A stretch of 64,000 nucleotides of DNA. Origin: Rhabditoides inermis. Taxonomy: Eukaryota > Nematoda > Chromadorea > Rhabditida > Rhabditidae. The DNA lies in the NCBI GenBank assembly GCA_963966185.1, contig CAWZYM010000155.1, forward strand, positions 72,501-136,500. The letters run 5' to 3'. The position numbers and the translations under genes were made by a program. Below the pieces are notes generated by a model that saw only the letters and a program-made list of their open reading frames with translations, was not told the origin of the DNA and did no database searches. Below are positions 1 through 64,000 of this stretch, one piece after another. Numbering within the stretch: position 1 is the first letter of the stretch; the number at the start of each line of letters is the position of its first letter.

Positions 1-914
<914 letters not shown>

Positions 915-2666
915 CGCGGTCGAAAAGATCGAACCATTCCAGATATCCCTGTTTTATAGACGTTGTGTGGCGTTGTGTCTCATACCGTACGCCGAGATAA
1001 GATATCATTCCTTATCCGCTAATCCTTTCCACGCGTATGAGAGCATCCGGAACTATAGCACCACGGTGCTATTCTTGCAATTGCCACGCGATAATAGACC
1101 ATGCGACACACACACATTCATTCCAGAGAGTGAAACGATTACCTAGGTACGCTGCCTGTTGACGGCCCGGTGTAGATGTGGTCAGCTTGCCCGGTCACTC
1201 CGCCCACCTCCGGATGATTCTGGAATTTGCGGATTATTAGTGTGTTCTGAGTGTTATGACCTTTTGTGTTTATTGAGTGTATTGAGCGTATATTTTAAGT
1301 GTTTCTAGATCAGCAGTGTGATCTACATTTGTGTGTCTTTGTTTGTGTATTGTCTCGTCATTATTTATTATGTAATAAATCGATTATATAATCTTTGCCT
1401 ATCACTGATCAGCCAGTTGCATACACACGAGCAAGCGGTGCAACTGGGAATTGAATTGTGAATTGGCTATCGATCGCGTGAGAGCTATAGGGGTGATAAT
1501 AGTGCGAAGGCAGTTTAGGAACATGTGTTCACTTCACAGAGTGTCTCTGATATACTGTGGTTTTATTGACAGCAGGTCGTAGATCACATTTCGGTGATAC
1601 AAAGATTCACAAAGATTCATAAATCACACACTGTTTCTGCCCCTGTTGTATTTCAGATAGCATAAGTCAAATTATCAACTAATCCGGATGGAAAATAGGA
1701 AATGAACAGTTTGAAAAAAAAAACACATGCAAAACTGAACACATAACCTTCTCTATAAGTTTTTAAACAGTAAGAAGTTGTTCAAAACTTATTTGAATGT
1801 ACTGTTGAATCATCCATACACGTGCTCGGTCGTTTGTAAGTAGTTTTTATCTCGTTTGATGTGTGGTCAGATGTCTCTGTTATCGCGTGATCGCATACAA
1901 ACCAGCAAGATTCACACTCGAAATCCCGGATGAAAAAAAAGTCTGGACTTTTTCCGGCAACGTGAAACGAAATTTCAAGAAAATGCTTATTCACTTTATT
2001 TGATAAGGTTTTCTCAAGGTGACGTTAACATCATACGATTTAAAACACGCATTCATCGGTACAATACTTACTTTACAACTATATCACAAGTAGTGTGTAG
2101 CTCATTACGTGAATATTGCCTTACCGGGCTAATCTCTACTAATTGCGCGTGGCTCAGTGAAAATTGTACTGCCTAGTGAGTGTCGAATTGCAGTTATGTA
2201 CAATAGTGTGTCTTCGTAAGATGATACTGCATAGCGGTAACAATCCAGTTGATTTTCTTCTACTTACCACTCAACCTTCTGAATTCTGAATATATCTACA
2301 TGTACAATTACTCAAAAAGTGAGGTTTCTGGTTTCCCCCATTGAGACTAATATTTGCTATGGTGTGTGTCTGTCCGTCATTCTTTCCGGAGAGATAACTC
2401 TTTTCAAAACCTATCTGATTCACTGATTTCTTCTAGAAAGTTTCTTAAATACCCGAGAACGCAAAATTCCAAATATCTCGTCAATAGCGATCTTCTGATC
2501 ATAGTTATCACCTAATCTCTTAACTATGGAGAAAAATTTCAAAATACTTCAATTAGAACCAAATTTGGAGAGTAGGTGAATCGACCTAGAAAAAGTCGAT
2601 AGCCGCGATACCAGCAGCCTGTGACCTCATCTTCATGCCCAAATAGGCGAATGTACCCAAAATGCA
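915..2666. other. intergenic, no gene seen
   Basis: AT-rich sequence upstream of the saposin-like gene. Short ORFs (for example 1782-1994 minus) lack splice context and show no recognisable protein. Nothing further is supported. Confidence 0.6.
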
Positions 2667-4033
2667 CCCAAAATTCATGATCTTCGATTTCTATAAAAAT
2701 TGAACAGAAGAAAGATTACGTATAATAGATTATAGAAACTGGTTTTCTTTTTTGAAAAGTCACCATATATGGCGAATATGATCGACTTTTTGTACAGACA
2801 AGAAAGAGGGTCCAATTTGTAAACTTAAGCTTTTATGGGCAAAAAACCCCTTCTGTCAAAGTTTCAGATCGATCGGACTTTTTCTTCATACAGTATTAGA
2901 CATTTTTTGAGCGCGCGTTACTTGCTGGGGTCGCGCCCACCGGATTGCTCGCTACCAGCCGCCAGGTCAACCGATCGATATCGAATAGTTGGCATTCGCA
3001 ATCACTGACCCATTTCCACTCATTTGTGTCTTTTTGATAGGAATATGTCTAAATATAACAATAAAAGATTGAGTTAGTTGAAAAAAAGATAAAATTTATA
3101 TCTTCAACGAATAACTTTGACAAAAAGAAAAGTTGAAGGTTGAAAGTTAAGTAAAATGTCTTGAGACGTCAATAGATAGTGCTTTCTAACGATCAAATCA
3201 ACCTTAAACTGTTTCAAACTCCTTCACACGTGCGCACAACGTGTTAGAGCGCGCCAGCCGGCTTCTTTTTTCGAAGTCGTTGTAGACGTAATATGGAACT
3301 ATGTACTGCTTCTATTTTCAGTTGAAACTAAGTTTTGAGTTTATTACTTGTACTCTTGTACATAATCAGCCTGAAGTTCCGCTTTTCGATGCAGTACAGT
3401 GTCGAGTGGAGGTGAGGTGAGGTGAGAATCGAGTTCACCTTACATGTCAATTGGCAAGCACAGGCGGTCAAATTATATTTTTTAAAAAGTGAGTAGAGAA
3501 AGAGAGTAGACAGTAGGGAGAGAAGACAGTAGAGAAGAGAGTAGTACTTTCTGTTAAAAGAGTTTTCACATAACTGTCTCTCGAAAGTCGCAATGACTAC
3601 TGCAGATGTGAGAATAGAAGAGTAGACAGAAGGTACCATAGTACTGTCTCTAGAAAGTTGTTGTCACCGCAGCGGGGACGTGAAAGTATACAAGAAAGAG
3701 AAAAAAAAGAGAGAGAGAGATAGAGAGAATAGGAGAAAGAAAAGAGGAGAGAGAAGGGAGAGTAGACATAACTGTCTCTCGAAAGTCGCAGTGTTAGTGA
3801 TTACTGCAGATGTGAGAGTGAGAGTGGAAGAGGTGACGAGAGGTGAAAGTAGACAGAAGAAAACATAGTAATGTCTCTATAAAGTTGATGTCACAGTAGA
3901 AGAAAAAGATGCAGTAGACAAACAAGACCATAGTATTAGTATTGTCTCTAGAAAGTTGACAGCAGACAATAGAGAAATAGAGAATATATTACTGTTTCTA
4001 AAGAATATATAGGGGAGAATAGAACTGTGTCGA

Positions 4034-4092
<59 letters not shown>

Positions 4093-4340
4093 GGGGGAGG
4101 AGGAGGGAGATAGGATGGAAAGTAGACAGAACAGTGTAGAGAAGAAAGAGATGGGGCGTTGTACATCTGTGAAACATGAAATAAGTGAAAAGAATCAGGA
4201 GAGATAGTTAGAAAAGACAAAAATGAAGCTACATATACAAAATACATGGAACTTGAACACTTCAACTACAACCCTTGCGTGTATGTATCTTCGCAAGAGT
4301 CATTAGAGAGCAATCAACTATCAAACATGCAAGACGAACT
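2667..4340. repeat. 1.6 kb dispersed repeat, copy A
   Basis: It begins with cccaaaattcatgatcttcg and ends at gcaagacgaact. It matches 13935-15530 in the same orientation over nearly its whole length with scattered substitutions and indels. The 3' half contains diverged sub-repeats built on 'actgtctctagaaagttg' and 'actgtctctcgaaagtcgcag', spaced by purine runs, and a (GA)n array at 4037-4089. No coding potential survives and no terminal inverted repeats or LTRs are visible. It could be a satellite-like or non-autonomous element. Confidence 0.85.
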
Positions 4341-5549
4341 ATTCTTCTATTTTTCTATTTTTGTATACCTAGTGCGGAGGCGCGCGACAGCGCGCCGGAG
4401 CGCTAGTCTAGTATATTAAAATTCGCGTACCTGTTTATTAGCAAGTTGGTTGTTCAAAAAACTGATTTTACAACATTTCGAAGCAAGACAAAAATTCCTT
4501 TATCCATATTTTAGTCCCTATCCCCCTTTCCAACGTATTTGCTAAAGTTGGTCGCTCGCCTTTCTGCAACAATTCTCTAGAGACAGCTGTTCGCATTCAT
4601 TTCTACGGTACAATAAGAACAAATCGAGATTGAAGGTTGCAGGTGAACGGCCATCGACCAACACCGACGAGATTCCACGCGTCACCAGAAGGAGTTTTTT
4701 TTGAATCATATTTTACAGTCTATTTTGTGTTTTTGTGTGTTTTGTGTTTTCTCTTTTCAACGTTTTTTGATCCGCATTGTAAACATGTCGTCCGGGCCTC
4801 CTCGGGAGTCGGAAGGCATTCTCTGACTCGTGTACGTCAAAGTACTGCCATAGTAACTATTTCAGTACTACCATAGTACCGCCTATGGCAGTCCTAAAAT
4901 TTGGTCATTAGTAATGCTATAGTACCTTACTAGTAGTTCCATAGTACAACGCTAGTGCCAAAGTATTCATGTTCGTTTATTGGTTTGAGCTCGTTTTCCT
5001 CGTCTGATAACCGTTTCCTACGTACATTCATTTCATGTTTCATAACTTCACAAAACAACAGAACGCATATCAATTTACACATTATTATTGTAGAAAGAGG
5101 CAATTGAATGGGTGGGGACCATTGTAGATGTAGTTTCAACTTTTGTATCTTCCCGCGTTTCAGCGTAAGTAGCTCCGAGTCCCCTGCTTTTCCGATAAAC
5201 CGTAGATGCGTACCCTAAATGAAACAACATGTATTTGGAGTAAGCAAACACAAGTACACAAGAATACCATTCACAATGTCGTATTTAAATGTTCATTCGT
5301 ATATCACCCACCTTTTTAATGTCCACTGATAGGCGGGGTGATTTTTCTCACTCGCCACTGATACTGTTGTTCGTTGCACACATCACCAAACTGCAACTTC
5401 TGGAAAAGAGAACTCTTGTAAGGGAAGCAGAAATAGCGGAAAATCAACCGCACACGAGAGAACAGAGAACGCGAGTGAAAAAGCTTTTTTGAAAAATACA
5501 TTAATGTTCCGGTTTCTATGCCTTCGCCATTGTCGGAAATCTGGGTCAT
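4341..5549. other. intergenic, no gene seen
   Basis: Mostly AT-rich with a short run of repeats built on 'tagtac/ccatagta' near 4840-4950. No exon with convincing splice signals or protein-like composition was found. Confidence 0.5.
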
Positions 5550-7105
5550 TAGTAAATCATACAACATACAACATACCATCATACAATCACACCATCATAC
5601 CATCATACTACGGTATCATACCATCATACCATGGTATCATACCACCATACCATCATACCACCATACCACCATACCACCATGTTATTATACCATCATACCA
5701 TCATATTTTCCAGCGTTTTCGGAAGCGGGAACGCCCTTGTATCTTTAACACACGCTTCACAGCGCGCTTTGTGCGGTTTACACGTTGTAAACGGTCTGGA
5801 ATTTGTAAAACGGTCTTTGGTAACATCCGTATGTAGTCCTCGCCTCAGTCGGTTTTCTCTGTGTTTGAAAGAGCCCAAAACGTCTTCATTTGATTTCTAT
5901 CTGAATAGATTGACCAGTAGTATATGGTACTGTATACATACGTGGGTTTTTTATTTGTCATGTATAGCCTGGACCCGGGAAGGAGTCACCAAGGAGAAGC
6001 AATAAGGTTGAGAGATAAGACACATTGTGAATAGAGAAGGAAATGGCAAGAGATGTGTTTATCAGAACTGACACCGTCCAGGAATGAGGCAGCAGCTTCG
6101 GCATGGACTCTGAATGTTTTTTTCTTTTGGTGTATTCTCGGGTGTTCCTCCAAACTGCGTGTACATGCTACGCATTTGTGACGCGAATCAGCCTGATTCT
6201 GCGTTCATTCGGATTGTACAATACAATAATCGGGGTCTTTGCATGTGGGAAGTCTTGGGAGAGCATCTTGGGAGTCAAACTCTCTCTAACCTTGTTCACG
6301 CAATGTGAAGATTTACCCGAGATGTGAGGATTTACCCGAGTTGTAGTTGTAGAGCTACTAAATTCTAGTTTCGCAAAATGGAAAGACTTATCCATGCACA
6401 TCGTTGTATTTTTTTCTGAAAAAAGTCGCTGAGTTTGACTCCTTTCTGGTGGCACGGCGATGCTCGCATGCATATCCCCGCGAGCATCAAACGAGAGAAG
6501 GCGATTCTGCGCGAACGATACTCGCTCATTGAAGATGTGTTGACACTATGGGCTCCATCGGATCTAAATCAGAGTTGTGTGGCTCCTAGAAAAGGCTTTG
6601 CGTCCATTTTGTCCAAAGAAAGGAAGTCGATGGTCGGACGCGACTCCGACTGGTAGAATACAAACAGCGGTGGCTTCCTCCTACATACGTTCAATGCAAT
6701 AGTTGCGTTTCTTCATTTCATCTTGAGTGTGAGAGTCGTTTTCGACAAGGGAAAGTAAGAGATGTTCGCGTCTCTCACATTCAAAACATGGAAAATGAAA
6801 AGAAAAAGTAGAAATAACAATGACCATGACAAAAAACAATGAAAATTTTAATGAAAAAAGCGACTGACGCGAGACGTGATATGAAAATGCGCGCGAAAAC
6901 TTTTCGAAATCACGTGGTATGGTGGTATGGTGGTATGATGGTATGACAGCATTCATAGTTGTATGAGTGCAAAATTATGGTATGTTGTATGATGGTATGG
7001 TAGTACGCTCGTATGGTGGTATGGTAGTATGGTAGTATGGTAGTATGGTGGTATGTGGTATGGTGGTATGATGGTAGGTTGTATGTTGTATGATTTACTA
7101 ATTGC
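5550..7105. mobile_element. foldback element with minisatellite arms
   Basis: The left arm (about 5550-5710) is a tandem array of CATACCACCATACCATCAT-type units. The right arm (about 6905-7105) is the same array inverted. Both outer ends share 'ttagtaaatcatacaacata' in inverted orientation. The 1.2 kb between them has short ORFs with no recognised domain. This is the layout of a foldback or minisatellite-TIR DNA element. Confidence 0.6.
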
Positions 7106-7898
7106 CGGAAATCTGCGGTTTGCACTTTCTTTCGAGTTTCATAGCACTTTCTTTGTGTTTTTTTTTTTGACGAATACCGGTGTTAGGAGAGGTTTTCTCA
7201 TGCTAGGCAAACTCTGATATCGTGTCATAGTTGCAAAACAGCAAAACAGTACCACTGTTCGTTTATCTACAGTAATGCAGTAGTAGCACTCTACTACCAC
7301 AGTATCATTTGTAACTGAATGGACATAATTCACAATACGAATTGATAGGCCTCCACTCTTCTACTCTTCCTCAATTACATAACTCGGTATTATCGATAGC
7401 GTCTCTCAAGCGCAATCCAGTGCATATCAGTGAGTCTCATTACAAACTTTAGAATTCAAGATCGAAGATGGGGTATATGAGCTATGGCCTATGGATATGA
7501 AGCAAGTATGAACACACCTAGTTTTCTCTACCTGAGAATAGACGCACGCGTCCGCCCACACAGAAACCGGCCGGAATCCCTGGCCGCTACCTTCAATAAG
7601 ATGATTAGAAGTAGCAAACATGCATTTCAATGCGTCCATTGAATTGCAGAACCGCAGAACGACCATGGACCATCCCAAGATCTTTCGTCACTGCGTTCTG
7701 CTCTTCTCTCACAGTTCCATTTCACCACGTCTCGCATTTCCCGTCAAAAGAACATCAGTCGTGTGTCAAAAATTAGCCTATATTACAACTAAATCACTTT
7801 ATAATAATAAGGTATCTACTGAGCTTGAGCGGTCTTGCCGAGATCTTCCGGGGGCGTTTTGGGTTCGTCCCCTACAAACTTGAGTATGCCGGTTGCAG
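7106..7898. other. intergenic / 5' flank of the 7.9 kb gene
   Basis: No coding exon is supported. The final base pairs hold GCCGGTTGCAG, a good acceptor just ahead of an ATG, which suggests that the next gene begins here with a trans-spliced or spliced leader. Confidence 0.4.
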
Positions 7899-8720
7899 GT
7901 GCGATGCGCGAGGCTGTCACCATTCCACTCGACTGCGACACCGACAGTGACCAGCTAAGAGAGCAGCATCCGCTCGATAGTCATAACCATACTCTATCAT
8001 CTTTTTTGACCAGACTTGAACCACAGTGCCCCTTCAGAATAATGGATTGTGTCAGAATCATCAATCGGTTTATAGATGACACGCGCGCACAGACATCGTG
8101 TCACAGTCCGATATGGAACCCGAGCTGTCCAGAGACTTCCGATGTTGACATCTCCCAACACGACTGGTACATCAACGTCCGGGCCTTGGAAGATCTGTCG
8201 ATCGGGTGTGGTGAGGGAAGGAGAGTGGGAGGGAATGAGACAAACTGCTGCAGTCAGTGACTTTCCTGAAGCGAAGCGATGCAAGCGAGACAGTGAGGTA
8301 CAGCCGTTGTCGATCATTTGTGGTGAGATCACTAGATCAGTTCTATTTTTATACTCGTTTACAAAAGTCGTTCGGATTCAAGTATAGTAGAGGTTCGAAT
8401 CACCTATACATTCAGATGACAATGCGGAGATTCATCCTCCTCTTTTGAGCAGCGAAATTCGTCTTCCAACGATCGATTCCGGATGCAGTCAGTGCGACGC
8501 TGGAAGTATGGAAGACAGTATGAAAGCGAGGATTTTCCGTTACACATCAATCGTTCGAGGAGGTGCGTGGTTCTCCGGACCGTGAGGTGGAGGCAGTGCT
8601 GCGATGGCAGGTCGCGAGGGATGGGAGTGCAACTGCCACTGTGGACGTGGCAGACTGCTCCTGCACCATCGACCGACAAAGCGGTCAGTGTAGTACGCAT
8701 TTTTTCCCGTCCGCCACAAC
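7899..8720 (+). CDS. unresolved spliced gene, 5' exons
   Basis: An acceptor (GGTTGCAG) lies 5 nt before an ATG at 7904 that opens MREAVTIPLDCDTD. Further exon-like stretches follow. One around 8125-8210 reads SDVDISQHDWYINVRALEDL before a GTGAGG donor. One at about 8255-8320 sits between CTGCAG and GTGAGA. A third at 8535-8690 reads EVEAVLRWQVARDG and ends at GTCAGT in the phase needed by the exon at 10652. I could not join all pieces without a stop codon or a weak acceptor, so the model is incomplete. No family is recognised. The Tc1-like element at 8940-10520 would lie in its last intron. Confidence 0.35.
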
Positions 8721-8789
8721 CTCATTCCCGTCCTCATACAACACTTTTTGACGTTTGTTTTTCAAATATTTATTTTATATAGAGAAAAA

Positions 8790-8794
<5 letters not shown>

Positions 8795-8836
<42 letters not shown>
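8795..8836. repeat. (GA)n microsatellite
   Basis: Pure GA dinucleotide run in a probable intron of the 7.9-10.8 kb gene. Confidence 0.95.
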
Positions 8837-8840
<4 letters not shown>

Positions 8841-8939
8841 CGTGTTGCAGTCTGGTGGTCGTCTTCCAGCTCGTCTCGCAGTCTCTCGCCAAGGCGCAAG
8901 CCTAGGAGGAAGATGAGTGAGTACGTTCACTCACATATA

Positions 8940-10520
8940 CAGTGGCGGCCAAAAAGGTATCACCTTTTGGTTTTTGCTCTCTAAACTTTTTCAAATGAAA
9001 GATAGAGCTTCTATCTTTCGCTCACCGTTTTCTGGACTCTATTTCGACCTAACACCATGTTCCATATTCATCCCAATCTATTCTCTCGGTTACAGTAGGC
9101 GGATTACTGTATTCACAAAATCATCATTTTCTCGTTTTTAACTTTGAAAAATTCCTGTGACCAAACCACACTTCCAAAAAAGTTCTATTCATCATTTTTG
9201 GGTGTTACCAATCATTGGGCATACAAAAACACCTTGATTTCATATTACATGATTGATTACTTGAACTTAAATAAGCAGTAAAGAAACAACATCAAATAAT
9301 TGCAAAACTCCAATTTTAACAAACCCTAACTATACTATAAAATGATATAATGGTCGGAAACTCTCTCAGTACTTCGTTGGTTGTCCCATGTTCACGATAA
9401 CGGCCTGGCAGCGGCGGCGCATAGAATCGATCAGCTTGTGGAGGGTCGCGAGATCGATCTTCTATCACTCCTGTTTCCTGTTCGAGCAATTCGAACTTCT
9501 CGTCTGCATTCTTGACCCGAACCGTGCGAGTCCGCCGATCGAGCTCTTCCCAGAGGTGCTCCATAGTTGAGGTCCAGCTACTGGCTCGGCCACCCCATGA
9601 CTCTCTACTTGTCCTTGTTGAACACGTTCTAAGAGAAGATGGTGCAATGACAAAATTGGACAGATCTATAAACCGATATTGAAGTGCTTGGAATAGTGGT
9701 TCAAGTCATTGTTTTGCTGGAAGACGTAGTTCCGACTATCAGTCTGCCGAATCCAGGGCCGCACCTTCATGAGAACCTCTGAGAACGATCTATAGAACGA
9801 TCTCCAATAGGTTGAGAAAGATATCGTGCGCGGCGCGGTCGCCCGCAGGGTTCTCTCGCGAGATCCGGAAGATGTTTCGATCCATAGTGCGAGAAGTGAT
9901 CCCGGGACGGCCAGAACTTTTCGGGAGAGATATATCGTGAGCGTCGGAGTACTTTTTGAGCACGTTAAATACCGTAGTGCGGAAAACATTGAACTAGGTG
10001 ACTGTTGCCGCGACCCTCCACAAGCTGATCGATTCGATGCCCCGTCGCTGCAAGGCCGTTATAGTGAACAAGAAACATCTAATGAAATACTGAAAAAAAT
10101 TTCAGAACATCATATCATTTTATAGTATAGTTAGGCTTTGTTAAAATTAGAGTTTCGCAATTGTTTGATGTTGTTTCTTTACTGTTTATTTAAGTTCAAG
10201 TAATCAATCATGTAAAATGAAATCAAGGTGTTTTCGGATGCCCAATGAATGGTTATACCCAAAAATAGTGGGTAGATTTTTTTTGGAAGTGTGGTTCAGT
10301 CACAGGAATTTTTCAAAATTAAAAACGAGAAAATGATGATTTTGTGAATACAGTAATCCGCCTACTGTAACCGAGAGAATAGATGGGGATGAATATGGAA
10401 CATGGTGTTAGGTCGAAATAAAGTCCAGAAAACGGTGTGCAAAAGATAGAAGCTCTATCTTTCATTTGAAAAAGTTTAGAGAGCAAAAACCAAAAAGTGA
10501 TACCTTTTTGGCCGCCACTG
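8940..10520 (-). mobile_element. Tc1/mariner element, decayed and foldback
   Basis: Terminal inverted repeats start with CAGTGGCGGCCAAAAAGGTA and are flanked by TA on both sides, the classic Tc1/mariner signature. The arms are about 500 bp long (8940-9450 against 10003-10520). A transposase relic lies on the minus strand. It includes a YVFQQNNDLNHYSKH stretch (the family's FxxDNDPxH block) and, further on, an EHLWEELDRR stretch (the DLNPIEHLW block), with frameshifts and stops. The right arm repeats the 3' end of the transposase gene in inverted orientation (readable on + as DPPQADRFDAP), so the element is a foldback derivative. It is not functional. Confidence 0.85.
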
Positions 10521-10651
10521 TATGTACATTCAAAACAAAATGAATACTTTTCAAGAAGAACACAGCCGGGTATACGGCCGATTTTTTAAACAGTAATACA
10601 AACAATTTAAGCATGCTTTGCGCGCACGTAGAACACACATTTCGGTTGCAG

Positions 10652-10772
10652 TCTCGCGCGAGCATCCTCGCTTCGGGCGCAGTTTCGGGTCGGAGAAGCG
10701 GGAGTGGGAGAGGGTGATGAACGGAGGGATGGAGACGGACGGACACGGGGGCGACGAGGACGAGGCGGAGTA
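10652..10772 (+). CDS. C-terminal exon of the 7.9-10.8 kb gene
   Basis: After a TTTCGGTTGCAG acceptor the exon reads SREHPRFGRSFGSEKREW, then a glycine- and acid-rich tail (ETDGHGGDEDEAE) and a TAG stop. Composition, GC content and the acceptor support a real terminal exon. Its phase (one base borrowed) fits the exon that ends near 8690, which places the Tc1 element in the intron between them. The function is unknown. Confidence 0.5.
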
Positions 10773-11584
10773 GAACTACTCCTCTATTCTCCAGATACCA
10801 ACCAGTCCAATCACAAACACACTTCCTTTCTGTCTTTATCCCGTTTGTTTTTACGACCGGAATGTAGTATCTTCTTATGTTTCGCATTTTTTCATCTTCG
10901 TCTTTTGTTTTATTTTATAAAGCACCTTTTTTTCTCCCGAACAGACACTAAAGATCCAACCAAATATCCAGTGATCCAGTCACAACAGACCTTCTCATGT
11001 TCTGTTAGTTTTCGAGGCATAGGAATTGATAATAATAATTTTACTGCTTTGAACAAATTATGATATATTTGTCGAATAAGCCGACTATTATGATTGATTC
11101 GCTATATTTCTTTATCTGAAAAAGTGTGTGTAACTATAGATATTTTCTGCAGTGTAACCAGAGTAAATCTCACTTTTATGCTAACCTCATAATTTTATTC
11201 CTAACATTGTAAAAACTATTTTATTTGTGCACTGTCTTTGTGGTGGTAGAATAAATATGTTGTGTTTCATGACGAACGTGTATTTCAGTACTTAAATTTC
11301 CAGAGACAGTTTCAACATCCTGTTTGTTACATTTTCATTACAATTTTGGGTATCAAACACGCTGTTTGATAAGTGTAGAAGAGCGACAGGAAGTCCTAAG
11401 TTTTTCACTAAAAACTTCTCTTCTCACCAAAAAGAGGCGTGGCTTTTTTCGTGTAGTGAGCAAGGAGTGAAAGTCGCGCGAATTAAAATAATAGATTCTG
11501 CAAAGTAGAAGACAAGCCACAAGCCCGCCCCCTTCTCAAAACAGTACTTATACTCGGCTTTCCGTTCTGAATGAACAGTCAAGC
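10773..11584. other. intergenic / 3' UTR and promoter
   Basis: AT-rich 3' flank of the upstream gene; AATAAA occurs near 11250. The promoter of the next gene should lie within about 100 bp of 11585, where a TATA-like 'cttatactcgg' is seen at 11545-11555. No other gene is visible. Confidence 0.4.
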
Positions 11585-11941
11585 ATGGCCTACTCTCATC
11601 ATCTCAGGTCCTCCAAGCACAAGTATACGGAATCGGACGATGGTGAGTCTTTCTATCTCTCTTCACCTCTCTCTTTTTCTCCTTCACATTATCTATCTTT
11701 CTATCACTATCGATCTTTTCTTTTACCTTTTTACAGTTTGAAGAAATTCGATGTTTCAGACGCTTACATGAGCGAGGATGGAGAAGACATTGAAGGTGGG
11801 TTAAGTTTGTGTGAAGGAGAGGCAGACATGGTACATCGGGTATGGATACTAATGAGCATGCCAACGTTGTCAGGAATCCACACCACTGGGAAGAACAAGG
11901 TTGCCGTGAACCTGCCCAGTCGCCGAGGTTGGTTATTGCAA

Positions 11942-11982
<41 letters not shown>

Positions 11983-13309
11983 GATAACTGGTTCACACTG
12001 TAATAGTGTCAGCCTACACGGCTGATGAAGGCTCGTCGCTCCTCGGCAACCGTCGGTTCCACACTGACAGGTCACTTTCATTTCTGCGTAACCCGCAGTC
12101 TTCACAGAAAATCTTCTCTTGCTTCTTTTTTCAAGATGTTGGTCAACTGCCCGCAAAATGTTCGCTTTTCAGGCTGTTCGTGAATCTGTTCCCGCTTCTC
12201 CTCTGCTGCTTCCTACTCTTGGCCTACGGCTACTTTCGCCACGTTGCCACGGAAGCCTCGATTCAGATGAGCCACCAGGAGAACATCACTCGCACTCACG
12301 AATCCGTCAACGCCGCTCCGAACAAGAAGGAAGCCGACTCGGATGAAGTGTCTGAGGTCATGGCAGAGATGCGGGTTGTGCTGTCTCATCTCGCGGAGCG
12401 TCTCATCCCACAGTGGGAGTGGGCAAAGGGAGACGCGACGGATCACCACACAGTCACTGAGGAGGACTCCGATGAGAAGTCGAAGCACTACTTCCTGCTC
12501 TCGTTTGACTCGGCCAAGAACACGGCAGTGATCCGCGCCGTGCCCGCTCCCACGACGGCGACTCTCTCCGAAGCCGCGCCCCATCGTCCGAACCTCGACG
12601 ACGAGGGCTCGTTCGCCATCGCAGACTTCATCCTGGGACCGGACCTCGTCACGGGTGAGTCGAACAAGTCTCGGTAGCAGGGATGTACCGAAGTCGTGCA
12701 TAATAACACAGTCCCGACTTCAGACCCGGACTGGCGCCGCGCGAAACGCGTCGCCGGATTCGGACCAGGCGAGACTACTGACGACACCCGAGACATCCAG
12801 GACAACCAGGAGGCGCCAGCCACCGACAACAAGACAGTCGAGATGGCCAGCGGTGCGCTAAAATGGCAATGTGGCCATGCATGAACACACGTTATGCTAT
12901 AGTTTTATTCTGGGAAATAGTTGGGGCCTCTGTGGCCTCTGTGCATTTGACTACAGAAAAGAAGATACTCATTTTCCGTGCGGAACCACACACCGGGCAG
13001 TCAGTGAAAATGATCTCGCAGGCTGCAATTTTGAAAGCGCATGCCTATTTCTGGACGAAATTGGAGGGGTACGAGATCATTGTCACTGTTTGCCCGGTGC
13101 GTGGTCCCGCACGGAAAATGAGTATCTTTATTTCTGTAGTCAAATGTACAATTCCCCCAACTATGTCCCTGAAGAGAACTATATATTCTCTTTTGTTTTC
13201 AGATAAGGCGTCGCCGTCCGGCGCGATCAACCACCGCGCGGGTCGTGTCGACAGCGAGACGCGTGCAGCCGAGGAGAAGAAGCTTAACCAGAACCCGTCT
13301 TGCGAGTGA
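11585..13309 (+). CDS. single-pass type II membrane protein, 291 aa
   Basis: Six exons join in phase: 11585-11642, 11760-11795, 12007-12070, 12173-12654, 12724-12852 and 13203-13309 (876 nt). The N-terminal 50 residues are polar and acidic (AYMSEDGEDIE). A single hydrophobic segment, FVNLFPLLLCCFLLLAYGYF, lies near residues 54-73. A long hydrophilic, probably extracytoplasmic C-terminal part follows, with possible N-glycosylation (NIT), DFILGPDLVT and charged stretches, ending PSCE. Without a signal peptide, a type II topology is the natural reading. I do not recognise the family. The last intron contains a MITE. Exon structure is seen; the topology is inferred. Confidence 0.75.
11943..11980. 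repeat. (GA)n microsatellite
   Basis: GA run in intron 2 of the type II membrane protein gene. It is on the sense strand here, unlike most GA runs of the window, which are CT-rich in the transcript. Confidence 0.9.
12898..13184. mobile_element. MITE in intron 5
   Basis: Inverted termini TATAGTT....ATAGTTGGGG face CCCCCAACTATG....AACTATA. Long inner inverted arms centre on 'catttgactacagaaa' and its complement near 13130-13147. The element is about 287 bp and non-coding. It occupies most of the last intron of the 11.6-13.3 kb gene. Confidence 0.75.
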
Positions 13310-13662
13310 GCGTGTCCGCTGTCAGTCAAAATTGTCCTGAACTTGTCCTCCTTCCTCCCGTAGATATGTGATCAGTAATGCTCTCCTCACTACATGAGCA
13401 AATTTGTCTCGTTTTGTATGTATATTCCAGTTTTTTGTGAATAGTGCCGTCCTTGTCCTTTTTTTAAAAAAAACCGTTTTCAAGAATGGTCTAAAAAGTT
13501 ACGTTCGGCATACCTCATATCTTTTTCATATTGGACCTATTTTAATGCAGTGTCTCTCAAAAAAATATGTCATTCGTTTTTTACCATTCCTTTTACACAA
13601 AAACATTGTCTTTTCTGAAACAATTTGAATAAAGTTGGTTGTAAAAGTAACAAATAAGGCGA
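13310..13662. other. 3' flank, no gene seen
   Basis: 3' UTR and AT-rich flank of the membrane-protein gene. An AATAAA occurs at 13628-13633 on +, a plausible polyadenylation signal about 320 nt after the stop. Confidence 0.5.
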
Positions 13663-13930
13663 ATAGGACATCACACCATCACACCACCACACCACCACAC
13701 CATCAACATAATCAGTCGTAGAGAATAGTGTGGTTGTGTTAAGTTGTGGTGGTGTGGTTGTGTGATGGTGTGGTGGTGTGATGGTGTGGTGGTGTGATGG
13801 TGTAGTGGTGTGATTTCCTATATGTGATGTGGGTGGTGTGGTGGTGTACAGCAATGGAGGTGTGGGTTGTGTGAGTGCTATGATGGTGTGATGGTGTGGT
13901 GGTGTGGTGGTGTGATGGTGTGAACTCCAG
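13663..13930. repeat. CACCATCACACC minisatellite, partly inverted
   Basis: A short array of CACACCATCACACCACCA-type units on + (13670-13700) is followed by a longer array of the inverted unit (GGTGGTGTGATGGTG) to 13920. It resembles the 5.5/6.9 kb minisatellite with CAC replacing TAC. It abuts copy B of the 1.6 kb repeat. Confidence 0.85.
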
Positions 13931-13934
13931 ATTG

Positions 13935-15530
13935 CCCAAAATTCATGATCTTCGATTCCTATAAAAATTGAATAGAAGAAAGATTACGTATAATAGATTA
14001 TGGAAACTGGTTTCCTTTTTTGAAAAATCACCAAATATATATGATCGACTTTTCGTACAGACGAGATAGAGGGTCCAATTTGTAAAGCGAATATGATCGA
14101 CTTTTCGTACAGACGAGATAGAGGGTCCAGTTTGTAAACTTAAGCTTTTATGGGCAAAAAAGCCTTTCTGTCAAAATTTCAGATCGATCGGACTTTGTCT
14201 TCATACAGTATTAGACATTTTTTTAAGCGCGTTACTTGCTGGGGTCGCGCCCACCGGATTGCTCGCTACCAGCCGCCAGGTCAACCGATCGATATCGAAT
14301 AGTTGGCATTCGCAATCACTGACCCATATCCACTCAGTTGTGTCTTTTTTGATAGGAATATGTCTAAATATAACAATATTGGATTGAGTCAGTTGAAAAA
14401 GACAAAATTTCTATCTTCAACAAATAACTTTGACAAAACGAAAAGTTGAAGGTTGAAAGTTAAGTAAAACGTTTCGAGACGTCAATAGATAGTGCTTTCT
14501 AACGATCAAATCAACCTCAAAATGTTTCGAACTCCTTCACACGTGCGCACAACGTGTTAGGGCGCGCCAGCCGGCTTCTTTTCTCGAAGTCATTGTAGAC
14601 GTAGTATAGAACTATGTACTGCTTCTTTTTCAGTTGAAACTAAGTTTTGAGTTTATCACTTGTACTCTTGTACATATTCAGCCTGCAATTCCGCTTTTCG
14701 ATGCAGTACAGTGTCGAGTGGAAGTGAGGTGAGGTGAGAATAGAGTTCACCTTACATATCATTTGGCAAGCACAGGCGGTCAAATTATATTTTTAGAACG
14801 TGAGAGAGTAGACAGTAGGGAAAGAAGACAGTAGAGAAGAGAGTAGTATTTTCTGTTTAAAAAGTTTTTACATAACTGTTTCTCGAAAGTCGCAGTGACT
14901 ACTGCAGATGTGAGAATAGAAGAGTAGACAGAAGGTACCATAGCACTGTCTCTAGAAAGTTGTTGTCACCGCAGCGGGGACGTGAAAGTATACACGAGAG
15001 AGAATAGGAGAGAGAGAGAGAGAGAGAGAGAATAGGAGAGAGAAAAGAGGAGAGAGAAGGGAGAGTAGACATAACTGTCTCTCGAAAGTCGCAGTGATAG
15101 TGATTACTGCAGATATGTGAGTGAGAGTGGAAAAAAAGAACTGTTTCTAGAGAATATAATACTGAGAGAGAAAGAGAAAGAGAGAAAGAGATAGCGAGAC
15201 AGTGGGAGAGGGAGAAGAGAGAGAAAGAGATAGAGGAGAGTAGAACTGTGTCGAGGAAAGAGAGAGAAAGAGGGGGGGGGGCGGGAGAAGAAGCAGGGAG
15301 AGGATGGAAAGTAGACAGAACAGTGTAGAGGAGAAAGAGATGGGGCGGTGTACATCTGTGAAACATAAAGTAAGTGAAAAAGAAATAGGAGAGATAGTTA
15401 GAAAAGACAAAAATTAAGCTACATATACAAAATACATAGAACTTGAACACTTCAACTACAACCCTTGCGTCTATGTATCTTCGCGAGAGTCATTAGAGAG
15501 CAATCAACTTTCAAACATGCAAGACGAACT
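13935..15530. repeat. 1.6 kb dispersed repeat, copy B
   Basis: Same orientation as 2667-4340 and alignable by eye end to end. Copy B has an extra tandem duplication of about 50 bp at 14040-14138 (unit beginning atatgatcgacttttcgt) and lacks some of the purine spacer of copy A. It ends at the same gcaagacgaact, here duplicated. No ORF is conserved between the copies. Confidence 0.85.
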
Positions 15531-15739
15531 AAGACGAACTAAAATATAATCGAGGAGAAGTATATACACAAACACAACTATAATCTGCGCAGTTTGGTGG
15601 GAGGGAGAATGTCTAGTAAAGAGAGAGACTTTTCAAAGGTCGTAGGAATTGCTACACGTATTAAGTCATCGGGGAGAGAGTTTCAAACAACGAAGGTCCT
15701 ACTAATAAAAGTGCTAGTTCGGCTTGTGTTATCAAATGA

Positions 15740-16498
15740 AGGTACAATTTTATATTAATGTGAACTGCGAATGCGGGCGTGATGGAATAATTGCGAAAAG
15801 CCCAGTATAGTCTAAAATTGTTTTAGAGCGATTAACTCTATGTATATAAGTAACATGTGTAGACCCCCCTGACCAATTGAAACGATATCTATGGCTTTTT
15901 GCAAAATAGCAGCTGCTGTGTTGCCAAAATGCTCAAATAGATAATATGTTTTGAGATCATCAGCATCGTGCTTTTTTAGATAAATGCTCTGAAATGTTGT
16001 CTATAAAGATATTAAAAAGCAGAGGGCCTTGCGACACACCACAATTTACAGTGCGCGGTTGCGATCGAGTTTCACCAATCATTATTGATTGCTTCCTGTT
16101 TTTGAGATATTCGGAAACTTATCTCAAGACGTTGCCTCTTATTCCAAGCGAGTCTTTTTTTTTTTGAAAAACAGTTCGTGGTTTATGGTGTCAAAGTGCT
16201 TGTCGTGTGAGTAACGGGGTAATAATCGGGAGCGTTAGTTAGCTTGAGCGACAAGCGGAATGTGAGCATCAATAAGTTTCTGGATAATGTCATAAAAACA
16301 GTCAGCTGCTTGTGAAACCGATTTACCAATGAATAAACGAGTCCTGATTAACAACAAACAAACGAGTCCATGGAATATCATTGATAGCATTGTTTATGCC
16401 CTCCCAGTTTGCATGTTTATAATCGCGGAGGAGATGTGAGTTTGGCTGCGCTGGTACAGGGACGCGAATAATAATTTCGACAGGGAGATGATCACAAG
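15740..16498 (-). pseudogene. decayed non-LTR retrotransposon fragment
   Basis: Read on the minus strand, 16500 to 15740 gives STCDHLPVEIIIRVPV (end of an APE-type endonuclease, SDHxP motif), then HFDTINHELFF, IGETRSQPRTVNCGVSQGP and ADDLKTYY of a reverse transcriptase, broken by frameshifts and stops. The catalytic YADD has become DADD. It matches the layout of the element at 55.6-58.2 kb, so it is an old relative. Its 5' side stops exactly at the TIR element at 16501. Confidence 0.8.
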
Positions 16499-16500
16499 TA

Positions 16501-17623
16501 CTGTCCCGATCACAAGCTTTGACCATTCGGCCGTGACGTCACGGCCCGGGCCGTGTCATAGCGTGACATTTATTATATATCGTTATCTGATTAAACTAAA
16601 ATCAAAACAAACAACACCATTGGCTTTCTCCCTTTGGCAAAATGTCGAGTCTTGGCATAAAGCCACGCCGCCACACAGTCACTCATCTTGAACTGGTAAT
16701 AAGTCAGGGTAGCAATTCCTGGATGTGTTCAAAGTGGTCCAAATTTCAAAAATAAGATGTCATTTTACTTGTCTCAACGAGACAAAAACAGTGCATTAAA
16801 AATCGTAGCTGGTTTCTCAAATAACTCCGTGCGCAAACGAGACTGGTCTGAAAGCGTGGACTTCATGGTGTTAGTTGCTTATGTTCTTATGAGACCTCTT
16901 TTTGCAGCTCTAAATGTTTGTGACAAACTGAGAACAATTTCAGATTGATAAATTTTGAATTCAGGAAGTTGAAGTGGAAGTCAGATATGTTATCGCGTCG
17001 CAGTCTCGCCCGCCTGTGGCAGGGCACAGCCAGAGAGACGCGACTCCTCTACGCCCCGCCCCCTCCCCTCTCGCACCGGGTTCTCGAAACAAGACTCGAG
17101 TATGAAAACATAGCGGAAATCATGAAAACGAAATGCTGAAACAAGATTATAATAAGATGGAGTGAAACATGGGATGTTCAGTAGTGCAGTTCCCATTCCG
17201 ATCGGACGTCATTGAGCCAGTGAAGAGTGTTTGGATCGAAAGATGTCAAATTGAAACAGCCACTTTACATTGAAATATCTCGATGAATGAAATAAACTTT
17301 ACTATAACATTTTGTATACAGATCAACAATATATAGATAGGTATAAATCCAGAAGTTTGTTTATCTATACTCAATGTGACTTCAATCACAGCGGCTTCTT
17401 TTCATGCTGAATCGTGTTTCTCACATGGACACCTGGGTGTCAATTTGAATGATGAAAATGAGATTGAAATGTGCATTCCGGGCAAATCATGCGTGCTGAA
17501 TTTATTGGTGTTATTGGTTTATTTTTCGTTTGATCAGATAACGATATATAATCAATGTCACGCTATGTCACGGCCCGGGCCGTGACGTCACGGCCGAATG
17601 GTCAAAGCTTGTGATCGGGACAG
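16501..17623. mobile_element. 1.12 kb TIR DNA transposon with TA duplication
   Basis: Inverted termini start CTGTCCCGATCACAAGCTTT and extend for more than 100 bp with few mismatches. TA flanks both ends. Each terminus contains the palindrome GGCCGTGACGTCACGGCC (a CRE core, TGACGTCA). The interior has only short ORFs, such as 16945-17139, with no transposase motif, so the element is non-autonomous. Confidence 0.85.
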
Positions 17624-17629
17624 TACTAA

Positions 17630-17944
17630 AGCGCAAGGTTCATCTACAGTCAGAGGCGTCTCCCGTTGTACGACATCCACTCGTACGGCTATGTCTACGC
17701 TCGATTATTCTTCGACCTCGCTGAACACGAAATGAACGTCGTCCTCCTGAAGAATATGAAGGATTGTGGTTAGCGGTGGGCGATAAGAGAATAAGACCTC
17801 AAACCAGTCGATGAGATGCGCGTCGCAAATTTCCACTGCTACGTCGGCTCTGCGAATCGAGATGATGAGAAAAGAACAGTTCTTCAATGACTTGAGGGAG
17901 GTGTACAAGAAGGAGAAGGGGCGAAATTTATTTGCGGCGAATTA
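17630..17944 (+). other. possible coding fragment, strand uncertain
   Basis: On + the stretch 17634-17780 reads RFIYSQRRLPLYDIHSYGYV, then ARLFFDLAEHEMNVVLL and a stop. A second frame ending at 17944 reads RIEMMRKEQFFNDLREVYKK before a TAA. On - a 67-aa ORF covers 17705-17908. The + strand pieces look protein-like, and a 39-nt intron starting at GTTAGC could link them, but no join avoids ambiguity. It may be a gene remnant next to the TIR element. No family is recognised. Confidence 0.25.
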
Positions 17945-18308
17945 ACTTTTCTTGACGAACAACGTTGACGTGTAACTACGTAACTCGGAGGACACTATGT
18001 ATGTATTTTCTAAGTAAATATCCAAGTTACCGATAAGTTTTCAAAAACGCGTTGCTCTTTTTTTAGCACAATTGTTTCTGCATGTGTGCGGTTTTCAAAA
18101 AGATTATCACTCAACAAGACACGTTGTGTGATAACATGACACGAGACGAGCATATAGCACTCTGCAACTTGTGCTGGCAACAAAAAACGTGATAGCCTGA
18201 TAGCATTACTGAAAAAGCGCGTTCCCCCAAGTTTTTGTTCACCAGTTCACCGAATATATACAATGAAAGTTAGATTAAACATCGAGAATTACAATAGAGA
18301 TGGTTGAT

Positions 18309-18946
18309 CTACAGCCGGGTGAGTTGTATGGACGGCCGGTGTTCGTGTTCCATGTGCAGCAAGAGGGGAGTGCACTCGCCGCCTCGAGTAGACTGCCGAG
18401 CCACGTAGCGAGCAAGGATGAACAGACTGAAATGCAATGCAATGATACACACCAAATCTCGACAGCTCTTTCATTCTTACAACCGATACACTAAACTAAA
18501 TGGATGGAACTGGCGAACTGGGTTTACAAATATCAAAGAACAAATGCGTGTAAGTCGTGAATAAGTTGAACTGGATGTACGAAACAGAAGGACATATTCA
18601 AATGTGATATTTAATATCTCACCTGATTCCGATAGACACAATGACAATGGGCAATATGATGAAGAGTACAGCTTCGTTGTCACTGATAAGAGAGGGGGAC
18701 GAGGGGGAGCCGTGCATGTATTTCTGAACCGGCAGCTGGAAAGAGGAGAGAAGTGTTTTCAAGTCGAATCTATTCAAGTCTCAACTCTCAACGGACTAGT
18801 GTTGCTATGAGACAATGAGAAAACACGATGAAACGATTACTCACCCTCTTATATGGTTCTCCCCTTTCCCTCGCTAGTCGCATATCATGTTCGATCGCAT
18901 TCTCCAGCCAATAGTCGACTTCCTTGAAATGATAGGCGGACTGCAT
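18309..18946 (-). CDS. small membrane protein, about 106 aa
   Basis: Exons 18845-18946 (coding part), 18623-18723 and 18309-18426 join in phase. The protein starts MQSAYHFKEVDYWLENA and continues with a charged stretch (DMRLARERGEPYKR). One transmembrane segment, EAVLFIILPIVIVSIGISLF, spans the last exon junction. A basic, polar tail ends SIQLTRL. An extra upstream exon ending at 19016 keeps the frame open (RSFSTRAHAIFQAK, mitochondrial-presequence-like) but has no ATG, so it may be 5' UTR or mean the true start is further up. The function is unknown. Confidence 0.6.
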
Positions 18947-19348
18947 AGTATAACACTGAAATGCATTCTCTTCTCGAAGTGAATAATGAAAATCGAAAGA
19001 CGACGGCTGAAGTACCTTTGAAACAATATGGCGCTTTGCTTGGAATATAGCGTGGGCACGAGTGGAAAAGCTTCGCAAAGTGGATTATAAGTGTCGGCTA
19101 CACTTCAACGCAAAGAAGGCGCCAAAACCACTGATTATAGACTTGATTATAGATTTTACAAATAATTGTCGGTATTGAGGATTGGAGATTGAACACGCAA
19201 AGTTTTGTTAAAAAAAAAGAAGGTTGAGATGTATAACGTATAAGAAACAACATATATTTCTTTTTTATCGCATCACAAAATCCGATTGATATGACATTGT
19301 TGATCTGATTTGCTACAGAACATAGAACGTGATTTCATAATCGCTGCA

Positions 19349-19413
19349 TTACTTCTCCTTTGCAAACTCCTTAGCGATCTCCTCCTTTGTGCATTGACGC
19401 TAAAATTAGCATT

Positions 19414-19448
<35 letters not shown>

Positions 19449-19554
19449 GGAGAGGGAGAGAGAGGGGGGGGGGAATGGGACGTACCGTCTGTTGATAGAA
19501 CCATATTCCAGGAACGACGACGGAGAAGACAAATGCGACCACCCAGAACAACAT
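19349..19554 (-). CDS. 39-residue membrane microprotein
   Basis: Two exons, 19486-19554 and 19349-19399, give a complete 39-aa ORF. A hydrophobic N-terminal half (MLFWVVAFVFSVVVPGIWFY) is followed by a charged helix (CTKEEIAKEFAKEK) and TAA. The intron carries (CT)n on the transcript strand and ends TAATTTTAG. The size and layout resemble single-pass accessory subunits of ER or mitochondrial membrane complexes, but I cannot name it. It lies between two other small - strand genes. Confidence comes from clean splice sites, phase and the hydrophobic/charged split. Confidence 0.55.
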
Positions 19555-19730
19555 TGCGGGAGGGAATGAACACAAAATTTCTCCTGTTTTGTCCTGAATT
19601 TGTCATTTCTCCGGATTTGTCTAATCTAAGTCTAAAAACAATGCCACTTTATGCCAAGATATCGGATTTTTCGATTCTGTGTTTCTCCAAGTGAAAACAA
19701 ACACATTTGCAGGAACCACTTTTATTCAAC

Positions 19731-19736
19731 TTGCTA
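19731..19736 (-). terminator. poly(A) signal of the 19.8-20.7 kb gene
   Basis: AATAAA on the minus strand, about 37 nt after the stop codon at 19773, at the usual spacing for a short nematode-type 3' UTR. Confidence 0.6.
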
Positions 19737-19772
19737 CGTGGACATTTGGGTGGCAGAGTGTTGCCGAGGTGC

Positions 19773-20254
19773 TTAGACTTGAGCGTACTGGAAGTTGAAG
19801 TTGTTGCCAGCGCACTTCTTCAGAGCAGCCAGCTTCGGCTTGCCAATGATTCCCTGAAACGGGGGCGGGGCTAGAAGGAACGGAGCCGGAGAGGGTCTTA
19901 CCGCCACGCAGTTGTAGATCTGGGCCATCTTAGAGGGATTCAGCTCCGGGTCGGAGGCTTTGATCATGTCTTGCATCTGAAAGAAAGATACTCTCTCTCT
20001 CTCTTCCCCCCCTCTCTCTCTCTCTCTCTCTTCCCTATATCTCTCCCTCTCTCCCTCCCACTCTCTCACAGTGGCATCCAGAGTGCACGCGCGTCCCTTG
20101 ATCTGAGCCGACGCGATGTTGTGCATCTTCTGAAAAAACAAAAATTGATCTATTCTGGAATCTGTGAGTCACCTGAAGGTACTGCGTGAAGCACGGCTTC
20201 ATTGCGGTCACCGTGTTCATCGTCGTAGCCTTGCTCTGAAAGAGGATGAATGAG

Positions 20255-20297
<43 letters not shown>

Positions 20298-20568
20298 AGG
20301 GACCACCCACGTCGATGGCCTTGAGTGCCTTGTCGCATGAGGTGAGCACTGGCAGGAGGGTGGCCACTCGTGACTTGGGGTTCAACGAGTTCATGATTGT
20401 GTTCTGGATGTCTGAAACGTATCCATGTGTCTGATGAAACATATCCATGTGTTTGAAACGTATATTCTATTCTACCACTTACCGCCAACAATCGCCGAGA
20501 TGTCCTTCTTCTGACAGCACTGCTGCGCGAGTGACTTGGCCATCTCAAACATAGCATTCTCTCCCTCT

Positions 20569-20615
<47 letters not shown>

Positions 20616-20744
20616 CGTCTCTGCCTCCGCCGGCTTGGGGAAGGAGGATACGAGCTTGTTGATCTTAGCTCCCATGGCTGCGGAAGGGGTCTGTGCTGCT
20701 GCGAGTGAGCAGACAGAGAGAAGGAGGAGGGGGAGACGGCACAT
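19773..20744 (-). CDS. secreted helical cysteine-containing protein, 194 aa
   Basis: Seven exons join in phase: 20616-20744, 20483-20558, 20311-20411, 20173-20235, 20070-20129, 19902-19976 and 19773-19853 (585 nt). A signal peptide (MCRLPLLLLSVCSLAAAQ) precedes a mature part that looks mostly alpha-helical. Cysteines are spread along it: a CC pair in AQQCCQKK, then LTSCDKA, MKPCFTQ, GRACTLD, IYNCVA and LKKCAGN. Seven mature cysteines suggest disulphides and leave one unpaired. I do not recognise the family; it has the look of nematode-type small secreted proteins. Introns contain (CT)n and (GA)n runs. The exon 2 acceptor (GGGAGAG) is atypical because it lies in a GA run. Confidence 0.75.
20576..20614. 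repeat. (TC)n microsatellite
   Basis: TC run on + in intron 1 of the secreted-protein gene; the transcript strand reads GA. Confidence 0.95.
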
Positions 20745-20771
20745 CTTACTTAATGAAACTTTGTATTTGAC

Positions 20772-21087
20772 TTAAAGGGAGTGTACACTCTGAATTCCGA
20801 AGTTGAGTTAGCACCGGGATGTGAAAATATGTTGAAAACGACTCAGTTTTGTCAATACAACTATTTGCTGAAAACGTCTGCAAGTTGGTGAAAATTAAAC
20901 GCAAAATGTATCAAAATGCAGAAATTGGTGCCAATTGGTGCCAATTTTCAATGTTCAACAAAAATTTTCACCGACTTATAGGTATCTCCGACACATAGTT
21001 GCATTGACAAAAGTACATCATTTTCAACATATTTTCACATCCCGGTGCTAACTCAACTTCGAAATTCAGAGTGTACACTCCCTTTAA
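20772..21087. mobile_element. TTAA-flanked MITE, copy 1
   Basis: Termini AGGGAGTGTACACTCTGAAT and its complement form inverted arms of about 100 bp, flanked by TTAA on both sides as in piggyBac-type insertion. It is non-coding and lies just upstream of the secreted-protein gene. The same family occurs at 62398-62717 and, more diverged, at 48731-49395. Confidence 0.85.
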
Positions 21088-22106
21088 TGGTAAAGGTAGC
21101 CCTCCGATTCAGGAGGGAAAGACTATGGCACTACACGATTGTGTTTCGACTAACGTAAGTAAATTATTCACATGATAAGTTGAAACCAAGTGAATCAAGT
21201 TAAACTGAAAAAAGAACAGTCGATTGTTGAGTGACTACCGTTCGCTACCTCCCCCTTTTATACGTGTCTAACCAATTCACACGGGACACTAATCTCATGT
21301 TCGGAACGTGAGATTTTCTCTGTGATATCTCTGATACTTCCTCGTTTGTACGTTGTTGTTGTTGAATGGTTCTCTCTTGTGAGAACGCAGTGATCAGATC
21401 ACCAAACCAGTAGATTAGAGTAATACAGTGTTACTATGGTACATTGTTATGTTTTCTCATTCCCGGTATCAATTTCAAAAAACGAACTGTTTCTTTGTAT
21501 GCGTTTTTGTAGTTGAAAAATACTTCCTTTTCAAGTGAAGTCAATCTCAAATCAATAATACATTTATTTAAATCTTCAAAACTCTAAAAATCATTAGAAA
21601 TCTATTATTGATATAAACATAACAGAACAAGTGTGGAAACTGATGAAATGGAAACGCGTGCGTATGTAATAATTATAGATTGAACACTTGCGAGCGAGTA
21701 CATCAAAACTAACGAGAGCACCGAAAGTGAGCGAATAAATTTTAAATGTTTGTGAAGATGAAAAGGCAATACGAGTCTATCAGAATGATAGTAGGCGGGA
21801 CTAAAAGGGGCGGGACTAGTCGGGGGCCGGAAAGACACTCTTTGGGTGGGGGAAAAGAGAGAGAGACAGAGACAGAGACAGAGACATTTCCTGAGAGACA
21901 CTGTGGGAGAGAGAACACCGTGTGGCGCGGCCCGTATTGTGGATCAATGTGGGTATACGGTAGAGTGGAGAGGGGTACGGTAGGTCGGGAGAAAACGGTA
22001 GTCTTCGCGGCGAGACTACGCGTGCTTCTCCTCGTCGTCCAAGTTCACGTCGCTGAAAATGTGATTAGTGGGCGTGGCTTAGATGGGCGGGGCCTGGGGG
22101 GCCTCA
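21088..22106. other. intergenic between secreted-protein gene and PP2A gene
   Basis: It holds the 5' flank of the secreted-protein gene and the 3' UTR of the PP2A gene. A short (GACAGA)n run lies at 21863-21890. No separate gene is supported. Confidence 0.5.
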
Positions 22107-22211
22107 CTATGTCTCGTCGAAGTGCTCTCCGTCCTCATCGTCCTCCTCTTCCTCATCCTGCTGCATCAGCGCTTCGTACTCTTCCGCACAGTACCTAGAG
22201 AGAGGGGCGGT

Positions 22212-22254
<43 letters not shown>

Positions 22255-22279
22255 ACGGGGGGGGGTTAGAGAAAGAGAA

Positions 22280-22343
<64 letters not shown>

Positions 22344-25300
22344 GGGACTCACCTCTCCCACTGGCTCATCTCCTTTCCATCGTCCGTGAGACTCGGCTGA
22401 CTTCCCTCCTGCGTCTCTTGCACGTAGAACTTGCGCCAGTTAACGAGAGTGTTGAACAACCTGTATGGATTCATTGGTTGATTATCGATTGATCGTTTCA
22501 CCCACCTCTCTGCGTGGGCGGATTTCTTGAGGTCGGCGAGTGCGAAGTGTGTCTGCGCCTTCGGACAAATCGCATCAATCAACTGAAACATGCATATGTT
22601 TCATAATAGGAATAAGACGAAATGCTAAAAATCAACATCAATTCCTCCAGAATTTAGAGTTCCTATTTGAAGAAGACTATCATTGAGTGAGTTATTGAAA
22701 GAGAGATGTAGGACCACCCACGTTGCACGCGACATCGCTGAACTGCATACTGTCACAGTTGTGCTCCTCCAGCTTCGCAACCACCTGAAAGTGACGTCAT
22801 GAAGTTTTCAAGGTGACTTCATAGTCAATCGATACGCACTTGTTTGTAGAACTGCTCCATCTCGTGTAGGGAGATGATTCCGTCTCCATCTTCGTCGCAC
22901 ACTCGGAACCAGTACTCAACACTGAAAAAAGTTTTACATATAGAAAAATCAACACCGGGCACGTAGAAACAGTTTTACTGTTGACGATTCTTACTTAGCG
23001 TACTGGTAATGTACGAATCAAAACTGATACACACCTCTTTGCACTCTGCTTGTCCTCATCTGCCAGTAGTAGCTGTGTGAACTCCGCCAGTGTCATCATA
23101 TCCCCCGCACCCTTGGCGCGCACGCAACCGGAACGGAACACCCGGCGGATCACTCGAGCAGGGAACGCTGCAAGTAATCAGGTTATCAGATCTATAGTGG
23201 GTTCCCCGTTCTCGCGGTAGGCGAATTATATTTGGCCAAAAAAAATGACGCAGACCGATGAGAAAATTATGTAAATGCACCTCATTCCATCAGTGCCAAT
23301 GAATATGTCGATGATTACGGTATTTCGAGAAAAGATATTTCAATTCTGAGATCATACGTTTGTAGAGCGGGTCAATTTGTATACATGTGATAAGTTTGGT
23401 CGAATTTAGACAAGCCGTTGAAGAGTTATTTTGTGATAAGTGTATGCTCGGTGGGGAAACTCCTAGATTGTAGGTAACAATGTTTCAGTTTTTAACGTTA
23501 TTTCATCCTCAGAAGTGTCTCTATTACGCACAAGTTTGATATCGATCGATAGCATCACTTGATTCCAAGTTATGTTATAAAGTAATTCAGATCATGCTAG
23601 TTATCTAAATTATGAGAACCGAATTCGGAAAATTGCGATCATATAGTTGTAGCTATGGTATCGATACACCTCTCATGAAAAATTGGTATGATTTCATAAA
23701 CTTTGAACGAAGTTATTTCCAAATGTAGTTCAGCGCAATTTGATATCAAATCCAGAAGACGGTAGCTAAGGAGTAATTTTGCATTCCATTTCCATAATTT
23801 TTTCTCAAAAATGACACCGGTCCATCGGTTCAGATAGTGCGCAATGAACTAGATAGCAACCTTCGGACGCATCTAGTATTCGCCTGTGCATAATAAAAGA
23901 ATGACGATTCGCAACTTGCCTACCGCCAAAACGGGGGACCCACTATATTACGTCATCCTGATTCTATGACGTCATCTACTCACCTCCCTCTGCGTGTCTG
24001 GCGAGGTCGGCTTCGGATATGAACATGTCATGATCTTCGTCCAACTCCCAGAACTTGCAGTAGATCACGTAGAAGTGCTCGTACGAGAAGAAGTCCTTCT
24101 CCTGAAACATGGTGACGTCATTTATTACCGATTGGTGTTGTTACTCACCACATTGATGTCTGTGAGTGTGTCGAGCAGTCGCATCTTCTCGATGAGGTTC
24201 GACCGTCTCACTTCGTCCAGTCCCATTCGACCGGACCACGTGCGCGCCACGCGCCAGAAGATGCGAGTCGTCACCTGAACAAGCGATACGTTTCATTGAG
24301 CGTTCATATTGGAACGACAATGATGAAGTTTAAAGTCTGGATGTTTCTCCAATATCCCCGATGACTGAACCCGATTCAGATAAAAAAGTAGTTAGTTCAG
24401 GTTGCTGCAGGGAAGACTCACCACGTCGACGTATTTGTCGTGGAATTCGACTGCGCCAGCTACGAAGTCGAGTGCGGGGTGGGAGAGGACCACGTCGTGT
24501 ACGAGGTCCCACAGGTCGCGGGGGCGGAGAGAGCGGCACGAGGGACCACCGAGGAGGTAGAACAGCCTGCAACAAGGGATACTCAGTGAATGCACATACT
24601 GCACCGGGTCTGGCATGCGTTTTGCTTCGACATTCAGACATACTCGAAGTATGTAAGTATAACTGTTTTGCATGTTATTTCGTAGATGAGTTGTTCTGCC
24701 TTCGCCCCCACCTCGCCGCATCGTCCTTCGCCCTTGTCTCCATATCCGTCCACATGCGACGGAAACCGTCAGAATTCACCGCGCCGGAACCCTGAAACAC
24801 ATGTGTTCGTAGACGTTTCACGCCAGTCATAAAGTTTTCTGAGCGTTTTTTCAACGAATTGCATGTATAGTGTTTCACCTCACAGTCATCAAGTTTCAAT
24901 ATACATTATACATGATCTGATCGATATAATCGATACTGACCTGACTGGCCCTATCGAACACAGCCCTCTTCCAGTAGATGGGAAGATCGGCCGCCGCGCA
25001 TATGTCACCCATTTGCGAGAGAGACGCCTGAAAATACAAACGAATACGTTACACATCCAAATCTTTATTGTGAATTCGTTTTCGTGACAATTTATTGGCG
25101 CGATTTAATTTCCGACCCACCTTGTCCCCGCACTCTCGGATCTTCTGGAGAGCCGCATCCAGCAGAGACTGCCTGTTGCCGGACTGCGGCTTGCCGAATG
25201 GGAAGTGGAACCTGAATCGATCGGGTGAACTCATTCTGATCAGCATTCTGATCTATTCTGATATACATTCTGATTTTTGATCTATGATTTCACTTCCTAC

Positions 25301-27938
25301 TGTGATTTCCTTGTATATGTACTCACTGTGGCACGTTCTCCTTCCGCCGGAGAGTGTTGGTGTACCTCTGTGGCTGCTGCACTGGTTGAGGCTGCGGCTG
25401 AGGACGAGGCAGGGTCTTCGATGGGTGCAGGGGCTAAACGGACCATCTCCCTCTCTCCCCCCTCTCTCCCTCTCTTCCTCTCTCTCTCTCCCTCTCTCTT
25501 ACCTGATGTTTCTCTTGTGGCAACACACTGGCCACATGGTCAGCCACCGATGGGGCGATCGACTCGAGTATGCGAGTACCCAGTGCAAGGGAGTCGTCGG
25601 AGGGAGTGCTGGAATTGTATGAAATGCATGTCAGTCAATTTGTATAAACACTTTACGATTGTTGTACTTGTGCCCAAATTCAACATACAAACTAGTTTCA
25701 TGATTCCGTTTCAGCTGTACCTGTACTATATAAAAAACCGAGTGTTCTTCATAAGTTCAATTTGTAGTTTTAATAGGTTCGTGCGTAAAAAATACACTTG
25801 ACAATTTCCCACCTCGGCTGCTTCCTGGCTCCATTGTATTCCGATGTCGATTCTCCGAAGTCGACTCGCTTTCCTCCGGTTGAAATGACGATGTTGTGCT
25901 GCTCGTCATAAGCCAGTGTTGGCTCCCTGCAGATATATGACTTCAGTGACTGCGATGACGTCATTTTTGTTTTCAAACTCTTTCATATTGTCATTGTTCT
26001 GAAGTGACGTCAATTGCGTGAGATCTTTCAACTGACTTGCTCTTGTCTCAAATTTTCTTTTTGACGAACACCTGTTCTTGTCACAAATCTCTCAACATTC
26101 AACCAATCCATGGCTGCGATTTTTTTTGTTCTAGAGTTTGATACGAGCAACAACCTAACAAAGTGACGTCACGTTTAGAAATCAGTAATTCACATGTCAT
26201 CAATCTGGCTTTAGACAATCAGCTGATCCACTGCACGCCAAGACGCCACAGCAGGGGCTATGTTTTGTGTAAAGCGGGGGAATCGACCAGACAGAGACGA
26301 GAGAGTGTGCGATTGCGAGAGCGCCAGAGAAACATGTGCAGCCGATAACAAAACGCGAAAAAGCTGGCCGCAGCGAAGTGACGAATCGATGCGAACTTTG
26401 TTGACCGTGATAATTTATGATAACTGATATGACACGTATGCGTGCGCCAGTGTCTGGCTCGAAGGGACACTTCAAACGAAAACTGCCACTCACTTCTCCT
26501 CGGGCTCGTATGTGGAGAGATCCTTGGATGCCCTCTGTATGGGAGAATGCACAGTGTCAACTGACGATCGAAGACCGGGACTCTGAAATGAAAACGGTAA
26601 GATAGTAAATCTAAACATTTGAAAAGATCATCTGAAAGAATGCTTTTGCCTTTTAGCACACTCACTTCACACTGAACAATTGAACTGATAGATGTTGTTG
26701 TTAGAGCACAAACGACACCACATGACCACATCCACTCACTTTTCAAACAAACACAAACACACGCTACCGTACCCCGAACACGAGACTGCGCTCCCTTGGC
26801 TCCATACTCGTGATCCTCCGCGTCAACTGCTGCATCTGGCGGGCTATCTGGCTGCTTCTTCTCCGCGCCTTGGGAACGGGTCCGAACAGTGGGAGAGGGG
26901 GGTCCGGCAGCCAGAGCGGGGTGGGATGGACGTCGCGCGGACTGCGCTCAGTCGAGCGACGCTCCCTTGCCCGCTGCTCCATCATAGCCTCCATCCGTTC
27001 CTTCCTCTCCTCGGCTGTGCGTGGGCGGGGAGTGGAGCCATATGAGGGAGCGAAGTGGGATGCCTGCTCCCTCTTGAGGAACACGGCATAGCAGCCCTCG
27101 TAGGGTCGGTCGCGCGGTCGAAGCGGCACCTCCACCATGTCTACTGATCAGTGGATGAGAGAGAGAGGGCTGTTGTGCGGCGTCTCTCTCCCACTCACTC
27201 TCCCCCCCCCCCTTCTCTCACTCTCTCCTCCCACAAATCACACCTGGTCTCTCTCCCTCCACTCCCTCCCCTTGCCCCATTGCCTGAGGGTAATCGGATG
27301 TCGGTGGTTGAGCCCTGAGGCGTATACTGCTCGGAAGCATTAGATTGTTAGTATGTAAGCGATATGGGGGACGGGAATAGGACGCTCGCTGAGTGTTCGC
27401 TGCGGTATGATTGCTTGTTGTCGCTCAGAATAAAGGTGGTTACTGGTTACCGTAGAGTGAAGGGTACATACATAGTTGGGGGCAGCATAATTTGTTCTTG
27501 ACCGGCAGTCCCTACGTATTCATCCGGCATGAACAACAGTAGTACCCCAGTACTATCAGTAGTTGAACAAACAAATGAATACACATCAACATCAGTCAAA
27601 TCAAAAGAGGTCGTAAAACAGTAGTGCTTGATAGAGTCGAAGTAGGATTCACCAGCAGCAACAAATGTACCCACATAAAATGATTGAGTACTCACCCTCT
27701 TCTCCTTATCGAACACCTTTCGCATGACGGCATCTATGAACCGAGTCCAGCTCCTCTCTCTCCTCGTTCGAAGCCTCGCCACATCCGTGATATTGGCGGG
27801 AAGGAAGACACTCTCCCGATTCTTGCCCTTCCTCCCCTTCCGACCACGCAGCATGCACCCGCATCCCACCGCGTCCGGCGGCGGCAGGGCGGGGTCTAGG
27901 TGGGCGGGGCCACGACGCAACTCCACTGCGCCGACCAT
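22107..27938 (-). CDS. PPP2R3: protein phosphatase 2A regulatory subunit B'' (PR72/PR130 family)
   Basis: Nineteen exons join in phase to 2,268 nt (755 aa): 27696-27938, 27244-27283, 26773-27143, 26494-26582, 25813-25926, 25503-25608, 25327-25433, 25121-25211, 24941-25027, 24712-24791, 24422-24566, 24149-24274, 23984-24101, 23035-23167, 22840-22921, 22722-22784, 22506-22582, 22353-22460 and 22107-22194. The core is plainly PPP2R3-like: FHFPFGKPQ entry strand, [24 protein letters not shown], then [18 protein letters not shown]. Two EF-hand loops follow: [12 protein letters not shown], and [12 protein letters not shown], which has all canonical ligands. It closes [15 protein letters not shown] and an acidic tail. 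B'' subunits bind the PP2A A/C core in a Ca2+-dependent way and direct substrate choice. The roughly 300-residue N-terminus is variable. The ATG is 2 nt after CTCTGCAG, a likely trans-splice acceptor. Confidence 0.93.
22214..22340. repeat. (GA)n microsatellite pair
   Basis: Two GA arrays separated by a G-run lie in the last intron of the PP2A B'' gene. The transcript strand is CT-rich, so they may act as, or grow from, the polypyrimidine tract. Confidence 0.95.
23195..23945. mobile_element. 750-bp TIR element in a PP2A intron
   Basis: Ends TAGTGGGTTCCCCGTT and AACGGGGGACCCACTA are inverted and flanked by TA. It fills the intron between the exons that carry the first EF-hand and the next segment. 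The interior is non-coding and AT-rich. A related end (TATAGTGGGCTCGC) occurs at 61003. Confidence 0.75.
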
Positions 27939-28669
27939 AGCTGCAGAGGAGAAGAGGAGTACACTGTGCGCGCGGATTCCAGAGCCGGCAAATCGCGAGC
28001 GAACGTGAAATATTGCTAATGGGAAGACGTGAAAAAAGCGAGAAGAGGAAGAGAGTGAATACTTTGAAGTGAAAGAACGTCTAAACAATGAGTACATTGT
28101 TCGGAGTGGGAATATGGAAAGGTTGTGGGAATACGGAAAACGAAGCCAGTACACGAAGATATAAAAAGAATGTAGAAACGCAATCAGTAATTCTGTCTTC
28201 TTTACTTCTATGTTTTAAAATATGGCGAAAATGCGATATACTGGAATGATTCTAGCAGACGAAATGTACATAGTAGAAGATTATTCCAATATGGACATTG
28301 TTTTTGTGTCAATTGTGGCTGAGTGAGGAATCAAGGACCACCCACAAAGTGTTCAGGAATAAACAATCATGGTGTATGATGCATTCTTCCAACGGTAACA
28401 CCACAAACCCATAGTCTAAACACACAATGCTGTTTTTCGAGCTTTTGTGTCAAGAATGTGATTCAACATTCAACTTCTGCACAAAAAGAAAGTGGTATTT
28501 GCGAAAATTCGATTAGCGCGAGCAAATGATTCATGGATTTTTGGTGAGAGAAAGCGAGGGGCGCATAGCTTTTCTCTTTTCGCTCAGAATGGTTTCTTTA
28601 GAAAAGAGGAGATAAATGAATGGAAGGAACACATGTTTCCAATTGGTATACGGACGAGAGGGAGGCAGG

Positions 28670-28718
<49 letters not shown>

Positions 28719-29815
28719 GTGCCTGATGAGCGAATCTTGGGGCACAATGGATGGGCACGAGAGGGGAAGATGGTCTAGACTGGTAAGCCACAAACAATGT
28801 TATCTCGTAAGCACCTCGTCGCTATTTACCTAAACATGTACCACTGATAGTGATTGTGAAGAGGAGAGAACTAGTGGTATTTGCCAAATGCCTATCACTT
28901 TCGAAAAGACTTCGCACATGGAATGGGATTATCTCAAATGTTGCGTAACCGCCAGAGAAATGCTGATAATCATGGGCTTATATCCTATAATATCCGAGCA
29001 AAAGCAAGACACCTTTGCAGAAAAAGAGACGTCGCATTCGGCGCAAACCAGTGAACGCGTTGTGAAATAGATAAATGCCAGCTGATAAGGGACTGAATCG
29101 CGAATCAGTAGAATTATCAGTTCTGAATGAGCATAGAACATGTCGCCAAGCATGCAAATAGGAAATAAGAATCGAGCCCCGAATTTACGAGATTTTAGAC
29201 GATTGCCGGAAGAATTTCCGTATGTGAAGAGGCGACAACCGCCGCAATGAAAAAAATGGAGCGCGCAAAACTTGTTTGTTCATAAGCCACTGTGGGGCTG
29301 GCGACAAAACAACACACGTCATTCGGAGGAGGGACCACTTCCGGTGGGTTTGTACGATATGCAAATGTGAGCGTGGGAATATTCACCGATTCAGACAGCG
29401 GGGCACAAAACGTCATTTTGAAGTGTAGTGGCGAAAGAAAGAAAGAGTGTAGTGTAGTTCGTGTAAACACGAAATCCACTCGATGCTTGGGTCAATCGGG
29501 CGAGTGGAGTGAGGGAAGACGAGAAAAGACACGTAACTCCATTTCCAGTGAGAAAGAGCCGAAAGAGAGAAGAACCCGGATTTCAGCCAAAAGAGCCTTC
29601 AGACATGAGGACTTTTTGAATAAATTGCGCGGGAGTGAAATCATTGCGGAACCACGAAGACTCATTCCGGAAGCGGAAAAACGGACGCTGAGTATTTTAT
29701 AGAGGTGGCAAACTGAGGTAAACGGAGAGCAATGGGCACGCAATGCGCGGGATGAACTAGTGTACTCTGGCCCCGAATCCACATTTGATACACTGTTTGA
29801 CTAACGCGAGAGAGA

Positions 29816-29872
<57 letters not shown>

Positions 29873-31172
29873 ATAAGAGGGACAACTCGGGTTCTCTCCC
29901 TCTTCCGAACGCCCAGAGATACACGGACACTCGACACTCGGATCCATAGTGTTCAGTAGTGCCGAGTCCAAACACTCGCCTGGACTGCACGAGAAAACAC
30001 TCAACTGACCATCAGCGGCCACAGTGGAGCCCTAATGCGGAAGAGGGCCGAGAATTGCGTGTCTATGGGACTATGGACCAGGCTGGTAATAGCTTGAAGA
30101 ACACAACGATCAAAAGAATGGGTGAAAGCGAAGGGAAATACAGCTTCCTGAAACAATTCGCACATGGGCGAATGCTGCAGGAGGGGGAGAAAACAAGAAA
30201 CATGTGTAAACACACATATGCACGGCATAAGCAGAATTAGGGGGCGAGAGAGTGGCGAGACAGCGTGCATTTGAAGAGGGCGCGGGATGGAGAGTGGAAC
30301 TGGAATGCGAGGAGAGCTCCGGGCACCACTCAATGAGCCGCGCAGAGAAAGTGGAAAGAGCGGGGAGAAGAGAGAGGCGCAGACAACTACTCGAGACCTG
30401 GAGACTATCGATTGTATCGATTGATTAGCGAATACTGACACCCGGCTGGATTAACACCGTGGCAATACCGGTTTATAGTGTTCCGTGGTGCAGCAATGGG
30501 CGTGGCAGTGGTGAGATTTACAGGAAGACGGTTGGAACAACACTGGCTTGCCGCAGCGACCGAGCATTTTCACAATGGAATTAGGCTGCCTCGCAGTGGT
30601 GAGGGGAAGAAAGGGTGGCTTCCGGATATTCGAGACACAAAACAACACTTGCACAAACAACGCGCCCGTCCGCATTACTATGTGGCTTTTTGCAGGCAGA
30701 GATTGTCAGACAGGTGGGGGGTATAAGCTACACCCCCGATAAGGACACAGGTATTGCGTCAGCTATATATGGTTACCACCCGCGAAGCGCTAATCAGGTG
30801 AAATGCGAGGGCCCGCCCACGGAGGTTTGAGCAAATAATAATGAGTGGAAAGAGGAGAGAGTAAAGGGGGAAAGGGGAAAGCGTAGCCTGCGTTCTTTCG
30901 TTCAAGTGTGCCGAGAAAGAACCGAATTGTGTCACATGACAGTTCGGATATAAGAGAAGAGGGAGAGAGAGAGAGAGAGAGAGAGAGATGCTTGAAAATA
31001 ACAGTGTATAAAGTTGCAATGTGATGGGATGGAGGAGGGGGCTAACAGCAAGGAACATACACCAGGAATGCATTAATGTTCAGATCGTGTAAGCTAAGAC
31101 ATCAAAGGTTTAGCAGCAAAAGTACACAAGTCGGGATTGCAGAGAACTGTTACAGAGAGAGGGTGTGTGTGT

Positions 31173-31225
<53 letters not shown>

Positions 31226-31649
31226 AGATAGAGAGAGGCAGGAATCATGTGAAGCTCGCGTGCGCGGTTGTGGCATGGAAAATTCATGGAACGAGCGGCT
31301 GAAAAGCGGCAGACTGACTATGTGCCACAACACATGATACATGGACAATATCACGGGAAGAGACCGAGACGCGGACAACACATTGTTATGAAAGGGCAAT
31401 GGAGTGTGGGAAGGGAAGAAGGAGTGAGTCACTCGACTGCCGGTCAATGCAGCGACAACGCACTTCAAATGGCCCCGCTATCACTCCATTCCAGAATATT
31501 ACGGCAAGCAAAAAAAGGAGCGATAATATATCAGGAGATGAGGGGCGCAGTCGACGCGTTTTTGAAAACAAAATGTGGGGTGGGGAGCGGCGGGGAAAAA
31601 CGGAAAGGGATGGTAGGGGCAATGATGATGGGAATTGATAGGACACACA

Positions 31650-31689
<40 letters not shown>

Positions 31690-32547
31690 GGAAGGCGACA
31701 CAAATGTTCCAATCTGTGGTCGCCCACCGCGCACAGTGCTCATTAGCTATGCAGGAATAAGCCAAACGCGAAACTTGAGACTCAAGGGGACAGTGAGCGA
31801 ATCCTCACAAGTAGAAGACGCTGAAGGACACTCGAATCATGCAGTCTGCACTTTCTGGACTTCCAAAAAGCTGTGTGAGGGAGGAGGAAGGGTAAATGGA
31901 ACAACCTCTCTTCCTCTCTCTTTCCCGCTCTCTTAACACGATAGTCGTAGAAAGAGATGGAGAGGGAGAGTAGGAGAAAAGAGAGAGGCGAGAGAAGATA
32001 CAGTGTGACGTAGGAAGCGTGGTCAATTGCATTTTGCATTGCATTGCATTGCAGTGGGATAGGAGCGCCGGTGGAAAGAAGAAAGAAAGCGAAACCCCAC
32101 AATTGAGCGCATTCATCACCACTTAGCAATGCAGGCTTGGGTGAGAAAATAAGGAATTGGAAGAATCGCGGGCTGGGAACGCTGATGGTAAATAGTTATG
32201 GGGCGGAATCGTATACAACAGGGGAGGGGAAGTGAGAGCGGAGAGAAAGCAAACATGACTGTAGCGAGACGTGACTCACATCTTCCACAGCTGTCGCATA
32301 TAGATAGATAACTGCACACTAAAACGGTTCACAGCGGTCGTATGTCAAAAACGTGCCCCGTTGCGCACACTTCGATTTGGAGGAAGGAGAGAGAGAAAGA
32401 GAGAGAGAGGGGGGGGGGGGAGATAGAGGGGTGAGTGTTTCTTGCAAGACAGGTGTGAGCCACAGCGGCTCTACTTTTTGTGCGCGTTTTGCAGTATACG
32501 TTTGACGACTGGCGGTTCATACACACTCCAATTGCCTACACTTCACG

Positions 32548-32582
<35 letters not shown>

Positions 32583-32897
32583 ACCCTCTCTCTCTCCCTC
32601 TCCCTCTCCCCCCCCCCCCCCTCACTCTCTTTCTTTCTCACTCTCTCCTCGCTCACTGGTGGCCCTGGAAACACCTGGCGTGGTATATTGTTTTGCAGAA
32701 TAGTCTCGTGAACTTTTTCTATCCGAACTCTCTGAACTGAATACATGATTGTAGTAGATCATTAGAACAGTAGATCAACATATTTCCCGCCCAAGACCAT
32801 GCTATTTCTAGACAACGAACACAGCTTGTCGGTACAGATTAGGGTTAGAGAGGCTGGCACGCACAAAACAGAAGAGATTCAGCCTCTACACAACATG
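27939..32897. other. 5 kb stretch without a recognised gene
   Basis: 5' flank of the PP2A gene and 3' flank of the 33 kb gene. From about 28.5 to 32.3 kb the + strand is strongly purine-rich with (GA)n arrays at about 28675-28717, 29818-29868, 31170-31220 and 31654-31686. A (TC)n run lies at 32552-32620. Long ORFs here are GA-repeat artefacts or poorly structured (for example 29292-29702). No exon with splice context was found. The purine bias matches introns of the minus-strand genes, so part may be transcribed. Confidence 0.5.
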
Positions 32898-32903
32898 TTT
32901 ATT
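32898..32903 (-). terminator. poly(A) signal of the 33-41 kb gene
   Basis: AATAAA on the minus strand, 60 nt after the stop codon at 32963. Confidence 0.7.
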
Positions 32904-32962
32904 GGGCACACACACACTCGCGTTAGTACAACACTCTTACGCGAAAATGTAAAAAAGGGAAT

Positions 32963-35900
32963 CTAAAAACAAACCTGATAGTGCTGCACTGTCCGCTCCA
33001 CGAGAGCCGGTTGGCCATTGAGGCGAGAGTACCTGAATATGCAAATGAGGGTGACGTCATGGTCACCCGGAAGACGTACCTGGTGGTAGTGACGGTGGTG
33101 TGTGCATTGGCGCCTCCCCTGTCTACTTCGATGACTGGTTTGGTGCGGAATACGGTGGCTGAGGGGGACATAGCCATCGGAGCAGGCGAAGGAGACTGCA
33201 ACGGCACAGGGTTCTGTACTTGACCATGCTTATACTACTTGTATTTTACATTTTAGAAAAACTATGACGATTCAGTTGAGAGAGACTAGAAAACAACGGT
33301 GATGAAAAATGCAAATGTGATCCGAAAGTTGTTGGTATATTACAATCTACCGGAGTAGTATATAGACAATGATAAAGCCGAAGATAAGTAGTATGAACTA
33401 GACAGTACCCGAGGATCTAGAGGGAATTGAACAATAACAATTTAGCTATTGCCACGTAATGAACTTATTCATTTACTCGTGGTCAGAAGAAAACAACCTG
33501 TTTTACAGAGATCGCAAAAAGCTGCTAATCGCAAATGCTGATGCTCAAGAGTGAAAGATTCATTGGAAGAGGAAGTGGCTGTCAGAGGAAAATGAATATG
33601 TGAGGAGGTGTCTGCATTCCGCAGTTCAGGAAGCGGATCATGTGAGTTCGGAAGAGAGAAATGCCCAGCTGCATGTACTGTCTCACACAGTTCCCGTCGT
33701 CCAAATGACAGCAAATGATCGGATTGTCAACGTGGGAAAAGTGATTACGTCTTTGAATAGGACTGTGAATGAATCTTGTTGACGAGCAAAACACCGTATG
33801 AAACGCTTTCTGCAGAAGAGCGAAATGATCAGTGAGCAGTATTATGTAAGCGTGAATCTGTTCAGAAGGAGCAAGAGTAAGCTTAGGAAATCAGAAGGCC
33901 TAATAAGGAAACGTACCCTCTCCCAGCCGAAGGGGAGGCTGGGTGTGCCTGGACGTCGCTCGAAGTCTGATATGCGAGAGGCTACGCTGCCATGCTGGGG
34001 CACTGGGAAGGCGGCCGTGCGAAGACCGTGCCTGGTCGGAAGAGGAGAGATCTGCAAGGGAGAAGGGGTGAAGAAGCGGGGGAGGGGTTAAATGTAGTAG
34101 ACTCGTCGGTTTTTTTGGCAATATGTGTTTTCCACAGTAGTTTTTTAGTATTGGAAGTGTTGAATTGTTGAATAGCAGATGATGGATCCGTCACAGGAGA
34201 AAGATCAAGTTATCGGAGAGATTAGCAGCGACAGCGACTAATGTGATTACGGAATACTAACTACTAAGTTTAGTTCGGATTAGGATGCGGATTAGGAGAG
34301 GGAGGATGTAAAGAACAGAATTCAAAAGTCGGAAAGGAGACGTGTCTAGTCTGGCTAGCGGATCAATGCACACACTACCAGTACAATGCTTTGGGATGTG
34401 CACAATCGGATGCCCTGAGGCAATCAATCACTTCGGCTGGTGGGATGCGGCTGTTTCATGTTTTCTGCTGCCTACGCGCGCGTTTCCGACACGTTGACAA
34501 GTACAGACGCGTATCCGGTGACAGGGAGAAGAAAACGAGGACTAGACAGTTGTGCAAACCATTCAATGAAAAAAACGAAAGTTCTATGCTCTACTGACCC
34601 CTGCCTGGTATAGCTGCTCCTTGATGTTGTGCTTGGGTGGAGGGTGGGGCAGGCCCGTGGGCACGTTGTACGCCGAGCCCTCCGAGTCTGGAGACGTCGA
34701 GCGCAGAGAAGGGGCACTAGATTGAAATGGTACAGTGAGTAGTATGTCAGGAGAATGATATGCGCGTACCCCATGGACGCGAAGTGTGGCGGTGGCGACA
34801 GCGGGTTCTCTTCAGTGGGGAACCGCAGCAGGCCGGCCCGCCTCGGCTGGAAGCCATTCCTCTTCCCCCCAATCTCATCCACTGCCGTGTCCAGAGCAGC
34901 AAAGTCGGGCTGGTTGCGAGACTGCGCGTCTTTCAGGTATTGCGCTCTGTAAACAAGTTGTTTACTGTTTATTCATAAACAAACAAACACCCAACCTTCT
35001 CGCGGCGACAGCTTCCCCGCTGCCTCTCCGCACAGGTGTCTGGGGGGCGCCGGTGGGGGTCATTCTGCCATTGACAGATGTCCCCATCCGGTCCCTGTCC
35101 CTATCCGGAGTGTCTTCGTGCAGCATCTGCAGACGCTCCGCGGCAGTCAGAATTCTGAAGTGATGATGTGACGTTGACTAACTTAGAATTTCGTGATCAA
35201 TCGATAATCAATACGTACCGTTGCGGGGGCGGACTGGCGGCCCTCTGTCGAAGGAGACTGCCCTCCCAGAATGATCCCAGACCGGGCGGCGCCTCGCTCG
35301 CCCGTCGCTCCATTGAGTGGAACATCGAAGTGACATCGCCGTTCGACGAAGACTGTGATAAGGAAATAAGAAAAGTTGGGTTACCTGGCATTGCTCCACT
35401 ACATTAGTACGAAAATATGTGCTGTATGTGAAACGTAAGGATTAAGAAGTTTCATCGAATGTTTCGTTTTGCTGGTAAAAGGATAGGATGCATGGCTTAC
35501 CTTTGAGAGTGGTCGTCTGGGCAGTGTCTGCGAGTATGTGGGAGAGGTGGGTGACGTCAGCGGAGACGGCTCGCGGAACCGGTTCTGCATCTGAAATGGT
35601 CAGTACATTTATCAAATGCTCACTAACGAAGCTTACTGAATTAATAGCATGCTCACACTTTTCCGTTTTACAAACACCGTGAAACGTATCGGGGCAACAG
35701 GAAACGTACCTGGGCGAACGAGGAGCGCCACTCCTTGGTCGATCTGTTCATGTCGTCTTCGTCTTCGAAGAAAGTGTCGAGGACGGAAGTATCAATGGAC
35801 GAAGGCTCGTACACACTGCGCTCCAACGGGCTCTGAACAGCCCACTCTATCCAATCACACATTGCATTTCCGCGGGTATTTGAGATTCAGCGGCGGAACA

Positions 35901-36834
35901 CGAAAAAACGGACATGCATGCTCGCTCCATTTCCTTGTTTCTAGGTACTGGACCGACCTGGTATCCTCCAAATCGGGGGCTGTCCGTCTGTCTTCTGTGG
36001 TGCAGCTCGTGTCGATAGAAGCTCTCTGGTTCGGGCCACTGAAGGGGCGAGGCGCGGTCGTCGAGAGAACGACCCAGAGACTGCTTCGCCGACGGGTACC
36101 TCAACACACAACATCGATCAGAGGACATTGTCACAAACAAGATGAATCAACGCGGGAAAGTGCTGTCTGGTGGCAGAGGGGCATACTACTGCCTCACTCA
36201 CGCACGCAACTCTCTCTCGAACCCTGGGGCGATCGATCGAATCACCCTTCATCCCTCCCCCGCCTCTCTCCTCTCTCTCCTCTCTCTCTATCTCTCTCCC
36301 TCTCTCTCTTTCCCTTCCTCTCTCCTCTCTCTCCCTCTCTCTCTCTCTCTCTCACCTCTGCAGCAGACTGAGCAGAGCGGTGGAACTCTGCGGCGATCGC
36401 TCTCTCAGCTGCCGCCCGAGACGGCTCGTGTGTAACTCGCCGCCCCCACGGGGGTCCTCAGCCGGCGCCTGTGCGTGACCCCCGCGGTGCTGGTCCGGAA
36501 AGGCGGCGTCGTGGTGCTCTTCGTGAAACGACTGGTAGCCCTGGTAGGGCTGTTCGGATACTGTCAGCTGCTGTCTGTAGTATCCTCCGTTGGGGAGGTC
36601 GATTTGTCGAGTCTCCTGGTAGCCTCCTGGTTGACTCTGGTGGTGGAAGGAAGGAAATGCCTGTGGGTTGAATGCGCGGGAGTCTGCGGACTGACTCCTG
36701 TGGGTTGAGGGGAAGGAGGGAGTGGAGTGGGGAGAGGGAGAGGAGGGCGCGTTCGCGTATTGTTCGAAGAAGCGTCGGGTCTCCGATGGGAACTGATAAG
36801 GCACGCGCCGGCCAGCGGGGAAATCCGAAGACAT
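32963..36834 (-). CDS. Pro/Ser/Arg-rich protein, 584 aa (short form)
   Basis: Eleven exons join in phase to 1,755 nt: 36356-36834, 35958-36099, 35710-35844, 35501-35590, 35219-35352, 34996-35154, 34770-34946, 34599-34716, 33917-34051, 33080-33195 and 32963-33032. The protein starts MSSDFPAGRRVPYQFPSE and is rich in P, S, R, Q and G with no clear globular fold. Islands include FYRHELHHRR, TFFEDEDDMNRSTKEWR, GSFWEGSLLR, YNVPTGLPHPPPKHNIKEQL and a final SRLNGQPALVERTVQHY. The last word shares LNGQP with the neighbouring upstream gene. There is no signal peptide or transmembrane segment, which suggests an intracellular scaffold-like or disordered protein. A TTTCAG acceptor at 36870 precedes the 5' UTR. 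The exon phases are strong evidence; the function is unknown. Confidence 0.8.
36356..36834 (-). other. first coding exon of the short form
   Basis: The ATG at 36834 has an in-frame TGA just upstream within the same exon, so this is a true start. The exon is preceded by TTTCAG at 36870-36875 on the minus strand, giving a 35-nt leader that is either trans-spliced or joined to an upstream 5' UTR exon. It ends in phase 2, matching the exon at 35958. Confidence 0.7.
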
Positions 36835-37057
36835 TCAAGCGAGCATCCAAGATCCACACAACAACGCACCTGAAACGCATTTCATACGTTTTTAATGTAC
36901 AGCAATTTCGCGAAGTGTGTAGATATTCAGGCAGAGTTGTTCTATTGATTCACCATCAAAGAGATATTTCTGTCCCATTAGGCTCGCAGGGTGTAAGCGT
37001 TCCCATCGATACCAATTCGCAGTGCGTGAAAAGTTGGCGGTGATTCCAGTCACCTAG

Positions 37058-37061
<4 letters not shown>

Positions 37062-37122
<61 letters not shown>
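37062..37122. repeat. (GA)n microsatellite
   Basis: GA array with one A-interruption in non-coding DNA upstream of the 36.8 kb start. Confidence 0.95.
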
Positions 37123-37127
<5 letters not shown>

Positions 37128-37512
37128 AAAAGGGAGATCTCGAGAGAACGGCTTTATGGCCTTTCAACAGGTGGTGGCTTGAAGCAACACCAATTCATTC
37201 GTTTTCCTCAGAAAAATGAGAAAAAAGAGTGGAAGACGGATAAGAAGGGATGGGATTTATGGTTCACATAGTTTTTTTTTCGAATTGATAGCAAGCGTTC
37301 ACTATACGAGAATGTTTGTGATATGAAAATGAGTGTGTGATCAAAAAACTGGTATAGCAAACACGATAGTGATTCACAGTCATGACTCAATACACTCGAG
37401 TTCATGAAAAAGGGTTCAATCGAGGAAATGCGGATCGGGAAATCAATTTCGCAAAACGCGGACAAGTCACAACAAATCAGTTGTCATCAAAGGTAAACAC
37501 CCGAAAATGGGC

Positions 37513-37554
<42 letters not shown>

Positions 37555-39539
37555 CGGGGCGATAAATTACAATAACGCCGCCACGGACGATTTATGGAAT
37601 TGATCAGGGAAAGAAATAGAACCTTCGAATGAGATCAGAACAGAACACCTTATCGAAAACTATGATGAAAGTGATGTCCAGCCGATGCACAGCGAGAAAA
37701 AGTTATGTACCGACGTTTCGCTTATGTACATATCATCAACATCATCAAGGAAATCATCCTCATACACTCATACTGCAAGAACTTGCGAAAGAGAGATGAA
37801 ACTTATTCGAAATGAAGAAGACATACAAAAAATGTGCGGAACTCGATTAAGCATCGGCGAAAAATAGGCGAGAGAACAGAATGGGTTGGTTGAAAAGCGC
37901 ACGGATGGAAAGAGGGCAGAAAGTGAGAGAGCGGGAGAAATGACCAACCGCCGCATACAATGTTTGTCGATCAGATAGACTTTTCACCCCGCCGGCCAGC
38001 TATGATTAGCATGTGACGTCATCGAGTGGATCAATCGATAAATCGATATAGCGTCGCGGGACGGATCAATGCGGGAGTGCGCGATCGGATCGCCCCTGCG
38101 GGCATCCCGCGCGTTGTAAGCCCGGAGAGCACGTGGTCAGACACACGGCGAGAGAGCGCGCGAGTGGGAGTGGGGCAGACATAGAGGGGGTTCAGAGAAT
38201 GCGTGAGAGGGGAGAGGGGAGAGAAGGGTCAGAGTTACACTTGGAAGGGAGCCATATCGGCTGGCAGGAGGGAAAACAATCGAGTAGAAGTAGAGAGGGT
38301 GGGAACAACGGAATGGGATGGGTTACAGCGAGAATGCGATATGGTCTCGATCTCTCTCTGCTCTCAAAAGTTGTTTCCGTCACCACCATTCCTGAACATT
38401 TATTCACTAATGTCGAAACCTTTTGTTGTACATTATTCCCCCAACCCCGAAAACTATTCACAAATACTTTTCCATCAACTTCATCTCTGATGAGACTCCG
38501 GGTTGATGGAAGGCTCAAGTGGTAAGATGCTAGGAGTCGAAACCACTTGATCCAAATTCGCGTTTTCTTCGTGATTACTCAATTGCGTGTTATTGATGGT
38601 GTATATGCGCGAGAGTGGCAGTAGGTGTTGACTACTGGCAGAGATTCGCAGCCTTCCACCGAAAAACACGACCACTCGAATATTCTATGCACAAGATGCT
38701 CTGCGAGTGACTCGTGGGCGAAAAAGGAGAGTTTGTTTTGCGTTACTACGACACAAGCATCCAAGAAAAGAACGAAACATGCAAAGCTATGCATGTTCTC
38801 AAAATGCGCAACTCTTGCAAATGTGCAAAATGCACACTTTGTACAACAAGTACAACAAGAACCGAGTAAACAGAGTGACAAGGTGAGGCAGGGTGTGTGT
38901 GAGAGTGATCCACCGGAAAAACTCGTTTCCGTTTGCCAGGTATACTCACTCACTCTCCTCTTTGCCTGAGGGCGGGTGGGTGAGGGAAAGGATGGATGAC
39001 ACGGGGTGAACATATTTCCAGCCACCTGAGAGAAACACTGCTGACCGAGAGAAGACACAGGCGCAGTAATATGCTATGTGCGGACTACTTCCATGTTTAT
39101 TACGCAATAAAGGGGTTGAAAGCGGTTTCAGGACACAAAAAGAAGCAGGCACAAAGCTTTCTGAGACAGTAAAACGGCGCAGCAAATTGAGAGCAAAATT
39201 GCGAATAAGAAGTGACAGAAGAGAAAAAAGGGTGGTGGAATCAGAGACATCAACTTCCGAATCAGTGCGCACAACGCGAGAAAAGTACGGGGAACATTCA
39301 CGGTCACGGATTAACTGAAATCAGCACACGACACGAAAAGAAGAGAACAGGAACAATTATGAAAACAATAAATTATGAACACGCAACATAGTGTAATAGT
39401 ATGTAGTAAGAACTGGAATATGTCAGTAGGTTCGAAACTTTTGAGAAACGGACGGACACGTTTCTTTTGCTCGCGGATTTATCCAGGTAGTCTCTTCTCT
39501 CACTCGCCGCTCTTTCTCAATTTACCCAGGTCAATGGGC

Positions 39540-39760
39540 GAGAGAGTGGCTAGAGAGCACGCGAGATCGAGAGAGCCAGACACTCCCGCCGAGAAACTCC
39601 GAGTCGTGCAAGTACTTTTGTGATTGCGAGAGCAGCGAATTAGCATTGTAACAAAGACGAGAGAGTGCGGTTCAGCACGCGATCAGCGAGAGAGCGCCAG
39701 ACGGCGAGCGCGCAGCCAGCCGGGAGTCGGGCAGTCGGAAGGCGTTCACTTATAATCGAT
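39540..39760. promoter_or_regulatory. GC-rich island, possible regulatory region
   Basis: CpG-rich sequence (cgagcgcgcagccagccggg) just downstream of the exon at 39937. Only composition supports a regulatory role. Confidence 0.2.
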
Positions 39761-39936
39761 AGCCAAAGGGCGGATTGCGAGCAGCCGAGATTCATCGGGT
39801 GGGATTTCGGTTGGAAGAGAGAGGGTTGTTTCGAGTATCTCACTCCCTCACACACATGCAACACTGACGCACACGCCCACACACACACAAACACATGTAG
39901 TAAACAAACAAAAAAGTAAACAAGTAAACAACTCAC

Positions 39937-41552
39937 GAGTGGGAATCTTGTTAGCCCAACGTGGCGGGGGGAGGTGACATGGTAGTCATCGAGGGCTGCG
40001 TAGGAGGGTTCGGGGTCGGGAGGAGTGCGGGTGGAGGAAGAGGACGAACTAGAGACAAGAGACACATCATATTACTGGAGACATCCAGGTTGTATTAGTA
40101 ATTAGTGATTGGACTCTTTTGAAACGTCTACATGCAAAAAAGAGGATGAATTTGATACGTTTCATTGCAACCACCATGCCAATGAAGTTCCTCGAATTCT
40201 GTCATCGCAATATTTGCAGATTTGATGAAGAACTTTTTTCTTTGCCCGATATTATTATGACAATTCAAATTCCCCATCCGAATTTCGCCGATCACATCGT
40301 TTGTTAGGTATTTTTTTGAATTCTGCTACAATGATGAAGAGGGCGATAAAAGGTCTCGAATATGGTTGAAAGTAGCACTGTAGCGATACTCTCGAAAATC
40401 ACAAATGATACCGACTTATATGCTATTCAGGCTTTGCTGTGTTGAGACAAAATGAATTTTTTTTTCGTGTTTTCTCGCATACGTTTCACTGCCACTACAT
40501 CATTCAAGGAAACATTGTAGTTTTAATGTTTCTATGTAAAACTTGAAAAAAAAATAAAGAAACAAGTTGTACTGACTCGGCATTGCTTGCCTGCGCGGAG
40601 TCGGAGTGTGTCTGGACCGAACCGGAGAGGATAGCCTGGCGGGGAGACACCATGCTGCAAGAGGGGTGGACGGTTCAGAACACCACCCACATAACATCAC
40701 ACATACTCTCGAGGCACCGACCAATTCACAAACTGTCGTGTTCAGTTGTGAGCAGATCGGCACTCAGTTCACCCACCTCCTCTGTATCTGTTGTATGATC
40801 ATCTCCCGCGGGGAGAGGACACAGCCTGGTGTTCCCTCCTCCCTGCCTGCCCCACTGGAGAGGGGCCGCTTCGGACACGGCAGACCTTCTGTAAGAATGT
40901 CTTCAGTCAGCTCCTCGATTCACATAATGGTAAACGCTCGGTACCATGAGGAACAGATTGGTTTGCATTGCGCAATGAACCCTTATAGAATATTTATTTG
41001 GCAATCGTCAATTCATGCTCCAATATCGCTGAGAACAACCAAAAACAGGTAATTAGGAAATGACTTGGCGAACACTAAGAAATATATAACCCACTGGGTG
41101 TCTTTCTGCTGCTCGGCTCCGCATCTTCATTTGAGAGAGATGAGAAGTCGAGATGGAAGGGAGACGGGGAGGAAGCCTGATGGTACGACGTTCAATCAAT
41201 AAGAAGAAATAACAATATTTTTACAAACGAGAAATTAAGATTCATGTTCTCGTGTTTACGTCAAATACGTTTCTCCCAAGACATATAAAATGGAGGGTTA
41301 AATTATCGTCAATACCAACCGACACCCGTTTTTTTAAACAAAAAAAAACATATAATTAGCGCTCACGTGTTTCTCCTCGATGAAATATCGGATGGCTAGA
41401 CCACGGATGAATCGGTTGATGCTGCGACGCGTGATCTAACATTGATAAGCAAATAAAAATCTATCTGATCGTTATGGTGAATGCATGAAAGTACTCACCT
41501 TGAATCGCCTACTGCGATAGCGATGTCCGCCTACCAACTGCGTTTCCTCCAT
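39937..41552 (-). CDS. alternative 5' exons of the 33-41 kb gene, or separate small gene
   Basis: Six exons join in phase: 41499-41552 (ATG at 41552, 15 nt after an ATATAG acceptor), 41367-41435, 41095-41176, 40777-40888, 40577-40654 and 39937-40048. They code MEETQLVGGHRYRSRRFK, then ITRRSINRFIRGLAIRYF (a basic amphipathic helix), LPCPKRPLSSG, SPREMIIQQIQR and DPEPSYAALDDYHV, ending at a donor in phase 0. No stop follows. The phase fits a splice to the exon at 35844 (WAVQSPLERS) but not to those at 36834 or 36099. So this is best read as the 5' end of a long form that skips the short form's first two exons; a separate gene with an unseen last exon is possible. Confidence 0.6.
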
Positions 41553-41770
41553 GTCTACCGGAGATTCCTATATTGTATAGGTGGTATTAAAGAACGTGAA
41601 CAGAAGTAGCAGAGAACCGCGTATAATACGACATAAGACAAATCGAGTCCATTACTCGCTGCTGGGAGGGAAAACAATATGACAATAATCATAGAGAGAA
41701 AGGGAGTGGCAGAATGGCAAATCCGAACCTCTCTCTCATTGGAAAGAGAGAGAGAGAGAAAGAGAAAGAG

Positions 41771-41824
<54 letters not shown>

Positions 41825-43257
41825 GTGCTCCCTTTCAGGCGAATGGGGCGCAGGTGTGTTGGGTGAGGGAGGATGAATAGAATAGGTAATGACAGGGACG
41901 GCAAATGAGCGACGTCCATGTAAGAAGAGCCCTCCACAAACAAACATCATTGATTGCAACTCAACATTACTATTATTCAAGTGCAACAGAAATAACGCTA
42001 CAAAGAAATGGTGCTAAACGCTTCACACAACGATATTGATTCGCAAAATGTAGACAAAACGCACTGCTATGTAGGATAAAAAATATTTCGGTGGCAACAA
42101 AGAGGATCGTAACGTAGAGCTCGGAATGTAGTCTAAAAGATACGTGGCAGGGAGAGGACACGAAACGAACGCTTGAGAATGAAAGAGAGGGGAGAGAGAG
42201 AGAGAGAGAGAGAGGGGGAAGAGAGAGAGGAGAGAGAGGGGGAAGAGAGAGAGGAGAGAGAGGGAAAGATAGGCGTCGGGTCGTCATGGCTACACACTGG
42301 CCAGTCGTTGAGGTGTGAACGAACAGATGCGATGATCACTGCAATTTGCATAAGTGCCTTCAATCGAACCGAACACAGTAGCTTCAGTCAGATAGTATTT
42401 GTCAGGTAAAAGTAGAGTGAATAGGTAATGAAGTGGAAGAAGGGCAAGCCCAGCAAAAGTGCAATAATCAGATACGCTTTTATTTCTTGAGGCAATTTAG
42501 TAATTCCTGGAAACATTACTACGTCTGATTGACTTGACTACCAGACATTATTGAATAAGAAAAAGTAAATAAGATAAGAAAAAAGAGGAATTCACTCACC
42601 CAGAGTGTGAGAGATTGAGATAGTTATAGAGAATCAGAGGCTCCGATGCCGGGAAATGAAAGAACACTTTCTATCGAGATTGCGAAGTGTGTTATTCATG
42701 GGAGCTGAAAGTGTATGTGAGTTAAGCATGCATCAGACGTCAATTGAATACCATATGAGAGTACCCATTTGCGCGACCAGAAAGCAGAAGCTCGAAATGT
42801 AGCCACACAAAAAATGTTCTCTCTTGCGTGCCGCAGATTCGCTAGATTGATTTTTCAAACTTGTTTCCAATAATTTGGCACGTTGACCACGCAATATTTC
42901 TCTTCTGCCATAGCTGATAAGCGAAACTTGTTCCAAATATTTATTTTATTCATTACAAAATACGAGTAAAATCATTCATCAATGATCAATATAGCATCTT
43001 GCGTTTTTGTAGGTATGTAAGTGATACAATAAGTGAACGTAATAGCAATCATTTCTTATTACAATGAAAAACACGGAACATTGTTAACAAAACGACGACT
43101 AGGAAATACGAGAGAGAATTGTGGGTGAAAAAGAAAAGTGAGAGTGAGTGCAGTGTATGAACATAAATGTGAATGGCAATGATGGTGAGGAAAATACTGT
43201 TCAGTTACAGTACGATATCTACAGTGTTTAAAACACAGCATTCAAACTACAGTAAGC
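41553..43257. other. intergenic between the two minus-strand genes
   Basis: GA-rich DNA (41745-41821, 42189-42268) with no exon found. AATAAA on the minus strand at 42940-42950 could end transcripts of the upstream 43.3-60.2 kb gene. Confidence 0.5.
41745..41821. repeat. (GA)n microsatellite
   Basis: Interrupted GA/GAAA array upstream of the 41.5 kb start. Confidence 0.95.
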
Positions 43258-43480
43258 CTAGAGTGTGACAGCGAGGACGATTCCAATGGTAATGAGGACA
43301 GCGAGAATGACAATGGGTGCGAGGATGAAATAGCAGAAGACGAGACAGCAGCTGCGGGGGTTGTCCCTCCACTGAGAGAGCGGCGGACAACCACAGCACC
43401 CATCCTCCTCGTCCTCCTCCTCCTCCGATGGTCCGCCACAGCAGCCACATGGTCCGCACGAACCCAGTGGACCACACAGA
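43258..43480 (-). other. alternative last exon B (Cys-rich transmembrane anchor)
   Basis: After GGTTGCAG, also phase 2, the exon reads LCGPLGSCGPCGCCGG, an acidic run (EEEEDEED), CCGCPPLSQW, then a hydrophobic helix (CYFILAPIVILAVLITIGIV) and a stop. It is phase-compatible with the same donor at 43892 as exon A and lies downstream of A's stop, so it needs alternative splicing. The cysteine cluster next to the membrane could be palmitoylated or metal-binding (inference). Confidence 0.65.
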
Positions 43481-44615
43481 CTGCAACCACGGGGGGTTAG
43501 AAAGCAAACCGAGGACAGTGAGGTCACACTAGAACTGTAAGTGAAAGTCGTTGTGATTAGTGTGTATTAGTGCAAACACATTGTCACTCGTCACTCCAAC
43601 AGTAAGAGTGATTATTAGTGAGTGATTAGAGTTCGAGGTTGAAGTAGAGCCATGTGAGTATGCATATCAATATGATAGCGATGATAATGGGAATGAGGGT
43701 GCACAGCCAGAACTTGAGTTTGTAGTTGGGGGCCTCGGCACCGTAGTACGAGGTGCGGTTGCGTATTCTAGAATACCATGAGAAGTCATGCAGTGAAAAA
43801 AGTTCCATCTGATTTTCAAATCACTGTGTAACTGCATACATGATACATGTTCATGCGTTTTTTGTTCATTCAGGAATGTCATCTATCATACCTGTAGTTG
43901 GCGTCTCCGACCCTCTTTTTCTGCTTCTTCCCGCGTGGCTGTCTGTCCATCGGCTCCGCTCCGCGACCTAATCAGAACAGTTAGAATATGCAAATGAGCT
44001 CGTTTTCCCACCTGTGAGCGGACGACGTTCGGGGTAGAAATCACGATCATCATCTGGGAAAGAGGTGCGGTGATATACGAAGGGAAGCCCCGCCCACCCA
44101 AGCTCCGCCCCAAGCCTCACCTCTCTGTTCCTCCACGGCTCGGGGCGACTGGAATGGTGCGCGGGGGGTGGGCGCGTCGACTTCGCGCGAGTTGCGCGCC
44201 GCCTCGCGTGACTTGCGCGGCTCCGCGTCTCCCGAGAGACGAGACGGACGCGGCTGGTACGCAGGCGGCTGGAGTATCACATTGTATAGTCACAAATAGT
44301 GAGTGTTGCAAGTTGCTACATATTGGTGTGATTGTTAGGAAAACTGTGATGAACATTTTAAATCACTCATGAAACGTACTTACAAACGTATGTGGGAATC
44401 GAACAATTTTTCAACGTGTTATTCAGGAAAATAACACGACTGACTCTCTGGTACTGTGCGTGTGCCTGTTCCTCTCCCGCCATGTATCCCTGGCCTCTTC
44501 CCTCCGTCGACGGGCGTTCACCACTGTTCCGGAGGATTCCACCCCCTCCCCCTCCTCCCTCTCCCGACTGACGAGCAGGCTGGGTCTGCAGGGCCTGCAA
44601 GGAGTGGATGAGAGA

Positions 44616-44660
<45 letters not shown>

Positions 44661-47600
44661 AGAGGGAGAGGGGGAGAGAGGGAGAGAGGGAGAGAGAGAG
44701 GGGAAGAGATAGAGAGAGAGAGAGAGACTCACAATAGGGACCCTCTCCACCCTGGCTGGCCGCTCGCTCTCCGTGTCCCAGTCGCTACCGTAGTCCTCGT
44801 CCCGTCGGTGCGGGGGTGCCGTCGGTCTGATGAGGGAAAATTGAAAACTGAGTTTTACAAAAACAACAAGCCTTCAGACTTGATGTACTAGACACCAAGT
44901 TTTGCTTTTTCTGTATATACACTTAACATACAAGACTATACACACAACATACAAGACTGCGTCTCTGGTTCATTGAAAATCCGTTCAATTACGAGTAAGT
45001 TTCACCAAAATTATAAGACCACTTTGAGCAAGTTACTCTAATCAATAGTTTTACTCTGTTGCCAACAACTCATCTTTACCCTGTAAAATGAACAGGTGTT
45101 TATAATGAAAATGATGTCACGCACCTGTATCCTGCCTGCTGTGTGGGGTCGGGATACCTCTGTTCATAGGGGGGCAGCTGACCCTGCGGACCCTGCCAGG
45201 GTGAGAGGCCATCAGAGGTCGGGGCGAGAGTCTGCTCCGGCTAGAACAAATAGTTACTCACAAACACTTTGATGGATCTATCACATATTGCTGAGTGAAA
45301 CCAATTATCTCCTGCAACCACTGAATGCCATTTCAATACAAGGTAAAACATATTTCGTATCATCTCCGCAGGTATCTAGTTTCTTTTTCATACGTGATAC
45401 TTCGCGAATCCTCTGGACATTGTTTGATTCAACACCGTAAATCTTAACCTATCTTTATTCTTTTGCGCTTACGAAAACTTTATAACGTGAAGCATACTCA
45501 CCCCTTTCTTGCTTCCGAGATGCACTCTGACCTGTATGGGACTGCCCGGCTCGCGCATCTCGGGAGGAATCATGTACGTGTTCCTGCCCTACAACATCTT
45601 CTATCAACACACGCACTTCGCGTCTCACCCACCTGTCCACTCTGTCCTCCTCCCCCTCCTTCTCCCCCCGCCTCCCCCTCTCCGGGCACAGTCTCATAGA
45701 CGACTGCCCGCGGCTGTTGCTGAGGAGCAGGCGCCACCGGAAGGTTCTCGTATCTGACAAGACAACGGCAACTCTTTTTAGAACAATATAGTTAGTATAT
45801 GAATGTTCCAGCAGTTCTCCTGTTCAAAACGTCCCGCACCATTTGCGCACAATGTTTCATACGGAAGCGCTCAGCGCTTGTCATTTGAGATAACGTAGAG
45901 GTTAGGTTTTACCACATCGTATGCAACGTTATGCACCTGGAGAGTATATAACTATTTTTATTACTCTATGTAGTTACGTTTCACAAAATTCATATATATG
46001 ATTCAACATTTTTCAAGATAATATAGGCGGATTGAAGTTTTCACACTTGAAATGAAATATAACTCCGAATTGATTCCGAAACAAAATACCTTGGCAGCGC
46101 AGCGGGTGCCTTCTGTCTCGCGCCGTGTTCCAGGTAGGATCTGGAACGACTACAGTGACAAGTGTATTCGTGTCGGGACCCACCTCCTCTGCACATCTTC
46201 GCGCGTCTGCCGCAGCATCTCCTCACGGGCACGCATTTCACGATCGATCTACAGTCAGCAATAAATCAATAATTCAATATTTGTCCACCGTACCATCTCC
46301 TGTTTGGAGTCTACGGCACCCATGAGACGATTGGGTCGAGTGGACTGGTCCCGCATCTAGACACAAAATTATTTATCTTTACACATACTAGAAACGTGAG
46401 TCTAACGTTTCCCTAATGTTCCAAGTTTGTCTCTCACCTGTATGCCGGCTCCATTCTGTGCCTGCCCCGGTTGTCCGTAGGTGGTCACCACCTGAATGAG
46501 AAAAGAGTGAAAATCTGAATTCTGAAATCGACAACTGTAACTCTGCCGTACCGTCTTGGAGTGTTGTCCACCGGGTGGCATCTTGTTAATCACAGAGTAC
46601 GCCTGAAAACTAAACGTTTCGCAAGTATGATATGTATGATGTTATTTGAACATTTGCAATGAAATGAGATATCATATATTTGTAATTGCACGTATGTATC
46701 ATTCCAAATACCAAATACCCACCGCGTTAGGGTCCTGTGTGGTTATGGTGCGAATGACCTGAAAGTTTGTGACTTACAATTACATCGGGATGAACATAAT
46801 AAGTAACAGATCTGCGGGTATCAACAAGTGCGATTACTCTCCAATCTCTCTCTTATGCCGTGCTATGCGCAGTGGGGCGAACCTGTCTCATCAATTATCC
46901 CATCGAGAATCGATAGCATTGTCGCAGTTGTTTCTCTTTTTCATCTCCCGGTCACACCTTCTCTCCAAGGCCTATCATACTAAATCAAACCGCGCAGAGA
47001 ATGAGAATGGGTGATTATAATAATGGGTGTTACTTATCCTATAACTGCGTTGTTACCAGATTCAGAAATACTGGAAGAGGAACGGAACATGGAATGGAAT
47101 AATGTCATATGCTAATATCTATGAACGAACCTCTACCCCCTGTCCAGTGGGTGGTTTCGGGGGTGGCACTGGTGGCTTTCCATGGGAAGACGAACCGATT
47201 GGAACAGAGCCCTGCAAGACATGTCATCAAAGTACAATCTATCGAATTCGGTTTGAGTGTGGCCACAGTAACAGTTGAAGTTATTAATAATCGGGAACTT
47301 TTTTTATTATTTCCGAAATACGTTTCGCAAGCGTGTCTTAGGATCGGTCGAATTTTACTTAATAATGAAAGCAGTATGCTTTTTTGATTTCGAAAAAAAT
47401 AACCTTTGATCGCGGCGTGGATTTCGAAGAGTTGTTGAGTAAGAACTTTTTCATTTAGAAAATCAGTTGGAATACAGGGCGTAGCGATGGAAAACAGAAT
47501 GAGACAATGTTGAGACGATTGGCAACACTAATCTGGTTAGCCAGTATAGGCAGTAAGTGATCTAATCAATCAGCCGATGCGTGTAGTGATCAATTGCGGC

Positions 47601-49556
47601 GCGAGAGAGATCTATGAACCGCTAGCCGCAGATTTACGGCTCTCTTTGGCATAGCCGCCACATAACACATAACATACTCTCATGTTTCCGAAAGTATGTT
47701 TTAGTTGTCTGGCGAATGAAAAGTGTGTATACAACAATGACAATGGGACGCGTAAATATTCGGTATACGTTCCATCGTACCAATATGTTCTCAGTGATTA
47801 GTGCGTGAACAGTATACGACAGATATCCGACATATAGTTCTTATATGTTACTATCAATCAATATCTATGTAATGTGATCATTCGCACCTCTTCGGGGGTG
47901 TGCAGGTTGTGTCTGGTGAGACGGGGCTGCGAGTGACGCTGGAAGGCCGAGTCGTCAGCGTCACTGAAGGACACATGTCACTCGTCTCCCTTGTTACCCT
48001 GGTTCCTTCTCCCTCTCCCAGGTTGCCCCCCCCCCTCACTCTATGGTGTCGTTGATGAGTGTCTCGTTGAGTACTCGTCTGCCGGGCGATCGAAGGACCA
48101 CTCCGTCCCCGATCGAGGCAACCTGAATTGTGAATAGTCAGAATTGCATTCTCTCACAATCATACTCTTTATCAGTACGTTTCACGGATGTATTATGTGA
48201 TTGATTGGTGCGGAACAATAATTTCCACGACGTTCTACGTGTTCCAATAAATTCACGAAATCATTCATTCACTCAGTGATCGGTGATCGGTACATACATA
48301 CTGCTATCCAATGCTTTTCTTTCGCAACTACGTTTCAATTGCCGAATACAATAACATCTTCACAAAAACAATAATCTTTTCTTGGTCACGATTTCTTGTA
48401 TCATTGTTAAAGTATTATTGTACGTTTCATTCGTCTGCTATACATTTGCAACAAAGACACTATTAGAGTCTTAATTTAGGTTTCAAAATAACGATCTCAC
48501 CCCCGGAATAGTGGCATAGGCGGTAGTCTTGGTTGTTTCCTTTCCGTTCGCGTCCCTACAGATGTATTGATCAATTACTTATTGATTGATAGTCGATCAA
48601 TTATCGATTAACCTGGTAACTTCCGTGGTGGTTGTGGTGGACTCGTGGAAAGATCGAGGACGCGTAGGCTGCAGCTGGAAAATGTTATAATTGCATTTTG
48701 TATGTGTATTTGTTTATACGTTTCACAGTATTAAAGGTAGTGTACCCTCTGAATCAAATATAAAAAATATCACAAATGTATTATCAATGTCTTTTAGAAG
48801 TATTTTTTATGTCGTTTATGGTTGTTTGTTTTAAAAAATAATGAAATTGTTGGTTGTTTTAAAAAATAATGAAATTAAAAATTATCAAACTTTTATTTTA
48901 ATCCAACATGATACGCATATTTGCGCAACGTTGTGAGTTATGATTTTTAACATCATTCAACATATCTAATAATAATAATAATATTTATTACCGCGTATAC
49001 TATATATATGAACACAGGACATCTTACTGCGTTTAGCATATAATTTCCTATCAGCTGTTTTCGCCAGTTTAGTAAAAGAAACACATAGTAGAAATGTTAT
49101 ATAAAATAAGAATGACATAAGAAACAATATATAAACACATGCGAATAAATTGTCTTGAATGAAACAGCCGTTAGTGTGGTCAAATTGTGTAACTTCGTGC
49201 AGTTGTGCACACACCCCCGAGCTGATTAAAAGTTATTAGTTTCTTCGATTTCTCACTCCAATATTCAAATAGTTTTTTAAAACTAAATTGTTTCAAAATA
49301 TATGTTTGCATCATCATAATATACTCATTGAGTCGTAAACAATGACATGTTGTATCTACACATGCACCCAGATTCAGAGGGTACACTACCTTTAATAGAT
49401 TCATCTTTCAAGTTTGCAACGCAATATTGCTTCGTCTTCATTGAATACGTTCTTAATTATTTTGATATCAATATAATGTTGCTCTCTCTCTCCTTTCTCC
49501 CTCTCCCTCTCTCTCCTCCTCTCTCTCTCCCCCTCTCTCTCTCCCCCCCTCTCTCT

Positions 49557-49610
<54 letters not shown>

Positions 49611-51367
49611 ACCTCCTCTTCCTCTCTGTCTCCTGCTCGACTGCTGCCCCTCGATACCACGTGGTGGATGTGAGAGCGAGTGTCCGTGTCGTACACGTAT
49701 CTGATTATTGATTGATTATCAATTAATTACGTCATCAGCATCGAAGCTTCGAAACCTCATCAAGCGTGAATAAGTGTGAGTATTGATTGGTTGACGTGAT
49801 TATCGATTGCTCTCACCTTATGACAGCTGCATCAGTGGTCGAGTCCCCACTGCCAGGGGAGGGAATGTTCTCCACTGCCACCAGTTCGATACTGCAATTT
49901 TTTCCTTTTGTTTATCACGTATAATGTTTAGGAATTTTGACTTACGTGAATGTTCCGAGACAGACTCATCTTTTTGTAGTATTCGTATTCGTGTGATGTA
50001 CTCAAAAACAAATTTCATAGATTTGATTGTTCCTTTTCTTTGTTGAGTAGCAAGATACACTTTTTTCTCTACGCTTATAGTAAGTAAGCGATTGGAAGTA
50101 GTGACTGACATTTTCTGACATATCAGTCTGACATATCCAATACACAACAATTTTAACTTCTGCTCTATTCATACGTTTCACAAATGTAAGTTAGCAACAC
50201 GTGCACATCACGGACTTCAAAAGCCGGTATGTTGCGGTAAAAAAACATGAACGGAAACTAGTACTAGCAAAATAATGGTATTATTTAAATAGTATTATGT
50301 ATTATTCTAACAGTACTAGTACTATATTATAATAAACAGTATTACTTTTACCACACACGAAATTTTCTCACGGACATAAACCAGACAGAATGTTGAACTA
50401 AAACACCATATCCGATAAAGTACACTTTGATTTTTTCATACGTTTCATGCCCAAAATATATCATGGTTACAAAGATTGCTTTAATATTGTTTTATAGTGC
50501 ATCAGTATTAGCAATGAAAACCCTTGGTTGATGACTATTTCAATCGATCGCAGGTCATATGATTCACAAAATCACACTACTCCACCCACCCCTGTTGCTC
50601 CGCATCCGGCACCGTCTGTCTGTACGTCAGCGTCGTCGGCCCGACGTCGCTCTCCCGGTACGAGACGTACGTCGTCGTACGAGTCTCCGTCGGAAGCTCG
50701 TACCTGAACATCGTACGTACGATCTTTGCCTCTGTCTCGCGCTCTCCTGGCAAGCTATCAATAAAGCGTGAGAAAGTCAATGTTTGTTCTCACGTCATGG
50801 TTTTCGTGGTCGTTACCATCCGCTCCATCTCGGGAGATGGCTGAAAGCGATCGATAAATCAATAAATCAATAACAGTAGTAGAGAACAATCGATATCAGT
50901 ATTCTCACGTAGCGAGAGAGTGTGTGTGGAGGGGAATATCAAATAGTGAGAGCGTCGCTCGAATGTTGACAACGAGTGATAAGGAATAGATAAGGATTAG
51001 CGGGAGTGATCGGGAAGTATGAGTTGGCCACTCACTCCCATCGATAAGAAAATCCAGGGTCCGCAAGAGCCAAAACAACACTGATAGTATTAGTTACACC
51101 AACAGGTTCAACCCGGCTTACCGACACCTACATATAACACTGATAACCATCACAATCAAGCAAAAGTATTCACGAACGGTAGTGAAATCAGTTGCTGTCA
51201 GTTTCATCAAACCCAGTACAGAAACCTATTTCAAACACTCTGTAAAACTTTATAAAACTTTCAAAACACGTATTCGGTTTCTCAAAGACTGACCGCACCA
51301 ATACACTAGTACAGTTTCCGGCGCGCATTCTGCGTAGATGACTGTGCTATGTTGAATAATCGCCGAA

Positions 51368-51409
<42 letters not shown>

Positions 51410-52128
51410 GCTTGAGTCGAGTGAGTCAGCGTCTTGCATGCATGCGAGACAGGAAGGCAAGCCATAAAGGGACCGTGTGCAAACACACGCGGATTGCGCG
51501 CATGCCCGGACCATAGATACGTTCCAGCCGTTACGTTAACAGTCGCGGCGGGACTGTAGGGGTAATTCGATGTATGTTGCCTCAAAGCGACCAAAATATT
51601 ACCACCGAAATCATTACAAATACGTTACGTTTCACTAAACGTATGATACGGAAACGGTCAGCGTGAGACAATTAGTAGAACTATCGACGAATAAACGTGA
51701 AGCACGCTGTCGGAGATTTTGACTGCGCCCTTTCGATCTTTTTGCAAATGTGTCAGGAAAAAGGTGTAACTGCACCAATTGAAAATGAAACTACTATCAT
51801 ATCGTACTACTTGGCGTTACCAGGTATTTCGACGTGCAATACATACCAATATGATACCAAACAACGCCACCTTCTCCCTCTCCCTCTCCCTCTCCCTCCA
51901 CCCCTCTCCCGGCACGGGGCGATGCGGACGGGAGTAGTCGAACGAGCGAGGCTGACCATTCAGCAACGGGGTCTGCAAGGAAACTGTTATCGGCTGTTTG
52001 GTTATTCACCACGGTCGCATTGTGTTTCAATCATTCACCTTATCTTCGCCTCCCACCAGCTTGATTCCGGCCTCTTCCACCGGACCAGAGAGGTTGATGG
52101 GAGAGGAGGCCAGTACGGCACTGCAAGG

Positions 52129-52172
<44 letters not shown>

Positions 52173-52190
52173 GAAAGAAAGAAAGAGAGA

Positions 52191-52225
<35 letters not shown>

Positions 52226-53561
52226 GCTCACCGTGTGACGACGGGGGCGTTGTAGGTGGGTCTGGAGTAGTTCCACGACCTCGGCTGTCCGTTCAGGAGA
52301 CTCGTGGAGGGGAGAGTGGGATCGACGTCTTTCTTCAGCGAGGCTGCGGTGGTTGGAGAGAAGCGGTTGAACGCGGATGCACCTGAACATGTTTGCCACA
52401 TGTCACATTCTTTTCTGATGGAGTACACCAGGTGATCAGAATTAAAAGGTAAAAGATCATCTATATGTTTTGATGCGGTTGATACGTTTCTCCTGTTGCA
52501 TAACTTTGAATTCATGTAACTTAGGTAATATCCGTTCTATTTGCATTTCGAGAACTGCTCTACCATGCTCCCTCTCCTCTCACCTGTGTCTATGTGATAG
52601 TCTAACGCATTCGATGGGAGAATCATGGATGAGGAGGTGGCTGAAGTGAGGTGTGAGTGAGAGAAAATTATGGCAGTATACGCTAAATACGAACTCTAAA
52701 AGAGACGCGATTTTCACACACTATTTTTCAATCACGGATTGATTTGACAGAACACTTGGTCGTTTCCATTCTCTTTGGAAATTTGACTCGATAAAAGCTT
52801 ATGTTTTTAATCGATTACCAAGTTTCGCAATAACAAATAATTGTGTCAATGCCATACGTTTCACAGCCATCATAAGCTCTAGCCGCGCAAGTTGTCAATA
52901 ATACGGCGGTAGCTGTCATTTCAACACCAAACCCTCTCACCCTTTCCATTCAGGACAGTCTCCCCAGTAGCAGTGGATGAATCAGAGAGGACCGAGGCAG
53001 CATCCCACTTGGTCATCTGCGACGGAGGGGGCGGGGCGAGAGGGGGCGGGGGAGCGAGGAACGTCGGGCGGCTGTCGTCCCTTTGCTTGTCGTCGGAGAG
53101 GAGAGGTGTCTCTGTCCGTCTTTCCTCCTCCTCTCTCCTCACTGGCTGCTCATTGTACGTGGGCCGTGAGTAGTCCCAGCTGCGAGGCTGACCGTTCAGC
53201 AGACACCACGGCTTGTCTTCGCGTTTCGGCAATGTCGTCGAAGAGTGTTCGTGCTGAAAGAGCTACTTGCTACTTGGATTAACTTTTACAACGAATGATG
53301 CGATCAAGAAAATCAACCAGAAATAATGAAAGACGCAGCTGACCTCCTGCATCGTTGGCAAGTCCGAGACGGTAGCCTCCTGATTCCTCTCGTTGCGCGG
53401 TGGGTGGTGCAGGAGAGTCTCCTTCTCTTCACTCTTCTCCTCCACTCTCGCACCCTTTCTCCTTATTGGTGGCGCGTTGTAGGTGGGCCTAGAGTAGTCC
53501 CACGAACGGGGCTGGCCGTTCAGGAGGGAAGAGTCTGGAATCGACAAACTAGATAGATAGG

Positions 53562-53616
<55 letters not shown>

Positions 53617-56600
53617 GACCCACCCCTCCTCTGCCTGTGCACAGTTGGCATCTCGGCTGCCCGGATTGTCTCGTTCGATCCCATTGAGAAGTCCTCGTCC
53701 AGAGTGTCATTTGCCCTGCAAAGGGGTTGTTCAAAAGAAAAACTATTCTTAGTTCTTAAAATTCTTAGCACAATGTACCCACTTTTCCCTGTGAATCGTG
53801 GGATCCGTTTCACCGCGGATAGTAGAGGAGACGCTCTGATCGGTCTGCAATGTTGCCATGCCTATCCCCCTATCATTGTATCGATTCCCCTCCCCACCGA
53901 TGTGTCGAGTACACTGCCAGTGTCGATCGCCTCCCTCGCTTCCCGCTCGATCGCCTCCAACTCCGGAGACTCGATCGGTGCTGTGTCTATTAGACTCGGG
54001 GTCTGTGGGGGGCCGGTGGAATCCGACTCGGGTGCTGCGGGCGCCGACTCCGTTGCCGGCAGAACCGACTCGGGAGGCGCTGGCCACTCCGAGTCACTCT
54101 GTGCCTTCAATCCGGGAGGAGAGGGCATAGGCAAGTGGGTAAGCGAGGAGCGGGCAGAGGGGCTAAAACATCACATTTACAATTAAATACAAAAAAAAAC
54201 AAAAATAAAGGAATGCAAACAAAAATCAAACCACATAAAACATGCCTCATGACGAACGAGCCGGGCCGGCTTCTGCGCTCGTCCCGTATGTTGACTATGG
54301 TCGAGGCGCCTGTCTTGGTGGGAGAGTAGAGGGGAGAGTGCGGCTGGAAACAAACAAACGTATAGCATTTACTTATTGACATTTTTACTCGTACGTACCG
54401 CGATGAGGTCGCTCATGCGACTGCTGCGGCCGCTGCCTGGAGAGGGGTGGTGCACGCCTAGAGAGGAAGGGACAATTAAAAAATCACATTTTTATCAAAG
54501 AATTCTCACTCACCTATCCGTCTGCTCATGCTCACATATACAACACTTGCAGCATGACTTCTCGACTAGCCACTGGCTAATTCAAGTATTCAAGGCCGTC
54601 GCTTCTACGCATGCGAAACTAATGTGATAGTGATAGTCACAATATCATAGGAAAGGTAAACTGATAGACAAATACGAATCAACATCAGAATAACAGGAAC
54701 GAGACACCCCACGAATATTCTAATGAGAATAGAGAATGGATATCACAGCCGAAAAACCACAAAACATAACACCTTTTATCCGGCGATTGGTACATTCATT
54801 TGAAAGTTTCAGTCACCACGCGCATGGAGTTCGTACAATTATGGAACCCACCAATGGTGATGGAGTCCGTCAAGAGTGCGGGGAGAGGCGGGGGCAGACT
54901 GGCGAGGGACACCGCATCGGGAGTAGAGGGGACGGGGGGAGGAGAAGAGGGGAACGCCTGCAACATGCGAAGGAACACTGAACGGGCAGCATCGGGCGGC
55001 GTCGGAATGTAATGGGATGGAAGAGTCGGCAGCACTAATGTGATCGGTTTATGAGTAGGACAGCAGAAAGCAACTATGAGAAGAGAAAGAAAAAATAAGT
55101 GAAATACCCTCTGTGCAGGCCTTGCTCCACTCCAGCAGACTCCTCCACTGCACACGAGATGCTCGAGGAGAGAGGAGAGGGAGCGGTGCGTGAGAGAGTA
55201 CTCGTTCACTCGGAGGTGCTCTTTCAGAGCATCTTCTGCAAGCAGTCGCTGATTGCATCTTTTTTCGTTGTTGTCATTATTTGGTTATCGGAAGCAATGG
55301 TTCTCACCCTGTGGTCTTCGGAACATGCTCGACGAGTTCACCTTGAACACTGGAGCGTCGTGCAGCTCGATTCTGAAAATAAGTATTCTGAAATATAGTT
55401 GCCTACTGAAATATTTCATTCATTTTCCACTGCATCTTCTCAGCACTCACACGGGCAGCTTGCGAAGCCGTCTGGGCGGATTGTTATGAAAACATGGCTA
55501 TATACACAGTTTTTATGCTGATTCCGAGTATGAACCTAACTTCGGAATAGTCTCATATAGTCACTGATCGGAATATTCTCTGACAGGTCTCATTGATCTC
55601 TATGCGAGGTTTTGCTCTATGCGAGGTTTTGTGTGTTGATATACACCCCTCTTCCGCCCTATCTCTCATTCGACCACTGCGTTTAATTGCTGTCTACCGG
55701 ACCCCTGGTCTCTCCCCTGTTATCCGTGCTGCCAGCCAAAAACTTCTCGCTACTATGGATTCTTTGATGTTGCCTGATTCGCACTCTCACGCGATTCTAG
55801 GTGATTTCAATTGCCCTGGCATCGATTGGCCAGCCGGTCAGTCTCGCCTCGCTTTTGATCGCGCGTTGCTTGATTTTTGTTCTACATTTTCACTCACTCA
55901 GACTGTTAGGGTTCCGACGATGGTCAGAGTCCCAGGTCAAACGCCACATATTTTGGATTTGGTCTTGGTTGATTCTCCTGACTTGGTGTCTGACAAAAGA
56001 GTGGGCGCGCCTGTCTCCACTTGCGACCATCTTCCTGTATTCGCTCGCCTCGCAGTGCATTCCCATGTTGCTTCCATGTCTCGCCCAGTTTATGTTTACA
56101 AGAAGGCCGATTGGTCAGCCATAAATGCTCGCATCGCATCTACTGACTGGACATGTGTATTCGCACACCGCCGGATTGATGAATGTTGCGATATTTTCGA
56201 GCAATTTATGCACCAGTGTCTGTCCGATTTTTGTCCGTCCGTGTCACACAAAGCTCGCTCACCCACTCTCCCTCCACACATTCGCACTCTGAGCCGTAAG
56301 GCATCTCGCCTCGCGTCTCGCCGGCCCATGTCGACTGACGCGCGCTGTGCCCGCAAGGCACTCCGCAGGGCACTCTATAGATGGAATTGTAAGAAGGAAG
56401 CGGCCCTTCTAGATAAGGGACCGAAGCCCTTTTACAGGCATGTGAGGAATAGGCTCAGTCCTGCAGATGGGATAGGCGTGGTGGTTGATTCGAGTGGACA
56501 TTTTTTACACGAGCCCGCTCAAAAGGCAGAGGCATTCGCGTCCTTTTTCGATTCAATCTACGCGTCTCACTCATCCTCACCCCCGGGTGACTCTCTCTCC

Positions 56601-59600
56601 CTCTCTGCCGCGTGTCTCTCTCACATTGACGTCTCACCGAGTATTGTCTGCAAGGTGATACGTGGTATGGCGAGTAAGGTGAATACATCCCCGGATGGAA
56701 TCACTCATACTTTCATCAAGCATACGATTGACACGATTGCATTTCCACTATCTCTTCTGTTCCAACAATCCGTGTCCGTTTGCGCAGTTCCAGATATATG
56801 GCGTCTGGGTTACATCAAGCCGATTCATAAGAGCGGTCCTACCCATGACGTGTCTAACTATAGACCCATCACTCTCACCTCTACCATCAGTAAGGTTTTG
56901 GAACGAATTGTTGTATCTCAGATCACTGAATTCTTAGAACACAATTGCCTCCTATCGCGTCACCAGTACGGATTCCGTAAAGGTCGGTCCACCGCAGCAC
57001 AACTCGTGCAGTGTCACTCTCACTGGGCGCGCGACCTCACTGATGGAAAAGTAGTTGATTGTCTCTATGTTGATTACAAGAAGGCATTCGATACCATAAA
57101 TCACTCTATGCTTTTTGACAAACTTCACTCTATTGGTATCCGTGGCAATGCTCTCTCTTGGATCAAGAGCTTTTTGTGTGACCGGACGACCCACGTTCTT
57201 ATTGGAGATTCACTGTCTGCCCCCAGGCAAGTGAACTGTGGTGTGCCTCAGGGCAGCTGTCTTGGCCCTCTCTTGTTTAACATCTATATAAACGACATAG
57301 TGAGATCACTTCCAACTGGTATGCACTGCGTGTTGTATGCTGATGACCTCAAGGTCTATTTCTCGTTTGACCCGTCTGATGTGTCGGCGCACTCCGCCTT
57401 CCAGGCAGCAGTAGACGCGGTTAACAATTGGTCGCGCAAGTGGGGACTCACCATTTCAACCTCTAAAACGTACATTCTTCATTTGGGTAAAAGAAATCCG
57501 CGTTTTGTGTATTGTGCTGGCGGCACACCTCTTGAAGCCACTGTCTGCGTGAAAGACTTAGGTGTATGGATCTCTGACAGTCTTGGCTTTGACACGCATA
57601 TCTCTCGTATAGCAAACAACGCCCTGTGGTCGATCAATAACTTTCTGAGGGCATATCACACGCGAAATCTCACTGTCTTAGTGAGAGCATATGTTACATA
57701 TTTCCGATGCAAGTTGGAATATTGTACTGAGTTGTGGAACCCAACTAGCGTGCGTTTGGTGAATCTGCTTGAAGGCGTGCAAAGGTATTTTACCCGTCGC
57801 ATTTGCCAACGAGCTGGTCACCTATCTCTTGGATACTCTGAGCGTCTCCGCCTGCTGGGACTTGAAACTCTCGAGTCCCGTCGTTTCATCAATGACGTCA
57901 CGTTCATATACAAAGTCACTCACCGAGTTTTGCCTTTTGAATCTGATGGTGTATTCAATGTAATTCCAACATTCTCCAGACACTCACATAGTTTGCGCAT
58001 TGTCCCTTGTTTTGATCCAGCGAACAGACTACTCACGAGCATTCATAGAGCACATAGTTTCTGGAATAGCCTTTCATCTGAAGTCGTGGGAGTGAGGGAT
58101 GCGGGGCGGTTTAGAGAGCTCGTCAGGGCTGGTTCTAGCGGTTTCCCGTCGTCTCGGATTCGTGCATCATGACTGGAGAGTCAGGGCGTCTCTCACACGT
58201 CGTCCCACCTGCACTTCTTGTGTCTCTTTTAATTTCAACGTTTATTATATGTGACCGTCACTCTGCCAGTACCCCCTTGAACAAGGCGCAGTAGTACCTC
58301 ATTTTGTTTTAGTTTTACCATTTTTAACTTTGTCACACAATCGTATTATCACCTATTTCGCCAGTGTCCATCCGCAATTTCTTGCATACTCTATCAAACA
58401 TACATGCGATAAACTTATTATTATTATTATTATTATGATATTCGTGCAAATCTGAAATTCGGTATCTGTCAATCATTAAAGCGCTGTTTGGTACACGTAA
58501 ACAGTGATGTAGAGAGTGTTGCCGTCTTTCATTTCAATTGCAATGCCTGCGAACCCACAGGGTGGAATTTCGAACTTTCAACTTCCAAAAAAGTTATAAC
58601 TGTCACGTGTAGTTGTAGTAAAACAATCACATACTGATCTACTCCATGACATTCTAGGCGTTTTCTGCCGACAAGTTCTTTCCATTTTCAGATTCGCACA
58701 ATTATCAATGAGGATAATGGATAATGGGATAAGTGTCAGGATAATGGGACATGCGATAAAAAAGAAAACCGTCGAAACGGCAAAAACTTTTGCCGCATCG
58801 ATTATTGCATCGATGGTCATTTCTAACTTCCCAATTCACTATCCATTCGGCTACGCTGCTGTTGTTGACAGGTCATTTCCATGGGTAGTCTATTCGGTAG
58901 GTGTCCAAGTTTTTTTCAAACTACTATTCCGGTAAAGTTATGCTCATATTCGGAATCAACATGAAAAACTGGGTATATGGCCATGGTTTCATAAGTTTCC
59001 GGCAAAACGGGTGCGCAAGCTGCCCGTGTCAGCACTTACGTTTCACTGATGCGCTGAAAATTATTGTGATACAACACTTCAATTGGAACGGCGGACCAGC
59101 ATCAACAAATAGGAATGAAAATAACACTATCTGAAATGTGCACGTTTACTCTAGTCACTACAAAAAAGTAAGTACGAATCGCACTCGCACCTCCGAAGGA
59201 CATTGATGGGTGGAGGCGCGCCATCCGAGCCAGTCATCACAACACAGCGAGTGGAACGAAGGTGGGAGGGGAGAGAGAGCAGCGCCTGGGAGATCGTGTG
59301 TTGTAGGTTTCAAGATCCGGAAGATACCTTCTTCAACCCCTCCTCCTGCTCAGTTGTGATCCTCTTTGTCTCACTGAACAGCACGCAGACTGCGTCCACC
59401 CGGATATCGGAGGAGCAGAGGAAAGAGAGTAGGTGGGGAAACGATCTGCAAGAGAACATCGTGTTTCCCTTAAACAGTTCTATATTCTTGATTCACTCAC
59501 TGGCTGTCGGTGGCGGGTGCGTCTATGACGACCGGCCGGAATTTCCCTGCCACTCCTCCATTCAACACGTACACTTGGGTGGAGACAGGAGAGTCCTGTG

Positions 59601-60200
59601 TGAGATGTGGATATTCATGAAATCTTCTATCAGTGGAAGTGGAGTGTGTGCGTTTCAGGCATGGTATGTGTAATCGTAATCAGTAACATATACAGTTACT
59701 TCAGTTTCAGATGTAACCAAGTAACATGAATAATTTTTAGCGAGAAAGAAAGCCCGTACGCTGACCTGTGTGACGGCCCACCGCTGTTCGTCCTCTATCC
59801 GGCCCCCGAAGTGCACCTGACAGAGGGCATCCACCAGCAGAGAACGACCGACCTGCAGGAAAAAGCTACTCTATTCCATTCTATCACATTCTTCTATACA
59901 TCTATTCATATATACATTCATTATATCACATTCTATTATATTCTATGTGCCTCTATTACGCTCTCTTCTGGGAATGAAGGAGAATATCCATCCCACTCAC
60001 CTGTGACGGCCCGAGCAGCAGTATCACTCGGTCATGGGGTGGTGGCTCTGGAATGGTGGTGGAGGAAACGGATATAGAAAGGGGTCCGTCGACCTACCTT
60101 GCCCAGTTCCTCCAGCATACACCACCCTGACATGCTTGTCCACCTTGTGCTCCCTTCGTGGGAGGGCGGCGCGCGGCAGCCGACACTCCACGGGGGACAT
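43258..60200 (-). CDS. AIG1-like (degenerate) GTPase-domain protein with repeats and C-terminal membrane anchor
   Basis: Forty-five exons join in phase to 1,452 or 1,479 aa, depending on the last exon. The first nine are 60098-60200, 60001-60047, 59766-59852, 59501-59595, 59328-59445, 59191-59285, 55451-55471, 55308-55372 and 55108-55235. They code a G-domain-like unit: P-loop GPSQVGRS (residues 47-54, Lys replaced by Arg), VVIDAPA (104, the DTPG place), VVMTGSD (TxxD, 168-171) and FKVNSSS (G5-like). The order and spacing fit the AIG1/IMAP family. A long low-complexity, Pro/Gly/Arg-rich part follows with four LLNGQPRS repeats, then one transmembrane segment at the very C-terminus. The ATG is 4 nt after TTCTCTAG. 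Likely a tail-anchored cytosolic protein. The 21-nt exon 7 is the weakest piece. A retrotransposon lies antisense in intron 6. Confidence 0.72.
43626..43767 (-). other. alternative last exon A (transmembrane anchor)
   Basis: After TTCTAG, phase 2, the exon reads IRNRTSYYGAEAPNYKLK, then a 23-residue hydrophobic helix (FWLCTLIPIIIAIILICILT), then LYFNLEL and TAA. With the KKQKKR of the preceding exon the basic side faces the cytosol, so this is a tail anchor with about seven residues beyond it. Confidence 0.75.
44615..44730. repeat. (GA)n microsatellite
   Basis: Impure GA array in an intron of the AIG1-like gene; CT-rich in the transcript. Confidence 0.95.
48731..49395. mobile_element. TTAA-flanked MITE, longer copy
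   Basis: Ends AGGTAGTGTACCCTCTGAAT and its inverted complement lie between TTAA duplications, within the intron between exons 49613 and 48674. The 660-bp interior is AT-rich with a TAA run at 48968-48982 and a short minus ORF without known motifs. The end sequence matches the 20.8 and 62.4 kb MITEs. Confidence 0.8.
49484..49612. repeat. (TC)n microsatellite
   Basis: TC-rich array on +, (GA) in the transcript, directly following the donor of the exon at 49613. Confidence 0.95.
51871..54957 (-). other. exons 10-21: disordered region with four LLNGQPRSWDYSRP repeats
   Basis: Exons are 54852-54957, 54399-54457, 54246-54343, 53898-54162, 53783-53844, 53624-53715, 53344-53534, 52941-53253, 52584-52640, 52232-52382, 52039-52120 and 51871-51972. 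The intron after 54246 would use a GC donor (AG|GCATGT). The word LLNGQPRSWDYSRPTYN appears in exons 53344 and 52941, as LLNGQPRSWNYSRPTYN in 52232 and as LLNGQPRSFDYSRPH in 51871, near residues 485, 562, 696 and 748. The first two copies have the same protein over NGQPRSWDYSRPTYN but differ at about eight synonymous codons, so the peptide, not the DNA, is conserved. The 3' limit of the last exon is uncertain (51871 or about 51846). Confidence 0.75.
52136..52222. repeat. (GA)n microsatellite
   Basis: Two GA arrays split by GAAA units form nearly the whole intron between exons 52232 and 52120. The transcript reads CT. Confidence 0.95.
55602..58172 (+). CDS. retrotransposon endonuclease/reverse transcriptase ORF
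   Basis: About 856 codons open without a stop. The N-terminal part is an APE-type endonuclease missing its first segment: ILGDFNCPGIDW, ILDLVLVDSPDLV and STCDHLPV (SDHxP-like) are present, but the early Asn/Glu motifs are not. The reverse transcriptase follows: YRPITLTSTISKVLERIV, QYGFRKGRSTAAQLV, DYKKAFDTINHSM, VPQGSCLGPLLFNIYIND and the catalytic LYADDLK near residue 580. The C-terminal block (VQRYFTRRICQ, LGLETLESRRFINDV) is usual for this class. It has no upstream ORF1. The intact frame points to recent insertion; this copy is probably not autonomous because of the 5' loss. Confidence 0.92.
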   Translation: MRGFALCEVLCVDIHPSSALSLIRPLRLIAVYRTPGLSPVIRAASQKLLATMDSLMLPDSHSHAILGDFNCPGIDWPAGQSRLAFDRALLDFCSTFSLTQTVRVPTMVRVPGQTPHILDLVLVDSPDLVSDKRVGAPVSTCDHLPVFARLAVHSHVASMSRPVYVYKKADWSAINARIASTDWTCVFAHRRIDECCDIFEQFMHQCLSDFCPSVSHKARSPTLPPHIRTLSRKASRLASRRPMSTDARCARKALRRALYRWNCKKEAALLDKGPKPFYRHVRNRLSPADGIGVVVDSSGHFLHEPAQKAEAFASFFDSIYASHSSSPPGDSLSLSAACLSHIDVSPSIVCKVIRGMASKVNTSPDGITHTFIKHTIDTIAFPLSLLFQQSVSVCAVPDIWRLGYIKPIHKSGPTHDVSNYRPITLTSTISKVLERIVVSQITEFLEHNCLLSRHQYGFRKGRSTAAQLVQCHSHWARDLTDGKVVDCLYVDYKKAFDTINHSMLFDKLHSIGIRGNALSWIKSFLCDRTTHVLIGDSLSAPRQVNCGVPQGSCLGPLLFNIYINDIVRSLPTGMHCVLYADDLKVYFSFDPSDVSAHSAFQAAVDAVNNWSRKWGLTISTSKTYILHLGKRNPRFVYCAGGTPLEATVCVKDLGVWISDSLGFDTHISRIANNALWSINNFLRAYHTRNLTVLVRAYVTYFRCKLEYCTELWNPTSVRLVNLLEGVQRYFTRRICQRAGHLSLGYSERLRLLGLETLESRRFINDVTFIYKVTHRVLPFESDGVFNVIPTFSRHSHSLRIVPCFDPANRLLTSIHRAHSFWNSLSSEVVGVRDAGRFRELVRAGSSGFPSSRIRAS
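55602..58436 (+). mobile_element. non-LTR retrotransposon, 5' truncated
   Basis: One long ORF is followed by about 245 bp of 3' UTR and a (TTA)n tail (58412-58436), as in CR1/jockey-like elements. There are no LTRs. A 17-bp direct duplication (ctctatgcgaggttttg, twice at 55598-55631) marks the 5' junction. The element lies on + within intron 6 of the minus-strand AIG1-like gene, between exons 59191 and 55471. Confidence 0.9.
58437..59190. other. remainder of intron 6
   Basis: No exon is supported. A minus ORF at 58578-58820 has a hydrophobic stretch but no matching splice signals. Confidence 0.4.
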
Positions 60201-61107
60201 GCGACTAGAGAAGAACACCTCGCATTGCAAGAGGGAACATGTTACAAGTTACACAGCGTTTGTTGACCAGAGACAGATTATACTGTATCTAGTTATCTAG
60301 TACAATAGAGTGACGAAACATGCGCGTGGATAAAGGTGAAGACTCTTGGAAGTTGAAGAAAATCACTCTTCAGTGCGTGTTTCCACGGCTGCTTTGATTG
60401 CCCCGCGTGCAAATAGTAAGTGGGCAAACACGCGCGGTCAGAGAAGGCGACTCAGGCATACTTATCAGGTGTGGTAGACGAAAACTCAGGTGTCAAAACT
60501 CACCGGTTGAAGAACATATTGTATTAGAATGTTAGGACATGTGCGTTTCTCACTCGCAGAATACGCAATTCCAATTTACTATCAATGTGCGAGAGAGTTT
60601 CAAGGGAGAGAGCGTGCAGGCTGATAAGCTAACAGATCGATATACGCGCCCGCATATCATGATCACGAAAGAAAGAAGTCTTGCTACTAAATCCGAATCC
60701 AATCGTGACTGTCAAAACGACTCGAAAAGATCGCTGGAAAAGTGCAGACTGCAATGGGGAAGTTACAATAACACTACCCCACCCACAACCACTCGCTAAT
60801 CGATAAATATGCGGAAACGTAACGCGATCAGTGTGGAGAGAGGAGAAGGGTGACTGAGAACTGTCAAGTCAATGATCATTCACGGCATTCCAGGCACACT
60901 CTCGATTGTTTGATGGCTGTGTTGTGACCACTCTCACTTTCATCGCTGTTCCGGTTCTCACGCGGAACGCCACTTTACAATCATACAACATACAACCACT
61001 ATAGTGGGCTCGCAAATGAGTTTCCCGCTTTTCACGAGAGACATTAGGGTAGTTAGAGAAAAATCAGAGCCCTTTCAATGAGGTTTTCAAATTGACAAAA
61101 CTTGCGT
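60201..61107. other. 5' flank of the AIG1-like gene
   Basis: No exon found. A fragment tatagtgggctcgc at 61003 resembles the end of the 23.2 kb TIR element. The promoter presumably lies here or further right if a 5' UTR exon exists. Confidence 0.4.
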
Positions 61108-61185
61108 GACCGGCGGGAATTGAACCCGCGAACATATTCTTACCAAGCGAGAGCGCTACCACTATGCTAGATAGGTGTGATCACT
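61108..61185 (-). other. tRNA-like repeat (B box present)
   Basis: On the minus strand it reads TAGCATAGTGGTAGCG (A-box-like) and GCGGGTTCAATTCCCGC (T-arm with B box). The acceptor stem does not pair, so it is a tRNA pseudogene or SINE head, not a working tRNA. Confidence 0.5.
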
Positions 61186-62061
61186 GCTTCGCGAATACGA
61201 GCTGTGAATGTGAGATAAAACGTTCACTGTCTAACAGTTTAAGGTACTGTAAAACTATTGGACAACATAATGTTTTTGACGAGAAATGTTGAGCTGAGTG
61301 CAAACGGAATATACCACTGGTTCAATTAAACGATTTCTTTGAACTATTTACAATTCACACAACATTAATGTGTAAACAATTGAGTTACATTTACTATGGG
61401 GAAGTAATGCTTCTTGAAAACCAGTCGTGAGAATGCAAAATTAAGAATAGCGGTTTAGCTGTTTTGAAGTCCTTCATATACATACAAATACTCAATTTAT
61501 ACATGCTCACTGAACATGGAATCCTCAATCCATACAAAATGATTCTGTACAAATATTGTCGTCGTCAATTCATACAGTTACTCAATACATACAAACCTCA
61601 TTCGATACATGTTTTTGGAAGATTCTCAAGTATAGATAAAGTTCGCGCATAGTTTTGAAAAGGGGCTTCCCGTACAGCAGCGAGAAACATGAGGCAACAA
61701 TGTAAACTTCTTTTTTGACCCATAAATTACATTAGAGATAGCGCGCAGCGCCCTTTCTTTTGGATCTCTTTTGATTTAGAATAGCGCAAGAATTTTCAAG
61801 CAGCGATATCCAAAGGTCATGTTAGCAACAATGTAAACTCATCATATTCATGTTAGTTAGATTCGCACGGTTCCGTAGTTAAGTGTTTTTACCATGAAAA
61901 TATCTGCTGCATATACGCAAGAAACCCTATCTGTAATCTGTAGTATATTAAATTACTTGTTACTTACCACTTTTAAAATGTGTCATCCATCATAGTTCTG
62001 TGCATACTTATAAACGAAAGAGCTTGGCTATCAGTAAGAAAAAAAGCACATGTATTATCTT
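61186..62061. other. no gene seen
   Basis: AT-rich. A run of loosely repeated ATACAnnnnCTCAATTTATAC-like units lies at 61470-61610. No exon was found. Confidence 0.5.
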
Positions 62062-62350
62062 TTAAAAAGTACTTGCGTAAAGAGAGTCAGTTTGTCTTGA
62101 TCCGATTCAACAAAAGCGCATGCATAAAACGTTCACTTTACAAATACTGACACAAAGCTGCGCTATTTTGACATTAACAGATGAAATATAAAAAAATATC
62201 AATATAAGAGAGAGAGAGGGAAAGAGAGAGGGGGAGGAAGAGAGAGAGAGACGCAGGTTTGTTAGTTTTTGTAAAGTAAACGTTTTATGCATGCGCTTCT
62301 GTTGAATTGGATCAAGACAAACTGACTCTTTTTGCGCAAGTACTTTTTAA
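62062..62350. mobile_element. TTAA-flanked MITE, second family
   Basis: Inverted arms of about 95 bp beginning AAAGTACTTGCG (TTAA outside on both sides) flank a GA run. The end sequence differs from the AGGGAGTGTAC family but the target is the same. Confidence 0.8.
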
Positions 62351-62397
62351 CAGATACTTGCCAGTATAAGTGAAAAGATGCAGAAATTTTCGTTTTG

Positions 62398-62717
62398 TTA
62401 AAGGGAGTGTACCCTCTTTTTTTCGAACTTGAGTTAGCATCAGGATGTTAAAATATGTCTTGAATAGCGTACTTTCTCATAGAAAAGTCGTGCTCAAGTC
62501 GCCTTGAAGTTTATGTAATTTGCGCTCGAATACGCCTGTTCTAGATAAAAGTGTGCAGAAATGTACACAAACGTGCACTGCACAGTTGATGATGGTTTCT
62601 CCAACTTCCCACAATTTGCGGCATATGGTCCAATTGACAAAAGTGCATCCTTTTCGATGTAATTTCACATTCCAATGCTAACTCAACTTCGAAAACCAGA
62701 GGGTACACTCCCTTTAA
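62398..62717. mobile_element. TTAA-flanked MITE, copy 2 of the 20.8 kb family
   Basis: Ends AGGGAGTGTACCCTC and GAGGGTACACTCCCT between TTAA repeats. The arms contain 'gagttagcatcaggatg' as in 20772-21087, and the length is nearly the same (320 bp). Confidence 0.85.
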
Positions 62718-62722
62718 AAGCA

Positions 62723-63086
62723 CAGTGGCGACTTATTTCTGCCACAACGTTTCACAACTCCTCATTCTCACACGAGCAAAAAATTTGGCGGTGACCGGAA
62801 TAGAACCCGCGAATCTCGGGGGCCACAACGCAGCACACATGCACTGAGTCATGAAGTTCGTAAGTGGGTTCAGTTGCGCTTATGTCTCCGAGCCCAATTT
62901 TTGCAGTATTGAAGCGTGAGGCGGTAGGTTATTCGTGGTGAGACCAATTTCAAACTCAAATTTTCGTCTGCATCCTCGGCAGTGGCAGATTCAAAAGTAA
63001 CGCAGAATCGTCGTTATTTTGCAAAAATTGCAATTCTGTAAGGTTAATATGATTTTGAATAAAACTTCAAAAATAAGTCGCCACTG
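62723..63086. mobile_element. TIR element carrying a tRNA-like segment
   Basis: Termini CAGTGGCGACTTATTT and AAATAAGTCGCCACTG are inverted, like Tc1/mariner ends, but TA duplications are not evident. Inside, 62784-62860 on minus reads ATTCGCGGGTTCTATTCCGG, a B-box/T-arm relic related to 61108. Confidence 0.6.
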
Positions 63087-63532
63087 TTCCTTCAAGTGGT
63101 GTCGTGGTGTCGTGCTTGTGATTGTTTAGAGCTCGCGCTAGATCAAGAGTAACCGATTATTCTGTTTATGAGCTAATGTAAGATTTTGCCCACCGATCAA
63201 ATCAAATCAAATCAAGTATTTATCCAGAAGATCGATTGTTCCATTTTCGGCGATCGTTGGTCACTGTCCGTCTCCATTCTTTGCGAGCGTGTGTCCTCGA
63301 TAGATCAAAGGCATCTACGAAGTCGTCCCACTCCTTGTGCAGTCGTCCAGGTCGGCCAGTATTTTTGGTTATCCAGTTTACTGTAGCCTTTGCCTGTAAA
63401 TTTTCAGCTACTGTAAGTTTTCAGATAAATCGGCTGAAAAAGACTAGAGAAAAAAAGAAGAACTGCCATTATATATCATTTCCATAGCACTTTAAAAAGC
63501 AGGACAAAACAACATTTTTAATGTTCATAATT
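63087..63532. other. no gene seen
   Basis: AT-rich; a short (ATCAA)n run lies at 63198-63219. No supported exon. Confidence 0.5.
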
Positions 63533-63865
63533 TCATTGCGTTTTTTCACCACAAAAACACAAAAACATCATGCGATTAAAATTCGAATTTTCAAATCGCG
63601 ATGGGCTAGAGTATGTAGATGCTAAATGTGTTTTCCTCAGAAGCACTCTTCTCGGTTCCGTCGTTCTTCTCTCCTCCAGAGAGATACTGGGAGAGTCTTT
63701 TATCTGTTTTCTCTTTGCAACACCGCCAGCTGGTTTGTAGAATGCCGAGCTGCGCTGTAAGTATGTATGTGTTCGCAGCTCGTCGCCAGTCGCTTCGGCC
63801 CATGTCGGGAATAGGATTCCGCGCCCCTCCGGATCACCTTTCGGAGCGGCTGCGAGGTGGATCAT
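63533..63865 (-). CDS. doubtful hypothetical ORF, 110 aa
   Basis: A minus-strand ORF starts MIHLAAAPKGDPEGRG and contains ISLEERRTTEPRRVLLRK. Its 5' half overlaps a + strand ORF (63737-63972) that looks equally open. GC content rises here relative to the flank, which suggests an exon on one strand. No splice sites decide between them and no family is recognised. Confidence 0.25.
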   Translation of the reverse strand: MIHLAAAPKGDPEGRGILFPTWAEATGDELRTHTYLQRSSAFYKPAGGVAKRKQIKDSPSISLEERRTTEPRRVLLRKTHLASTYSSPSRFENSNFNRMMFLCFCGEKTQ

Positions 63866-64000
63866 TCTCGCCCTCTCACTCTCCCCTGAGGATATGGCGT
63901 CGCCCCGCCCTCACTAGTGACCCTCTCCTTTCCCCCGCGTCTCCAGTGTACTGCTCACTCAATACTCAATAAATCCTGCCTAATTCTGTGTAATCGCGTT

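Follow-up and report, generated by a model that had tools for sequence, protein, structure and literature searches.

Gene structure at the locus

A 45-exon gene was found on the minus strand (60200..43626) of the window, the whole 64,000-nt stretch of DNA analysed (Table 1). Splice-by-splice re-derivation gave a single terminal stop codon and an unbroken phase, as an earlier note on this DNA had claimed. The splice sites were chosen so that phase held, and the model taken alone is therefore weak proof. In the final model the 3' end of exon 21 was shifted to 51871, because the donor at 51847 is lost in the second haplotype of the genome; this gave 4,365 nt and 1,454 amino acids.

The end at 43258 given in the earlier note is that of an alternative last exon, and another last exon precedes it. 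Further AATAAA signals are found in introns 25, 29, 36 and 38, so that shorter transcripts are possible. The LINE in intron 6 is missing from the other haplotype and is a bystander outside the gene proper. A search of the whole window against Rfam gave no matches. Elsewhere in the genome, 12 matches to Wnt exons on 3 contigs indicate an animal source, Wnt not being known outside animals.

Table 1 Features of the gene and its surroundings, in positions of the window.
Feature	Position	Strand	Description
Exon 1	60098..60200	-	ATG at 60200; in-frame TAA 51 nt upstream
Exon 2	60001..60047	-	beta-1 and first half of P-loop (..RVILLLGPSQ)
Exon 3	59766..59852	-	second half of P-loop (VGRS..); joined, GPSQVGRS
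Exon 4	59501..59595	-	beta-3 and degenerate G3 (VVIDAPA); DAPA at 59523-59512
Exon 5	59328..59445	-	beta-4 (DAVCVLF) and conserved box (RITTEQ)
Exon 6	59191..59285	-	beta-5 and G4 (MTGSDGAPPP)
LINE retrotransposon	55598..58435	+	in intron 6; endonuclease and reverse transcriptase frame
Exon 7	55451..55471	-	21 nt
Exon 8	55308..55372	-	beta-6 / G5 region (FKVNSSSMF)
Exon 9	55108..55235	-	last helix of G domain; secondary structure inferred from alignment
Exons 10-15	53624..54957	-	start of stalk; GC donor of exon 12 in both haplotypes; sole exonic indel in exon 13
Exons 16-21	51871..53534	-	stalk part bearing repeats
Repeat 1, exon 16	53476..53526	-	LLNGQPRSWDYSRPTYN
Repeat 2, exon 17	53152..53202	-	LLNGQPRSWDYSRPTYN
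Repeat 3, exon 19	52249..52299	-	LLNGQPRSWNYSRPTYN
Repeat 4, exon 21	51925..51966	-	14-residue core: LLNGQPRSFDYSRP
Exons 22-44	43892..50840	-	remaining stalk, Thr-rich and Pro/Gln/Gly-rich
Exon 45 (isoform 1 last exon)	43626..43767	-	anchor FWLCTLIPIIIAIILICIL, then 9 residues
Alternative last exon (isoform 2)	43258..43480	-	Cys- and acid-rich linker, anchor FILAPIVILAVLITIGIVL, then 4 residues
Two AATAAA signals	42940..42950	-	downstream of both last exons

Second haplotype and selection

The second haplotype (contig C158, exons at 578577-597350) served as an independent test of the gene model. The two haplotypes are colinear, flanks included (aligned blocks >150 bp). All 46 exons of the second haplotype (the 45 plus one alternative) kept their frame, acceptors were AG in 45 of 45 cases, and donors were GT in 42 of 44. 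The exceptions were exon 12, with a GC donor in both copies, and exon 21, whose donor was lost. Across the 45 exons, 143 of 4,368 aligned sites differed and the only indel was in-frame (21 bp). The introns, compared for 42 of 44 with the two longest left out, differed at 410 of 6,517 sites and by 121 indels. The dN/dS between haplotypes was 0.19 overall, 0.07 for residues 1-253, 0.35 for the repeat-bearing residues 480-780 and 0.12 for the alternative last exon. Because the frames were kept, indels numbered one against 121, and dN/dS was low, the gene is real and under selection.

These data also bear on a decaying pseudogene, in which the non-canonical G1 and G3 motifs described below would be losses through decay. 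The haplotype substitution pattern contradicts such a reading: the domain has the dN/dS of 0.07 given above, and had the 142 substitutions fallen at random, ~3.3 stops and 97 altered codons would be expected, where 0 and 47 were observed. We consider decay highly improbable.

Paralogues were sought in the genome. Searching with the domain gave 15 matches at E <= 10, all in this gene and its second haplotype. The same held for 12 of 16 matches to the repeats, and the other four were weak (C365, E 0.0028; C226, C238 and C383, E 0.2 or more).

The model might also have fused two adjoining genes, one with the G domain and repeats, ending near exon 21, and one with the Thr-rich stalk and anchor, starting near exon 22. 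The two parts are separated by a long intron 21 (1,030 bp in the window and ~5.6 kb in the second haplotype), read-through of exon 21 leads to a short hydrophobic end and a stop, in-frame ATGs occur in exon 22, and homology is limited to exons 2-9. However, AATAAA and ATTAAA are absent between exons 21 and 22, read-through past exon 21 terminates differently in the two haplotypes, and phase fits at all junctions, though at sites picked to fit. A fusion thus seems quite unlikely to us, and the locus is treated below as one gene.

Origin of the N-terminal domain

By profile comparison, the N-terminal domain (residues 35-253, homology confined to exons 2-9) descends from the AIG1/GIMAP/Toc34/septin GTPases. 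Residues 35-210 scored 20.1 bits (E 1.9e-8, taken as a single comparison) against a profile of an AIG1/septin-type G-domain family, a family chosen by eye before being tested and represented by 120 listed members of 1,104 matches. Shuffled controls (5,000 each) reached at best 3.8 bits, or 13.7 bits with the P-loop retained. Residues 111-253 alone scored 10.8 bits, and none of their 5,000 shuffles exceeded 6.2. With hhalign, domain and family aligned over 175 columns (probability 95.5%, E 1.3e-8). The fold was examined on the predicted structure of family member P0001, a stand-in for the gene's own domain. In a fold search its top two matches were Toc34 (E 3.8e-5) and GIMAP7 (E 1.2e-4), and septin 2 came tenth; TM-scores were 0.3-0.5, and the model had a mean pLDDT of 72.5 (<50 at the start of the P-loop).

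The AIG1-like domain proposed in the earlier note is thus upheld by the profile and hhalign scores; Pfam AIG1 (PF04548) itself gave no match. The domain did not reach the PF04548 cut-off, and the Pfam scan at E <= 10 listed only AAA_29 (E 0.029), with Septin unlisted. Pieces of single septin exons from this genome, 42 and 65 residues long, do pass the Pfam septin cut-off. When the domain was compared with NCBIfam, Pfam and PDB sequences, nothing emerged beyond weak P-loop echoes and chance-level matches. Pfam AIG1, searched across the whole genome with 2 candidates scored, matched none of it at E <= 0.001. A separate search of the genome for a canonical family member gave one weak match (E 0.14), which was rejected because it was a pair of septin exons.

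The protein database searched does include animal proteins. There, 7,987 candidates were scored for the full-length protein and 980 for residues 35-250 from the second haplotype, and none reached E <= 10; both searches required exact shared 5-residue words. Orthologues outside this species were likewise not found in these protein searches. Together with the literature searches, and both kinds being limited, these results are consistent with an undescribed architecture, as had been supposed.

Degenerate GTPase motifs

Two of the motifs depart from the GTPase consensus in both haplotypes, exactly as the earlier note had read them. G1 is GPSQVGRS and does not fit GxxxxGK[ST]; the P-loop change K53 to R is the same as in yeast Cdc11 (aligned 5ar1 sequence). 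G3 is DAPA, versus DTPG in the family, and does not fit DxxG (G107 to A). In addition, switch II is shortened relative to the family. G4 is TGSD without Lys, where the family has TFAD, and T168, D171 and G172 are kept. The missing Lys was ruled out as a mark of decay: family members share it, so it is a family trait.

Among 63 columns invariant across 12 family rows, seven of which fall past the end of the aligned piece, 18 are kept, and neither the P-loop Lys nor the G3 Gly is one of them. R139, T141 and Q144 are kept at family-invariant columns between G3 and G4, which may correspond to the GIMAP conserved box. A box of this name appears in PMC7053062.

Among the marks of pseudo-GTPases are changes at catalytic positions in a protein that is under selection, and both were found here (K53R, G107A, short switch II, dN/dS 0.07). 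Judged by its motifs, the domain likely does not hydrolyse GTP. The earlier suggestion of a nucleotide-binding fold without hydrolysis is supported in its second part, since the catalytic motifs argue against hydrolysis. Continued nucleotide binding is less certain: in Cdc11 the Lys-to-Arg change accompanies a nucleotide-free crystal structure with the Arg positioned to clash with phosphate, although GTP is predicted to bind in docking (PMC10731463).

The domain could nonetheless still bind GTP or GDP, with the Arg contacting the phosphates, and serve as a membrane switch that is slow or is activated by a partner, a mechanism suggested for GIMAP2/GIMAP5 with GIMAP7. Docking seats GTP in the pocket of Cdc11 despite its G1 Arg, and purified septin octamers contain guanine nucleotide 1:1 with protein (both from PMC10731463). 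GPSQVGRS is also retained in both haplotypes, as are the family residues of G4. Besides the Cdc11 crystal, the Gly-to-Ala change in G3, the short switch II loop and the failure to find a canonical AIG1 partner in the genome (no Pfam AIG1 match at E <= 0.001, one weak septin match) speak against a switch, which we regard as unlikely. We continue with a domain that has probably lost GTP hydrolysis.

Stalk and repeats

Domain and tail are separated by a stalk of ~1,135 residues, which is probably disordered and contains 0.1% Cys. The earlier note had described a low-complexity region of ~1,200 residues. A long repeat-bearing stalk is indeed present, but the repeats are more than low complexity, forming a selected 17-residue motif. 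The four copies of LLNGQPRSWDYSRPTYN are conserved as protein despite synonymous divergence, with pS of 0.38-0.72 and pN of 0.05-0.19 between the cores of the six copy pairs. Between haplotypes, the cores carry 1 non-synonymous change in 143.7 sites and the sequence outside them 37 in 528.6 (Fisher P 0.0017), at equal synonymous rates. With a dN/dS of 0.35 over residues 480-780, the rest of the repeat-bearing stalk is under weak constraint.

All four copies contain DYSRP or NYSRP, and copy 4 lacks the second tyrosine. In the whole protein, 11 of 30 Tyr lie in YxxP, versus 3.6 expected (P 0.00035), six of them inside the repeats. Outside the repeats YxxP was weakly enriched (5 vs 2.4 expected, P 0.09; other haplotype, 6 vs 2.6, P 0.04), so that an SH2 reading rests on the repeats. 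The motif weakly suggests that its tyrosines are phosphorylated and recruit Crk-type SH2 proteins.

Alternatively, the four motifs may be structural, contacting for example a partner in the cytoskeleton or at the membrane independently of phosphorylation, with the tyrosines incidental. Conservation spans the full 17-mer, beyond YSRP/YNAP alone, and the tyrosine missing from copy 4 fits this too. Against it, the DYSRP or NYSRP of every copy is of the YxxP type, targeted by Src and Abl kinases and bound by the CRK/CRKL SH2 domain according to PMC6029619. A structural role is a tentative possibility that we take seriously, while favouring docking sites.

Predicted membrane anchors

Hydropathy peaked at 3.03 in isoform 1 (residues 1427-1445 of 1454) and at 3.08 in isoform 2 (residues 1459-1477 of 1481). 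The sole other window above 1.6 was at residue 116 (1.62). By hydropathy, the protein is thus predicted to be tail-anchored, with a single membrane segment near its C-terminus. The C-terminal anchor of the earlier note is borne out, and doubled: each of the two alternative last exons, one of them Cys-rich, encodes a predicted membrane segment. The Cys-rich tail had no Pfam match. A Pox entry-protein match of the other tail (E 0.17) was dismissed as hydrophobic chance.

A putative pseudo-GTPase scaffold

We lean towards interpreting the gene product as a tail-anchored pseudo-GTPase scaffold, with a dead G domain, a long stalk carrying docking motifs and two alternative anchors. The computations show how the gene is built, that it is under selection, that its domain is homologous to the family, which motifs are lost, that the repeat motif is constrained and that there are two potential anchor exons. 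One gene would give a tail-anchored protein of ~1,450-1,480 residues. Having lost parts needed for hydrolysis, the G domain would most likely be a fixed dimerisation or assembly module, which the stalk would space from the membrane. The four selectively kept copies of LLNGQPRSWDYSRPTYN, plus proline-rich stretches, would be putative docking sites. The choice of last exon would pick one of the two anchors; both exons may be used, and the Cys-rich anchor is perhaps palmitoylated. A scaffold role is plausible.

A more specific version, in which an AIG1/septin-type GTPase turned into a nucleotide-free scaffold, the dead domain clusters the protein, four phospho-YxxP recruit SH2 adaptors and the last exons direct it to two membranes or lipid domains, is doubtful. 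To our knowledge, such a signalling scaffold has not been described.

As far as the predicted protein goes, the two alternative anchor-bearing last exons and the four conserved stalk motifs are new here. Loss of GTPase activity is documented for several septins (PMC10731463). A similar loss, with the Lys-to-Arg of Cdc11, would here be found in an AIG1-type protein with a membrane anchor and selected putative docking peptides. If confirmed, AIG1/septin-type domains can be retained purely as assembly modules, and the gene would be a compact system for testing this. It also adds to a patchy record of non-vertebrate AIG1-type proteins; a sponge study (PMC11229196) reports such proteins from Dysidea avara but none from Amphimedon queenslandica.

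Comparison with known systems

The AIG1/septin-type family is mostly vertebrate, with labels including uncharacterized si:ch73-170d6.2 and immune-associated nucleotide-binding protein 13-like. The G domain is colinear with it over the aligned columns and shares the unusual G4 (TxxDGxxPP), the G5 region (FKxNxSxxF) and the R-x-T-x-x-Q box. In contrast, the eight family sequences inspected have GxTGxGK[ST] and DTPGFGD, and their G domain is followed by a helical, Cys-rich part, not by a Cys-poor stalk with a tail anchor.

Multi-YxxP docking proteins include p130Cas. DCBLD1/2 resemble our protein by motif alone: they are membrane-linked, and their cytosolic part likewise repeats YxxP, seven times in DCBLD2 (PMC6029619). 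Unlike in these proteins, enrichment outside the repeats is weak here and phosphorylation is putative.

The predicted fold class is shared with the GIMAP/IAN proteins, and we know of no GIMAP with such a stalk or repeats. According to PMC8201404, GIMAP1, 3 and 5 carry a membrane segment at the C-terminus, GIMAP2 and 5 bind GTP and do not hydrolyse it on their own, and membrane-anchored, GTP-binding, non-hydrolysing GIMAPs are proposed scaffolds. GIMAP5 has 307 residues (same source), far fewer than our protein, whose G1 and G3 are degenerate. In snails, AIG proteins of up to 1,286 residues occur, and membrane segments are predicted for 12 genes (PMC7053062).

From septins, the protein differs in having no Pfam Septin match, and the shared G4/G5 words lean toward the AIG1-type family. 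It resembles the septin pseudo-GTPases (Cdc11, Spn7) in its degenerate nucleotide-pocket motifs, with the G1 Arg as in Cdc11. PMC10731463 leaves Cdc11's own pseudo-GTPase status open and describes septin pseudo-GTPases as persisting as assembly subunits.

Gene model and second haplotype

The earlier note had claimed an in-phase gene of 45 exons and supplied no exon list. All three minus-strand frames were read and the model was rebuilt, again with 45 exons (Table). Since splice sites were picked to keep phase, unbroken phase was not yet a test of the model.

The genome (172.6 Mb, 599 contigs) is that of an animal, judging by 12 matches to Wnt exons spread over 3 contigs. A search of it revealed a second copy of the gene on contig C158. 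Between C158 and C155, the contig of the window, BLAST blocks >150 bp were colinear from flank to flank across the gene, with identities of 88-98% and, in one flank block, 100%. The C158 copy was therefore taken as the other haplotype, not a paralogue. That haplotype has every one of the 46 exons in frame (the 45 and an alternative last exon), with AG at 45/45 acceptors and GT at 42/44 donors. The exon 12 donor is GC in both copies, and the exon 21 donor at 51847 is changed. A GT occurs at 51871 in both copies, so exon 21 was ended there, giving a model of 4,365 nt and 1,454 residues.

Over the 45 exons, the haplotype alignment shows 143 differences in 4,368 sites and a single 21-bp indel, compared with 410 differences in 6,517 sites and 121 indels in 42 of the 44 introns (those up to 1.2 kb in the window copy and 1.5 kb in the other haplotype). 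When 142 substitutions were dealt randomly, they gave on average 97 changed codons and 3.3 stops; 47 and 0 were observed. The dN/dS ratio was 0.19 for the whole gene, 0.07 for residues 1-253, 0.10 for 254-480, 0.35 for 480-780, and 0.075 and 0.085 for two parts after residue 780; that of the alternative last exon was 0.12. This is a real gene under selection, which is weakest around the repeats, and the claimed in-frame structure holds in both haplotypes.

One of the main rivals to this model is that two genes were wrongly joined at intron 21. That intron has no AATAAA, although introns 25, 29, 36 and 38 contain one.

Haplotype divergence is very uneven across 42881-60200. Introns 1-21 differ at 254/2,105 sites (12%) and introns 22-44 at 156/4,412 (3.5%), two long introns being left out; exons 29-40 are identical. 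The LINE in intron 6 is missing from the other haplotype, so it probably inserted recently and is still polymorphic. A short word, GTGAAACGTA, recurs by eye with near variants in introns throughout the window, and perhaps derives from a small mobile element.

Table. Features of the gene and its surroundings (window positions unless another contig is named).
Feature	Position	Strand	Description
Rebuilt gene model	60200-43626	minus	45 exons; 4,389 nt; single stop at end
LINE retrotransposon	55598-58435	plus	intron 6; 861-residue open frame between stops; PF14529 endonuclease, PF00078 reverse transcriptase
Intron 12	54163-54245	minus	apparent GC-AG intron, both haplotypes
Extra DNA, intron 17	near 52726-52680		other haplotype, ~0.9 kb
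Extra DNA, intron 21	opposite 51370-51365; C158:585351-587500 (L016), C158:587501-589933 (L017)		other haplotype, ~4.6 kb
First last exon	43767-43626	minus	terminal hydropathy 3.03, near stop
Second last exon	43480-43258	minus	terminal hydropathy 3.08, near stop
AATAAA	42950, 42945		downstream of both last exons
Open stretches	34475-40071	minus	carry the related phrases DFAALDTAVDEIGGKRNGFQPRRAGLLRFP and SYAALDDYHVTSPRHVGLTRFP and resemble repeated exons of a different gene; Pfam gave nothing at E <= 0.01
Septin exons	G000:C10:118296-118556 (L027)		canonical P-loop GQSGLGKS, and DTPGFGD; above Pfam Septin cut-off

N-terminal domain

Residues 1-253 were not recognised by Pfam, NCBIfam or PDB sequence searches, and two protein database searches gave no relative. 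By eye, the domain resembled the pattern of a fish protein family, V-x-TFADG-x-x-PPV followed by FKFNNSALF. The consensus of that family, used as a protein database query, retrieved 1,104 proteins at E <= 0.01 out of 1,659 candidates. Among the best 120 of the 1,104, many were labelled AIG1-type or septin-type, and named sources were mostly fishes or other vertebrates, with one crustacean (P0099).

The profile of these 120 proteins scored 20.1 bits against the domain, matching in order at the P-loop and then from beta-4 to G5. The best of 5,000 shuffles reached 3.8 bits, and the best of 5,000 that kept the P-loop 13.7 bits. Profile comparison gave a probability of 95.5% across residues 35-210 at 24% identity. 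As the family was picked by eye, the E-value of ~1e-8 has to be multiplied by thousands of possible families (24,736 in Pfam); it stays <0.001. The structure predicted for one member of the family (pLDDT 72.5 on average, <50 at the P-loop start) matched Toc34 and GIMAP7 first and septin 2 tenth, with TM-scores of 0.3-0.5, placing the class.

The profile score by itself does not split AIG1-type from septin, because septin exons of the same genome, assigned by Pfam, score 19.5 and 14.6 bits. The G4 and G5 words in common lean towards the AIG1-type family. The AIG1-like label stands for descent, as a remote member of the AIG1/septin-type G-domain class, but not for Pfam recognition or the motifs that define the class.

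Of 63 columns that do not vary among 12 family proteins, including 7 beyond the end of the compared piece, the domain keeps 18. The kept positions include both P-loop glycines, the G3 Asp and Pro, the R-x-T-x-x-Q box, T-x-x-D-G in G4 and N-x-S in G5; a G4 without Lys is common to domain and family. Arg replaces the P-loop Lys and Ala the G3 Gly, and switch II residues are lost. Yeast Cdc11 has the same P-loop Arg (aligned 5ar1 sequence), which, according to PMC10731463, is positioned to clash with a phosphate in the nucleotide-free crystal. Given these changes and the Cdc11 precedent, GTP hydrolysis is unlikely, as the earlier note had suggested. The main rival reading of the domain is a GTP-binding switch; for Cdc11, docking in the same source suggests that GTP can still be bound.

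Stalk and terminal exons

The stalk of ~1,135 residues contains 11.9% Pro, 9.6% Ser, 8.7% Thr and 0.1% Cys. It carries four copies of LLNGQPRS[WF][DN]YSRP(TYN), one per exon, which differ pairwise at 38-72% of synonymous versus 5-19% of non-synonymous sites (over 17 codons, or 14 where copy 4 is involved). In the haplotype comparison, the cores had 1 non-synonymous change in 143.7 sites versus 37 in 528.6 in their surroundings (Fisher P 0.0017) at equal synonymous rates; the repeat peptide is thus under selection.

YSRP is found in 4/4 copies and a second YxxP (YNAP) in 2/4. Of 30 stalk tyrosines, 11 lie in YxxP against 3.6 expected (P 0.00035); without the repeats there are 5 against 2.4 (P 0.09), and 6 against 2.6 in the other haplotype (P 0.04). 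YxxP is described in PMC6029619 as a target of Src and Abl kinases, bound when phosphorylated by the CRK/CRKL SH2 domain. By analogy, and only as a hypothesis, the repeats could be phosphorylated and bound by CRK/CRKL-type SH2 domains.

The C-terminal anchor claimed earlier is borne out by a strongly hydrophobic segment, while the gene end given for it, 43258, is that of one of two possible last exons, the second in gene order. Either can follow exon 44 in phase, and the second has a Cys- and acid-rich linker ahead of its hydrophobic segment.

Proposed mechanism and known systems

We favour a membrane scaffold, in which the G domain would be retained for assembly, the stalk would act as a long flexible arm bearing docking peptides, and the alternative last exons would give a choice of anchor. 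The combination of G domain, this stalk and two anchors was not found in the literature searched. Pieces of the scaffold model have precedents: membrane-anchored GIMAPs, which according to PMC8201404 bind GTP without hydrolysing it and are proposed scaffold formers, and the septin pseudo-GTPases treated in PMC10731463.
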